The notes under the pieces were generated by a model. That model was not told the DNA's origin. It searched no databases and saw only the letters and a list, made by a program, of their open reading frames with translations. The position numbers and the translations under genes were made by a program. Shown here in pieces: positions 1 to 64,000 of a DNA stretch of 64,000 bases; the stretch's first letter is position 1; every line of letters starts with the position of its first letter. Origin of the DNA: Hysterium pulicare CBS 123377 (lineage: Eukaryota; Ascomycota; Dothideomycetes; Hysteriales; Hysteriaceae). The stretch is taken from NCBI GenBank assembly GCA_000467715.1, contig AJFK01000206.1, positions 62,001 to 126,000 on the forward strand. Direction: 5' to 3'.

Positions 1-400
1 CAGATCATCTGTTCTAGGGCACCGTGGCTCTAGGCGAGATTAAGAGGATCTAATCGTTGTTGTATGACTGACGAGCACGAAGATATGGCTTGTCCCTTCT
101 ATATTCCTGTACTAGAGTTCTTTGTATGACGTATATTCCCCGCGAATCACCACATTTCTCACAAATATTCGTGCCACTAGTTCATAATCACTAGATGACT
201 GAGATTAGATGACAGCAGGGCAGATTCATATATATATTAATACTTTCCATATATTCATCGTCATTCGATCCCTCAACAGGTCTCAGATTGGTGATTAAAG
301 AGACGCTTTCTACTTTCAGAATTCCCCCCGTCTTCAATTTAGTTCAGTGGTCGTACTAGAGTAGAGGTAGTGGATTTCTCCAGTCAGATTCTAGATTTTG
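1..400. other. Gene-free left flank
   Basis: No open frame with recognisable protein features and no RNA gene could be supported here. The sequence is of ordinary composition and leads into the AT-rich block that follows. The stretch may be spacer or the decayed edge of a repeat. Confidence 0.4.
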
Positions 401-404
401 GTTG

Positions 405-615
405 ATTAGATTAAGGTAGTTAAATTTATAATTAAAATTAAAATAAATCTTTCTAAAGCTCTTAAAGCTCCAGGATCTTTATATACTTCTTAAATAAGTT
501 TAAAAAAGGCCAAGGAGACTATTTTATTTACTAAAATACTCTCTTAAATTTTCTTTAGACATTAATTTTTATCTTTTAAGCCTCCTTTTTTAATAAGTAT
601 ATTTTAAGATGTTCT
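405..615. repeat. AT-rich degraded block, possible repeat remnant
   Basis: About 200 bp are made almost entirely of A/T runs with very few CpG, sharply different from the roughly 45-50% GC sequence on both sides. Such islands in filamentous ascomycetes usually mark repeats decayed by RIP-like C-to-T mutation. No terminal repeats or coding relic identify the element family, so this is only a compositional call. Confidence 0.45.
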
Positions 616-722
616 CTCTACTTCCCTGAGTGTATAAGATACGAAGTACGGTAACAAGTCCTAGTTCCAGAATTGGGCCCCGTCAATGTCAATCCGATCT
701 ATTGCGTCAACGTCGATTCCAA

Positions 723-2509
723 CTATGGCAGAGCGGTGTTACATTTTACTTTACGCTGATGTCTCCGTCGACTCCAAAACTCCCAAAACCACCAGGCGAG
801 CAACGTAGTGACGGTCAGGGGAACAGTGAGAGCGAGGTAAATCCACAGTTCCGGTTTTGCAGATAGTTGGAGAAGGCCTTTCGGATCTCCGACCTGGATA
901 TAACCCATGGCAAGGAAAGTCTGTTTCAGCGACATGTCGTTCAGTGAGATATCGGAGTGGAATCTGGATATGTACAGTTGACTGAAATGGTGGGAACTTA
1001 CCGCAATGAATGTGCCGGGTAGAAATATCAGTGTTACGAGGGCAATGGCCTTCACGGTCCGTGCTTCACGTATGGATTGCTCCGTCAGGTCACGCATATT
1101 GTTGCTTTCTAATGCGGCGTGATGGGAGGAGCGTACGTTGATGCAGTCGCGAATCTACAGGGCACGCCAAATATTTAGTGGAATCTTCTGAAGCTCAGTA
1201 TACTTTTCAATGACATACCGCTTCCGTGGTCCGGTCAAGCCTAGCTCTTATGAGACTGATATGTCTGATGAAAGACGAGAGCTCCGTAGTCACATCAGTG
1301 ATGTTGTCGTGCAGTATTTTATATTGCTTAAGACAGGCACTGTTTTCGCGAATTTGTCGTTTTTCAGCCTCCTTTGCCAATGCACCGAGGATGCTAATAT
1401 TATTTTGTAGTACGTGCGTCGATCGAGTCAGGAGATCATGATACCTCTGCGTGGTCCAAAGATCTCTGAAATTTACCTCTCCCAGTGTTTGCGAGAAAGG
1501 GTTGGTGAACGTAGACGATTTATCCTGCTATCCGTCAGCGTCCTTGAGCTCTTTTCAATACTCAAGGTCTCACCGACCAGCTTCAACGTCGTGATATCCA
1601 AAAACTTGAGATATTCTCGCCAGCCTGTCGGCAAAGTGCTGATTACTAGCAATGGGGTATTTGTCCAGTGGCTCCAACATGTTACTCGATCGTTACCCTT
1701 TCGCTCGTACAATTCCTCCTGGATCCGGCGCTTGAGAGTTTCAGAAGGACGAATGAGCACTACCGTTTCTCTTTGGGGCACTATGTGGAAACTTTGATAT
1801 ACTAACATTTGCCGGATGGACCAAGGGATGGGATCGGACGGATTACCATTTAGTTCGACGTATTTGAGCAGCATTGATATTTCATCAATACCGTTTGGAG
1901 CTGCCTCCCTTGCTGCTTGGCAGTGGAAATCACCTCGTCCTTCATTAAAAGGTACATCTTCTGCCACAAATGCTGTAAGTGGGTAGGCAAGCTTGGGAAA
2001 TGCTCCGATGCGAGATAAAAGGAGTGAAAGCCCAGCCTCAGTAATGTCGAGACAAGCACGGGAGTGGAGTTGGTCGATGAGGCTAATCGTCAGACTCGTG
2101 ACTTTATATTTATTATCCAAAGCTTACAATAAATTCGTCGATGGCTTTACAGGATGGTCATTCGATGGGAAGTTGGTCTCCCTAAGGCACGTCAATGTAA
2201 AGAATCTCAACTCGCAGCACAGAAGAACTCACAAATAGGTATCAAGTTCATCAAACGAAAACAAAGATTCGGTCTGGAAGTTTACTGCTAGTTCATTAGG
2301 CTAACTTTCGCAAGGGTGTAGGCTCACGGACCGTGCTCATTCGTTCGACAAGCTAAGACTTCCACCTTTCCATCCTGTCTGAATAACTGCTTCGACACCA
2401 ATGAAATTGCTACCCTAGCACCTTCATAGTCGAGGGTGTTCACGAATCCACGCTTCTCTTCAGGCTTACGGAATGGCCATGCTGCTGATTTTGGGTTTAT
2501 CGATGCCAT
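723..2509 (-). CDS. CorA-like fungal membrane protein, multi-exon
   Basis: The first exon starts at ATG 2509 (MASINPKSAAW). Three canonical introns (about 2332-2286, 2235-2180 and 2127-2082) join it to the block containing LDITEAGLSLLLSRIG and RQMLVYQSFHIVPQRETVVL. This resembles the N-terminal domain of fungal CorA-like transporter proteins. A later exon carries a heptad-like stretch (NISILGALAKEAEKRQIREN, then DNITDVTTELSSFIRHISLI). The last exon (1097-723) has MRDLTEQSIREARTVKAIAL followed by two hydrophobic segments, the membrane end expected of CorA folds. The classic GMN motif is not visible, so ion transport is not established. Between LDITTLKLVG and SSTFTNPFSQTLGEV, near 1520, I could not find an intron that keeps frame. 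Either an unusual splice site or a frameshift lies there. Confidence 0.7.
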
Positions 2510-2975
2510 CTTCGCGAGAAGAATAAACGGACAAGCTACGACAACTCAAAGCTGAGGGCTCCCGAGAGCAGGCTATAAGGGATTATCAAGAATGAGCCCA
2601 GTAAACATAAGGATGCCTCACCGGAGAAAGCGCAAGTCTCAGGTCTCTTCATTGTGTATGCGTGGTGGCTTGGTGTGCGCCACAACCTCTGCATGTGTGC
2701 CTGTTTAGTGAGACGGGAGGATATGCCTTGAAATTAGGTCTGAAAGTAGCTCCTTGAGGACTAGCGTTGTTGCGCGTCGCACATCTCCGGCTGTACAACA
2801 TAGTACTCAATTCGCACAAGTTTCTTTCTACTTGGTTGCAAGCCCTTGCTTATGAGCTCTTGTAATGACTTTGAAGTATAGGCCTCAAGAGAAATGACTG
2901 GCGGCGTTCCTACTATAGATGGGAAGCTACTACATGTAAAAGAAGCGAAAGGGGCGTCACAGCTAGTATCACACT
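2510..2975. other. Intergenic, promoter side of the CorA-like gene
   Basis: No gene was recognised in these 466 bp. The region should hold the promoter of the minus-strand CorA-like gene and the 3' end of the next minus-strand locus. No RNA gene or repeat is visible. Confidence 0.4.
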
Positions 2976-3727
2976 CTACATCAAAAGTGACAGGTTCGCC
3001 AAAGGAGCGAAGTCATAGCTTAGAGAACATATGCAATCAGTAAGAGATGTTATTCCCCGCCCTCTGAAAAACCGTGTCACCGCAGGCAAGACACTGTTAG
3101 ATTTTTGTGTGGATCCAGAGCTTTGAACGACAAGGAATCTGATGCCTGCGTCGATGCACAAAAGATGACTTGAAAAGGAATGGCACGGTCGGCGTTCATG
3201 CATTTGGAAGTTTTGAATTGGTAAACCATCTCGCCGGAGTATGTCAACGCCTTCCAAGCATCGAATCAATTCTTGCGAAGTGATTCGAATAACGAAATTC
3301 ATATCGGGTAACGCCTCAAACTCAATATATTGCCCATAGAGCTCCGCCTCGCTTCATTTTTGCGATACAACTCCTGTTTCTCGTCCTATTTCTCGTCAGA
3401 GCAAATGAATGAAGAGGGGGGGGTTTTCGCTCACCTCTGTTATCTCCTCTGGAGCCCAAACCCTGAAATCCCCATAGCCATCCGTCTACCACAGACATGT
3501 CAGTCAAGGAACCTGAACATACGTACTTGCCATTCACTTGGCATCTTATGACTGGCACACAAGACGATAGAACTCACATCCATTTTCCAAGGCTCCACTA
3601 ACCTTCCGTCAGCCCAGACAGTGGCCGGGAACCTCCTCCTCAGAAAGTCCTTGAGGTCGTCTTTATTTGCATAATGATAGATGTCTGAAATGACGAAAGG
3701 GCCATAGGGACGCGGAGCGACCGCCAT
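2976..3727 (-). pseudogene. Conserved-looking hypothetical protein, probably frameshifted
   Basis: Starting at ATG 3727 (MAVAPRPYGPFVISDIYHYA), the reading runs to WADGRLVEPWKMD. It then splices (intron about 3581-3493) to TDGYGDFRVWAPEEITE, and splices again (about 3442-3395) to DEKQELYRKNEA. Right after KNEA, near 3350, the frame is lost at a GCGAGGCG sequence. Removing four bases there would join it to ELYGQYIEFEALPDMNFVIR, which continues to 2976. The coherent amino-acid text on both sides suggests a once-functional gene with a 4-bp duplication, or an assembly error. I do not recognise the family. An upstream in-frame TTG at 3775 also exists, but ATG 3727 sits in a better start context (GCCATGG). 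Confidence 0.5.
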
Positions 3728-4366
3728 GGCCTCGTATCGATATTCTAAGGCTTTTCTGGCGCAAGGATGGCGCAAGGCCTATTTCGGCCAGCACTACAAT
3801 TGAGCGATGAAAATAGCTTCTGGACTAAGTAAAAGAAAGTGAAGGGGTTTTATCCAAAGAGAGGGAGACGAACAGAAGTGCAGCTGTGGTTTTACGGTCA
3901 GCCTAGCCTACGTGGTGTTTCCCGTTTCCCGGGCGTGAGGCTCAAAACGCAGCTGAAAGCAAGTACCTCCCAATAGTACACAATAGGCTGAAAACTGCCT
4001 TGTTGCCTTTTTTTCTGACACAAATGGATGGGGCTTAGAGCTGAGTCTGCACTTCGCTTGCAATAATCCGGAATTGGCACTAGTCCTCGTTGCTGATGGA
4101 AAAAGTAAAACATACACCCTTTTCGGACATTTGCATTCTCGGGCATTAATATGCAAGCCACTCAGGGCAACTTTGAAACTTGTGACACGTTCCATGTAAC
4201 GTACAAAAGCGTCGTTTGTTAAGACACTGGCACGGATTCCGGAATTGTTCGACCAAGAGATGGAACAATAAATAATGCTCAATTCCGACACAGGGCTACT
4301 CCCAATCTATCACATAAGCTGAAGCCTATCAAAAATTACTCTAGGCAACAACCTCGAACATGAAAA
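3728..4366. other. Intergenic between hypothetical locus and permease
   Basis: Several open frames overlap here on the minus strand (for example 4291-3908), but they lack coding character and no ATG-led family member is recognisable. The stretch probably holds the 3' UTR of the amino acid permease and the promoter of the damaged hypothetical gene. Confidence 0.4.
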
Positions 4367-6851
4367 TCATTCTGCAGAGTTCAGCCCCGGTATCCGCCGC
4401 CGAACGCCCACCCAGATGCTTCCAAGGACCCTCCCTATGGCCGTCACCACAGCGGGAACGATAAGGTCTAACCGCAAGTCAGGCTGATGGTCCTCCTTAG
4501 GTCCTCCGAAAATCCAGTATAGCCAACTCCTACCTTGGTCCGGTCGAGGGAATTTGAGTTCATTGTAGTACAGGTACCCATCCCTAGCGTGACGGTGCTC
4601 AACTCCTGCCTCATAGTACTCGCACAAGTCACATTGTCGCCTATCATACTCTTTGCTGTCATCAAAGCTATGCCGTTCCTTTGAGATGTTCACGCCTGCT
4701 GCTTTGACCGCGGAATACTCGCTGCTGGACAAGAAAAAGAGGTAGTAGAAGATGGTAACGGTGAGGAATCCGAACGAGATGATTGGGAAATACCAGCCCT
4801 TGACCGTGCGTTCTGTGCCGTCTGTGTTCTTGTACGGGCCGATGGCAACTAGAACGAGTAGGACCAAGCTACCGCTAGCATAAAACCATCCTAACATATA
4901 CTGACACACTCTTGGTACTAGCCAGGAAGGAGGTTCCCCGGGGTTCCAGCCACGCTGCGCAGGTAGGGTGTATTGGACGTTCCGAAAACGAGGAAAGAAC
5001 AGTCCTACAAAAACTATCGAGATTATTAGAAAGGTTACGAACAACTTTTCACGGGCGTGAGGGCTGAGCTTACCACCGACGAGAGTATGACAATATGTAA
5101 GTACCAACGTCGAGAACGAGATGGCTTCCGACAGGTTTGAGATCGCAGCGGATACGCAGATAAAGAATACACAGCTGATCCAATGCAACGCAATCCCTCC
5201 TTGAGGAGCACCGGTCTTAACATGAATATCGTTGCGCTGTTCGCCGTTCTCGGCTTCTAAAGCGTGCAGGTTTCGAAGTTCGGTGGCATTTTTGGCTTCC
5301 TTAGCTCTCACGGGCGCGGAGGTTCGCCAAAGGGTAGACCAAGGAAGAATGTTCGACCAAGCGATAGTTTGTTTTACTATAACCTTAGTATGAAATGTAA
5401 GAATTATCGCCATCACTAACCTCTAACACATGCGTATGTTACGCTTATCATATTTCCCACGGCGGACAGCGCCGTCAGAATCTCCCAAGCTTGGTTGGCT
5501 CGCTGACTGTTGTTAAAGAACTAGATAGACTTCGTTAATCTTTCGAAATGACTAAAGATTATGTTCTGCTCACCAACGGAACGTATTGTAGATCGAGTGT
5601 GCCATCCGAATTCCAGGGAATTGCATAGCACTGTGAATGTAAGCATGAGAACCTTTAAACGCAATTAGAATTTGCTATGGTGTAAGCCTACGTATACGAC
5701 ATTGATGAACATGTACAGCAAGCCGACAATCCATACCGCCCAGATAAACCCTTTTCTCAACGTCTTGAGGTCGTCGATTTCTCCCGCAACCTGAGGGATG
5801 TTAGTGAAGTGACCCTTTGAGCCTAGCACTGAGACTCTTCGAAACAACGACTTACCAATGTCGCATTTTCCCAGCCTTGAAAACTGAATAGCACCTGGAG
5901 CATTGCTGCAGCAGAACTCGAGTGGGCCGATGCATATGAAGTCGTGATATCATGAGCAGTGCTCTTGTGTGCCTTGGAAGCTCCTGAAAAGAGGATAACG
6001 AGCATGAGGGCGATTTTGATATATGCAATATATCTGTTTAGTCTTCGACCAGTAGCAGTAGAGAAGTAAAGCAAGAGGCAGACGACACTCGTGATGACCA
6101 CAGCGATGAGACGTAAGACCCTTTCATCGGGTATATTTTGGCTATTGGTGGCCGACATAATCACTTGGTTCGCAAACTGCATGCTGTTCGTGGTTGTTGT
6201 GTAAATGAAACAAAAGTATATAGCGTAACAGGTGTACGCCAACATGGGAGGACCAGGCATGATTTCATCTAGCTGCAAAGCTTTTAGACCCAGATCAATT
6301 CCATTAAAACGGTTGCACTAACGTATACGAGCTCGCCTCCGGTATATGGCAGTTTTCTGGAATACTCGAGATATAGAGTCATGCTACATTGGACGTAAGC
6401 AAATGAGGAATCAGGTTTGGTGGCAGGAGTTGTGCTATTAACCTTATTAATGTATAAACAAACCCCGCTGCCCAGAGCCATAGCGCTGTGCTCTTCTTTC
6501 CCGTATATAGTAGTACTGTCGGCGGTCTAATGTTGTCAGGTGAGGCTCTCATGTGCAAATTAAAGCATTGTCATACCCAGTGAAAATACCTGTTCCTATC
6601 ATCTTATTGATGATTAAAGCAGCCACATCCCATGAAGTCAGCTTGCGGCTTGGCTGAATCTTGATAGCTCGGGCAGCTGGTAGAGCAGCTGGTGTGGGCC
6701 CATCTTCGGGGTGAGAACGCGGTAAGGACTGTGTAGAAGATATAGTACGTCGTGTCTCTACTGACGATGCTGGAGAAGGCGGTCGTAGCGGCTGTTCACT
6801 TGTCAGGAATTGTTTGTAAGAGTGACGGTGGTTGTCGTGGTTTGAAGCCAT
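4367..6851 (-). CDS. Amino acid permease, APC superfamily (LAT/Mup1-like)
   Basis: The start is ATG 6851 (MASNHDNHRHSYKQF). After a Ser/Pro-rich cytosolic tail of about 80 residues comes SWDVAALIINKMIGTGIFTG, the first transmembrane segment with the GTGIF signature of L-type amino acid and methionine permeases. Canonical introns join FTGPPTVLLYTGKKSTALWL, then LEYSRKLPYTGGELVY, then LDEIMPGPPMLAYTCYAIYF and further hydrophobic segments. The last large exon ends at 4367. About 12 membrane segments can be counted over roughly 650 residues, the usual architecture. The protein is expected in the plasma membrane importing a neutral amino acid; the substrate cannot be read from sequence. At least seven introns are needed. 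Confidence 0.88.
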
Positions 6852-7802
6852 AGTTTTGTTCAAAGAGCGATGCTTCGCTCCAATTGCAAAAGCTATAGGA
6901 TGTAAGATTCCGGTAATCTGCTCTCAAGGAGTTTTTGGCTTGTCGAGCGATTCTTCGTTTTACAAGAGGCCTGGGGCCTTTCAGCTGGTGATTTCTCGCC
7001 GTTAGGCTGAAGTAGGTACTTCTAATTCGAAGGGGGGCAAAGAGAAGTGTAGGTGTCACTGCGTTGCTTTCAACGTGTACCGTGGGATTAAAATATCAGG
7101 CTGAAGGTCAAGAAAATGAAGAATGAAGCCTCTATCAAAGTATCGATCGAGAAGTAATGTTCCGGGTCTCAGCTCGAAAAAATGGCAGTAGTGAAGCTTT
7201 CATAGCAAAGCACCCTTCGGGTATATTGCAGGCGCTGAGGTGCACAGCCTGTGAAGCAGGCTGAAAGATCGCGTGGTTTTACTAAATCCACGAAAAGAAT
7301 TGCGGCTCTTCGGTTTCTGCTGCGAAACAGGGCGTCTCGAAAGTGACACCATTATTGGTGGCGTCCGTAGTTGCCCAATCAATGTTACGACTTTAGGATG
7401 CGAACCAACAAGGCAGCCTGCTGCCTAGTTTCATTCCTGCATATTTCTAGGTTACGAAGATTGAAACGAGACTCGAGATAGGAGGATCCTGGAGGCAGCC
7501 AGCTCGGATGGCGCTACCAGAAATCAGCGCAAGGAGACCAGACGCAACTTGTATCAACACAAAGGTGCTGAGGGTTGCTCAGCCTCTTGAGGGAGACCGG
7601 TTGCGGCGCAAGTGTTGCATAAAATTCAAGGAGTTCACTGGCCGGAGTTACGTTTCCCAATCCTCATCTTTCGTTGCATGTCATCAGCTAGAATGCTGCA
7701 ACTCGTAATCTACTTTTGATAGCGAGCTCTGGCAAACTTCATGTATGGCACCCATTAGCCGTTTATTTGCCAAGACAGCCCAGCTGCAAGTTTCTCAACA
7801 CC
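6852..7802. other. Divergent promoter region, permease / kinase-like gene
   Basis: This 950-bp stretch lies between the minus-strand permease and the plus-strand kinase-like gene. The open frames in it (such as 7508-7708) show no family features. The kinase frame stays open upstream to a TTG at 7716, but the first ATG in good context is at 7803. Confidence 0.5.
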
Positions 7803-10609
7803 ATGGCCCGAGCAATCGCACCTGGATTCAACTTTATGGCCCATGCAGAAGGTCGCAAATGCATGTCGTGGAAAGCGAAACACACGTTGACCGGCAAGGC
7901 GGAAAAGAAAAACAATGACAACTACGGACGCGCATCGGCCGAAGGAGAGGACATTTTGATAACACAGAGCGTGCTGGACGCAGCACTGAGCGAAACAATA
8001 ATTAAGAAGATCTTACGATGTGCATGCGAGGGTATTTGCGAGCCCATTACCCGTGAAGCGGATCCCCAAGACGACAGAAGTCTAGCGAAAGACATTGCGG
8101 GCGATCCTAAACGCCAGGTTCTGTTCGCATCGTTGGCCTTTATGGGAGGAACTTTTGCGATGCGTATGTTGCATAGACATACGTTGCACACGGTGGAAAA
8201 GACCTTGGAGGGATCAACGAACCTCAGACGGGACCTCTTTAAACCCTTCAGGGAACAGTGGAATGCTGCGATGTGCTGTCATGAACCGAGGCACACGAAT
8301 AAATATGATGAGGATGATGGCGACTATCTGCTATGTCTCGAGGCAGAATTCCTCGAGCAACTGAGGTTTGTGGCGTGGATTTTCAGGTCCCCGACGTGTG
8401 AAGCAAACAACGAACTCCGACACTTCAGCGAGAGGCAAAACATGCCGTTTATCAACGAGATAACTCTTCCCATGAGCCATCGGGAGACGGGGCGCGAGTT
8501 TTTCCAGTTTCAGATTCATTCGGACTTCTGCGATGAAAAGCTTCAGGTAAGTTTGAGAGTTGGGAGTTGGGAGTTGCGGGAGTCGAGGAAATGGCGGGGA
8601 GATTTGCTTTGGCACAGAACGCTGATCGTTTTCAGGGAACTCTCCTTTTCCGCAAGCAACTTTCCGCTACGTCTCACCACACTGATGTGCGAGGGAGGAT
8701 TCACGAGGAAAGAAATATTCTCGTCTTCCTCAAGGATCTATCCAACCGCCATATCGCCGAAGTCCTCTTTGCATATGAGGAAGAGGATCCGTGGCGTTTC
8801 AGTCTCGTATTTAACTTCTATCCCACCGACCTGAAGAGAATACTATTCCCAAATGATGATGATTCTTCAGCTTTTTCATTTCCCGATCAAACGGGGCCGA
8901 CTTTCCTGGGGTCTAGGCTGGATCATCCGGTTTGGATAGGGCTGTTGGGCGTGTTCGACGCCGTTGCGGCCGTCCATGATCCCCAGAATCACACTCGGAC
9001 TATACCCCAATCCTCTACATCTAGATTTGTCGGGGGTCATTTTGATATCAAACCAGCCAACATTGTCATTGATCAAAACGGTCGATTCCTCCTTACCGAC
9101 TTCGGCCAAGCATACTTCAGGACCGTCAGAAATTGCGAGGAGACAAACATGACAATTACCCCCGGAACGTACATTTATCAACCGCCACCTAGTTATAGCA
9201 AAGACCAAGCAAATAAAACAGTTGATCTAGCTCAAAAAAAGTGGTGGACGAGACAATATGACATTTGGTCTCTCGCATGCGTTTCGATAGAGGTTATCGC
9301 ATTCATAGTTGATGGTACTCAAGCACCTAGGCTTTTCTACGAAGAGCGTAAAGAGGACGACCATCATCACTTTGCAAACTTTTGGAAGCATGATGGTCAC
9401 GGAACCGCTTCACTGAAACCAAGTGTCCAGCGGAGACTTACCAGATACAAGGCCTTAGGAGACGACTATCTGCAAAGAGTGTCTGAGCAGATCGAAAATA
9501 TGTTCCAAATAAAAAGGGGTGATCCAATCACAGCAAAAGCTTGCCATCGGGCCCTGTCGGCCAGCGTCGAGGTTAATCGGTACATGTTCATGACCAACGA
9601 CGGAAACACCGTGGGGGAGCTAGACACAGCTAACCCGCTCGAGAGAATGCAGACTTGTTTCTCGACAGATCGAGTATTGAAACCTCTCCCATGCTCCATG
9701 TTCATGTGGAGAAGCTCTGTGCGGAACAAAATCTCCCTGATCTTGGAGTTCACGGGCTCAGACAACGGCACAGTTATTGTACCGAGTTCGACTTCCACAT
9801 TATCGGACCATATGGTTCCTATGGGATCATTCGACGTAAACGCTCTGTTTGACAATAATCGCCTTCGATCTAACGGTCTTCTCATACAATGTGGTTTTCG
9901 ATATATGCATGATGGCACAACGTTGCACATTTCCAAGCGGCGGGATTTCTACCATTTTCTTGGTGCTTTAACCCACCAGCTTCCGCAAGATGGCTCTGAA
10001 TTTAGGTTCCGAACTTGCACCGTAGAGGAAGCGGGCCTTCGTAACGCCAGAACGTGGAGATCTAGCTGCGGATATATGCATGTGTGGAGGACTCTTCTTG
10101 ATGAACACTACGATCACCTTTATTGTACAAAGTCAACAGCTAAACCCGACGTCAGCACTCCAGACACTCATATGACTAACAGCTCTTCCAGCAGCCTAAG
10201 TACCACCAAAAGCCGCACCAAGGCGAAGAAGAGACAAAGTGTTGTTTATTATAAGTTAGCACTTTACCTGCGTGGTCCCACTTCAAACTCTCTGGTTGTT
10301 CTGTCGTTGAATCACGATTGCTTTACGATCAAATTCGATACAGATAGGGGGAATTGCCCGCGTATGCTGTTCGAGAGAAAAATCAATGAGCCAAAGCTCT
10401 ACGGAACTGTTTTGGAGAGCCCGATACCGATGGCTAATGATGGTGGGGACCCAAAACTCCACCCAGATAATGTTCCGGGAATCCCACTATCTAAGGAAGT
10501 CTTAGAGCAGAGATTGGAAAACGACAGGGGCCTCAAGAAGCTCAAAGTGGAGTTCTGGAATAACGAGGGTAAATATGGTAGCTCCGAGGATTGTCCAGTG
10601 GATGACTAA
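7803..10609 (+). CDS. Protein-kinase-like protein with non-canonical HRD motif
   Basis: Two exons (7803-8546 and 8636-10609) give about 905 residues. The start is ATG 7803 in CCATGG context (MARAIAPGFNFMAHAEG). A kinase domain spans roughly residues 250-510: RKQL probably supplies the VAIK lysine, HEERNIL the alpha-C glutamate, GHFDIKPANIVID near residue 382 the catalytic loop, TDFGQA near 401 the DFG, YQPPP replaces APE, and YDIWSLACVSIEV is the F helix. The catalytic loop reads HFD instead of HRD, so the activation-loop-docking arginine is absent while Asp, Lys and Asn remain. About 250 residues before and 390 after the kinase are unfamiliar; one Ser-rich linker precedes a basic KSRTKAKKRQ stretch. 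Such large kinase-like proteins are often lineage-specific in filamentous fungi. Partner and substrate are unknown. Confidence 0.8.
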
Positions 10610-11944
10610 CAGGTCCCTCACCAGATCAGCAAAAGTTCTCCAAATACTACCATGAGTTGTTTAGATAACGACTACCTATTCATGTCGTGTCATACATACT
10701 CTTCGACGATCATAAAGCCAGAAAGACCGAGTGAATGCCACGATCCTCACCTCTCGCGAGCCCAAGTCCCTCGGAATGAATACCACCACTTCTCAGCAGC
10801 CAGCTCAACCGTATCTCGTCAATCCGGCCTACTGCAATGTAATAGCACCGGCTATCAGCCGTCCACAAACATCAATGTTGAGACAATCGTAACTTAGGTC
10901 CGCTTGATACCCAATGCCGAGCCGCTTTAGTCCAAATTCTGACCTCACTACTAGATATTGTTCGCTTCAGACTCGACTCCACAACGTCAACCTTGAAGAA
11001 TCTAGTCGGCCTTCAAGTGCTAGCCTATGTTTTCTTGATTTCACACTACACGATGGAACTCTTGGCTCTGTTTTCGTGACTTCACACTCCACGATCGACC
11101 AAACGGCTGACAGCCGCCGACCGACTCTCCACCCCACTTCCCACTTCCCCATCACACACCCTCCGTACGGCTTGTCTTGCCACTTCCCCACGAACCGCCG
11201 ACTTGTAATCCTCAACATTATCCATCGAAAAAATTGCTCAACACCAAAAAGAGCGGTGTATGACTCGTACACACGCCAGTACTTCGTCAATTTCAATCAA
11301 CATCACACACCGCACTTCCATCCGCCAGCCACGTGTATATCATCGATACAATATCTCAGCCTAGTTACACTAAATCCAGTTTTCAGTGGGATGATAACCA
11401 CGTTAGTGTATACCCGGCTACAATAAGATATTAGACTTCCGGGGAACAGCGGCAGGATTCAAGCAGCGGGGCGGGGCGAAGCGAAGAACCTTGATATCAG
11501 AGATGAAACGTGTAAGGATCGAGATCCGTGACAATTGCCACGAGTTGGTTGTTGGTTGTAGAGGTACATGAGAACAATTGGATTAGGATGACGTAGCTTG
11601 GGCGTAGAAGCGGCTGGGAGAAAAGTAAAGAATGTTTAGGAGTACCAGTTGAAGACTTTTTGGCATCCATATCATCTCAAGTAGCTGTCAGTAATGGATG
11701 ATAATAAGGATATCGCACATCTTGCCCGCATTCCTACATCACTCGTGTTGGCGATCACTCTCGAACATCAAGTACTGTCATATGTCCACGTCCACATTCT
11801 TCTTCAATCGTGGAAAGGTGCGGTTAAAAGTTATGTTTTGCCATTTATTTGTTAACATAACACCTTTTCGATGCCCATATTCATTGAAAGTTGAAGAGAC
11901 CCAGAAAAGCCCACATCGCTAGCCTATTCAACCACCAAGCCCAT
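10610..11944. other. Long intergenic stretch, no supported gene
   Basis: There are 1.3 kb between the kinase-like gene and eS1. The longest open frame (10914-11426 plus, 170 codons) is rich in His, Pro, Thr and Ser, has no family features, and has an open antisense frame over the same bases. That is typical of low-complexity C-rich noncoding DNA. The right end should hold the 3' UTR of the minus-strand eS1 gene. Confidence 0.5.
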
Positions 11945-12917
11945 CTAAACGCTCTCGAGCACCTGCTCCTTGAATTCCCGCTCGACCTGTGATAATTGGG
12001 TTAGCTTTTAACAATGGATTGAAATAGAAGTGCAATGGTGCTGCCGGACCTTTTGACCCGACTCATCAGTGCTTGACTCGCCGTGAAGACCAAGAAGGGC
12101 GCCCAAGTCGAACTTAGGTGCCTTCAATAGCTTGACCTTTCGTACGTGGACCTGTTGCATCATTAGCCTTAAGGGCCAACCCGAATTGTCAGCCCATGCC
12201 AACATACGTTCTGGAGAGGATATATGCCCTGAGCGGCCTTCTCAATCTCACGTCCAATAACCTCTGGGATGAGCTTCTGTGTCAACTGAGCCAAGGTGCA
12301 GCTGCTAGCCTCCCGTGTCATGATCTCCGTCATCTTCTTCCTAATAGTTCTAATTTGAGAAGACGCAGCATAGGTAGTCTTCTTAATCTGGTTCGGCCTC
12401 CGCTTGGTGAACGCAATGCAGAAGAGACGGATGAGGTAGTCGTCGGTGGTCTTGACAACGACGTTGGCCTCGATGAGAGTTTGCCACTTGCGGACTAGCG
12501 ATCGCAGTTTGTCGGAGGTGAAGTCAAGACCGTGGAAGTTGGTCAGGCAGTTCTTGCCCTGGACCTCATCAACTCGTAGCTTGACCTTGCGGAAGGCGTG
12601 GTCTTCGTCTTTTTGGAGATCGGCGAGCGAGACTTCGAATATCCGGCCCTTGAGGGCGTCGTTTGCGTTTTTGAGACCGGTGGTTCGGTTTACGAGGGTT
12701 TTGCCAACACTATTGCAATCAAATTGTTAGCATTCGTGTATTTGATATTGGTTGAAAGCGAGGGATTTGAATTGAGATTGAGAACATGGACGTACTCTCT
12801 GACTTGGAAGGTTCCGGGAGCCTTAACATTGTACCAGTCCTTCTTCGCGAAGGTGTCTGTTTTCTTCTTGAGACCCTTCTTTCCCTTGGAAAGACGCTTG
12901 TTCTTGCCGACAGCCAT
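11945..12917 (-). CDS. RPS1: Small ribosomal subunit protein eS1 (RPS3a/Rps1)
   Basis: This is a component of the 40S ribosomal subunit near the mRNA exit. The start at 12917 gives [20 protein letters not shown]. Exon 1 ends ...FQVR and joins, through an intron of about 85 bp, to [20 protein letters not shown]. The next exon contains [40 protein letters not shown] and [20 protein letters not shown]. Later short exons give [20 protein letters not shown] and finally [13 protein letters not shown], with the stop at 11947-11945. About 256 residues and colinear with yeast Rps1 throughout. Four exons with three introns, as is common for fungal ribosomal protein genes. Confidence 0.97.
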
Positions 12918-13735
12918 GATTGCGACGAAAGTTGTTGATGCGTCGCGTGTGCGGAGGGGCTGCTGTAGTTTGTCGTCGGTCGAAGTTTTGCAGACATTTC
13001 GATGGAGTGGAGTGTGGAAGCTCGCTTGCGAGCACGGACCATAGCATCACGTGCAGCGATCTTCAACAACAACAAATTAAACGACGAAAAGCGAAGAGGC
13101 GCCAAGGTACATCACCAACACCACCATCCATCCTTCTGTTCCCACACATCGACGTGGATTGGGCCAACAGTCACTCTTTTGATTGTTTATTATTACTATA
13201 TGTCTACATTGATACCGTAAGCTTTCAGGAGCACGACTTTCCATACTCTGCAAACGCCCATTGATGAAGGCTCCAAGTCCTCCCCTATTTCCTTCGCCAA
13301 TTCTCTCCGTGAGGGGAGCCATCAACGACTGTGACGACACAAAAGAGCCCCAGTATACAGCCGGGTGATTGTCTACCCGCCCTTGGTCCCCAAAGCCCTC
13401 TCTATGTCGTCAGTCTCGTGGTTGTCCGCATCACGCCACCAGAATACGAAGTAAGGCCCTGAAGGATGCATCAACCGAGAAATCTCCCGCCTCGTATCTC
13501 TGCATTCTGTCGCACCCATCCAACTACCAGCTCGTCTCCTCGCATGGCGAAATGGCTCCTTCCTACAGCAGGCGGCTCCCGGAAGAAACAGTGTAGCCTC
13601 CCTTCATATTCTTAAAGGATCGTGTGGAGTGGTAAGGTGAAGTTCGCTTTTACTCGAAAAGTAGTTGAATGTTCGATTCAACTATATCGACGTCTATTTT
13701 CGTCTCCCCTGGTTCGTTCGGATGCGTTGTTCGCT
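12918..13735. other. eS1 promoter and 3' flank of the small conserved gene
   Basis: These 818 bp contain overlapping shadow frames only. A perfect 7-bp hairpin (GTTGAAT, loop GTTCG, ATTCAAC) lies near 13664-13682, just inside the 3' flank of the next minus-strand gene. It might be a terminator-like or RNA element, but nothing else supports that. No tRNA could be folded around it. Confidence 0.35.
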
Positions 13736-14256
13736 TCACGTTTTGACGGCTGTCTGCTGATGCCGTTGGTCATGGTCGTATGTATCTGGTTCTGGGCAGA
13801 ACTTTTCGAAGTCGGGAAAACTAATGTAGCCATCTGTGGAACGACACTTTATCAGTATCGAGGACGGTAGGATGAGTCATGAGTGAGCTTACCTTTGTTT
13901 TTATGTTCATACCAATACCTGGCCGAATCGTGCCTGGTCATAACAGGCCTTTTCTCCTCTTGGCTGCACAACGGCGACGAGTGTAATTCGGTGGTCCTGA
14001 GAGTCGGCGACGGCAATGGACTTGAGACTGGTGTACCTCTTCTAGGCGTTGCGGGATGTGAGACAACCTTAGCAAGTAGAGACGTAGCCTTCTCTGGGCT
14101 TCCACAGCCAGAATCTCTTCGAGATGCTAGTGGGGTGTGTGTACTCAGGCACGGTGACGAAACGGTTGATGGCGTCAGAGGCGGTCTTCGGTTGCCTGAT
14201 TTGTGTACCGACGGGGCCGGTGTGGGGAGAGAGATGTAGAACTTGCTGTTCGCCAT
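13736..14256 (-). CDS. Small Ser/Pro-rich protein with C-terminal DGYISFPDF motif
   Basis: The start is ATG 14256 (MANSKFYISLPTPAPSVHKS). A disordered Ser/Thr/Pro-rich region of about 105 residues follows. It leads to SARYWYEHKNK, where a canonical intron (about 13889-13824) splices to DGYISFPDFEKFCPEPDTYD and a short tail ending VKT at 13736. The product is about 150 residues. The splice restores a continuous motif that crosses the junction, which argues that the gene is real. The motif HKNKDGYISFPDF looks like a degenerate EF-hand loop (Asn, Asp, Gly and Ile in place, His instead of the first Asp), but there is only one copy and calcium binding is not shown. I do not recognise a named family. 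Confidence 0.65.
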
Positions 14257-16473
14257 GGTGTGTATAGATAGTCAGGCAGCCTGGAAGATTGTGGGGTGTA
14301 GATCAGGTACTATCCTTGTGCGAAGAATTGGGTGTTGAAGAAGAAGATCAAAAAATGGATACGTCAAGGCAAACGGGGCGATAGTCGTAGTAATATTTGT
14401 CCATAGATCCCAGCTGAGAAAGCGTGCATATTCACTCCCCCCAGAATAATCGCCGGCAAGCAAGAACCAAGGCAAATCCTTGTCTGTAGTGCAGAAGCCA
14501 CATCCCCACCCCATTAACTTGTCAAATGCACGCCGCGTCAAAAACGTGGTGCCCGTTTAAGAAAACACGCATTTCCGCTTCGCTGTCATCAGTCTATACG
14601 CCCGTGACTCGCATCCCGCACAAACGAGCCCTTCGGCTGCAGGCGTGAGCTGGACGAAAAGTTGTTGGAAAATTTCGAAAGCGTCACGACTCGTAAACCA
14701 CTCAACTTTGCTTCTAATCTTTTCCACAACCCCCGCTCAACTGCTAACTCCAGAAACGGATACGACATCCTAACCAGCGTATGTATCTGTTCCTGATTGG
14801 CATTTCTCGGGTCTCGGGAGTGCGGGTTCCCATGCAGCGGGGTTACACATGGCGATAGTTCTACAGACCACCCATATTAGCTTAACTCTGTCAGCCCAGC
14901 CATGTCTTTCTGAGACCCAGCGAAAGAGAGATAGGCTGGGGCCAGACAGTTCTGGAGTTTCTTTGCTTCGAATTTACTTGGCGGCCCACCCCTCTACCTC
15001 AGGGATGGACTGAGGTCCAAAGGCCGAGCTTTCCGTGAAAGTACTCCTTACACCCGTCCGGTAAGCTTTTCATCGGCCTCTTCTACGTTCTCACTATTTG
15101 GCTATCTTTTCTTCTATCTTGTCAGGAAACAGTGCAGGAGAACAACTCACCACAGCTCATATTCTCAGCATCGACTAAGCGCACGACACGTACCGACCCC
15201 ATCCACCATTTTCTCTCCAGGCTTCCAGTAGGATGAGTCTCACCCTCACTCCGTTACTTGCGGCTCGCATTATGTAGCTACCATCTAGTCAGCCAAATAA
15301 AAAAAACTGCCCCACCATCCCCCTCTTGTCTCTTCCTTCCAACCTTCGCAAGTGCCGTCGCGTGCTTGACAGCCTATCCTAGGGCCATCGCGCGGCGGCG
15401 GGTCTCGGAACATCTCGTTCTAGCAATACCTGCATTTGTCCTTCTTGGATCTAGGGACCCAGCCCAGCAGGTACATCGCTTTGGCTGGTTTACTAATGCT
15501 TGATACTCAATAACGGACTGGGCAGCATGGCATATACATCCTAAATCAAGAAAGATAACGTAGAGTATCTTTACTATGCACTTATGTGAAAGACTCCGAA
15601 TAATCTACTCGGATCCAGACATTTTACTACTCCTCATCTCCAATCAATCCCCGCAGCCTTATTAGCAATCACCAGGATTAGCTGTAGATCCCTCCCCAAA
15701 CCAGCAAAGCATATTCGAAACCTCCTCACCTGCACGTGCACATCAACGAAGGCAAATATCCCAGATTGCCTAAAAGTAGCTAAATATGTAGTTTGCTCAT
15801 ATTCATGCCACTTATTACCTTACCCTGCCACAATCACAATCACAATCGCAATCATCCGTCCCACTGCCTAGATCATTGCGTATTCACCGGGACCCCGTTA
15901 CAGGGTGACCAAGGTGCCCACCCCCGCGCGGCCCGCTCCGAGCGAATGACGGTAGGTGCGGAATGAGTGCATGCCTGGTATTTGTTTTCCTGGTTGTCAT
16001 GCGACACATTTTCAAGGTAGTGTAAGCTCGGCCCGGTCACTCTGAGTTGTGTTTATTATTTACTTTCTTTTGTGTACGTGTTTACTGCCTATGATACGTG
16101 GAATGAGGTCATGCGGGAGCCAATTAGACTTTTAAACGGTTAAAGTGGAGGTGAATTATGGGCGAGGAAGGTATGGTGGTGGGATGTGGCGCTTAGGGAG
16201 AAAGGAATCAGAGGTGTCTGGGCTACAGTGACTGGTTCAACATGCCGTGATGGGAGGAGTTTGGATGCAAAATAAGTATGTTCTCTTATCTAGGTTCGTG
16301 GCAAGTGTTCTGCGCCAGGAGCGCTTTCGGAGCTATGCACGTTCGAATACTTCCGGTTTGAATTTTAGTGATGGAGGGCGGTATATCTTGACGCGAAGAT
16401 ATAGAAAGCCAACTGTATCCAACCACCCGTTGCCAGATGACCATTTCCCGCTCGCCCTCCATGACGACTTCGC
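14257..16473. other. 2.2-kb gene-free stretch
   Basis: No protein gene could be supported; open frames are short and show no family features. One intron-like segment, 15061-15125, begins GTAAGC and ends in a pyrimidine-rich CTTGTCAG. It could be a spliced untranslated exon or noncoding RNA, although its branch site is weak. The right end holds the 3' UTR of the minus-strand Urg1 gene and the left end the promoter of the small conserved gene. Confidence 0.45.
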
Positions 16474-18485
16474 CTAATGCTATGATTGGAGTCAGTAAAG
16501 TCCATATCGGCCAATCCCACTCCTCGAAATTGGGGAAATCAGGAAAATGAATGCAAAACAAAAGCACCTACATCGATGTCCTCCCAACCGCGACCCTTCA
16601 CATTCGTCAACTCCTCCATCGTCATAATCTTTCCGGTGGTGACTGTGTGTGCCACGGCATCAGCGGCAAGACTCGGGGTCTGGAACAACGCAGATCGCTA
16701 GAAAGGAGGGGAGGACTTACAGTAGCCGGCATGGATCTTGGCGTCGATCTCGACTCTACTATCTTCTGGTATCATGTCTTCGGGTATGGGAACTCGTTCA
16801 TGGATAGGGATGCCTTGCTCAACTATCGCGTCATGCTTCATGCTAGAAACGAGGTGAGTAACCCGGATGCGCTAAGGAGTTGATTTAAGGATGGAGGGGT
16901 CGCGTCAAACTTACTTGGACATGCTGAGCATGCGATCAATCTTAGTGATTCCCAACCAATGCAGGATCTGTCATGATGGTGTGCTGGTCAGTACGCGATC
17001 GGCAGGTACAAATGATACAACACAGAAAGGTGGAGAAAGTTTCACAAGAAGATTGGAGGGTACTCACATCCGGCATAAGAGCCTGGAATCGCATGTCCTT
17101 AACACCGGCGATATTCTCCGTCCTCTTGAAATACTCCGAGGCTCGATCATCCCCGCGTTTCCTGGCATTGTACACGAGATACTTTGTCACTTCTCCCAAG
17201 GCGCGACCTTCTTTACGGAAGTAGATGACGACACCACTACCACCTTTCTGAGCTTCTTTAACCGCTTCTTCGACACCGAAGATGAGATAAGGGCGACATG
17301 TACAGATGTCAGAGCCGAAGACGTCGCTCCCATTACATTCATCATGAACACGAAGAGCAAGTCGAACGTTAGGATCCGACATCTTCTTAGGATCGCCAAA
17401 TATGTATACGGTGAGCCCTCCGATTGGTGGCAGGAATAGCTTGATGTCGCCTCTCGTGATCAACTCTGGATACGAACCGCCAGTTTCCTCAAAAAGTGAT
17501 CGCCGCAGTGTCCCCTCATCTGATTACGTTTGTCAATTCATTTGACTTTTCAGAAACAAGAATGTGCAGTCACTCACCAATGCCAAAACGCTCCGCAACA
17601 CCCGGAAGGTACCATACAGGCTCAACCGCAACCTTAGTTACGGCTAGTTCTCCAGTATCGTTCATACAAATCTTGCCGTCTGGAACAAGTCGTCCTTTCC
17701 TCACACTAGTTTCCAGCTCCGGTAGTTTCATATGCGCCCGAGTGATGGCTATCGTTGGCCGAATCTCTACGTTCTCATTCTGGATGATATCCCTAAAAAG
17801 CCATGGGGAAAGATGACCCATTGGATCCATAGCTACGATCTTCTTCGGATCGCTCCATTGTGGAAAGGGGCCAATATCCGCTGCAGGCTCCGTATTGGTG
17901 AAGTCCGGCTTGTGATCCACATCAATTTCCTTGCTTGCAACAGCGAGAGCGTGGTAGATGGAGTATGAGCCTCCATGTGCGCCAATAGCTGAGATGCATA
18001 AGTTGATGCCTGCAGATGAAGGATTGAATATGAAAGGGAGAATGCGTACCATTGCGTCTGCGGATTGTGTTAGGATGCCTCGATACCACGACTGGACCTC
18101 TCACGTTTGGATCTTTATGACCCCATTTCATCGGTAATGGGTCTACGCCAGCTTGGCCAGGATAGGAAGTCAAGATGATTTTGGAAGTCTTCGGAGTGGT
18201 GCTTTCTCGGCGTTTTGTTGGCATTTCAACTGCAATAGGTCCTTCATATTGCTCACTAACGGCAGCCAACAACTTTGTAGATTCTGCCTCTTTTGGTTGA
18301 GTAGAGGCATCATTTTGAGAACTACTTGCAGCTTCATCATGTAGCTGTTTGACTCCTGCTAACATGTTCACTCGACCGTTGATACCGTCTATGGCAGAGG
18401 AAAGTTGAGCGTTGTCCTTCTGAAGGGCCTTGAGGCCTTCCAGGACCTCTTTAAGGATGTTTTCATTTGCGCTGTCCGTAGACAT
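16474..18485 (-). CDS. urg1: Urg1/URC1, GTP cyclohydrolase II-like uracil catabolism protein
   Basis: The start is taken at ATG 18485 (MSTDSANENILKEVLEGLKA); an in-frame ATG at 18506 is also possible. A coiled-coil-like N-terminus of about 55 residues precedes SKIILTSYPGQAGVDPLPMK and GPVVVSRHPNTIRRRN, hallmark sequences of the Urg1/URC1 family. The RibA-like domain shows HDECNGSDVFGSDICTC, the C-x10-C-x-C zinc site of GTP cyclohydrolase II, plus FRKEGRALGEVTKYLVYNAR. The last intron (92 bp with a CTGAC branch point) leaves only DIDH before the stop at 16474. In Lachancea kluyveri and fission yeast this protein belongs to the URC/urg uracil-degradation pathway and is uracil-induced; its exact reaction is not settled. 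It is about 1.4 kb from the uracil phosphoribosyltransferase gene. Confidence 0.9.
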
Positions 18486-19014
18486 GTTTGCTAAGCAATC
18501 CTTCAAAAGAACACAAAGAAAATTGAAGCAGACGATAGAACGCGTGAGTTTTATGCCGAAGACTTCCGCTGAGACAACCCTAGCTGCGAAGAAAGGATAA
18601 TTTACGCTTTAGAGGAAGGATTGAGAAAGGAGAAGTATGCTTGAGATGAAAGATGACAGCTACTGGGCTGTTTATAAGAAAACGCTTTCGAGACTTCCAA
18701 GGTTCTCCCACTTTCGACGTAGATGGAGAGGTGGAGTGCACGAAGGGACATCGGCCGCTGATTGGTCCGTGTTATCGATTGGCCGAAGGCGGTGAGCGCA
18801 ATGACCCGCTTGGCACGCCACCACTGTGTAAGTTACCTCAAACAAAGAGCTTGCGGCATCCGATGAAGGTACCTTTGTCCATGTCTACGTCTATATAAAC
18901 CCTTGTAGCCATCCACAGAGCCTCTCGTATTCAAAATAGTGCGCTCTTTTGTTCCTGGTCACACACCGAAACAACTTCGCAGTTCGAATTCTCCGCTCGC
19001 CGTCAACATACAAA

Positions 19015-19573
19015 ATGGTACTATCAACCACATCTCAAAGTTGGCTAAGACTAATCCCGCACAGGGCAAACGAAAGAAATCATCGCGCAAACCCGTCGGC
19101 CCCAAGAAGGTAGAGTACTCCCTTCTCTAGGCAGTCGACCAGTCCAGGCTGACAATTCGTAGAAAGAGAAACTCCCTACCACTTTTCAATGCCTCTTCTG
19201 TAACCACGAGAACTCTGTATCCGTAAAGCTAGAGCCGAAACAAGGAGTTGGAAATTTGTTTTGCAAAGTCTGCGGACAGACATTCCAGACCCCAATAAAT
19301 GGTACGTTCGCTCCGGCCGCTTGAGCCCGAATTGTTGGATGAGTACTGAACGCGACCGTGACAGCACTCTCAGCTGGAGTAGATGTGTACGCGGACTGGA
19401 TCGACGCTTGCGACGCAGTTGCAAAGGAAAAGGCGGACGCAGCGGCGCCGAAGAGCACATACCGAGGCAGTCGACCAACCTCAACTCTCCCACGGGAGCA
19501 GGAGAGTCTTGGAGATGATTTCATAGTGGATGACGAGATGGATGCAGAGGGGGAATTTGCGGATGAGGAATGA
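19015..19573 (+). CDS. elf1: Transcription elongation factor Elf1 (ELOF1 homologue)
   Basis: The start codon at 19015 is followed at once by an intron (19018-19063), then [15 protein letters not shown], a second intron, [20 protein letters not shown] and, after a third intron, [20 protein letters not shown]. Two CxxC pairs (CLFC and CKVC) form the single zinc ribbon of Elf1, which binds elongating RNA polymerase II. The basic N-terminus and acidic C-terminal tail ([14 protein letters not shown]) match fungal Elf1 proteins. The product is about 126 residues. It lies between Urg1 and the uracil phosphoribosyltransferase, convergent with the latter (about 280 bp between stops). Confidence 0.95.
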
Positions 19574-19854
19574 TAGCGTTGACGTTCACTCTGTACGATA
19601 ATGGATTCACGTTGGACACTATCTACTAAGGGGCGTTCAGGAAATGACAAGGATTGTGTTCAAAAGTCTGGATCACCACACCGCGGTTGATAATAAGGCG
19701 AACATGGTGATCTCAAATATTCAACCGCAAACCGGCTATATCGAGTGTGGCGCGTAGTGAACTAGATATCGCCGTCGTCACAGTGTGGAGCATCCATGAT
19801 TAGAATTTGTCATAGCAGCCTATGTTACCCCATACGTATTGTAGGCTGCATTCC

Positions 19855-20747
<893 letters not shown>

Positions 20748-21369
20748 TAGGGAGTATGTATCTTTGGGTGAGAAGAGTTGAGAGATCGGTACGGGTTGGA
20801 GATAGTTGGATGCTCAACCATACAGTAGAATTACAAAGCTGATGAATTTCTTTGGCAAATTCAGACTTGAGAAGTTACTATCTAGAACCCAGAGTGAGCA
20901 GGCGAGAGGAATGGAAGATAAAGCACATTTGCAGAGGCTAGAACGTGACCATTCGTCGGCGAACTCCACCACCGTAATTTGACGATAGACTTACCGCTTT
21001 GGGAGAGCGGTAAAAGATGGGCGGAGGACCCTGTTTCACGCCTCATCGCCTTGGCAGATGCAACATAGGACCACCGCCACAGCGGAACAACATACTTTTC
21101 ACGCACGGAGCCACAGTAAACATCATCGTCATACCCTTTGTGTTGCCAACGACTGTTCATGCAACTACCCGCTTTCAGCATTCACCACCCAAAACAAAGC
21201 CCACCATTCATTTAGTAGTGGCTTACTGCATTGTCGCATACTGAACACCATCCTGTCTCAACCAGCGCTCCACGTCAAGATTCCACTCCTCTCAACCATG
21301 GTCGCCTAGGACGTCTAAACGGCGTTCGATCTGCCCAGGCTCTCGTTTCCACCCTTCCTCTGCCTCTCC
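20748..21369. promoter_or_regulatory. Divergent intergenic region, UPRT / Wapl
   Basis: These 622 bp separate the minus-strand UPRT start from the plus-strand Wapl start and must contain both promoters. Short overlapping frames are present, but none has family features. No specific operator could be assigned. Confidence 0.5.
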
Positions 21370-24300
21370 ATGGCAACCGCCATGTCCTCGTCTTTCACCA
21401 GTGCCCAGCGACGAAAGCCGATCGCGACCTACGGCAAAAAGGCGCGTAATCCCAATCTCGCATTTCATGACGATGGACCATCCCCCGAGCCACCGCGGCC
21501 TCAGGTGCCTGGCTGGAGTAATGATCTGAAGAAGCCAGGGACAGGCCCTGAGTCAAGGAACGCGTTGGCGAGTACAAGCAGCCTGCGGAAACCTGCATCG
21601 CCCGCGGCCGCCTCGAGTGTGCGATATTCTGACGCGAAACCTACTTCTGAGCGACTGCTAGCAAACCCGGCAACGGTCAAAGAATCAGCAAATGCCGATC
21701 CGTTTGATGTCCCTTTTTCTGACGAAGAAGACACACCCGTGAAGCAACCACCACTCAAACCTCACCCATTCCGTCGATCTGATCGTGTCGATGACCATTC
21801 ATCAATACCTGCCACGAAGCGACCGATCGTGCCATCTAAGCCGACCGCCCCATCTAGACCGACCGCCCGAACGACTCAGCCCGCTGTATCAAATATAAAT
21901 CCCCGCAAGAACAAAGCGTCAGTATCGAACCTTGCAGTCGGGAATGCCCCGGGTAAGAGTACAAAGACGGATGCCAACGTCTTCGATGTCCCGTCCTCTG
22001 AAGACGAACACTCTGTCCCAACGCGAACGCCACGCCGACCACTCCCGATACAGGCTTCTAGTCCAAGGGCGTCACCTAAATCCCGAAGTACAAGTACCCA
22101 GCCATCTCCGCGGCAGAACATTGACTCCGATTCATCTACCGCTTCGAAGAAACGGAAGCGATACACGTCTCTCAATTCTACCTTAGATGATCAGACGCTA
22201 GAGGAGCAAGGGAACACGGCTGACGGTAGGTTTGATGTTGTCCCTCAACGAAGCAAAAAGTTTCGTAAGAACGAGAACACAGTTCTTCCGGATCAAAATA
22301 AGGTTGAGGTTCAGGTAGTCATTCCTGCCTCAGAAGGGCTAGCAATTCGAAGAGAAAATGAGCTTGGCATTAGAAAGCCTGCACGAACAAGAATGAGAAC
22401 GGTTCCGATTAGATCCCCAATTGCGAAGGGCCAATCCGCTCCAGCGAAATTGCACGAAATGCTGGCTGCACCCGAGTCACGCGTCGCACAGTACCCATCT
22501 CCTCTACCGAGCGTTTCATCATCACCGGCAAACGATGAGACAATGTACGACGTCGTAGAACCTGCAACTCCTCCACGACAAGCGACCCGACCAGTAGCTA
22601 CCTCAGCACTTGGTTCAGTTACACCTCGTCAAAAGCAGATCTGGAACGATTTCTTGGGTGAAGCATCACAAACCACTACTCCCTCCATTCTCAATCTCGG
22701 GAAATTGCAATTGTCCGAGCGTCGAACCACCGGGAAGCCAACGGCTTTGGCAAGGTCTTCCTCAGATGTCCCTCAAACATCCCATTCTCGAAAACCGAGA
22801 TTGATCGATAGTCTCATTCGAGCTGCGCCTGTGATAGAGGAGGAGGAGGAAAGTGAAGATGACACGGTAGTGGGAGGAATGAACGCAGCATCACAGCGCG
22901 GACTGGAGACGACAAACGGCCACAACCAAACGTACCAGGCCTCCTTCAAGAACACCCTTGACCATATGGATGTAGATGTTGAGCCACCGTCAAATTCTCA
23001 ATCTTCTCAAACCACCAGTTTTGCCAAGAGCGGACCTAAAATTACCTACGCCAAACAACGATCGTATCTAGAGGAATCCAATCTGGAAGATCTCCTCACG
23101 ATGCCAATGGATACGGATTCTGCAATCAGCGCTGGCTCACGAAGGCGAGGTCTTAACACACAGCCAACGGCTAGAGCCCAAGCACCTGCTCAGGACGAGG
23201 AGGAGATGGAGGACTCAACCAACAAAGTACGAAGCATCCATGAACTTCGAAAGAAAGGGCAGAACTCTAGGTTCGAATTTGAAATGCATGCGTTGATCGA
23301 TGATATCGCGGACAAGGGCGGGAACAAGTCCAGACGAAGAAGCGCGATGATAGAACTTTGCACGAAACTGGCGGAGGACAAATTCTTGGAACAGCTTTTC
23401 AATTCCGCCGTCGACCAGCAATTCTTCAACAGCTTGGTATCGGCAGGTGAACCTATTTTTGACTTCGCCGCTACGGTTGCCATTGCATTCATTCTAAAGG
23501 CTGGGTCTGGAATCAACGTGTTGGATCAAATTCATCGGTCCACGGTTTTCTCAACTCTTACAGTACAGCTGGAACAAGAAGTGGACATCAGGCGCATTGC
23601 TAGAGAGCGGCGCACCAATTTGTCGAAAGTTGGGCAAGAAGATGTTATTAAATTTCGAGGCTTTGTCCAGGAATCGTCCATTTGGAATGGTGACAAGCCG
23701 CCCACAATGTCTCCGCAGATTGTTGCCATGAGAGCTATGGAGCTGCTGATCCTTGGCTTGCGCAAATCGGGTAGCACTGAGAATCTGCTGAGCGAAGAGG
23801 CTCTCGCCAAATTGGCGAACGTCGCTTCTCCTTCTTGTGACCGCATGAAGACTGGAGTATCGTCGTCACTCGATCTATTCAACCTAAATTTAGTATTCTC
23901 AATCTTGGAAGCAGCATCGACGCTCAAAGACAAGCAAACAACATGGCCAAACAAAATCGTTCAGCGCCTGGTCGATATGATTGCGGTTCTTTTTGGTATC
24001 GAAGGGCCTTCTCCAATCAAATTGGCTATTCGGCTCTGCGTGAGCATTACAAACAACAACCCGAAAGCCTGTGCAAGCTTTGCTGGGCCGACATTCATCA
24101 AGCCGCTAGTGCAATCAATCGACCAGCGGTTCAGGATGCTTTCGGAATCGCTCGAAGAAGAACAACGAATGGATGTTCTAGAAACCCTCATTCTATCCCT
24201 AGGTGCTATGATCAATCTGGCCGAGTTCAATGATGAGGCAAGATCATCCGTCTCTGCTGGCGATGATGTGCTGCTTGAATCTCTTGTCAAGTCCTTCCTC

Positions 24301-24662
24301 GGCGGACTTGAGCGAGCTGCACAGGTAAGCCTGCTCTTGTTCCAACTTAGTGAATTCTTACTGACTGCGAGTAGGCCGACTCAATGGAGGAGTCACAATC
24401 AAGCGTAGCAACAGGTTATTTGACGGTTCTGCTTGGCAATCTCTGCCTCAACGACAGCATTCGACATAAGGTCCGAAGCCAGCTTCCCGGACAGAAGATT
24501 GACGTGCTCGTCAATGCGGTCCAAGAATTCATTCACTATCACGAGAAAGTCGATCGAGATCTGAAGGAGGCCTTTGAAGGCGAAGAAGGGCAGGAGACAT
24601 GGACGCATTTCACTCTGCGATTACAGGCGGTCGTAGATCGTCTAAAAGGTATGGAAGTGTAG
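21370..24662 (+). CDS. Wapl/Rad61-like cohesin release factor
   Basis: Two exons (21370-24324 and 24375-24662) encode 1080 residues; the 50-bp intron has a CTGAC branch point. The first 600 or so residues are disordered, rich in Ser, Pro, Lys and Arg, with repeated DVPFSDEED/DVPSSEDEH acidic patches. The C-terminal 450 residues form the helical WAPL domain, starting at VRSIHELRKKGQNSRFEFEM and including SRRRSAMIELCTKLAEDKFL, IRLCVSITNNNPKACASFAG and VLLGNLCLNDSIRHKVRSQL. Wapl opens the cohesin ring and promotes its release from chromatin in the nucleus. Start codon ATG 21370 is followed by a second ATG at codon 5. Length and domain order match filamentous ascomycete homologues. Confidence 0.92.
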
Positions 24663-25591
24663 AGGAAGGAGCATATTGGATGTCGTATCTGCAGTGTCTG
24701 AAAGCGGAAGGTGAAAGACGACATATTCATTGGGTGTTGTCCTTGGAGTCGAGTTGGATTGTTTGTTGGCGGACGGATGGATTACCACGATACCCCTTTT
24801 CCTTTGTGAGAAACGATGTGTTGGTTGCATCTGAAGGATAAAAGGCCAGCTTCAGCAATGAATGGTGCCTGAGGCATGGGGCATGCAGCCTATTGTCCCC
24901 ATCTATTTTCCCAATGTAACTAGCTTTAACAAGGCAAACAGGAAAGGCAACCAGCTAGACTGCAAAATGCCTAAATCCCAACCCCATACTTCTGGCTAGG
25001 GCTGAACCACAGCTTCGGATTCCTGTGACGCATTCTCCGGCTGGCAAAAATGGAAAATAGCCTTCTGCATGTCTTCTGGAAGTTTGGGTTTGGAGCGCAT
25101 TCGGCGACGCGCATGCCATTCACTTTTTGGCTGGAGGGTAAAGATGACGGAGCATCGGGCCAGTCGTCGTTGCTCTGTAGCGCACTCCCTTTGTTGCTTG
25201 TGATTGCCCCACCACCTGCGTCTTTGGGGGCCATAGCGGCGGAGGCCTTGGCCGAAAACGCATTCCATTACCTGATGTCAACCCAACCATCCAGATATTA
25301 TTTCAGCAAACGCTTTGGCTGGCGGCATACAACATCCCTTACCCTCTTCCCAACTTCATGTTTGATGTTTGGCTGCGCTTATTCCACATTGACTTGCCTT
25401 TTGCCAATCACCCGACACGTCTCCTGCGCTTGCAGGGTACCAAGTAGCTGCTTTGGAGAAGTACTGCACTCTCCCTAGCTCTCACTTTTAGCTTCACCCG
25501 AGAAGAACAGCGAGCTGCACTAGGCATCAGCATACGAAGCACTGCTCTTTCGCGCTCTCCTACACCACTCTCCAACCCCCCTCTTGGAAAG
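24663..25591. other. Intergenic region upstream of Rheb
   Basis: These 929 bp hold the Wapl 3' UTR and the Rheb promoter. Open frames such as 25050-25478 plus have no family features and overlap antisense frames of similar length. The last 150 bp are pyrimidine-rich (CTCTCC tracts), as is usual upstream of fungal housekeeping genes. Confidence 0.45.
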
Positions 25592-26555
25592 ATGCCCGGG
25601 CCGAAACAGCGCAAGATTGCAATTGTGGGGAGCAGAGCTGTTGGTAAGCATGCAGTCTCACTCCACTCTGACTATTTTCACATGCTGGCTACAAGAAATG
25701 CTGACTGGGCTTCTCTGCAGGCAAAAGCTCCCTCACAGTCCAATTCGTAGACGGCCATTTCGTTGAGAGTTATTATCCTACCATCGAGAATACGTTTAGC
25801 AAGATCATCAAGTACAAAACGCAGGAATATGCAACCGAGATCATTGATACAGCTGGGCAGGTGAGAACAACAATTCACGTCCTCCTCTCACGGTATACCT
25901 CTATGGCTCAAGGATTAGAGTGAATGTGAACGAGGTCATCGGAACCAAGTCTTTGCTACGTTTCATACAATTTCTTTGCAAGCTCAAACTAAATTTGAGT
26001 GTGTCAAGGAGGAAGTCGTTGAGGTCTTCACGAAGGGAACCGAAACTGACAGAAAATCCGCCTTGTCTCAGGACGAGTACAGTATCCTCAATTCGAAGCA
26101 CTTCATCGGCATTCATGGATACATGATTGTGTATTCGGTGGCTAGCAAGCAGAGCTTTGAGATGGCGAGAATTATTAGGGACAAGATCCTAAACCACCTG
26201 GTAAGTTCTCTTTCTTCGCACCTAAACTCCCAATGCCGCTTCGCGACTCCTGCCTTCTCCCTCCAAGCTCGCTATAAGGTGCTCCATGCTTCGATTGAGT
26301 GCTAAGCATGAACAGGGAGCGGAATGGGTTCCTCTCGTCATCGTCGGCAACAAGTCCGACCTCCGCCCCGAACAACGTCAGGTCCAACCTGAAGACGGCA
26401 AAGCTCTGGCAGAGGAGTTCAAGTGCGCGTGGACGGAAGCTAGTGCGCGATACAACGAGAACGTGGCGAAGGCATTCGACCTAATGATTGCGGAGGTGGA
26501 GAGGAGCCAGAATCCTGGCGAGCCGACGGGAGGATCGAAGTGTGCGGTCATGTAG
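25592..26555 (+). CDS. rhb1: Rheb-type small GTPase (Rhb1)
   Basis: Four exons (25592-25643, 25721-25860, 26072-26200, 26316-26555) give about 186 residues. The protein begins MPGPKQRKIAIVGSRAVGKS, with the GSRAVGKSS P-loop typical of Rheb (Arg where Ras has Gly12). YYPTIENTFSK is switch I, DTAGQDEYS switch II, GNKSDL the guanine-specificity motif and CAVM the C-terminal CaaX box for farnesylation. Rheb activates TOR complex 1 at endomembranes and is restrained by the TSC complex; in fission yeast Rhb1 also affects basic amino acid uptake. The 211-bp third intron-region (25861-26071) is long for this window. Ends and splice phases check exactly. Confidence 0.96.
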
Positions 26556-27012
26556 AGATCTCACAGCGCAATGAGTGTGTGACGGCCTTGGAGAATCGAT
26601 CGAATAGACGGCGAGTCTGGTGGGGTACCATGATTGTTGATTACTGCATTGTTTATGATTCTATTGCAGATGGTGTATGGTGTATAGGGAGTTGCTGGTG
26701 TTATCCTTAGACAGATTTGCTTTGGCATTGGACAGCTTCAGGCTCGAAGCACGGAACAGATCAAATGCAGTTGGTTCTAGTTCAATTGCATTCATTCCAT
26801 GGCCACAATATAAATTCGCAGCCTCACATGGACACCGCCACAACTTGCCCCGCCATTCGGAGCTAGCACAGACCCATTAATTTCTGTGCCTGACTCAAGC
26901 GACAGTCCACTGAACCGCATCCCAAACCAGATGAGTCTTTCTCTCTCACCCGTTGCATAAATTCCACTCCTCTCAATTTACCACCGAGCTTTGATTTCGA
27001 ATAGCTGCTATC
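26556..27012. other. Intergenic, Rheb to SerRS
   Basis: These 457 bp between two plus-strand genes contain the Rheb 3' UTR and the SerRS promoter. No gene, RNA or repeat could be supported. Confidence 0.5.
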
Positions 27013-28905
27013 ATGTTGGACATGTGAGTAGTATAGAACTCCATTGGCACTGCGAACAATTTCTGACCATGGCGGGGCACACAGAAACGACTTCATCGCC
27101 GAGCGCGGCGGCGACCCAGAAAAGATTCGAGCCAGCCAGCGCAAGAGATACGCGAAAGTAGAGGCTGTAGACGAGATCATCAAGGACTTCGAAGACCACA
27201 GACAAACCCAATATGCCGCCACACAAATTGGTTCTCAAATGAACGCCATCCAGAAAGAAATCGGAGCTAAGAAGAAGGCGAAACAGAATGCAGACGATCT
27301 GATGAAACAACGGGTGGAGCTCATGGAGCAGAAGAAGAAGAAAGAGGAGGAGGCACAGGAGAAATTGGTGAAGCTGATGATCAAGGTGAAGAGTGTGGGG
27401 AATTATGTGCACGAGAAGGTGCCCGTTAGTGATGATGAGGCCAATAATGAGATTATGAAGAAGTGGGCGCCGGAGGGGAAAGAAGTGAAGCCATTGGAAG
27501 GAGGGTTACCACATCATGGGGTCTTGACGAGGCTGGATGGCTTCGATTCGGAGCGTGGAGTTAAGATTGTGGGGCATAGAGGCTATTGCTTAACGGGATA
27601 CGGCCTCTTCCTCAACCTCGCCCTGATCAACTACGGTCTTGAGTTTCTCTTCAACAAGGGATACACGCCAAATCAGCCTCCGTACTTCATGCTCCGGGAT
27701 CAGATGGCCAAGACTGCCCAACTCTCTGATTTCGACGATGAGCTATACAAGGTTACCGAGTCGAAGGATAGGCCTGAGACGGATAAATATTTAATTGCTA
27801 CCTCGGAGCAGCCTATCAGTGCGCTACATTCGGAAGAGTGGTTGGGGGAGAAGGATCTACCTATCAAATATGCGGGGTACTCGACGAATTTCCGAAAGGA
27901 GGCTGGAAGTCATGGGAAAGATGCTTGGGGTATCTTCCGGATACATCAATTTGAAAAGGTTGAGCAGTTTCTAAGTATGTGGTTCTTCCTCTCCTGTATG
28001 CGGATCTTGGCTGATTGGTATGTCTAGTCACAAAACCGGAAGAGTCGTGGCAGGCGTTTGAGGACATGATCGCAACTTCGGAGGGTAGGTCTCGCTCGTT
28101 GATACTGTGGTCTTGAACTTCGACTGATGTTTGCTTCAGAGTTCTACCAGAGCCTCGGACTCTCGTATCAAATCGTTGGAATTGCGAGTGGAGCACTGAG
28201 TATGTTACCTGTTGACATTCGACATGGTGCCGGATGTTAATGTTGTCTAGATAACGCCGCCTCAAGAAAGTGCGATCTAGAAGCTTGGTAAGCTTTACCT
28301 GCGCATTTGCAGCATCTGTTCAATTTTCTTACTCCGATGTAGGTTCCCAGTGACAGGAGGCGGCGAATACAAGGAGCTCGTCTCTTGCAGCAATTGCACA
28401 GACTACCAGACTCGAGAGCTTGAGGTATATTTCGTCCTTTGTAAACTTAAAGATCAAAAGAGCACAGCTAAAATCTCTTAGATACGATTTGGCGTGAAGA
28501 AGCAAACGTCAACCCGCAAAGATTACGTTCACGCTCTCAATGGCACATGTATGTATAACCAACAACCCCTTTCTGTTTTTAGTGAGTCATACTGACTCTC
28601 CACTTGCAGTGTGTGCAACAGAACGAACACGTACGTTTCCACCCGGTCCCCTACCGGAATCTATTAGATTCCCTTACTTGGCATGCACTAATTCCGAGCT
28701 ACAGTATGTTGTCTGCTTGAAAACTACCAGACACCAGAAGGCATAAACGTACCGAAGGTACTTCAGAAGGTAGATTTTCTCTACTAACCATACTCTCTGT
28801 AAATTTCTTCTGACATGTCGAAAGTATATCCCTGGTCAACCCGAATTCCTTCCCTTCGTGAAAGAATGGAAACAAGAGAAGGCGTTGCCTGATAGAACGA
28901 AATAA
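27013..28905 (+). CDS. Cytosolic seryl-tRNA synthetase
   Basis: Charges tRNA-Ser. The first exon is only 11 nt (27013-27023, ATGTTGGACAT) and splices to exon 2 at 27085, giving MLDINDFIAERGGDPEKIRA. Residues 1-110 form the long antiparallel coiled-coil arm that binds tRNA (for example QRVELMEQKKKKEEEAQEKL). The class II core shows TSEQPISALHSEEW, motif 2 FRKEAGSHGKDAWGIFRIHQ and motif 3 ERTLCCLLENYQTPEGINVP. About seven short introns fall in the 3' half, and the junctions LITKPEESWQ and GALNNAASRKCDLEAWFP confirm splicing. The C-terminus (KQEKALPDRTK) is basic and short. About 470 residues, the usual cytosolic eukaryotic length. Confidence 0.96.
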
Positions 28906-29357
28906 GCGGAATATAGAATGGACTAGCCTTCAAGATTTCACGAAACGAAAAAAAGGGTCTTAAGTGTTATTAGATGCCCTTATGAGATCGACATGACTTG
29001 GTTTGATGAAGGGGAATATGGGCATGTAGGACTTCGGGAAAGGCAGGCTCAGTACTTGGTAGATATCGCCCCTATCCAAAACATTCAAAAGCGCTACCAG
29101 CTTTTCCTCTAAAAACCTGTTCGCATAAGCATTTGTGTCTGGGTGTTGCTTCTTCTGAGTGATACCGTGCTAGGAGATGTTTGCTAAGAGTGTACGTTTT
29201 AAATGTCGTGAAATATAACCGTATGCAACCAGAGTGAATTCATTAAATGCATATACCTACCGACTCAGTCACGTATCTGCCCTAATCAACATTCACGATT
29301 AGGGGCTGATTCGCATACGCGTTGCATCTTGGGGTATGTATAATCCAATTTTATCCA
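28906..29357. other. Convergent 3' intergenic region
   Basis: These 452 bp lie between the stop codons of the plus-strand SerRS gene and the minus-strand F-box-like gene. They must carry both 3' UTRs and polyadenylation sites. No other feature is visible. Confidence 0.5.
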
Positions 29358-30233
29358 TCATACTTGCACGAACTGCACTTCCGGCCCCAGTCCCTCGTCG
29401 GTGACAAACGATCTCAGGAAATTCTTTCGACAACGCTCTACTTCCTCTAGCGAACTAAGCCCATGATGACTAGCAAGGATCCGAATCTCCATCTTCTTCG
29501 TCTTGATCTTGACCGGGTTAGGGTCTTCCTCATCATCTGCGACATACCAATTAGTGATGGACTCATCATCACACTCCCCATCCATGAGAATCGTAAGTTC
29601 CTCTAGATTCTCGAAACCCAGCTCAGGAAGACTTTGCAACCACCCCAAAGGTCCCTTTTCCCTCCCCTTTCCAGCGGCCGACGGCCACTCCCTGTGATAC
29701 GGCGGATGCTCTTCCATGTCGTTGTCGCACAACGGACACACCCTCGCGATCTGCAGAGACCGGATCTTGGGCCGATACTTGCGCGGCGGCAACTCTACGT
29801 ACATACGTGACGGCGTCGCCATGCTCGGATTGGGCGTCGCGACCGTCGCCCCTTCAACGACGGTTCCGGAACCTCGTCGCATGCTGGGACCCCAGGACTC
29901 CTCGACTCGCACGCGAAACGTGTTCACTTCGTAGAACAGCGGGACGAGATATTTCATCAGGACCCGGTTGCCGAGGAAGTCGTCGCGGTCCCATTCGTCG
30001 GCCGGTGCGAGGAAGTGCAGCAGTGGGTGGATGTAGTAGTGGGATATGGGGGAGTCGGGGCTTGAGATTCCCTTTGGGGATGTGACGAAGTGGCGGAGGA
30101 TGCTCTCGAGGAGTTCGGGGGTTAGGTCTAGAAGGGGGAATATGTGTGGGTTGCGGGGAATGGGGGGTTTAGGAGATGGGATGGTAGATGGATGAGTGGG
30201 TGGAGTGGGGCTGCTTTCTTTGCTGGTTGGCAT
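29358..30233 (-). CDS. F-box-like hypothetical protein
   Basis: Single exon of 291 residues from ATG 30233. A proline-rich N-terminus (PTPPTHPSTIPSPKPPIPRN) leads to IFPLLDLTPELLESILRHFV, which has the spacing of a short F-box-like helix pair (Leu-Pro/Thr-Pro-Glu-Leu-Leu). Further on, the protein has a C-x2-C pair (VCPLCDNDMEEH) followed by His, which could bind a metal but is too small to call a zinc finger. The C-terminal half contains PELGFENLEELTILMDGECD, a leucine-rich-repeat-like strand. Substrate-adaptor function in ubiquitin ligation is only a guess. There are no introns, and a striking palindrome lies about 260 bp upstream. Confidence 0.65.
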   Translation of the reverse strand: MPTSKESSPTPPTHPSTIPSPKPPIPRNPHIFPLLDLTPELLESILRHFVTSPKGISSPDSPISHYYIHPLLHFLAPADEWDRDDFLGNRVLMKYLVPLFYEVNTFRVRVEESWGPSMRRGSGTVVEGATVATPNPSMATPSRMYVELPPRKYRPKIRSLQIARVCPLCDNDMEEHPPYHREWPSAAGKGREKGPLGWLQSLPELGFENLEELTILMDGECDDESITNWYVADDEEDPNPVKIKTKKMEIRILASHHGLSSLEEVERCRKNFLRSFVTDEGLGPEVQFVQV

Positions 30234-31052
30234 TTTTGGTGGCGATGTTGTCTGGTGTTTGATTTCTGGTGATACGCGGGTTTCTTCTCCGGTGTTGGGG
30301 TACTCTTTTCCCCTGGTAATTTGTTACCTTGGAGACTTTTTCCTTCTACGATATACCTACCGAGAACGGATGTGATGAAGTGTTTGTTGATGAGTAGTCT
30401 CCAATCTCGTGCGTATCTTAGTTTGGTAGGACACAGAAGGAGAAAGGGGACAGTAAATGTAAGATCATGACACGCTATCATTTGGGATCATGACACTTTA
30501 TAAAGTGTCACTTAGGGGCCATCATGTTATCGGGATTGTTTCAAGTGAACGCTAGTTTCATATTGACAACGTGGCAGTTTATTTGTTACTCTCAGCTCCA
30601 ACCACCGCAGACCAGAGTAGGTATTTATTGATGGTATGATGGATGCAGGTGGTGTTGAAAGGTGTCAAGCCAGCTGAGTATTTGAAAATGACCGCTAGTA
30701 CACAATGGGTTACCGTCAGATCGAAGCTAAACCATTCACGGATCAGTTCATCCACCTCTCAGGCTTTGACGAATATTGCGCCTTGTACCTTTCTATGACC
30801 TCAAACATATCTCTCTTTGAATTCTTATTTGAATGATTCCGCCTGCTATATCTGTTAGAGCAAAATGTCTCTCCGCTCATTCTAACAGACCTACACCTCA
30901 CCGACATAGGTGTACACCTCTGAGGTCTTGAAGTATATGCAACCAAGAACTTGCTCTGAGTAACCAGCCTTCTCTTACGAAGAGCCAAACTTTGCCTTCC
31001 AAGTGCGAATTCTACCAGCACATGCACGCCCCGCCGGCTGCCACAGTCTAGA
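30234..31052. other. Intergenic with a perfect palindrome
   Basis: This is the divergent region between the minus-strand F-box-like gene and the plus-strand LPKELRLMVYE-family gene. Apart from the palindrome listed separately I see no gene. The minus-strand open frame 31063-30743 is Arg/Ser-rich and without family features. Confidence 0.45.
30463..30510. promoter_or_regulatory. 20-bp perfect palindrome plus direct repeat of TGACAC
   Basis: TGACACTTTATAAAGTGTCA at 30491-30510 is its own reverse complement. The 11-mer GATCATGACAC occurs at 30463-30473 and again at 30486-30496, 23 bp apart, about two helical turns. Three TGACAC half-sites are therefore arranged as direct then inverted copies. 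This layout is typical of an operator for a dimeric regulator. A transposon-end origin is also possible. It lies about 260 bp upstream of the F-box-like gene. Confidence 0.4.
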
Positions 31053-31871
31053 ATGCGCCACACCGGTTGCGATGCTGAATCGAACAGGCATCAGCCACTC
31101 ACATTCGAAGCTGGTTCAAGCACCTAAGCAACCACTCCACTTCAATTTCTCGGCTTACCCAAAGAGCTTCGGTTAATGGTGTATGAATGCTTACACCAAG
31201 CTACTAGATGCCCACCAAATTCCGTTGAATATCCTAGATTTGTACTGGTAGAGAAGACCATCGAAACGGCAATTCTTCAGACATGCCGGCTTCTCTACTC
31301 CGAGGCTTCAACAATCCTTGAACGCATCCAACAATCTATCGCAATACCTCGACTTGCCATACCAGGGGACGCGATAGATGAGGGGTCGTCGATTCGACTA
31401 GCCGAGGACTTCTTCTATTGTATTGTACGCGAGAATGATCCAAGAAAAGTTTTCTTTCCCCATCTAGCACCACAGATGTGTCGCGCCACCAAATCGATAA
31501 AGAGCCACTCGAAAATGGAAATAGCACTATGCTTGCTGCCTAATAGCGTCCCACGCATCAGTGATAATCGAAAACGAGAGATTATTCGCTTTGTATCAGA
31601 CTTCGCCTTGAGGCTCTTCTATCCTCGTACCGGCTACTTTGCCAAGGACAAAGATCTTGAGCTCAACTTCGCATATTATGGCCTATTCATTAGAAGGCTG
31701 AAGCATGAATTCAAAGTGGCCACTAGGAAAGCAAAGCGTTGGGGTATTGATACTGTGACTGGCGTTGAGGGGACTTCAGCGGTCGATTGGGAAAAGGATT
31801 GGGGGATTGCTGAATTGGATCGGTTGTTTGGCATTCGGAGAGCTTTCGGGGAGCGGACTAGAGTACCGTAA
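31053..31871 (+). pseudogene. LPKELRLMVYE-family paralogue 1, disrupted N-terminus
   Basis: From ATG 31053 the frame reads MRHTGCDAESNRHQPLTFEA, meets a TAA at 31125-31127, then continues in the same frame as PLQFLGLPKELRLMVYECLH to the stop at 31871. The intact paralogue at 32555 has the equivalent FDFLRLPKEIRLMVYERL motif downstream of its start. Here the motif is cut off from any ATG except the one inside it (31176). The remainder is well kept: ETAILQTCRLLYSEASTILE and the C-terminal GVEGTSAVDWEKDWGIAEL are shared with paralogues 2 and 3. It is either a gene with a nonsense change (CAA or CAG to TAA would suffice) or one translated from ATG 31176 as 231 residues. The motif resembles the start of 2EXR/F-box-like fungal families. 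Function unknown. Confidence 0.6.
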
Positions 31872-32554
31872 TAGGGTCTCGATCAAGGAGATATCGCAAT
31901 TTGCTGGAAGCATACAAAATTGTAAGAAACGTGTCCTCTGAACCCTTTATCCTTAGATCTAGAGCAATAAGTCATCTTCAGAAGACCTTCATGAAATGTG
32001 CATATTGAATTTGTGAGAATGTATAGGCATGTCTGAAGTAGTTCTGAAACGCTCTGCTGGGCTTTCCAACAATGATTGAATACTTGCGGTGAATCTCCAC
32101 CGCTGATTTGGAGCGGTGTAGTGAGTGAAACATTCCGGTTTTCCTCACTCAAGGACATCAGGTGAACCGTGAGAGCATTCACTTAGCGAGGGACAACCCT
32201 AACGCACTCTGCCTGTATTCCTATCGACAACACCAGGGTAGAAGTACCCGCATTCAGCTCAGCTCTACTAAGTTTCGATTCCTGCTACGTCGAGTTGACC
32301 CATCATTCTCTCATGATATTGGCAGCTTCATGCCAGTGTAGTGAACGATAATTTTCTCTTCATTCATTCAAGGTATGATACTCGCAAACTTCAGGTCACG
32401 TCAGCTAAGACTCGATAGGTGCCTACTCATACCCAACGCACTCCTACTATGCTGATATCGAATTAGTAGAGTTGCCGTCCTTCTCTTCTACTTGACCAAT
32501 TTCAACACCCTATCACTCTGGGCTTGCCGATCACTCCCTCCACGTTTATTCGGC
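31872..32554. other. Intergenic between paralogues 1 and 2
   Basis: No gene could be supported in these 683 bp. The frame of paralogue 2 stays open upstream to a TTG at 32492, but the first good ATG is at 32555. Confidence 0.45.
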
Positions 32555-33394
32555 ATGGTGGAAAATTTGAAGCTACAACTCAAGCCCTTTCTCCGGTATC
32601 TTCAGAAGATCTGCTCTCATATGAAAATACGCAAAGCAAAGTCGTCGGGCCAGCCAATGCGATTCGACTTCCTCCGCCTGCCGAAAGAGATTCGTCTCAT
32701 GGTGTATGAGCGCTTACCGCGGAAGACTGTCCATGTCAAGTTGCACGCATACGTGGAATGGAAGGACCGCGTGCGGGTCGTGCTAATCCTAGTTCGACAA
32801 CATCTGGACACATCAATCCTACAAACTTGCCGGCTCATCCACGATGAAGCACTGCCCATCATGGGGTCAATCAACGAAAGTCTCAATTCCCCAACTCGAC
32901 TGATCTCCGCAATCGACCGAGTTGACCGCGGAGACTGGATGGTTAGGATGGCTCCACTATTCCACGAATATGCGCTACGCTATTCAAGGGGCTTTTCCAC
33001 ACAGCCAGGATATGAATCACTTTTCTGTCAACAGGTCCACGATGCTATCAGGCGCCACCCTCAAGTGGAGGTTGGACTATACATCGCTCCAATCACGGAG
33101 AAGGAACGATGCCTTTCTAGCAACTTGTCATACGTAGCCCTGAGAGTAAGAAACGTTATTTCTCGTGTTTTGCATGACAACGGCAGTCTTGAGGATATGA
33201 AACTACAAAACATCACAATTGCTATCCAAGGCCTTGACATTTCGAAATTTGGCGAGCATGATTTGCGTTTCATGGAATTGAAAGGGTTGAGGAGACTAGG
33301 CGTCACAGTTGTGGGCGTGGAAGGAACTCCGAAGGTGAATTGGGAAGAGGATTGGGGTGTGGCTGACTTGGGATCACTGGGATGGGATGCCTGA
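32555..33394 (+). CDS. LPKELRLMVYE-family paralogue 2, intact
   Basis: A single exon of 279 residues starts at ATG 32555 (MVENLKLQLKPFLRYLQKIC). After a basic segment (MKIRKAKSSGQP) comes FDFLRLPKEIRLMVYERLPR, the hydrophobic LPxEIR motif that opens 2EXR-like and related fungal domains. DTSILQTCRLIHDEALPIMG follows, and the protein ends with GVEGTPKVNWEEDWGVADLG and SLGWDA. Both the N-terminal and C-terminal motifs are shared with the copies at 31053 and 38342, so this is the reference member of a local family. No signal peptide or membrane segment is seen. The biochemical role of the family is unknown to me. Confidence 0.75.
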   Translation: MVENLKLQLKPFLRYLQKICSHMKIRKAKSSGQPMRFDFLRLPKEIRLMVYERLPRKTVHVKLHAYVEWKDRVRVVLILVRQHLDTSILQTCRLIHDEALPIMGSINESLNSPTRLISAIDRVDRGDWMVRMAPLFHEYALRYSRGFSTQPGYESLFCQQVHDAIRRHPQVEVGLYIAPITEKERCLSSNLSYVALRVRNVISRVLHDNGSLEDMKLQNITIAIQGLDISKFGEHDLRFMELKGLRRLGVTVVGVEGTPKVNWEEDWGVADLGSLGWDA

Positions 33395-34052
33395 CATTGA
33401 TCGATTGAAGAAAGACCGTGGAGATACTCGATGTTTGACATGAACTCTCAGTCGTCTTCTCTGTTTCACCATCAAATCCAGGCTAGAAGCGATGGACGCA
33501 TCATACTGCGCCATTGTAGCCATTGTCCCAAAAGATTCGAGGGACGATCTAAGTATTTTGCTCCGAAAACTCACGGAATAGATTAAAACTACTTTGTTGG
33601 CTCGGAATTGCACCTTCTGCGATTGCCTAGAGTTCTTAACCCGGATTGGGCAAACAAGGGAGTTTTAATTGGCGTTGATGGATTAGTATCTACGTCGCGG
33701 AAAGAAATATATGCTGAGTGAACAATCACAAACCATAGGACCCCCGTTGAGGCTCACAGCCCAAGCTCGTGGATCTGAAGGCATGTAGATGATATTTACC
33801 TTCATTCCTATAGATCCCGCTTCCAAAAGAGCCCATCTCACCCTATGCATGATGTCGTCCTTCGGCGGTCGGAGGTGGCAAGGATGTTCGCAGCTTGCCC
33901 CTCCAGGCTCCCACCTCCACTGTGAAGAATCGGGGTAAATACTGTACTTCTCGCGGGCACATATTACCCTCGACACTTCTGGACCTAAGCAGTCTTATAT
34001 CGTGAAATGAGATATCACGGATTTATAAGAATACTCACCCTCGGTTCTCAAC
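33395..34052. other. Intergenic upstream of the methyltransferase relic
   Basis: These 658 bp contain short frames only (for example 33976-33683 minus) without recognisable features. No repeat is visible. Confidence 0.45.
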
Positions 34053-35442
34053 ATGGCGTCACTGGTTGAGTTGGCTCATAAGATCCTTGTCAATGCTGAG
34101 TTAAATGACAAGTCCTTGAGCCACAAACCTACGAATGAGAACGACGCGGACTCAAGCTCATATGAACAGCCAGCCCAGAAACTACGTCTAGAAACAGAAA
34201 AGGCCAGAGTCGAGCTTATCGATGCGACTCAGAAGTTGAAGTGGCAGGTTTAAGGTCCCGAAAACTCTCTGTTTGAGATGCTATAGAGCGAACGTAATAG
34301 AGGGTCTTATTTTCAGGTTGCTGGTTCTGTGCTAAACTAGGGAATAGGTCACAGATATTCTCTTACTCAACTCAATTTACAAGCTCAGACTTCCTCACTA
34401 CGTACCACTCGAAGGATCCCTTCCATACGGCACAAACGCACGATCTAGTGGATCGATGAACGTATCCTCATTCGACTTTACCGCTACGCAATGGGAAACA
34501 ACATTTTTACCGAGCCAGAACCTGGCCACGTTTCGCACACGCCCCATTTCGGCCATGCTCGTCACAGACTCAGATGTCTTTGATTCCATGGGTATGATCC
34601 TAGAGGAAATGGGGTCTGGAACTACCAGGGCCTTGGAAGCATTAGTCAGATTCCCCAATTCAGAGGAGCCGCATCAGACGGGGTACAACATCGCCAACGA
34701 CACCGATCTCCCGTTATACCAGTTCATGGCCGAGAATCCAGATCGGGCGCGTCGTTTTGGTGCAGGCATGAGATTCTTCACAAAGGGTAACAACTATGAT
34801 GTCAAATATCTCCTCCAGTCTTTCCCGTGGCATGCTTATGATCGATCTGACTTCGCCGTGGTTGATGTCGGCGGAGGACAGGGGGCTGTAAGCATTAAGA
34901 TTGCAGCTGCCACAAAACACATGCGATTCATTGTTCAAGACTTGGAAGGCACCGTCGAGGTGGGCAGGGCACTGCTTCCCTCGGAGCTGAAAGGCAGAGT
35001 GGACTTCATGAAGCACGATTTCTTTCAAGAACAAGTCGTTAAGCATGCCGATGTCTACTTCTTCAGGTGGATTTGCCACAACTGGAGTGACAAATACTGC
35101 ATTGAGATCTTGCGCAATCTCGTACCATCCTTGAAAGCTGGAGCTAGGGTTTTGATATATGAACATCTGTTGGAAGATGGCCCAGGTACTAGATTGAGTG
35201 AGAAAGGAACGAGGTGAGATACAGCCCCCTCTGCAGGATGTTCTTGGTTTCTTTCAGAAAGACAAGCTAAGTTCTGTAGATATCTAGATTTGACGTTGCT
35301 GAGCGTTTGCAACAGCTGTGTGCGGACAGAGTCTGGCTGGCGGAACTTGTTTGCAGTGGTTGACACCAGGTTTGACTTCAGAGGCGCCAAGCGAGTTCCA
35401 GGAAGCTCAATGAGTCTGATTGAAGCTGTATGGAAGGGATAA
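34053..35442 (+). pseudogene. O-methyltransferase (SAM-dependent, plant/fungal type), degraded
   Basis: The N-terminal part from ATG 34053 (MASLVELAHKILVNAELNDK) reaches ATQKLKWQV, then a TAA at 34251. The same frame continues as GPENSLFEML, a typical family sequence, and then a TAG at 34284. After a probable intron, another frame reads LLLNSIYKLRLPHYVPLEGS. Near 34447 the homologous text jumps frame to IDERILIRLYRYAMGNNIFT and jumps back near 34543, at a CCCC run, to ISAMLVTDSDVFDSMGMIL. The SAM-binding core is well kept: VVDVGGGQGAVSIKIA, FMKHDFF, YFFRWICHNWSD and ARVLIYEHLLEDGPG. The last exon gives YLDLTLLSVCNSCVRTESGW and GSSMSLIEAVWKG. It has two nonsense codons plus a compensating frameshift pair, so it is probably a recent pseudogene; sequencing error is the alternative. 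The likely former role is methylation of a small phenolic or polyketide. Confidence 0.75.
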
Positions 35443-36157
35443 CTTACCGAGTGGACAGATTGTGGGCATAGCGTACGCCAATCAGTTTACTATCTATTCG
35501 GTTCGATAGAAAATGATTCAGAGACGCCCATGCAGGTGAGGTCTGCTCTAGTCCGATTGTAAGGTTCAGAGTATAATGCATACTGTGGTTGACAGCATAG
35601 CTCTGACGATGTGATGATGCCATTACTCAGTTGTGTCTGTCAGATGCTAAAACCGAATTTCCTCCGAGGTAGGGCCAGGCGAACGCTAGGATTTCGGGGG
35701 AGTTTATAAGCGGAATATGGAAATCTTTCTAATGAGAAGAGTTGTATTGCTAGGACTGATGATGAAGGCGGAGGGTTTGCAGTGGGTATAAACCAATTGG
35801 TGGTACCTATATCGGGTACCACACCTTGCGGGAGGGCATGATTGGGTGGTTCGTTTACGCTAGCTCACTTTTAAACATTGAGAGCTGCGCCCCTTTGCCC
35901 ACTTATCGAATATAAATCCAGCCCGGGAGCTTTTGTAACTCCAAACGCTCACAACAATCGGGAATCTTATCTGACTTCGCCCCTTAAGAAGAAGTTTCTT
36001 CTTCTGCATCTCCCGTTTGTCAGGCTTACTCACTGTCACGTGAGCTTATATAAGACTCTTCAACTCTCCTTAAAGCCCTTAGGACTTCATCTTATTCTAC
36101 ATCCAAGTACCATCAAGCTACTATCAAATCCCCTCTCAACCAAGGTTTAAATATACA
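35443..36157. promoter_or_regulatory. Promoter region of the GMC oxidoreductase
   Basis: This 715-bp region contains an 8-bp inverted repeat, GTGGTACC at 35800-35807 and GGTACCAC at 35815-35822, with a 7-bp spacer, 336 bp before the ATG. A TATATAAG-like sequence (CTTATATAAGACTC) sits near 36044-36057, about 105 bp upstream of the start. The short frames inside look noncoding. Confidence 0.4.
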
Positions 36158-37813
36158 ATGTCCAAATCTACCACCAAAGACATCATCATCGTGGGAGGCG
36201 GCATTGCCGGCTGTGTGCTCGCCTCTCGGTTGCACGAGAAGGACCCTTCTTTAAAAATTCTCTTCATCGAAGCCGGTAAAGACGTTGTCGGACATCCTCT
36301 AACCTCTTCCCCACTTGCTTGCTTCGGCTGCCACTTTTCAGAGCTGGATTGGGCGTACTCGACGGTACCTCAAACCCATCTAGATGGCCGTCCTCGCTAT
36401 GCGGCAGCAGGCAAAGCCCTTTCGGGCGGCAGTGCCGTAAATTACGGCACATGGACCCGTGGAAATGCCGCCGACTACAATGCCTGGGCGAAACTGGTCG
36501 GCGATGATGCATGGAGCTATGAAGGACTTGAGCCCTATTTTCGAAAGACAGAGAACCATTATGACCAGATGGCGAGCTCATTGCAAAATGAGCATGGCTT
36601 TGACGGCCCTATTCACACAGCGTCTATCTCTTCCAGTAGTAGCGCGAGAAGGTATCCTTTGAAGGATCAATTGCGTTCTGCATGGGCACAAATTGGCGTT
36701 AAGGATATCCCTGATGCTAATGCTGGATCTCCACTCGGGCTGGCTGAACTCATAGAGAATTGGCGGGGCGGTCAGCGACAACTCGCTAGTCAAGTGTATG
36801 ACCTTAGTGGAGTTGAGATAATGACCGAAACTGTAGTGAGGCGCGTCATTATCGAAGAGCGTGAGGGTTCTAAAATCGCTACTGGAGTTGAAATGATGAA
36901 CGGAAGTACCCTAGCCTCCAAGGAGGTCATCGTCTCTGCCGGCGCATATCGAACACCGCAAGTTCTCATGCTCTCTGGGATTGGGCCTACGACCGAATTA
37001 GCGAAACATAATATCTCGCAAATAGTCGATTCCCCGGTAGGCCAAAACTTCCACGATCATCTTGCCGTCTGCCAGTGGTGGAAACTTCGCAACCCGGAAC
37101 TGGGACTGTCGATGGGAACCCCCAAATGGATAGACCCTGCATTCTTTGTTGGACTACCATGTGACTGGATTGTAACCCAACAAGTCCCAGCCGAACTGCT
37201 GGAGAAAGCAATACAAGCCGACGGCGATCAAGTCGACGGAATATCTCTTCTGGCACCCGATACCTGCCACACAGAGACCGTCATTGTGTATGCACCCGCA
37301 GGTGCCCAAATAGCAGGCGTCGAGGTGCCGATGGATGGGACATATATCGCATCCGCCGTTCTCGTTATGACTCCCACTTCACGTGGCAGCATTACGCTTG
37401 CCGACACAGACCCGATGACAGCACCAGTTATCAACCCGAATTACTATGCAACAGAAGTGGATCGAGCGCTGATGCGTGCTGGTCTGAGAAGTGTCATGCA
37501 GGTACTTCAAGACACAGCTGAAGGCCGCGATATCGTCGAGTCTGAGCTTGCGCCTAGTGGGCTGGGAAACTTGACCGCAAAATCAACGGATAAGGAAATA
37601 GATGAGCGGGTCGCTCGTGTTGGGAATACTTTCTATCACGCTGCCGGTTCGGCCTCTATGGGTAAGGTTGTGGATACCAGGCTAAAAGTTAAAGGAGTTG
37701 AGGGGCTAAGGGTTGTTGATGCTAGTGTTATTCCCGTTCCTATCACGGCACATTACCAGTGCGCTGTATATGCTTTGGCCGAAAAGGCGGCTGATATAAT
37801 ATCTGGTATTTAA
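36158..37813 (+). CDS. GMC-family FAD oxidoreductase
   Basis: A single exon of 551 residues. DIIIVGGGIAGCVLASRLHE near the N-terminus is the FAD dinucleotide-binding motif, and GKALSGGSAVNYGTWTRGNA is the first GMC signature. The second signature region lies at SAGAYRTPQVLMLSGIGPT, and the active-site pair at FYHAAGSASMGKVVDTRLKV and VIPVPITAHYQCAVYALAEK. There is no signal peptide, so it should be intracellular. GMC enzymes oxidise alcohols, sugars or polyols. This one is nearer in length to aryl-alcohol or choline-type enzymes than to the peroxisomal alcohol oxidases of about 660 residues, and it ends ADIISGI without a peroxisomal signal. It is intact although both neighbours are damaged. 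A G-rich tract follows the stop. Confidence 0.92.
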   Translation: MSKSTTKDIIIVGGGIAGCVLASRLHEKDPSLKILFIEAGKDVVGHPLTSSPLACFGCHFSELDWAYSTVPQTHLDGRPRYAAAGKALSGGSAVNYGTWTRGNAADYNAWAKLVGDDAWSYEGLEPYFRKTENHYDQMASSLQNEHGFDGPIHTASISSSSSARRYPLKDQLRSAWAQIGVKDIPDANAGSPLGLAELIENWRGGQRQLASQVYDLSGVEIMTETVVRRVIIEEREGSKIATGVEMMNGSTLASKEVIVSAGAYRTPQVLMLSGIGPTTELAKHNISQIVDSPVGQNFHDHLAVCQWWKLRNPELGLSMGTPKWIDPAFFVGLPCDWIVTQQVPAELLEKAIQADGDQVDGISLLAPDTCHTETVIVYAPAGAQIAGVEVPMDGTYIASAVLVMTPTSRGSITLADTDPMTAPVINPNYYATEVDRALMRAGLRSVMQVLQDTAEGRDIVESELAPSGLGNLTAKSTDKEIDERVARVGNTFYHAAGSASMGKVVDTRLKVKGVEGLRVVDASVIPVPITAHYQCAVYALAEKAADIISGI

Positions 37814-37815
37814 TT

Positions 37816-37834
37816 GGGGGAGGGAGGGGGAGGG
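37816..37834 (+). other. Candidate G-quadruplex in the 3' UTR of the GMC gene
   Basis: Four G-runs (5, 3, 5 and 3) separated by single A residues begin three bases after the TAA stop, on the transcript-sense strand. This fits the canonical G3+N1-7 pattern with minimal loops, which gives very stable structures in RNA. Whether it folds in vivo is not known. Confidence 0.55.
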
Positions 37835-38341
37835 CTTAGGTCACGATTATTGATCAAATAATGCAAATGAGGAACTTCAAGTTTTAACAAATCCCGTCTC
37901 TAGCCGTGCACCAAATTATTCATAATGGCACGCCCTTTCAGTTAGAACATGGTCACAAATATCTTAACATGTGAGTGGTGATTTTTTTCGTATCATTAAC
38001 TAACATTGTGTCGGAATATTCTAGTCCTTCAAGCAAACATCAGCAGCAAACATTGATGATGGGCTATATCAGCCACCCAATATCCTTCATCAAAGAATCA
38101 TAGCTTTACGTTCAACACATTGTGCATTTGTGAATTGGAGATGGCTGCACTTTCAAGTTTATCCAAACCCCGAATTGATATTCGACACTTGAGTATAGGG
38201 TGTTTCATTCACTGCAAATGGCTATGTCCTCTTTCATCATATAATGATTTCCGTTGCCTATAAAATCTGCTTACGCTCCCCTTTAAACCTCATTTCCCTA
38301 CCCACTCAAACCAACAACTTCCTCGCCAACTTTCTGCAACC
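37835..38341. other. Intergenic, GMC to paralogue 3
   Basis: These 507 bp are AT-leaning and carry only short frames. Nothing beyond the flanking UTR and promoter can be supported. Confidence 0.45.
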
Positions 38342-39122
38342 ATGGCAGATAATACAAATCCACCATCGGGCCCGATTGTCGTACAGCCGACAGATTCTTG
38401 CTCCAACTTGCAGTTCCTCCCGCTCCTTGCTTTGACTTCCTCCACCTACCAAAGAACTTAGGCTTATGGTATACGACCGGTTGCCGTACTCTGTCAAACA
38501 CAAAGTCCCCGAGTGGGTCTATCAATCAAATTTGGACCCAGTTCCTGTAGCTTTCTTCGTAGAGAGCCGTCTCGAGTTGTCTCTTTTACAGACCTGCCGC
38601 GTTATTTATGACGAAGCTGGTCCCATCATACGACGTATGGACAAGGTTATTCCAAAGTCTCGGTTCTTTCTGCCACTTCTTGAAGATGAGAAATTTAACG
38701 AACGCGCCCGGTTCTATATGAAGTATGTAAGGTTCATTGGTCATTATACATTGAAACGAGAATTCCGCCTTGCCGGTGCGAAACTACAACCTCTTTTCGA
38801 TGCGGCGAAGGAAGCAGGAAGGCTGGACGTGGCTATTTATGTGCCGAATCGAATTAAGGACAAACAATCTACTCTTGGATTGCTACGGCGGCTGGTCGAC
38901 TGTCTCGAAGGGTACCGAATTGAAGAAATTGGTGTGAAGCTTTCAATTCATATCCAGAATCTAGAGATTAAAGGTGTGAAAGGTAACTTCAGTTACTCAC
39001 TTTTGGCGACAAATCAAGTAGAATCCTTTGGTTCCACATTTAGAGTTGCTAAGGAAATCTCGGTAGTGGACTGGGAAGCATACTGGGGAGTGGCTGACTT
39101 GGAATCAGTGGGATGGGACTGA
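38342..39122 (+). pseudogene. LPKELRLMVYE-family paralogue 3, N-terminal motif out of frame
   Basis: ATG 38342 opens MADNTNPPSGPIVVQPTDSC, but that frame stops at 38458-38460. The family motif is split: FDFLHLP is read in one frame and KELRLMVYDRLPYSVKHKV in another, with the change at CTACCAAAGAA near 38446. The main body from ATG 38466 to 39122 (218 residues) is continuous, with LSLLQTCRVIYDEAGPIIRR and the C-terminal VVDWEAYWGVADLESVGWD shared with paralogues 1 and 2. It may be a pseudogene, or it may be translated from ATG 38466 without the LPKELRL segment. The latter is also the only ATG start left to paralogue 1. It lies 5 kb downstream of paralogue 2 on the same strand, after the GMC gene. 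Confidence 0.6.
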
Positions 39123-39589
39123 AGATGGTATGGCGAGCGTGCAAGATGAAAAGTGAAGGACTTGACTGGCGCAAGGCGTTGGGCCACAAGACTACTAGGA
39201 CTTAGCCGCTTTCTACTTGAGAGACTTGGCTCACTGAATCATTTAGTGTGCAGTATATTTAGTGAATTCAAATGTACCTACATTCACTGACAGTAACTCC
39301 TCTCTACTTAACCATTCTTCAATTGCCTGTCTTCTGTTTATGCCACACAACAACCACGGAGAAGTTTTCTTCTACCACATGGAAAATGGGCCTGCACCTG
39401 GTTTCAGCTTCAGTAAGTCTCGAAGGTTTACTTCTCTTTCCATGCTAACTCTCTGGATAGAACAGCCGCATATATCCAGACTAACGCACCCTGAAGAAGA
39501 TCTTAACAAAATATCCTTCTATATAATACATGTAGGAAAAGAGAACCTGGAATTTTGCAAATCATGACACCCGCTGTGACCCTAAAAGC
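39123..39589. other. Intergenic, convergent ends
   Basis: These 467 bp lie between the plus-strand paralogue 3 and the 3' end of the minus-strand F-box/LRR-like gene. The plus-strand frame 39262-39567 has no family features. Confidence 0.45.
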
Positions 39590-40962
39590 TCAAGTGTCGG
39601 AATTGGACTGGTCGGAGGTATTAGTAGTATCAGTATCGGAAATATCAGAGGGATCGGAAGGCTCAGATGTATCAAAGTTCCCGGAATACTTCTCAACCAC
39701 CAAGTCATCCTCGACTTCTTTCAATTTCTGCTCCATGTTTTCCCCAGGCTGAATATCAACATCCCCGCGGTGACCGTGCAGTCCGAAAGTGGGAAAGATA
39801 ATAATGAGAGCGCCTCCACCCTCCAGTAGCCGGTGAAAAGTCAGATGTGTGAGGACTTTGCATGTACGAACAGTTCGTATCATTTCCGCCCAAGTAATCA
39901 AATCGTTGTTGAGGCACACGTGTCTCAAACTCAGTACGGTCAAGGCATTACTCCTCTTCTCGATGACTTTTTGCAGTAAATGATTTCGAAATTCAACTCT
40001 GTCTAGCTTGAGTTTGGTCAGGTGAGAAAGTCTTAGAGCCGACATATAATCTAGTTGATAGCGCGAATCTGCGAAGGAGCTGAATCTGATGTGCAATTCT
40101 TCTAGCTTTGGCATCAATTTCAGAAATTCGAGTAGGGTGTCGTCGCGGGTATCCCCTGTGTATCTTGTTAGGGTGGTAATAGCTAATGAGTGTTGAAAGA
40201 TTTAATTAATTGATTGATTGAATAGAAAGAAAGAGAGAGAGAGAGAGATGTAGATTCACGACGGGGCAGGCTTGGACAACCAGCTAAGCTGGTTCTAATA
40301 ACGAACCTATCATTGCTTGAACATGACTTACAAGTATCGGCGGAGCAGCACCAGATATTTAAGCGACGCATCCGACAAAGAAACTTTCGTCTAGCTTTAT
40401 GCATATCTAGCACATCGCGGAGAGTTTCGGGACTGATGCCCACCTCGGAGCCAAATCTGCCCCCCTGGACCTCAAACTCGGTGAGACGCAATTGGATCAC
40501 GGATGCAACCTTGAAAAGGACGCTAGCTGTGCCGGCCAAGGAAAGTCGCCCGTCAGCGCGGGCTTTGATGATAATAGACTTGAGGTTGGGTAATTTCGGA
40601 AGCGTAAGGGCGAGCATTGCTGACTCGCCCGCCATTTCGCCGATGTGACGGCCTGAAGAAAGATCAATGGTCCTGAAAATCAAGCGTTCGACTAGCGGCG
40701 CAAAGACTGGATGACGAGATACTGCCATGAGTCTTTCCAGCGAGTCATCGGTAAGATATACATAAAGTTGATTGAATACCGACTCAAATACCGGGCCAAG
40801 ACTGTTGCAGATAGTTTTGCAGGTAAGCATAAGGTTCAGGAGTCCCGAAGAGATAAGACGGTTGTCAATGGGATTATAAGCAGATCCCCGTTCTTCAACC
40901 AGCTGTTCAGCAATTTGCCATAAGATTTCGACCGGTGTATCGAGAATCGAGCGTTGAGTCAT
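39590..40962 (-). CDS. F-box/LRR-like protein, copy A
   Basis: The start is ATG 40962 (MTQRSILDTPVEILWQIAEQ), placed by alignment with copy B at 59226 (MDRPTIPDTPVEVLWQIIEE). The N-terminal helix pair is F-box-like and leads to LLNLMLTCKTICNSLGPVFE. The rest has LRR-like repeats: LERLMAVSRHPVFAPLVERL, LTLPKLPNLKSIIIKARADG, then after an intron of about 155 bp GDTRDDTLLEFLKLMPKLEE and LSHLTKLKLDRVEFRNHLLQ. An acidic Ser/Thr/Asp tail (SDISDTDTTNTSDQ) ends at 39590. The intron carries a (CT)n microsatellite near its 3' splice site. F-box proteins recruit substrates to SCF ubiquitin ligases; no target can be inferred here. Confidence 0.75.
40226..40248. repeat. (GA)n/(CT)n microsatellite inside an intron
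   Basis: A GAAAGAAAGAGAGAGAGAGA-type run lies in the intron of the minus-strand F-box/LRR-like gene. In the transcript it is a CU-rich tract just upstream of the 3' splice site, so length changes could affect splicing. Confidence 0.8.
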
Positions 40963-41548
40963 GTTCAAGTCTGGGCCGCACAGCAAGCCTGTAACGACTC
41001 TTCTCGACTGGATGAATACACAATTGAACTTGATGTTATGATTGTAGAGGTGTATCGGATCCTCAGAAGACGTTGGAGTTAAAACAAGACGGATTTCTCT
41101 TAATTCGAGTTAGAGCTGAGAACAAAATCTCATGGGTCCATCTTACCTCGAGGCCGGGAAACCATACGAAATTCCCTTCCTTGTTGATATTGTCGAGAGG
41201 CGAAGACGGGAAGGTCCGAGTTAAAAGTACAATCTCGGCTTAGTATTATTCCGGCCGGGCAGTGTCACACATCAGGCACCCGTAGGCAGCCGCACAATAG
41301 CGGCCACAAGAACAGTCGGCAAGGAACAATGTCGCACACATATCCTTCATGGCTTCGCACCCGAAATAAGGTGGATAGGTTTCGCTTGGCATTGAGCAGA
41401 GGAGGTCAAAGACCTGGACCTCGGAACCTGATCACGCTTACCGTTAGCTGCCTAGCGCCACCCTTTCCATCTCCACACCTCACATAGGGAACCACACATC
41501 CATCCTATCTCTTTTAACAGTCCCCTCAAGCCAAAATCAACCACTATA
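40963..41548. promoter_or_regulatory. Divergent promoter region, F-box/LRR A and transcription factor 1
   Basis: These 586 bp lie between divergent starts. I searched this stretch for an upstream exon with a cysteine cluster for transcription factor 1 and found none. No operator can be named. Confidence 0.45.
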
Positions 41549-43212
41549 ATGTTCTCATTTGAGCCCCCATCTAAACGCCGCCGACTCGATGATGGCCCTC
41601 CGCAAGTGCAGCATACGCCCAAGGATGCAGACACTTCCTTCAACTTCATGCTCGACGGCAGCGGCGCAGAATCCGTCTCTCCACTCACGAGCTGGAGTCT
41701 TGATGCCTTTCCGCTTCTGCAGGATCCCGCTTATCTAGCTTCACAGGAAGAGTTTCGGACGTTGCTGTTCTCGACGGCGCAGAGTGCGGCGCCCACGAGG
41801 AGGGCGAGTCCTGTTGGTAGTGCTGAGGTAGGGGATGTGGGCCTTGGTGATGGAGGTGGGGTTAGGATTGGGAGTGGGAGTAGCAGATTGCCTAAGGATC
41901 ACATGAGGCAGGTCCTGGGGAAGGGGAGGAGATTGGAGTATTTCAAAGGGTATGTGGGACAGGTTGCGCCGTGGGTAAGTGAGAGCAGTGGTCACGTGAC
42001 ACATGCTCAAAGCTGGAGTGCAAATGATGGGAACTTAGACTAATTCCATGACGTAGCTGGACATGTTCGACTGTCGTCGGGTTTTCGGAATCCAACTACC
42101 TGCTCATGCTCGAAAATGTCCCCCGCTCCTCTACGCTATTCTTGCGCTGTCCGCGCGACAAGTCGAACAAAAAGAAGGCAAACAGGATTCATTCGACAGC
42201 TTGGAGCTGTACCAGGAGGCAATACGGCTCCTTACACCACTTCTTCAAGTCCGAGATCCAGATGTGATTCCAATATGCGTCATCCTATGTTGCATGGAGA
42301 TGATGTCTGCAAGTGAACAAGATTGGCGGAAGCATCTTGAAGGATGCGCGGCCCTCTTCGACTCTTTTGGCGTCAACGGCTTCAGTGATCCATTATTACG
42401 AGGGGTGTTTTGGTGCTACGCTCGAATGGGTCAGTACTTCGTATCCTATTTTGAAGAACGGAAAGGGTCACTAACCCGATTAAGATCTTTGTGGTGCATT
42501 GATGTCCGATGGTACACAGAGTACACTGATAGAGCCGTCTAAATGGCTGCCTCTAGGAGCGCCCGAAGATGAGGCGCGGCAGCTATTCCACCACTCGAAC
42601 TCGGCTGATATGCATGCCAACTACGCCGTATATCTTTGTGCTCGAACGTGCGAGCTCATCTCGGATAGGACCAAGTATGTTGAGCTTGGAGAGGAAAATG
42701 GCTGCACAGCCGATGTTTTCTTGGACAGGTGGAAGAGGCTCTGGGAAGAACTCCAATGCTGGCAGAGCGATCGGCCAAAGGAGCTGGTACCAGTGCAAAC
42801 TATCGAGTCCAAGCCGTTTCCGTACATACTTTTCGTACACTGGGCGGCAATATCTTCGAACCAGCTCCATCACACGTCTTGTATTCTTCTTCTCAACATG
42901 ATTCCAAAGTCAATGGTTGCGGAATTCGGACGTTCAGATCTTACTTTGGCACATGCGCGAAGGATTTGCGGAATCTCCTTGACGAATCCTCATGAAGGAT
43001 GTTTAAACAATGCCATACAGCCGTTGTGGATTGCAGGTCGGTTGTTCAGCCACAGATCTGAGCATGCCTTACTGGTCAAGCTCATAAAAGGTATCGAGAA
43101 TTTGACGGGATGGGCAATGAGCTGGCGACTCCGAGACCTCGAGCGTACATGGGGCTACAAGATTCGGAGGGTCCGCGCAGGTGTAGTGGATGAACTGACA
43201 TCCACAGCCTAA
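41549..43212 (+). CDS. Fungal transcription factor-domain protein without zinc cluster
   Basis: The start is ATG 41549 (MFSFEPPSKRRRLDDGPPQV), with SKRRR as a likely nuclear signal. Three exons: 41549-41974, 42057 to about 42428, and about 42485 to 43212. The splice gives GYVGQVAPWLDMFDCRRVFG, the same junction as in its neighbour (EIAPWLDMYDMKQEFG). The helical body (PPLLYAILALSARQVEQKEG, MMSASEQDWRKHLEGCAALF, HWAAISSNQLHHTSCILLLN) matches the fungal-specific transcription factor domain of the PF11951 type. There is no Cys6 zinc cluster at the N-terminus. The gene converges on a related zinc-cluster factor, with 36 bp between stops. It may act as a partner or competitor of that factor; this is inference. 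Confidence 0.82.
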
Positions 43213-43248
43213 GCCGTCGTCGTGGGCTCGGTAGCTACCGGGACATGA

Positions 43249-45535
43249 TTATCCGTAACCATAAGCAGCCCAGCTATCTTGTAATGTAGACAACGCATCT
43301 CTAATGTCGAATGCCGTCAGTATTCTGATACGCTCAAATGCATCGAGCAGCGTCCGTTGTTGAGATTCGTGAGTCATCCGCCGAGCTGCCACAAGTAAAG
43401 ATGCAATCAAGCATGGATCCCAGTTCTCGCGGCGGTCATTATTCAGTGCAATGCCGCACAATCTCTCCGCATGCCATAATGGTGAGATGCAGGATGGGCC
43501 GCCTGTAATTCGTAATGTCCTTGGCTTGTGAAGCAGAAGAATAAGCATCGCTGTATGGTACAGTTGATTGCCAGATATACCAGCTCCATTTGTGAAGACA
43601 ATTGTCGGGAAAGCACTGTCATCCGGTGGTTCGAGCTCCACTGCGGGCTGAAATTCTTCCGGGCGCGACTTAAACCACACTTCGAGCTCCCGGAGAAGCG
43701 CACTCCATCTGTCGACTAGATTCCCTCCAGCTGGCGGGGCTGTTGTAGCATAGGCAACATTGACAGCAAAGATACAAAGGAACAGCGCCTTTTGCGCATA
43801 TTGGAACAATCTTTCGGTGATTTCGTTCATCGATTGCTCATGACTAATATCGTGTATTGAGCTTCGTGTGGACTCTTCTCCGAACAAGGCTGCGCTTAGC
43901 TCTGGAATGGACCAAAAGTTAGCTGATACTCAATCGATGTTCGATCTCGCCACGCCCATCATACAATTTACAAAGAACATTTGCTCACCTAGTCTTGCTA
44001 CAAGACAGTAAGTCGACGTCTGCAATCGAGACTGACATGAAGATATAGTCAGCCAGATATTATACGGAATGGCTGAACTGATTGCTGAGTGATCTTGCCA
44101 CGCCCCTGATATGTCTGGCAAGAATCGTTGCAACATCCGAAGTAACGCTAAGACCGTTCTGATCAATGTGTCTTCCGCCAGCACCTCTTCGGTCTTTGAA
44201 AGCTGCAAGAAATGTTGGGCCTCGGCGCCGTTCGAGCTCCCAGTAGTCAAAGCATCAAGCGAGTCCGCGGAGAGAGCTAGCAATGCTAAGCGCACGGCTC
44301 TAGATTCCATGGCCAATTGTGGTATCTTAATCCCAAATTCCTGCTTCATGTCGTACATATCCAGCTATCATAATGTCAATTAAGAAAACCAGTTTCAGGG
44401 CGAGATGTACTGACCCATGGAGCTATTTCATATCGGTAGTGCCTGAGGAGATGAAGGCCGCGTTCGCCCGAAAGACTTTCTCTTTCTCGGTCTAAATACC
44501 GGTCATCCGCGTTTGAAATTAAGGAAGAACCAGTCCATCGCATACCACGTGGCGACGTTTCTGATGTATCCTGAACATTCCGCCTTGAGTGAGGGGACGC
44601 TTGCGTTTCCTCGCCTCTCAGTAGAGGTGGGTCAATGATCGATGAAGCTACATCACTAGTAGTATGGTTCCTATTTCCCAGAGCAAGTAAGCCATCCAAC
44701 GCAGACTCGTAGCGGTCGCCATCCATCATTGAGATACTGCCGTCCGTAGGTTCTATGCGAACGTTTTGCTGGGCATTTTGGACGTCATACGGTGCCCATA
44801 GGTCCAGATCGAGGATGTTTCTGCGATCTTCGATACCCAAAGTCTCTTCTAAGCTTAGTTCTAGGTGCCCATTCTCAGGCAAAACATCTTGATTGGAGGG
44901 TACTTCTTGGAGAGGATGCATTTGATTGGGTGCTTGGGCCATGTCTTGACCAACATGGCTGCTGTTCGCTACGAAAGTTGTGTCTGATTGAGGAGATGGA
45001 AGTGTCTGTATTTCTGAAGATTCTGCCCCCTCCAAATGCTCCTCTTGGAGCTCATCTCGACTGAGGTCATCGTCATTAGACGATGAGGGAACCTCCGTAT
45101 TCTGCCCGTTGATTACATCCCGACGAGGTGCCTCGTTGATGAACTATGATATTCATGAGTAACTGATGCAAATGGGCATTTAGACACCACCAATCATTTC
45201 GCCAATAGCGATAGCACACAAACTGCAACTTACACTAAGATTGATGTATTGCGGTGTCCGTGCCGACGATGATGGCTCGGATGTAAGAACAGTGTACGTG
45301 TTCCTCTCGAGGAAAGTCAGACCGGAGGCATACTTGCATTCGAAGTCCTTGGAGATGCAATTGCGGCATCTTGGTTTGCTTTCATCGCCTACCGTTGTCA
45401 TTGATGAGTCGTCTGATCCTGGAGACTCTGCATGCTCCACTTACACTTCCGCCTTCTAGCACGACACTTGAGACACCCTGTCCTGGCTCGCTTCTTGCGC
45501 GTTACAGGAGGCTCGCCGGTATTCTGCTCAAGCAT
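43249..45535 (-). CDS. Zn(II)2Cys6 transcription factor
   Basis: The start is ATG 45535 (MLEQNTGEPPVTRKKRARTG). Exon 1 (45535-45445) and exon 2 (from 45388) join across a 56-bp intron to build a perfect zinc cluster, CLKCRARRRKC then DESKPRCRNC and ISKDFEC (C-x2-C-x6-C-x6-C-x2-C-x6-C). The intron splits the cluster. After INLS an intron leads to FINEAPRRDVINGQNTEVPS, a long acidic linker, then YEIAPW|LDMYDMKQEFGIKIPQ and the helical regulatory domain of the PF11951 type, including FTNGAGISGNQLYHTAMLIL, and the end DSWAAYGYG at 43249. It is the nearest candidate regulator for the adjacent catabolic genes. Such factors usually bind CGG-type half sites as dimers. The binding site and inducer are unknown. 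Confidence 0.88.
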
Positions 45536-45934
45536 AGATGTGTGGAATCGAGAGATGAATGTCGAGGTCCAGAAGTTGCGCCAAGCTTTCTGCGCTTCTC
45601 GCTGCCAATTCTGACGGGGTTAAGGGTGGAGATGGGCGCCGAGTGCCGAGGTTGTGCCATGGAGTGGTGTGATTGGTGGAGGTTGTAGCACAGAGATTCT
45701 TATTAATATTTTGGACTTCATAATTTGCGAGTCTCAACGTTGTTCTCGAAGATACGTCCAATCATCCGTACTGTCAAGTCCAAATAAGGGCTAGTCATTC
45801 ATGAATGCTTCTATCAGGCGCACAATTCACTGGGTTATGGCTTTGCAATCAATTGGTATCGTAAGATAAATAATGTTTTACTTTTACATTAAAGATACTA
45901 TAGACGGCATTGAACTCTCGCCGGATTCCCAGGC
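45536..45934. other. Intergenic, transcription factor 2 start to AKR end
   Basis: These 399 bp hold the promoter of the minus-strand zinc-cluster factor and the 3' UTR of the minus-strand aldo-keto reductase. A plus-strand frame over this area is antisense to the factor's first exon and looks noncoding. Confidence 0.45.
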
Positions 45935-47029
45935 CTAAGCGAAGATCCTCAATGGCTTGTGCAGATAGAATCCAGGGTCATTGAATCTTAACCCCTTGTC
46001 CAGAGCACTGATCGCTTCAATCTCTTCTTTCTTTAGCTCAAAGTCCGTAACCTCCAAGTTCTGCTGTAGTCTGTTGACGTTGTTTGATTTCGGGATAACT
46101 GCAATGTTCCTCTGCGTCGCCCACCTCAACAGCACCTGAGCGGGAGTCTTCCCTACGCGCTCCGCGGCCTTCTTCACGACATCCTGGTCAAATAGAAGCG
46201 TAAGATTCTGCGCTCGCTTTCGGAACGCGGGTGGCAGCTCCAAGAACGATTGTGGGCCAAATGAGGAGTACGCGGTAACGATGATGTTGTTCTCTTGCGC
46301 AAGCTCAACGAGTTCGGGCTGTACTAGGTAAGGATGGTGCTCAATTTGGAGAGATGAGATGGGGTGGCGGGCGTAGCGTTCGATGTCGTAGATGGTCTGG
46401 CCTTGGGCATTCGAGATACCAATGGATTTAGCGATGCCTGAATCGACGACTTCCTCGAGGGTTTGCCAGGTTTCTTGGAGGGGAACCTTGGCCGTGCGAA
46501 TCTCCTTTTGCTCGGCATCCAGCCACCATCCCTAAAGTCATGGTTGTAAGACTATGTTCTCCCATATGAAGACAATCATAATGGACTTACTGGGTATCTC
46601 AGCTTCTCTGGCTCAATGTACTCCAGCGCGACGGGGAAGTGAATCAGGTACAGATCGATATAACCCAGTCCCCAAGCCTCGTTCTGAGACTTCGCGAATT
46701 GCAGTGCATGCTCTCGTTTGTGGTAGTTGTTCCAAAGCTTTGTGGTTACAAAGACGTCTTCACGCTTGACGAGACCTTCGTCAATAGCACGCTTGATACC
46801 CTGACCGGCCTCTTTTTCATTCTGGTAGTCATACGCTCCATCGAAGAGACGGTAGCCGACTTTGATAGCCTGTGAGCGGCAATTAGGTATACCATCTAGA
46901 ATGTTTAGATGACGGGAGACGTACATTATAAACAGTGTCCGCAGCTTGATCGGCAGGAACCTTCCACAGACCGAAGCCTACGAGGGGCATCTTGTGCCCC
47001 GAGGCCAAAGTTACAGTGTCGACGACCAT
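45935..47029 (-). CDS. Aldo-keto reductase, D-xylose reductase type
   Basis: Three exons (47029-46925, 46869-46591, 46531-45935) encode 326 residues, the usual xylose reductase length. The catalytic tetrad is complete: Asp45 in [14 protein letters not shown], Tyr50, Lys79 in TTKLWNNYH and His112 in [10 protein letters not shown]. The cofactor motif [14 protein letters not shown] has Lys, Ser, Asn and Arg in the NADP/NAD-contacting positions of fungal xylose reductases. It reduces aldoses such as D-xylose or L-arabinose to the alditols in the cytosol. The neighbouring polyol dehydrogenase is on the same strand upstream. A galacturonate- or glyceraldehyde-reducing role is less likely from the GFGLWKVP opening but not excluded. 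Confidence 0.92.
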
Positions 47030-47734
47030 TTTGATTACAAGAGAGAAACTTGAAGTCAATAAAAGGTGGACAGTCCTTGATGTAGAGGGATGTAATTCCG
47101 GGTCGAAGAGCGTTTGGGTGGCAGCACGAGAAAGAATTTGGACAAGCCAAACAAAAAACAATCACGTCTGTAGAACCGAAAATCCACCTAGCTCAAGCAA
47201 AATCACATCATAGAGGGGCAGCATCATTTCTCCGTGACTTTTGCCTCCCCCCTCAAATTGTGGATATCGTTCCCGATGCGGAAAATTTAGACGCTTCACG
47301 TTGAGCCTCGGGAGAGCCAAATGCGGTCATTCCCCTTGGTCCTTCTGCAAGACGCAAATTCTAACGAGGAGATAGATGTCGTATTGGAACTAGAAGTCTG
47401 ATCTTAGTATTAACAGTTTCATAAAGAGAACTCTTGAGAATTGTCAGTCGTCGCGTCTTTCTTTATACTAAAATATTCGAGATTTCTGTCCTCGCACAAT
47501 CGGCCGAATTAGAGCCGAGAGCGACAAGCAACGCGTTGAAGAGTTCACAAATTCTTTCGCCATCTGTCGTGCTATCAGCATGAAAGATGCATTCATCAGA
47601 TAATGGATTTGTCTTTGCATCACTTTGGAATATCGAAGCAGTTTGGAACATCGAAGTATGAGCGGTACTACGCCGTCTCAACCTCGTTCTGGAATGCATC
47701 GACTCCAAGACTACATTCGAAAATCGATAAATCT
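47030..47734. promoter_or_regulatory. Intergenic, AKR promoter
   Basis: These 705 bp hold the promoter of the aldo-keto reductase and the 3' end of the polyol dehydrogenase, both on the minus strand. The short frame 47738-47463 minus has no family features and starts from a non-ATG codon or weak context. Confidence 0.4.
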
Positions 47735-49096
47735 TCATAATGTTGCATCTACATCATCAACTATCTGTACTTTGATGCTACCTTTGGTGATATCCGAGCA
47801 CAGTTGAAGAGCCTCGAGTCCTTTCTCTAGCGGAAATTCATGGGAGACGAGCTTCTTCAGATCGAGGATGCCTCCGCTAAGACATTGTATACCAGCAGGC
47901 CAAGTATCGCGGTAGCGGTTGATGAATTTCAGGTCAATCTACATGTTATTTGTCAGCTTACGTCTTTGCAACGCGACTGTCAGATGGCTTACCTCTGCCA
48001 AAGAAATATGCATGAATGGTAGGTTATTCATGATCGCTCTTCCAACCCCAATTACCATGACGGTCCCGCCTCTCCGCACCGCGTATGCAGCAGTACATAC
48101 ACTGCTCTCAACTCCTGTACATTCTAATACTGTCCTTGGTGCAAAATACTCGTCTTCATCGGCATCTACGCTAAACAGCTTACGAATCGCCTTTGCATTT
48201 CCTTCTGCATCCAAAGTTCGATTGATTTGATACGCGTGACAACTCGGAACGAAGTCTTTCGCAAACGCTAGACGCTGAGGCTCTAGATCCGTAATAACGA
48301 GCGGATGCGCACCTGAAGCACGTGCTGCAGCCAGCGCAATGAGACCGATTGGGCCTGCACCGCAAATTAAGGCGCCATGCCCGAGGTTCAATCCCGCTCT
48401 TTCAATGCCATGCATGACAACAGACAACGGCTCGAGGAGCGCTCCTTCCGCATAACTGACATTATCAGGAAGCTTATGTAGCCATTTCGCAGGATGTATC
48501 TTGTATCTTTGTAATGTACCGTGGTATGGATAGACTCCAGCGAATTGAACGTCTTCGCACAGGTTATATCGACCGTCTCTGCAAAGAAAGCAATTGTTGC
48601 AGGGTACGCCAGGCTCGATCGCCACTCTATCACCTAGATCACGATTATTCAGTACTGAGCGATGGAATCAAGATGCGTGAATTCGTAGCGCATACCTGGC
48701 TTCAGATTTGTTACGCCTTCTCCACATCTCAACACAACGCCAGCAGCTTCATGTCCCAGTATACAGTCGCCCTCTACAACGAGCGAACCAATGGAGCCGG
48801 TTTTCCAGAAATGTATGTCAGACCTAGATAGTTATATCAGATACCAAGACTCAGTATACAATGCATAGCTTAACGCACCCGCATATGCCCGTCGTCTTGA
48901 TATGTACGAGTGCTTCTCCCCGTTTTGGAGCGTACACTGGAGCGTCGACCTGTTTTATATGGTGATCGGCCGTGACTTGTATAGAAGGATTTGGCAACGG
49001 GGGTGAGAGTGTGGAGGGAGGGACAGTCTTTGTCTTCAGGAGAGGTGCAGGTTCCAGGCTGTCTGCAGCGCTGTCAAGTAAAGCAGGAGGTGCCAT
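47735..49096 (-). CDS. Zinc polyol dehydrogenase (L-arabinitol/sorbitol dehydrogenase family)
   Basis: The chosen start is ATG 49096 (MAPPALLDSAADSLEPAPLL). ATG 49156 (MTISKESSREG) is also in frame, and the frame stays open to 49579. TTGICGSDIHFWKTGSIG supplies catalytic-zinc Cys72 and GHEAAG its His. CNNCFLCRDGRYNLC is the intact four-Cys structural-zinc loop, GAGPIGLIALAAARASGA the NAD fold, and INRYRDTWPAGIQCLSGGIL the segment typical of L-arabinitol/sorbitol dehydrogenases (YRxTWP). Three introns were placed; for example, GICG|SDIHF and SLAE|IDLKF both splice in frame. The N-terminus is about 20 residues longer than usual and Pro-rich. It oxidises a polyol to a ketose with NAD. It is divergent from the synthase gene, sharing its promoter region. 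Confidence 0.9.
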
Positions 49097-49680
49097 AATG
49101 GCTGGATTGTGTGAAGTATGGGAGCCTTCGCGAGACGATTCCTTAGATATTGTCATGCTGTTCCCATGTGCTCTCGGAGAATCTTGATACGGCAAAGGAT
49201 GTCCCGGGACGAACCGCTCGAGCATGCACGTGTAGGCGGCATGGTGGCGTGGCGAGATGGAAGGGCGTTCCTGGATGGTTAGTAGAGGGATGGGTGGATG
49301 ATGGTCGGCAATTGAGGTCCCCCGAACTGGTGTTGGAGATGATGTTCTTGGCGAGTCATTGAACATCCCGAAAAGGAAGGCATAGGCACCACCAGCATCG
49401 TCAATCGACCCTCTCAACCCTGTGGAACTCCACACTCGCCACACCAAACCTTGAGAGATCCAATTGCCTACAATTACCGTTTCCGGCCAACCGCACGCCT
49501 CTCCCTTAAGCAGTCCATGATCAAACCGTTGAAGGATAACGTGAGGGGCCATTTTCGGGCATCCCGGAAAACAGTACATGTTATAGATTCTGCGGTCTCT
49601 GTGAGTTATGTAGCCAAAGACTGCATTGTATTTGGATTGCTTTTCATCAATTCATCTGCTTATAATCCTAATATCTGACA
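49097..49680. promoter_or_regulatory. Shared divergent promoter, polyol dehydrogenase / DHA synthase
   Basis: These 584 bp separate two divergent catabolic genes, so both can respond to one regulator. One sequence at 49428-49433 (CTCCAC) fits the degenerate CreA carbon-repression consensus on the minus strand; such hits are common by chance. No CGG-spaced-CCG palindrome stood out. Confidence 0.45.
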
Positions 49681-51979
49681 ATGGCGCCAGGTCTCACACT
49701 TCCCAATGGCGTATCTACAGATGCTTCCCCAGCAGTCAAAGGAAAGACGGCACTGAGCGAGATCGTCAAAGAGGATGTATCCTCTTCACAGCCGAGATCC
49801 TCATCGAAGGAGCACGACATTGTACTCCGAACCTTTCGGTTGCTGATTGCGGATTTGTGTCAGCAATTCAATGGCGGACATCCAGGGTATGAAGTTATGA
49901 AAACTACGTTTCTAGCATTGTCTCTAATACTTCACAGTGGAGCCATTGGCATGGCAGCAATCGGCGTTGCTTTGTGGAAATACGTGATGCGATATGCACC
50001 GCATACCCCTAATTACTTTAACCGAGACCGCTTCGTTCTCTCCAATGGCCATACTTGTCTGTTCCAGTACACCTTCCTCCATCTCACGGGTTATAAAGCT
50101 ATGACTCTTGATCAGCTCAAGTCATACCATTCCGAACGAGTAGACGCGCTATGCCCAGGACACCCTGAAATCGAGCATGAGGGTATCGAAGTCACGACCG
50201 GGCCACTTGGACAAGGTGTTGCGAACGCAGTAGGCCTTGCAATTGCCACTAAAAACCTTTCAGCAAACTTCAACAAACCGGGATTCAACGTAGTCAATAA
50301 TCATACTTGGTGTATGATTGGAGATGCATGCCTCCAAGAGGGAGTTGCGCTGGAAGCAATCTCCTTTGCTGGACATTTGAAACTCAACAACCTTACTATC
50401 ATCTACGATAACAACCAAGTTACTTGCGATGGGTCTGTTGATTTGACTAATACTGAAGATGTCGACGCCAAAATGCGGGCTTGCGGCTGGGAGGTCATTG
50501 ATATTGAGGATGGGTGCTTCGATGTCGAAGGAATAATTGCGGCATTAGAACAAGCGCGACAATCTGGAGACCAGCCCACTTTCATTAATGTGAAAACGGT
50601 CATTGGACTTGGAAGCGCGGTAGCTGGAGAAGCTGCTGCTCACGGGGCTGCTTTTGGAGCTAAGGATGTGGGAGAGATGAAACGGGCTTATGGATTTAAT
50701 CCGGACGAGCAGTTTGTGGTCGGTGAAACTGTGAGAGACTTCTTCAAGGATCTACCAGCACGAGGGGAAGAGTTAGTGGTACAATGGAAGACGCTCGTCG
50801 ATGACTATGCCCACCAGTATCCTGAGCTAGGAGCAGAATTTCGAGCACGTGTTCGTGGTGAACTGCCATCCAACTGGAAGGAGTTGATTCCGAAGTCATT
50901 CCCGGAAAAGCCGACAGCAACGCGAGCATCTTCTGGTCTAGTATTCAATCCTATTGCTAAGGATGTCAAATCGTTTATGGTTGGAACCGCGGATCTCTCT
51001 CCCTCGGTCAACATGATCTGGCCCGGCAAGATCGACTTCCAACACGTAAGTAGTCAATCCCAAGCGATTTTCCTCTGCTTACATCGAAACTGTATAGGCC
51101 GATCTCAAGACGACTTGCGGCACTACTGGAAACTACTCTGGGAGATACATACACTATGGTGTTCGTGAGCATGCCATGTGCGCCATATCGAACGGTCTTG
51201 CGGCCTTCTCGCGAAACACCTTTATCCCTGTCACCTCATCCTTCTTCATGTTCTACCTGTACGCCGCTCCCGCCGTACGCATGGGTGCTCTCCAACAGCT
51301 TCAAGTCATTCACGCGGCTACTCACGACTCCATTGGCATGGGAGAAGATGGCCCGACTCACCAGCCCATTGAGCTCGCCAATTTGTACCGAGCAATGCCG
51401 AACCTCCTTTACATCCGACCTGGAGATAGTGAAGAGACGGCTGGTGCTTGGACTGTAGCCATTGAAGCTAAAAACACGCCAACTATCATATCCACTTCGC
51501 GACAGGTTCTCCCTCAACTCACACAAACAAAGCGGGAGGGCGTTGCGAAAGGAGCATACATCCTCCAGGAGGTCGATGACTCTGCCCCCGCAGATATTAC
51601 CATACTAGGTGTCGGGGCCGAACTTTCATTCGCATTGGCTGTTGCTGATGAATTGAAGAAGACAAAGAGCGTACGAGCACGCCTTGTCAGCTTTCCATGT
51701 CAGCGACTCTTCGAAAGGCAGTCAAAAGAGTATAAACGTGGGGTTTTGCAGCGGCATAAGGGCGTACCTGCTGTGGTGATCGAGCCATATGCACCCAATG
51801 GATGGGAGAGGTACGCGGATGCTGCAGTGTGCATTACGCGCTTTGGGCACAGTTTGCCAGGCAAGGCTGCTTACAAGTACTTTGGGTTTGACATCGATAC
51901 GTTGACATCCAAGATTGGTGGATATCTAGAAAGTGTGCGGGCTGATCCTGACTTGCAGCATGAGTTTGTTGAGCTGTAG
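49681..51979 (+). CDS. Dihydroxyacetone synthase-type transketolase
   Basis: Three exons (49681-49886, 49938-51045, 51098-51979) encode 731 residues. The thiamine-diphosphate signatures are FNGGHPGGAIGMAAIG, the GDACLQEG motif with YDNNQVTCDG, and IHYGVREHAMCAISNGLAAF with the catalytic Glu near residue 462. YFNRDRFVLSNGHTCLFQY, IEHEGIEVTTGPLGQGVANA and FFMFYLYAAPAVRMGALQQL are closer to dihydroxyacetone synthases of methylotrophic yeasts than to ordinary fungal transketolases. The enzyme transfers a C2 ketol from xylulose 5-phosphate to formaldehyde, or more generally to a short aldehyde. The C-terminus is DPDLQHEFVEL, with no peroxisomal SKL-like signal, so it should be cytosolic. The kinase that would use its product follows downstream on the same strand. 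Confidence 0.92.
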
Positions 51980-52605
51980 CTGATGATCAGGATTGGATTT
52001 TCTCATAGTTTTCATTTGCTAGTATTATCTACGTTAGAAGGCTTACTGGATTACAATATACCATATATAACATACACCATGTTGAGTTGCACGTATCAAT
52101 TCCTAGTAAGTTATGCGAAAGAAGTTGTACAACCGCTTCTGGAGGATAGCTCGCGAGGAAGAAATCCAAAGTGGCTTATTGGCAAATTCCAAAAGCTGAT
52201 TCTAGGCACTAGCCTCGCTGAAAGTGTCGTACGAGATTCTCTCTCCACTCTAAGAAATGTTTGTGCCGCCGCCGGAGCTCGTGATCATAATGACGAAGAC
52301 GTAGAAGCCTTTCCCAATTCGGAGATGTTAAGCACCACTTCACGATCCGACGAACGACGAATCTCAACGACGACTAACGAAGATTTAGGCTTCCAAATTT
52401 GATGGGGTATATGGTAAATAGAATGTGAGAGGGCGAGCAACACTTTGCGTTGGCTCTACCTTTATTCCGAGTTGTGAGACAGTGAATCGGCCTCTCCAAA
52501 AGTTCGAGTGAGTACCCACGCATATAAACATTCAAGTAATACTTTCTAAACTCCCTTGCCCAGTTTGAGGTCGATAGGTCTCTTTATAGTAGCCATCTCA
52601 CAACA
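51980..52605. other. Intergenic, DHA synthase to DHA kinase
   Basis: This 626-bp region holds a terminator side and the kinase promoter. An open frame at 51983-52402 plus (139 codons) starts three bases after the synthase stop. It has no family features and no ATG context of note, so it is not called as a gene. Confidence 0.4.
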
Positions 52606-54437
52606 ATGCGAACCAAACACTTCGTGAACGACCCCAGCCACCTCGTTAAAACATCTCTACACTCCCTTTCCATCACCAATCCCTCCGTCCAAATAGACCA
52701 CAACAACAAGATCGTCTATCGACGGGATTCCAAGCAAAGCAACCATGTCCACATCATCTCCGGCGGCGGCTCAGGCCACGAACCGTCATTCGGAGCCTTC
52801 GTTGGAAAAGGCCTCTTGACAGCATCAGTAGCCGGCACGATCTTCGCATCGCCATCTTCGCGCCAGATCCTAGCAGCCATCGAGAGATTCCAATCGGAGC
52901 AAGGCCTTCTCGTCACTGTCATGAATTACACGGGAGACGTCCTGAACTTCGGTGTCGCGGTGGAAAAGGCACGAGCTCGAACTCCTGGCCTCCCGATTCG
53001 AATGCTCGTTGTTGGAGACGATGTTGGAGTGCCTGCGTCGCAGTCGGGGAAGGTTGGGAGGAGAGGTATTGCGGGCACTGTGCTTGTTCATAAGATCACC
53101 GGTGCTGCCGCGGCTGCTGGCCGCTCCCTTGACGACGTGTTCAAGATTGGTCAGCTCGTCAGCCAGAATCTCGTCAGTATAGGAGCGAGCTTGGATAAGG
53201 TCCATATTCCGGGGCAAAGTGCACATGAGGAAGCTGGCGGGTTAGGGGGTGATGAAATTGAGCTTGGCATGGGTATTCACAATGAACGAGGAAGTGGGAG
53301 GCGGAAGGGGGAGCAAGCGCAACTTCCAGCTCTTATACGAGAGATGTTGGATACGATGCTGCGTGGTCGGAGCATTGAGAAGGCAGTCATGCTGGTGAAT
53401 AATCTCGGTGGAGTGAGCGTTTTGGAACTCGGTGCCGTTGTCTCGGAAGCGACAGCGCAACTGCAAGCGGATTACCTGATCGTTCCCCGCAGGACATACG
53501 CTGGAACTTTCATGTCTAGTCTAGATGGTGCAGGCTTCTCGATCAGCATTCTTGACCTCTCGAGCACGGGGGAAGAACAAGACATACTCGACCTCCTTGA
53601 CGCACCGAGCGAAGCATTGGGATGGAACGCCCCCATTTCAACAAGCACTTGGGAAACTCGATACATGAGTGAGACGGAGAGCAAGACGGTGAATGGGATA
53701 CATACGGTGACAAGCCCAACACTAGAAGCCGCCGCTCAAGTCAAAACAGCTCTGAAACATCTCATACCAGCATTGAATTCCGCCATCGCCGCAGAACCGG
53801 AAGTGACTAAGTTTGATAACATCGTCGGAGACGGAGACTGTGGCACGACAATGAAGCGAGGAGCTGAAGGTAAGTAATCTCCCGCATTCGATCGACCATG
53901 CGATATACATCTAACCGACACTCCTCAGGCATACTAGAAGCAATTTCCACTCAACCCGCATCATCGATTCCCCACCTCCTGGAAATAATCACTTCGACTA
54001 TCGAAACAACCATGGACGGTACATCCGGCGCTCTCTACTCCATCTTCCTAAACGCACTCACTGGCTTCGCAAAACGGAGAGATGCCGACATAGCCGTGAA
54101 CTACGATATCGCATTTTGGACCGCAGCTCTCCAATCTGCATCCTCGACGCTATCTCAGTATACGCCAGCGAAGGTCGGCGATCGCACTCTCATGGATGCT
54201 TTAGTCCCTTTCATCGAGACGTTGGAGAGGACGGCAAAAGTGGGCAAGGCTGCCAGTGCTGCGGTAGATGGTGCGGAGAGAACGAAGGATATGAAGGCGA
54301 GTCTTGGGAGAGCGGTATATGTGGGCGGTGAAAACGAGTGGAGGGGGAAGATTCCTGACCCGGGTGCTTGGGGGTTGGCTTGCTTTTTCAAGGGGTTGGC
54401 TGGAGATATGGGGGAGAATGGGGAGCTAATGGATTGA
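52606..54437 (+). CDS. DAK1: Dihydroxyacetone kinase (DhaK-DhaL fusion type)
   Basis: Two exons (52606-53869, 53929-54437) give 590 residues. The N-terminal DhaK domain has GGGSGHEP at residues 53-60 and GMGIHNERG with His225, the residue that binds the ketone of the substrate covalently. The C-terminal DhaL domain has FDNIVGDGDCGTTMKRGAEG near residue 410, whose Asp residues bind Mg-ATP, and MDGTSGALYSIFLNAL. The enzyme phosphorylates dihydroxyacetone, and in some fungi a close relative phosphorylates L-erythrulose. There is no peroxisomal signal (ends GELMD). Next to the synthase it forms the ketose-forming and ketose-trapping half of the cluster. Confidence 0.94.
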
Positions 54438-55619
54438 GTAGAAGCTATGAATCAGGAGATTTTCCCCAAGCATCGTGTTCATTCTTTCTTCTGAATGATG
54501 CAGGAGTGTATAACTCCTATCTTCTTGTAGCTAATAGTTACGGTTCTTCGGTAACGTTCGATGTTGGATAGATGAAATGAAGTCTCTTCAAATTGTCCAA
54601 ACTTTCACTCAATTATACAAGATGAATGGTGAACTCCGCTAGAAAACTTACGATACATAAACAACGAGTACTGTTGTCGACTGCTTCTGGCTCATCTGCT
54701 GGCAGACCACGTGACTTTATGTTGTAAGTAATAGCCCCGTCCAACTTGAAGATTGCTCTATGTGTCTAACAACTATTACATGTCGCGTTTTCTTGAGTAG
54801 GTGATGCAGACCCCTCTGTTTGTAGAAGTCGAGCAGTCGGAAATCGATGGGATCTCCCCGCTCTACCGTGCGTCGTGACATGGAATTCGAAACACCACGT
54901 GGATGAACACGGATCAGCAAGAGTGGGGAAGAAGACTAGACGACTGCTATAGTATGTTTATTAACTAGGTGCGTTACGAGTCTTTAGGCATGGTTGGCGA
55001 CGAGATGAAAAACTCAGGGTTAGAAAACAGCGCTAAGCCGGGGAAACGTCGGATGAGAGGGCGGTAAAGTCTTCCATATCCGGCAGATGTAGGCTCCTGA
55101 AACTTCAGTGAGCGCCAGCAGAGCCTGGAATATGTGATAGTATCTGATAGCCGCCTTTACCCCGTTCGATTTTGGCGTGATTGTACCTGTAACCCCAACT
55201 TCAGAACGGCGCCGATCGGGCAACTTTTAGTTGCAAAGCCGTTTTCCACCCACCTGATCTACTTCCTCTACGGCGGCATCGATGAGTTCTTGTGATTTCC
55301 TTTTTCGTAGACTGCCGGATTTGACGATACCTGTTGCATGCATCGTCGTCCATGCCTCACGTTGTCTGGGGATCGTGCCGTTCTCCACACCGGGGACTCC
55401 ACCGAATAAACCCAGTCTAGCGACTCGGTGCACGCAAACATGTTCCGGGATATGATTCGGGTCCAAGCATGGGCGAACTTCTCCACATGCTACTTAAAGT
55501 ATTGAGCGACCCAGCATTCTGGGACACCTTTCATTTGCCTCTGACATTGCCTGTCGAAACGATATTTTGCCTCTGGTTGGGGATCCACTGGGGATAAAAC
55601 TCCAATACTTCTACATACC
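54438..55619. other. Intergenic, DHA kinase to sugar porter
   Basis: These 1.18 kb have no supported gene; minus-strand frames at 54920-54717, 55223-55020 and 55466-55227 have no family features. Two CACGTG boxes lie at 54709-54714 and 54896-54901, possible bHLH-type sites but also expected by chance about once per 4 kb. Confidence 0.4.
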
Positions 55620-57426
55620 ATGGATAGAAGCGCTTCTGTGACGTCGGCTGATGTCCGGACACAAGTCGCATACAAGAACAGATGGAGGAATTTGTTGCAT
55701 AACCCGAAGCTTCTTGTCATTGCATTCTTCGCGTCGTACGTTGCATGCATCTGATTCAACCCTCTCAATTGCATTGCTGATAGCGATTGACTAGTTTCGG
55801 TGGTTTCGAATATGGCTATCAACAAGGTGTGCTGGGCCAATCTCTCGTCATGTACCGCTTCACAAACAACTTCCCTTCCGTCGTCGAATCATCCAGCGCA
55901 ACAGGTTGGTTGACCTCTGTTCTGCAACTCGGCGGCATCATCGGCTCGCTCTCAGCCGGTGTCTTCGGCGAGGTCTTCTCGAGAAAGTACACCATGTTCT
56001 CCGCATGCTGCTGGGTCGTTCTCGGTAGCTACCTCTACTGCGGTGCTTCCTACCACAAGCCCCAACTCCTCTATGCCGGCCGCTTCTTCACCGGCTTGGG
56101 CGTCGGCACGTTCTCTGGTGTGGGACCTCTCTACAACGCCGAACTCTCGTCTCCGGAGCTCCGTGGTCTTCTGGTCTCCTTCTATCAATTCGCTACGATT
56201 CTCGGCATCATGCTCTCCTTCTGGATCGGCTACGGAAGTAATCATCTCGGTGGCACTGGCGTCACGCAGTCCGATCTGGCATGGCGACTCCCTTCCATCA
56301 TTCAAGGCATCCCAGCCGCCATATTGGCCCTGGGAATCTGGTGGCTACCATTTTCTCCACGCTGGTTGGTAAAGAAGGGCCGGGACGAGAAGGCGTTACA
56401 AACGCTGAGCTATTTGCGGAAACTGCCGATTGAGCACGAACTGATCCAGATCGAGTACAAAGAGATAAAAGCCGAGTGTCTATTCGAAGAACGCGCCTTC
56501 GCAAAAGCCTTCCCGCAACTCGCCGCCAAGGAGCAGCAGAACGTCTGGATCCGCGAGTTCGCGCAATACTACAACATCGTGCGCACGTGGGACAACTTCA
56601 AGCGCGTCTCCACCGCCTGGCTCGTCATGTTCTTCCAGCAATGGTCCGGCATCGACGCCATCATCTACTACGCCTCCAACGTCTTCGTGAGTCTGGGCTT
56701 AACGGGCGGCACGCAAGCTCTACTAGCTACAGGCGTCACGGGAGTCGTTTTCTTCGTCAGCACGCTGCCTGCTATGGCTGTCATCGATAAGGTTGGTCGC
56801 AAACCCATGTTACTAGTCGGCTCGGCCGTCATGTGGGCATCAATGATCATCGCCGGTATCGTGGTCGCCAAATTCCGACATGACTGGGCTGCACACGCCA
56901 ATGCGGGCTGGACAGCTGTCGCCTTTATTTGGATCTATGTGGGCGCTTTTGGGGCGACTTGGGGTCCTGCATCCTGGACACTCGTTTCAGAGATATTCCC
57001 TCTCTCCATTCGAGCAAAAGGCGCTTCCATTGGCGCGTCTAGTAACTGGGTACGTGCTTCTCCCTTCGCTACTTTTTTGCTCAATATACTAACGAACCAC
57101 CCCAGGTCAACAACTTCGCCGTCGCCTTCTTCGTGCCCCCCATGTTCGCCGCCTGGGCCTGGGGCACCTACATCTTCTTCTCCGTCTTCCTCGCCGCCGG
57201 CATCGTATGGGTGTACTTCTGCCTCCCCGAGACCAAGGGCGCGACGCTGGAGGAAATGGACCGCGTCTTCAAGAGCAGGACGGGCGAGGCGGATGCGATT
57301 TTGCTGGCGGAAGCGAGGAGGGATATCGGGCTTTCGATGGTGCTGGAGGCGGATGCGCTTAAGGCTATTGAGCATGGGGAGCAGTTGGGTGAGAAACACA
57401 CGAATCATGTTGAGAGGGCTGTGTAG
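55620..57426 (+). CDS. MFS sugar porter (cluster transporter)
   Basis: Three exons (55620-55735, 55795-57049, 57106-57426) encode about 563 residues with 12 predicted membrane segments. The start is ATG 55620 (MDRSASVTSADVRTQVAYKN). Sugar-porter signatures are present: FGGFEYGYQQGVLGQSLVM in TM1, GRFFTGLGVGTFSGVGPLYN, FSPRWLVKKGRDEKAL, FQQWSGIDAIIYYASNVF, DKVGRKPML and CLPETKGATLEEMDRVFKSR. The intron before VNNFAVAFFVPPMF has a perfect TACTAAC branch point. It should import a mono- or disaccharide or polyol at the plasma membrane. It follows the kinase on the same strand and completes the cluster; its substrate would define the pathway. Confidence 0.92.
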
Positions 57427-58046
57427 GTGGATGGGATGGGTGGGGGTGAAGAGGTGGGAGTGATGTGGCTGCGGGAATGGGTGGTTTGATAAGGGCGATA
57501 TATTGTGGGTTGAGCGTCCTACCCTAAAGTGAAGGGAACCGCAAGAGAAACCTAAGTAAACACCGTTCAAAGGTGACTCTTTCATAGTATATTGAAATCC
57601 AACCATAAATAAGAACTTTAATTATAATCACCTGCTTACACGTGCTTGAGCTTTGCCAATCTCTTCTTCGATGCCCCTTCTTTCACCTATCTCGAATTTC
57701 CTCCACACTTGGGGATAATCATAATTGCGGGGTTAGAAAGGACTCTGATTGTGTAAATGGATGGTAACTGCGATATATTGAAGTTTGAAGTGCTGGCGTG
57801 GATGAACTGATGGGAGACCGTAACATTGGTTAAGTGTTACATCACTTTTTGGATGTTCTGTGAGATAGCATGTATCTCATTCATATCCTACTGAAGCTCT
57901 CAAAGCATGATACTTTCATAATGAAATTATGGCTACTCATCGAGACAAGCCAGTTCATGACAATACAATGAATTCCCAATTTGTCCCGCAGAAGTCTTCC
58001 CCAACCCTTACAGATAATCACCAATCGTCCCAACATGTTCGCCAAT
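57427..58046. other. Convergent intergenic region with G-rich start
   Basis: These 620 bp lie between the sugar porter stop and the 3' end of the minus-strand F-box/LRR copy B. The first 30 bases are G-rich on the transcript strand (runs at 57433, 57438, 57442 and 57455), but one loop is 8-9 nt, so a quadruplex is less likely than at the GMC gene. No gene is supported. Confidence 0.45.
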
Positions 58047-59226
58047 TCAAGCGGATGCGAGGTCATTGGCAACGTTTCTAAGCTTCTCCGCCATATTGTC
58101 GTTTCTCCTGATAACAACCTGCCTCAAAGCGCGACCGGAACACCGAAACTGGATGTCTCTTCCTTTCTCGGAGACACGATAGAGAGTCAGTTCGCGAAGC
58201 TTGCCGGACTGAAGGGTTCGAATCACATCGACCCATGTTTTGGTCCGCTTGCCGCTTAGCTGGACATTCCTTAATGCCACCGTACGTAAATGATCCATGT
58301 GGCGTTGGAGGAAAGCATTCAGCCCGTTCTCGGTGAATTCAACTCCATCGAGTCTGAGTTTAGTAAGGTTGGGGAAGGACAAGGAATCCATGCCGTTCAG
58401 CATACCAGACGAGTGTCTGAAAGAATCAACGCCGATGCTCAAGTCTTCTAGCAGTGGCATCACGTTAAGAAATTCACGCAGCGCGCGGGTGGTCATTCGC
58501 GGAGCTACATAACTGTTTAGCATGCTGCTAAGAACATCTGTTCGGGTGCGACTCACGAGTTGGCCTGAAGTTAATCCAGATGTGCAAGCGCCGCATTTGG
58601 TCGAGGAAGTTGCCGTTTTTCTCATGTAACTTCACGGCGTTGCGCAGACAAAATACACTAATGCCGATGTTGGATCCATACTGGCCTCCCCGAATTACGA
58701 AATCCGTGAGCCGATGTTGTGTCAATGCTACAACCTCCAGAATGGCCCCGGTGACGTATCCGGTTGAGTTAGGCGTGTCATAGAAACGTCCGTCCTTGTG
58801 GGCATCAATTGTGACAGACTTGAGCTTCGGAAATCCTTGCACTGCAGCATGCAACTTTGCTGAAGCCCCAGGCATAGGCTTCTGTTTACTGAGATCAGGA
58901 CGAGTGTTGATGACCAGTCGTTCAACCGTTGCCGCGTATTTTGGATGGCGAGACAGTCTCACGAGAGACTCGAGAGAGCCGTCATTTATCCAAGGGCCGT
59001 CATGCGTCAGAGAAACGTGACATTGACGAAAAGACACGAGTCGAAGTTTCCAGAAAATTGTTTTGCACGTAAGCATGAAGTTGAGAATGTTTGAGGAGAG
59101 AATCGAATTGTCGGTTTCGACGTGATCAGTTTGGACTTCATCAGATTGGTCATCGTCTTGAAGTAGTTCCTCAATGATCTGCCAAAGAACCTCAACTGGC
59201 GTATCGGGAATCGTAGGACGATCCAT
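58047..59226 (-). CDS. F-box/LRR-like protein, copy B
   Basis: The start is ATG 59226 (MDRPTIPDTPVEVLWQIIEE). It is colinear with copy A at 40962: LNFMLTCKTIFWKLRLVSF, LESLVRLSRHPKYAATVERL, VQGFPKLKSVTIDAHKDGRF and HRLTDFVIRGGQYGSNIGIS. An intron of about 52 bp (near 58559-58508) lies at the matching place and joins HIWINFRPT to PPRMTTRALREFLNVMPLLE. LSFPNLTKLRLDGVEFTENG then aligns with copy A's LSHLTKLKLDRVEFRNHLLQ. About 375 residues. The acidic tail of copy A is absent. The two copies share strand and gene structure and sit on either side of the sugar-catabolic cluster. Confidence 0.75.
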
Positions 59227-59766
59227 GTTGAATTGAGCCTTCAGTGTTCACGGCTGAGTAATTCTGCTCCACATCATTAACTTTCATATTGACACTGAAG
59301 CGATAAAACTTACCTGAGATATCTTCAGAACATAACCACAATCCAACTCCCACTCTCCACTGGTGATTGTGAGGGTTAAGAAGTGAGGGTCTGAAAGATG
59401 TAAAGATAGAAACCAGGCAACAGCAAGTGAAGAAGGATTCATGATTTCGGCATGACGTCGTTCCGTCTCTCGACAGTACGATCAAGCACGGTCGGAGGTG
59501 AAATGTAAAGGAAGGTGAATGTAAGTGAGGGTGGAAAGAAATTAGGGTATGCCATTCTTCCGGTGCTCCGGTGACATGATGGAAATCAGTGTGGAAGAGA
59601 TTATTAGGAGGATACTTGAATGAGAGAGATTCTGTAAATGAAGTGGAATTGAATTCATGTATTCGAATTGACGCGTCTCAAACATCCGCGCTAACAGCCT
59701 CAATAAGACTCACCATCTACATCATCAACTAATCATCTCATCCTGCACTCATCCCATCAACCTAAC
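59227..59766. other. Intergenic upstream of F-box/LRR copy B
   Basis: These 540 bp contain only short shadow frames. They must include the promoter of copy B and the 3' UTR of the second sugar porter. Confidence 0.45.
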
Positions 59767-61824
59767 CTAAATCTTCCCCCCACCCTCAACATGCGTCACA
59801 CTCCTCTTCCGTTCCTGATTCTGCGCAATCTCCCCCAAACTCATCCCCCTCGCCTTCTCATCAACATCCTGGAAGCTAACCTGCGGCCTAAACTTCTTAC
59901 TCAGCCACGCCTTATCCACGATGCCATACAACTCATCGACTTGTTCGAGCGACAAGCCTTTAGTCTCGTAGATCATGAAGTAGACGAACGCGATACAGAC
60001 GAAGCAGAAGGAACCCCACACGAAGAAGACTTTGGATTGCAGGTTTGCATGATCGGCGTCGACCATGTAGGGGGTGCTGTATGCGATGGCCTATATGGAA
60101 TCAGGTCAGCGAGATGCTTGGTTGGATGGTGTGGAGGTGGAGGTTCCAGACAGTAGAGAACGATAGTGGGAAGAGAGGGAAGAAACAAGACTTACCCAGT
60201 TCAAGAGCCAGTTACTAGCTGTGGTCATACTCAGACACTTCGCTCTGACTTTCAAAGGAAACATTTCACCAGTCACGACCCAAGCAACAGGGCCCCAACT
60301 GCTAGCGAAGAAGAAGATGTAGATACAGACGAAAGCGATAGCAGCGCGCTGTGCAGGTAGCTCGGTCGTACCAGTGACTGTTCCTGTGATCGCAACAATG
60401 TATTGGCAGACGCACATTCCAATAGCACCGAGGAGTAGCAGATTGCGGCGGCCAAGCTTCTCGACCATGTAGAGGCCGGGGAAGGTGGAGGCGACGTTAA
60501 TGGCATTGGTGATGACGCTGATGGTAAAGGGATTTTGAAAACCGGCATTTTTGAAGTATTGGGTTCCGTAGTAGACTATGAATCCGCGAATCAGCTCTGG
60601 CACCTATATGATGAATCGCAAGAGACTTACAGATAAAGTTTACACCTGTAAGCTGTTGCAGAGCTTGCAGTAAGCAGCCAGTCAACAAACGTTTGCCAAT
60701 CGTGCCTTTGAAACAGTCTAAGTACGATGCCTTGCCGAGGCTCATTTCGTAGGTGTGGTTGGCCGACACCTCGCTGAGTTCTTCAACGACAGCTGGGTGG
60801 TCTACGGGCAGACGACGTAGTCTGCCTAACGATTGTGCAGCCTACATGTATCAATTAGCCTCGAGTTACAAGAGCTTTTGTAATTGAGTTGCCTACTTGC
60901 TCATAGCGATCCATCTTGATAAGATAGCGAGGAGTTTCTGGAAGGAAGAGAAGACTGCGAATATCGTTAGATCAAGGCATAGGGTACACGGAATGGATTT
61001 ACTTACCCCATAACAAGAATTAGAGACCAGGCAAACTGCACGGCGACAGGGATACGGTAAGATCCCGAATCATTGCGGTCCTTAGTGGAATTATTCACAA
61101 TGGCAGCCAGCAAAAGACCAATTGTGATAGCAAGCTGGTATGCACCGACAACAGTTCCTCGAATCCATCTTGGAGCCGTTTCGGATTGGTACATGGGAAC
61201 TAGAGACGCGCGTTAGCTACCCCGAATCAGGAGGGAGATGTTCGGGAGAACTCCGGGTAATAGTCCTAGGAGAAATTAAGCAGGCCCACTTACTAAGTGC
61301 CGAAACGAGACCAACACCGAGCCCAGCAAAGAAACGGCCGGCGATGAACAATGGCTGTGCAGTCGAAGCTGTCTGAAGAATAACGCCGAGGTTGAAGACG
61401 AGACCGGCAGATACCATCAATCCAATACGACGTCCAAGCAAGTCACCCATGGGAGCCGCGAACAGCGCACCAAAGAATGTACCAGCCGAGAGAATGGAGA
61501 CGATGAGAGAGTCTTGGGAAGCTGTAATCTCGCCATTGTTTCCAGGCGTTGCGAACTGTGCGAGCCAGTAGGGCATAGCCAATATGCCAGAAATGGTACC
61601 AGTATCATATCTAAAGATGCGCCGTCAGCTTTGGATATTCGCACAATTGCACAGTTGGGGATACCGACCCATAAAGTACACCACCGAATGCTACAAAGAG
61701 ACCGATGAGGATGGCAGGCCTGGACTTGTCAGCTCATCTGTGCATGAAGTTAAAGGTGTCGAATTGCTCACCATGCTGCGCCAGGCACATCATCTGGCTT
61801 CTTCAGGGCGAACTGTCTAGGCAT
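59767..61824 (-). CDS. MFS hexose transporter, Rco3/HXT-like
   Basis: The start is ATG 61824 (MPRQFALKKPDDVPGAAW), followed by an intron. FVAFGGVLYG|YDTGTISGIL-type sequence spans the next splice, the TM1 signature of fungal glucose transporters. Further signatures are GDLLGRRIGLMVSAGLVFNL, GRFFAGLGVGLVSAL, PMYQSETAPRWIRGTVVGAY, LLFLPETPRYLIKMDRYEQ, LQALQQLTGVNFI, VEKLGRRNLLLLGAIGMCVC and YETKGLSLEQVDELYG. At least eight short introns split it, which explains why no long frame is seen. About 530 residues with 12 membrane segments. It is more intron-rich than the cluster porter and from a different subfamily, so it is not a recent duplicate. A glucose/xylose transporter or sensor is likely. 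Confidence 0.9.
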
Positions 61825-62915
61825 TGTAGTATGATGTTCGTTACGATTCCTTGAATGCGTCGATTGAAGAATAAAGGTCTAATGTGCCTGAATGAACGCG
61901 CTTCAAGTTAGGGTCCCCATGCTCTTTATATAAAACCCCTTGACCGGTGTCCCATACATGCCGATCTTGTGGATCCTTATTGTGGATACCCTGGGGTGAC
62001 ATGCACCAAAGCGCGTGGTCATCCGTTCGACGAATCTAATTCCCTGGAGATTGAAACGCCAAGCGATGCAACAAACCTCGGAGTACGCTGACAATAATGG
62101 ATCGATAGTGGAGTGTGAGACCATTGCGTGATTAGCTAGCAAAACGTTTTACCCCAGATCAAAGACTCTTGTCAATTGAACCACCTACGTCGGCGAAGAG
62201 AAACCTTGGATAGAACATAACTCTTGGTAGAGATATGATTGACCAGTAAGAAACGGCAAAATGTCTTCTAGAAAACTTCTAGTGGAAAAAATTGGTGGAC
62301 CCGAATTAGAGGCGAACAGCCAAGAGCGCTGGGCGCGGGTTGGACTTCTATTTTGGATAAGACAAAGAACGTAGGCCAAAACCGGAGACTCTTAAAGTGT
62401 GAATGTAACAGTGGAAGAGAGCAATAATCGCATTAATTCCCTTGCCGTAGCACATGAAAGATAGAACAAGAACACCGCGATATCAACAAGCTGCACCTAA
62501 TTAAGATAGTAGACCACACTCGCGACCCTTGCTCTCAACAACAACATACGGAGCATACCGAAGACCATCATTTCTCGAACTGTAAGGTGGGTCGTTAGCA
62601 AAATTTCAACGCGCCGAGAATCAGGCCGCGGCGTTGGGCAAGCATGCGACTGTGCGCATTTCCAAGGCGATGCATCGGGACATCCGAAGCCAAGAAACAC
62701 GATCAGAAACTTTCGTTGTTTCGTGGGAAGTGGAGAGATCTGGAGGAGAGGCGGAGTAAAGATCCCAAGGTTGAGATGTCAGTCAACGCCACGATTTCAT
62801 TGTTCACGTGCATTGAGAAACTAGCCTCTTCTTGGCAGTTTGCAACGACAAAAATATTCATCATCAATTATGCGACCAACACCGTGGTGTCTAAGGAAAG
62901 AACCCCAAATCCTCG
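61825..62915. other. Intergenic, 1.1 kb
   Basis: No gene is supported. The left part must hold the promoter of the minus-strand hexose transporter and the right part the 3' UTR of NOP2. Short frames on both strands have no family features, and no tRNA could be recognised. Confidence 0.45.
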
Positions 62916-64000
62916 TTACTTGACTGGCTTGTTACTCGATCCCTTTGACTTCCCTGGTCTGCCTTCCGTACCGTTGGCTACGCCATTCAACTTTTCTTTC
63001 GGCGCCTTGGCCTTCTTGTCCTTCTTCTCGGCATCAACACCATTCAACTTGGCCGGCTGCGCCTCCTTCTCAACACCATTCTGGGCCTTGTCCTGTTTGT
63101 TTCTGCCAACGGCTCTCGGGTCTTTGCCTTTCCGCCTCAGCTGTGCTTTCCTGGCACGCTCGATGTACATCTCATCCTCCTCATCATCCCAACCACCAAA
63201 GTCATCGTCCTCCGTAGCATCTTCCACCACAGGAGTCCTGTCCACGAACTCCTCTTGTTTTGGAAGGTTCTGATTCCCGTTCGTGGCGCCATTTACACCG
63301 ACAGCGTTGAGAGGCGTAGGTCCGAATTTTTTGAGTTTCGCGACGAAGAAACCGTCGACGTTGTAAGCATGCGGATAGTACCTCCTCGTCATCTTTAGCG
63401 AAGGATGGAAGATCTTGCCCATGTAGCGAGTGAAACCTTCTTTTCCAAACGTGAGACCCGTCTCAACGAGTTTGACGTTCGGTCGCTTGTTGAGGGCATA
63501 CTGTATGACCTGTTCATTTTCCTCCACCGTGACAGAACAAGTAGAATAGACTATGTATCCACCAGTTTTACTTGAATGATCGACCGAATCGATAGCCGCC
63601 AGAATCAACTGTTTCTGCAGATGTGGCAATCGCATGAAATCCTGCTCGGTTTTGTTCGTTTTGACGCTCGCATCCTTTCCGATAACGCCAGTCCCGGAGC
63701 AAGGAGCATCCAATAAGATGCGATCAAAACCACCCATGACTTTGGGAAACTCGAGTGCAGAGTAATTGCACACGATTGTGTTTCTGACACCAAGACGGTG
63801 GATGTTTCCGATCAGACCTTTTGCACGAGATTTGTTGCTATCATTGGCAAATATGCAGCCCGTGTTCTTCATCAAGGCGGCAATGTGCGTCGTTTTACCA
63901 CCAGGAGCAGCTGTCATATCAAGTACTCTCTCGTTCTCTTGTGGCGCGAGCGCCATGACTGGAAGAAAGGACGAAGCCGCTTGCAGGATGTAGTGACCAG
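62916..64000 (-). CDS. NOP2: Nop2-type 25S rRNA cytosine-5 methyltransferase, 3' part
   Basis: The frame is open to the right edge of the window, so the N-terminus is missing (it begins here at [20 protein letters not shown]). The SAM motif is [32 protein letters not shown] and [12 protein letters not shown] carry the two conserved cysteines of the RsmB/Nop2 family, one catalytic and one for enzyme release. [20 protein letters not shown] and [20 protein letters not shown] match yeast Nop2 almost word for word. A Lys/Ala-rich nucleolar tail of about 110 residues ends NKPVK at 62916. The enzyme acts in the nucleolus on 25S rRNA and is needed for 60S subunit assembly. Confidence 0.96.

What the first reader, a model, noticed from the sequence alone, without database searches (positions are those of the whole stretch)
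41549..57426. Candidate catabolic gene cluster: two regulators, AKR, polyol dehydrogenase, DHA synthase, DHA kinase, sugar porter
Seven consecutive genes in 16 kb include five that form a chemically sensible route: uptake, aldose to polyol, polyol to ketose, C2 transfer to a short aldehyde, and phosphorylation of the resulting triulose or tetrulose. Polyol dehydrogenase and synthase share a divergent promoter. No pentulokinase is present, which is unusual for a pentose route and leaves room for a non-standard pathway. I know of no described fungal cluster with this exact set.
Basis: partly seen in the sequence, partly recalled or inferred. Interest (0 to 1): 0.75.

Follow-up and report, generated by a model that had tools for sequence, protein, structure and literature searches.

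The report
Fungal sugar and aldehyde catabolic cluster
Seven neighbouring fungal genes look like a small sugar-eating kit (two switches, a sugar importer, two sugar-converting enzymes, a two-carbon-moving enzyme and a kinase), probably acting together, although what they eat has not been shown.

Summary
Seven genes can be modelled intact at the stated coordinates, with a divergent promoter (584 bp if the chosen PDH start is right) between polyol dehydrogenase (PDH) and DHA synthase. The genome is 37.2 Mb and evidently fungal. Domain calls hold, with refinements. Regulator REG2 has a Zn2Cys6 domain. REG1 shows none and is its tail-to-tail paralogue.

PDH is LAD-like (52% to N. crassa LAD) but has L and N at the two published specificity positions, unlike LAD, XDH and SDH. 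The likely core LAD lies elsewhere (73%). The synthase is a transketolase without PTS1 that keeps all four (recalled) phosphate-binding residues. It therefore most likely uses a phosphorylated donor such as xylulose 5-phosphate, from an unlinked xylulokinase-like gene.

Best reading: cytosolic, polyol/pentose-supplied transfer of C2 units to a short aldehyde, then triulose phosphorylation by DAK. Confidence is 0.35: substrates, co-expression and conservation of gene order could not be tested, because no other fungal genome was on offer. Promoters share no clear motif. The ten capped paper listings showed no paper describing this set. New variant of a known kind; interest 0.45.

The parts
41549..43212 (+). 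REG1: Fungal_trans_2 protein, 508 aa, no Zn2Cys6 cluster found; exons 41549-41974, 42057-42429, 42485-43212 (introns chosen among many open alternatives)
   Evidence: its best match elsewhere in the genome search is REG2
43249..45535 (-). REG2: Zn2Cys6 + Fungal_trans_2 regulator, 667 aa; exons 45445-45535, 45234-45388, 44415-45143, 43989-44364, 43249-43901 (introns 2 and 4 chosen among several open alternatives)
45935..47029 (-). AKR: xylose-reductase-type aldo-keto reductase, 326 aa; exons 46925-47029, 46591-46869, 45935-46531
47735..49096 (-). PDH: LAD-like zinc polyol dehydrogenase with altered substrate pocket, 396 aa; exons 48879-49096, 48696-48823, 47993-48633, 47735-47938; an upstream in-frame start at 49579 is possible
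49097..49680 (.). Divergent promoter shared by PDH and DHAS, 584 bp with the chosen PDH start
   Evidence: gene models
49681..51979 (+). DHAS: transketolase of dihydroxyacetone-synthase-like type, 731 aa, C-terminus EFVEL; exons 49681-49886, 49938-51045, 51098-51979
52606..54437 (+). DAK: ATP-type dihydroxyacetone kinase, Dak1+Dak2, 590 aa; exons 52606-53869, 53929-54437
55620..57426 (+). MFS: sugar porter family transporter, 563 aa; exons 55620-55735, 55795-57049, 57106-57426

Best explanation
A fungal catabolic gene cluster built from diverged paralogues of core pentose/polyol genes. Shown: seven intact gene models of the named families, altered pocket residues in PDH, kept catalytic and phosphate-binding residues in DHAS, and no PTS1. 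Inferred: the porter takes up a sugar or polyol; the XR-type AKR and LAD-like PDH convert aldose to polyol to ketose; an unlinked kinase (xylulokinase-like gene on C126) makes xylulose 5-phosphate; the cytosolic DHAS moves a C2 unit from it to a short aldehyde (formaldehyde, with an alcohol oxidase-like gene on C461, or glycolaldehyde), giving DHA or erythrulose plus glyceraldehyde 3-phosphate; DAK phosphorylates the triulose (or tetrulose). REG2, perhaps with its paralogue REG1, controls the set.
For: DHAS keeps H30, H69, H103, H263, R359, S386, E418, H469, D477, H481 and R528 of yeast TKL1; in all, 24 of the 30 positions printed are the same. DAK passes the glycerone kinase equivalog cut-off, 659.6 vs 574.95 bits. 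AKR is 53.2% and 50.8% identical to two yeast xylose/aldose reductases. PDH scores highest against L-arabinitol 4-dehydrogenase among PDB chains. Xylulokinase-like C126 and FGGY pentulose kinase C353 exist. In O. polymorpha, das1 deletion severely damages xylose fermentation, and a PTS1-less Das1 restores xylose growth of a TKL1-limited strain better than the peroxisomal form (passages of PMC6052537). REG2 is REG1's best match elsewhere in the genome search. The grouping is improbable by chance.
Against: No clear shared promoter motif. No expression data and no other fungal genome to test gene order. The kinase and alcohol oxidase it needs are unlinked. The PDH substrate is unknown: its pocket differs from LAD, XDH and SDH at the two published positions, so its product need not be xylulose. 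Six of the 30 transketolase positions printed differ from yeast (94, 155, 188, 191, 370, 434), and DHAS falls just under the bacterial transketolase equivalog cut-off, 673.9 vs 682.25. In O. polymorpha das1 deletion mutants still grow normally on xylose, and ethanol production was better rescued by the peroxisomal than the cytosolic form. Sugar porters are common in this genome (84 matching pieces, three of them the gene itself). DHAS acceptor specificity cannot be read from sequence here.
Confidence: 0.35

Rival explanations
1. Extra pentose capacity: DHAS is simply a second cytosolic transketolase for xylulose 5-P plus ribose 5-P or erythrose 4-P, and DAK clears DHA or glyceraldehyde; no short-aldehyde assimilation is involved.
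For: Donor and catalytic residues checked are kept; cytosolic Das1 can partly stand in for Tkl1; A. niger TktA and TktC are listed side by side in the pentose phosphate pathway (passage).
Against: A canonical transketolase exists (C426, 65% to yeast TKL1), so a second would be redundant; it gives no reason for DAK next door.
Confidence: 0.2
2. Tetritol/tetrulose pathway, as in the Yarrowia erythritol cluster: PDH oxidises a C4 polyol, DAK is an erythrulose kinase, and DHAS/AKR handle erythrulose or tetroses.
For: Yarrowia clusters a DAK-type erythrulose kinase with a polyol dehydrogenase and regulator EUF1 (passages). The PDH pocket is altered. A Verticillium paper lists RpiB, DAK and TPI with consecutive accession numbers (passage).
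Against: The isomerases such a route needs are not among the seven genes, and the only PF02502 (RpiB) match in the genome is on C54, with no DAK or dehydrogenase of the MDR type recognised by eye in the 3.4 kb fetched there. It does not need a transketolase.
Confidence: 0.18
3. One reading: unphosphorylated ketose from PDH is cleaved directly by DHAS, so phosphorylation happens only at the triulose/tetrulose stage.
For: No pentulokinase in the cluster; DAK is adjacent; transketolases are known to accept some unphosphorylated donors (recalled).
Against: All four donor-phosphate ligands (role recalled) are conserved in DHAS and in its paralogue; pentulokinase-type genes exist elsewhere.
Confidence: 0.08
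4. Neighbours without a common pathway: an island of sugar-metabolism genes that act in different routes.
For: No clear shared promoter motif; sugar porters, AKRs and zinc dehydrogenases have many matches here.
Against: Two regulators related to each other, a divergent promoter, and a low chance of DHAS, DAK, LAD-like and XR-like genes together.
Confidence: 0.19

Closest known systems
Erythritol utilization cluster of Yarrowia lipolytica (EUF1, EYK1, EYD1, EYI1; passages of PMC5992420)
   Same: Regulator, polyol dehydrogenase and DAK-type kinase clustered on one chromosome
   Different: Here no RpiB or TPI-type isomerase in the cluster; transketolase, XR-type AKR and sugar porter instead
Methylotrophic yeast xylulose monophosphate pathway (AOX, DAS, DAK; passages of PMC6052537 and PMC7347521)
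   Same: DHAS-like transketolase plus DAK; an AOX-like gene exists in the genome
   Different: DHAS has no PTS1, is clustered with pentose/polyol-type enzymes, and AOX is unlinked; methanol growth unknown
Fungal pentose catabolic and oxidoreductive galactose pathways (LadA, LadB and aldose reductase in passages of PMC9781776; XyrA, LarA, XkiA recalled)
   Same: XR-type AKR and LAD-family dehydrogenase
   Different: No kinase for pentuloses in the cluster; PDH pocket unlike LAD; the likely core LAD, an XR-type AKR and a xylulokinase-like gene are on other contigs. No LadB (galactitol dehydrogenase) sequence was available for comparison
Aspergillus niger TktC, EC 2.2.1.3 (passage of PMC9781776)
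   Same: Filamentous-fungal transketolase given the EC number of DHA synthase
   Different: Not compared by sequence; no cluster context in the passage seen

Membership tests
Transketolase family | ThDP, pyrimidine and C-terminal domains; conserved catalytic residues | tested here: met
   Pfam 422, 160 and 102 bits; the 11 key residues named are kept, 24 of 30 positions printed identical to yeast; roles recalled. TIGR00232 just under cut-off, 673.9 vs 682.25
Dihydroxyacetone synthase (formaldehyde transketolase) | Sequence subgroup separate from canonical transketolase | tested here: inconclusive
   62% to C483 paralogue, 43.5% to C426 and 44.7% to yeast TKL1; no authenticated DHAS sequence could be compared, so the DHAS label rests on recall
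Dihydroxyacetone synthase (formaldehyde transketolase) | Peroxisomal targeting (PTS1), as in methylotrophic yeasts | tested here: not met
   C-terminus EFVEL in both paralogues; PTS1 consensus recalled
Dihydroxyacetone synthase (formaldehyde transketolase) | Formaldehyde as acceptor | not testable with these tools
   needs enzyme assay
L-arabitol dehydrogenase (LAD) | Zn-site and catalytic residues of the SDH/LAD family | tested here: met
   C44, H69, E70, E155, R298, Y299 (human SDH numbering) kept
L-arabitol dehydrogenase (LAD) | M70 and Y318 (A. niger LadA) near the substrate | tested here: not met
   PDH has L and N there; C114 has M and Y
Xylitol/sorbitol dehydrogenase | F at both of these positions (F59 and F297 of human SDH; F62 and F302 of A. 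niger XdhA, from the paper) | tested here: not met
   PDH has L and N; no XDH sequence was aligned
Xylose reductase-type AKR | Similarity to characterised XRs; catalytic D, Y, K, H | tested here: met
   53.2% and 50.8% to 5ZCI and 1JEZ; motifs [19 protein letters not shown] aligned; tetrad recalled
ATP-dependent DHA kinase | Dak1+Dak2 fusion above curated cut-offs | tested here: met
   333.5 and 151 bits in Pfam; TIGR02361 659.6 vs 574.95
Yarrowia-type erythritol cluster | RpiB-type isomerase in the cluster | tested here: not met
   single PF02502 match in the genome, on C54
Yarrowia-type erythritol cluster | Second TPI in the cluster | tested here: not met
   none of the seven cluster proteins is TPI; no genome-wide TPI search was made
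Methanol-assimilating XuMP pathway | Alcohol oxidase gene in the genome | tested here: met
Fungal metabolic gene cluster | Conserved gene order or co-expression | not testable with these tools
   no other fungal genome or expression data on offer

The most novel reading that the evidence does not exclude
A pentulokinase-free sugar route: the PDH with its unusual pocket makes a ketose that the PTS1-less DHAS splits without prior phosphorylation, and ATP is spent only at the triulose/tetrulose stage by DAK, under its own regulator pair. A weaker form is a cytosolic C1/C2-aldehyde assimilation module in a filamentous fungus fed by hemicellulose polyols.
Probability: 0.1. Interest if true: 0.8.

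Novelty: new variant of a known kind. Interest (0 to 1): 0.45.

Why it matters
If the cluster works as read, a filamentous fungus would link plant-derived pentoses or polyols to capture of toxic short aldehydes such as formaldehyde from pectin methanol, in the cytosol instead of the peroxisome. [quoted passage not shown] It would also give a native module of interest for engineering, and a polyol dehydrogenase of unknown specificity that is quick to test.

Tried and rejected
Promoter motifs: the patterns GGCTAR, GGNTAAA, SYGGRG and the CGG dyads were only counted, without shuffles. SYGGRG occurs ten times in the 1.2-kb DAK-MFS region, and CGG-N7-CGG occurs in 3 of 7 regions. 7- to 10-mers were compared with 30 resamples and only one 7-mer stood out. 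DNA repeats around the cluster: two weak direct pairs and one weak inverted pair. A second copy of the cluster elsewhere: the C548 PDH relic stands alone, with no match of the other six proteins at E 1e-5 in the 19.9 kb read there. The DHAS paralogue (C483) has no DAK, PDH or AKR match in the 19.8 kb read, only an MFS match. The C378 DAK lies about 650 bp from its contig end, so its upstream neighbours are unknown. Structure prediction was not used: spliced proteins are not read letter for letter from the DNA, and single exons would say little. A phylogeny with LadA, LadB, XdhA and true DHAS was not possible for lack of reference sequences; no tree was built.

Literature: ten searches. Their listings were capped (for example 25 of 5,550 papers, 20 of 769, 25 of 114), and I saw titles and the starts of abstracts. 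None of the listed papers shows a fungal cluster with this set. I saw passages only of PMC9781776, PMC10778863, PMC13158570, PMC5992420, PMC2731777, PMC6052537 and PMC7347521. The library holds open-licence papers only.
Full report
Setting. The window is bases 62001-126000 of contig C164 (152,798 bp) of a 37.2-Mb genome in 596 contigs. Intron structure and Zn2Cys6/Fungal_trans_2 regulators mark it as fungal. The search tools say this genome has no relatives here, so everything comparative below is within this genome or against PDB chains and profile libraries.

Genes. Spliced models with GT-AG introns and no internal stop account for seven genes between 41549 and 57426. REG2 (43249-45535, minus) carries Zn2Cys6 and a weak Fungal_trans_2 match (26.4 bits, cut-off 21). 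REG1 (41549-43212, plus) carries Fungal_trans_2. Pfam finds no Zn2Cys6 in it, and none was seen in the three frames of 40900-41600. The regex cannot see a motif split by an intron, as REG2's is. The two genes end 36 bp apart, tail to tail, and align over residues 20-489 of REG1. In the genome search with REG1 the best matches after itself are REG2 (36%) and then three others at 27-34%. Splice choices were made among open alternatives for REG1, REG2 introns 2 and 4, both AKR introns and PDH intron 2. The PDH start was taken at 49096, although its frame is open to an ATG at 49579.

Synthase. The best PDB matches are yeast transketolases (588 bits). Identity is 44.7% to yeast TKL1, 43.5% to the genome's own canonical transketolase on C426 (itself 65.3% to yeast; composite with one stretch missing), and 62.0% to a second such protein on C483. 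Both C483 and window proteins end in EFVEL, which is no PTS1. Of 30 yeast TKL1 positions printed, 24 are identical in the window protein, among them H30, H69, H103, H263, R359, S386, E418, H469, D477, H481 and R528, which are also kept in the C483 protein. Positions 94, 155, 188, 191, 370 and 434 differ. The assignment of R359, S386, H469 and R528 to donor-phosphate binding is recalled, not from a call. This makes a phosphorylated donor likely and argues against direct cleavage of a free ketulose, without excluding it. The DHAS label rests on recalled resemblance and on the EC number given to A. niger TktC (passage); no authenticated DHAS sequence was available. NCBIfam's bacterial transketolase equivalog is just missed (673.9 vs 682.25 bits).

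Polyol dehydrogenase. The best PDB match is N. crassa L-arabinitol 4-dehydrogenase. PDH is 52.3% identical to it over 321 columns, while a C114 piece is 73.1% over 309 columns and is the likely core LAD. Zn and catalytic positions are kept. Rutten et al. (PMC2731777, passages) name M70 and Y318 of LadA (F59 and F297 of human SDH, F62 and F302 of XdhA) as the positions near the substrate where LAD differs from XDH and SDH. PDH has L and N there. It also has V at human SDH T121 (pocket role recalled), a T in all four proteins compared. In all, 17 columns are identical in the four others and different in PDH. So it fails the LAD test and the XDH/SDH test alike, and its substrate is open. A relative of the same gene lies alone on C548. 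It is 82% identical over residues 160-236. It looks broken: a stop in the first piece, a change of frame near residue 160 and no match beyond 236; further stops in the joined alignment may be intronic.

AKR, DAK, porter. AKR is 53.2% and 50.8% identical to two yeast xylose/aldose reductases, and 52.0% to a C11 piece. No NCBIfam equivalog over cut-off fits AKR or PDH. DAK has Dak1 and Dak2, passes the glycerone kinase equivalog cut-off and is 43.6% identical to PDB 26VK. The genome search shows three Dak2 genes, and the window one is nearest to C378 (58.8, 48.4 and 49.0% over three pieces). The porter passes TIGR00879. Sugar porters are numerous here (84 matching pieces, three of them this gene; 77 of 125 candidates scored), so its presence alone is weak evidence.

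What is missing from the cluster is elsewhere. FGGY_C has four matches, three over cut-off: C353 (pentulose kinase subfamily TIGR01315, over its cut-off), C556 (best match glycerol kinase, under the equivalog cut-off in the partial ORF given) and C126 (only XylB matched, 81.3 bits, under its cut-off, so called xylulokinase-like). The fourth, C438, is under the Pfam cut-off, and its ORF looks like an Hsp70 (recalled). An alcohol-oxidase-like gene on C461 matches in four pieces at 70-81%; the other 20 matches in that search are at 30-44% (probe from memory). RpiB has one match, on C54.

Is it more than chance? With 12,000 genes assumed and family sizes judged, the expected number of transketolase genes with a DAK, a LAD-like and an XR-like gene within three genes is 2e-8. 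With a crude correction for other possible combinations it is 0.016. Both are after-the-fact and depend on guesses. Against a regulon, only one 7-mer (5 of 6 regions, 0.13 expected) stands out among 7- to 10-mers; the known-site patterns were counted without a control.

Mechanism. Most likely (0.35): uptake, aldose to polyol to ketose, phosphorylation by an unlinked kinase, C2 transfer by cytosolic DHAS to a short aldehyde, and phosphorylation of the triulose by DAK. Only enzyme families and residues are shown; every flux step is inferred. The closest experimental support is from O. polymorpha (PMC6052537, passages). There das1 deletion severely damages xylose fermentation, and a PTS1-less Das1 restores xylose growth of a TKL1-limited strain better than the peroxisomal form. 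Against: das1 deletion mutants still grow normally on xylose, and ethanol production was better rescued by the peroxisomal form.

Verdict. Observation confirmed; interpretation partly supported; a plausible and apparently undescribed fungal catabolic cluster, to the extent that ten capped searches of an open-access library can say so (listed under Tried and rejected). Its most interesting testable points are the specificity of PDH and whether DHAS needs a phosphorylated donor.

Noticed in passing
window 39590-40986 (-) and 58047-59226 (-): Two paralogous F-box/LRR-like genes (40.8% identity over 223 aa in one piece, 34.8% over 141 aa in another) flank the cluster on both sides in the same orientation; the F-box label is recalled, no Pfam family above cut-off.
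   Followed up: partly
window 60106-61582 (-): A second sugar-porter-like gene just beyond the cluster; only its 60106-60603 piece was tested (PF00083, 132.8 bits). It could be a cluster member.
   Followed up: partly
L047:9234-9985 (C548): Solitary, apparently broken relative of PDH, 82% identical over residues 160-236.
   Followed up: partly
L050 (C483), DHAS paralogue about 20-2238, MFS-like ORFs 2873-4680: The second DHAS-like gene also has a sugar-porter-type gene immediately downstream in the same direction.
   Followed up: partly
window 36158-37813 (+) and 34456-35217 (+): A GMC oxidoreductase and an O-methyltransferase fragment a few kb upstream of the cluster; not taken as part of it.
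   Followed up: no
window 31176-39122: Three ORFs (31176, 32492, 38466) ending in a W-E-x-x-W-G-V/I-A-D/E-L type motif, one with a sub-threshold 2EXR match: perhaps a local gene family.
   Followed up: no
C461:14394-15094 of the genome: Alcohol (methanol) oxidase-like gene, matching a recalled Pichia AOX1 probe at 70-81% in four pieces.
   Followed up: partly
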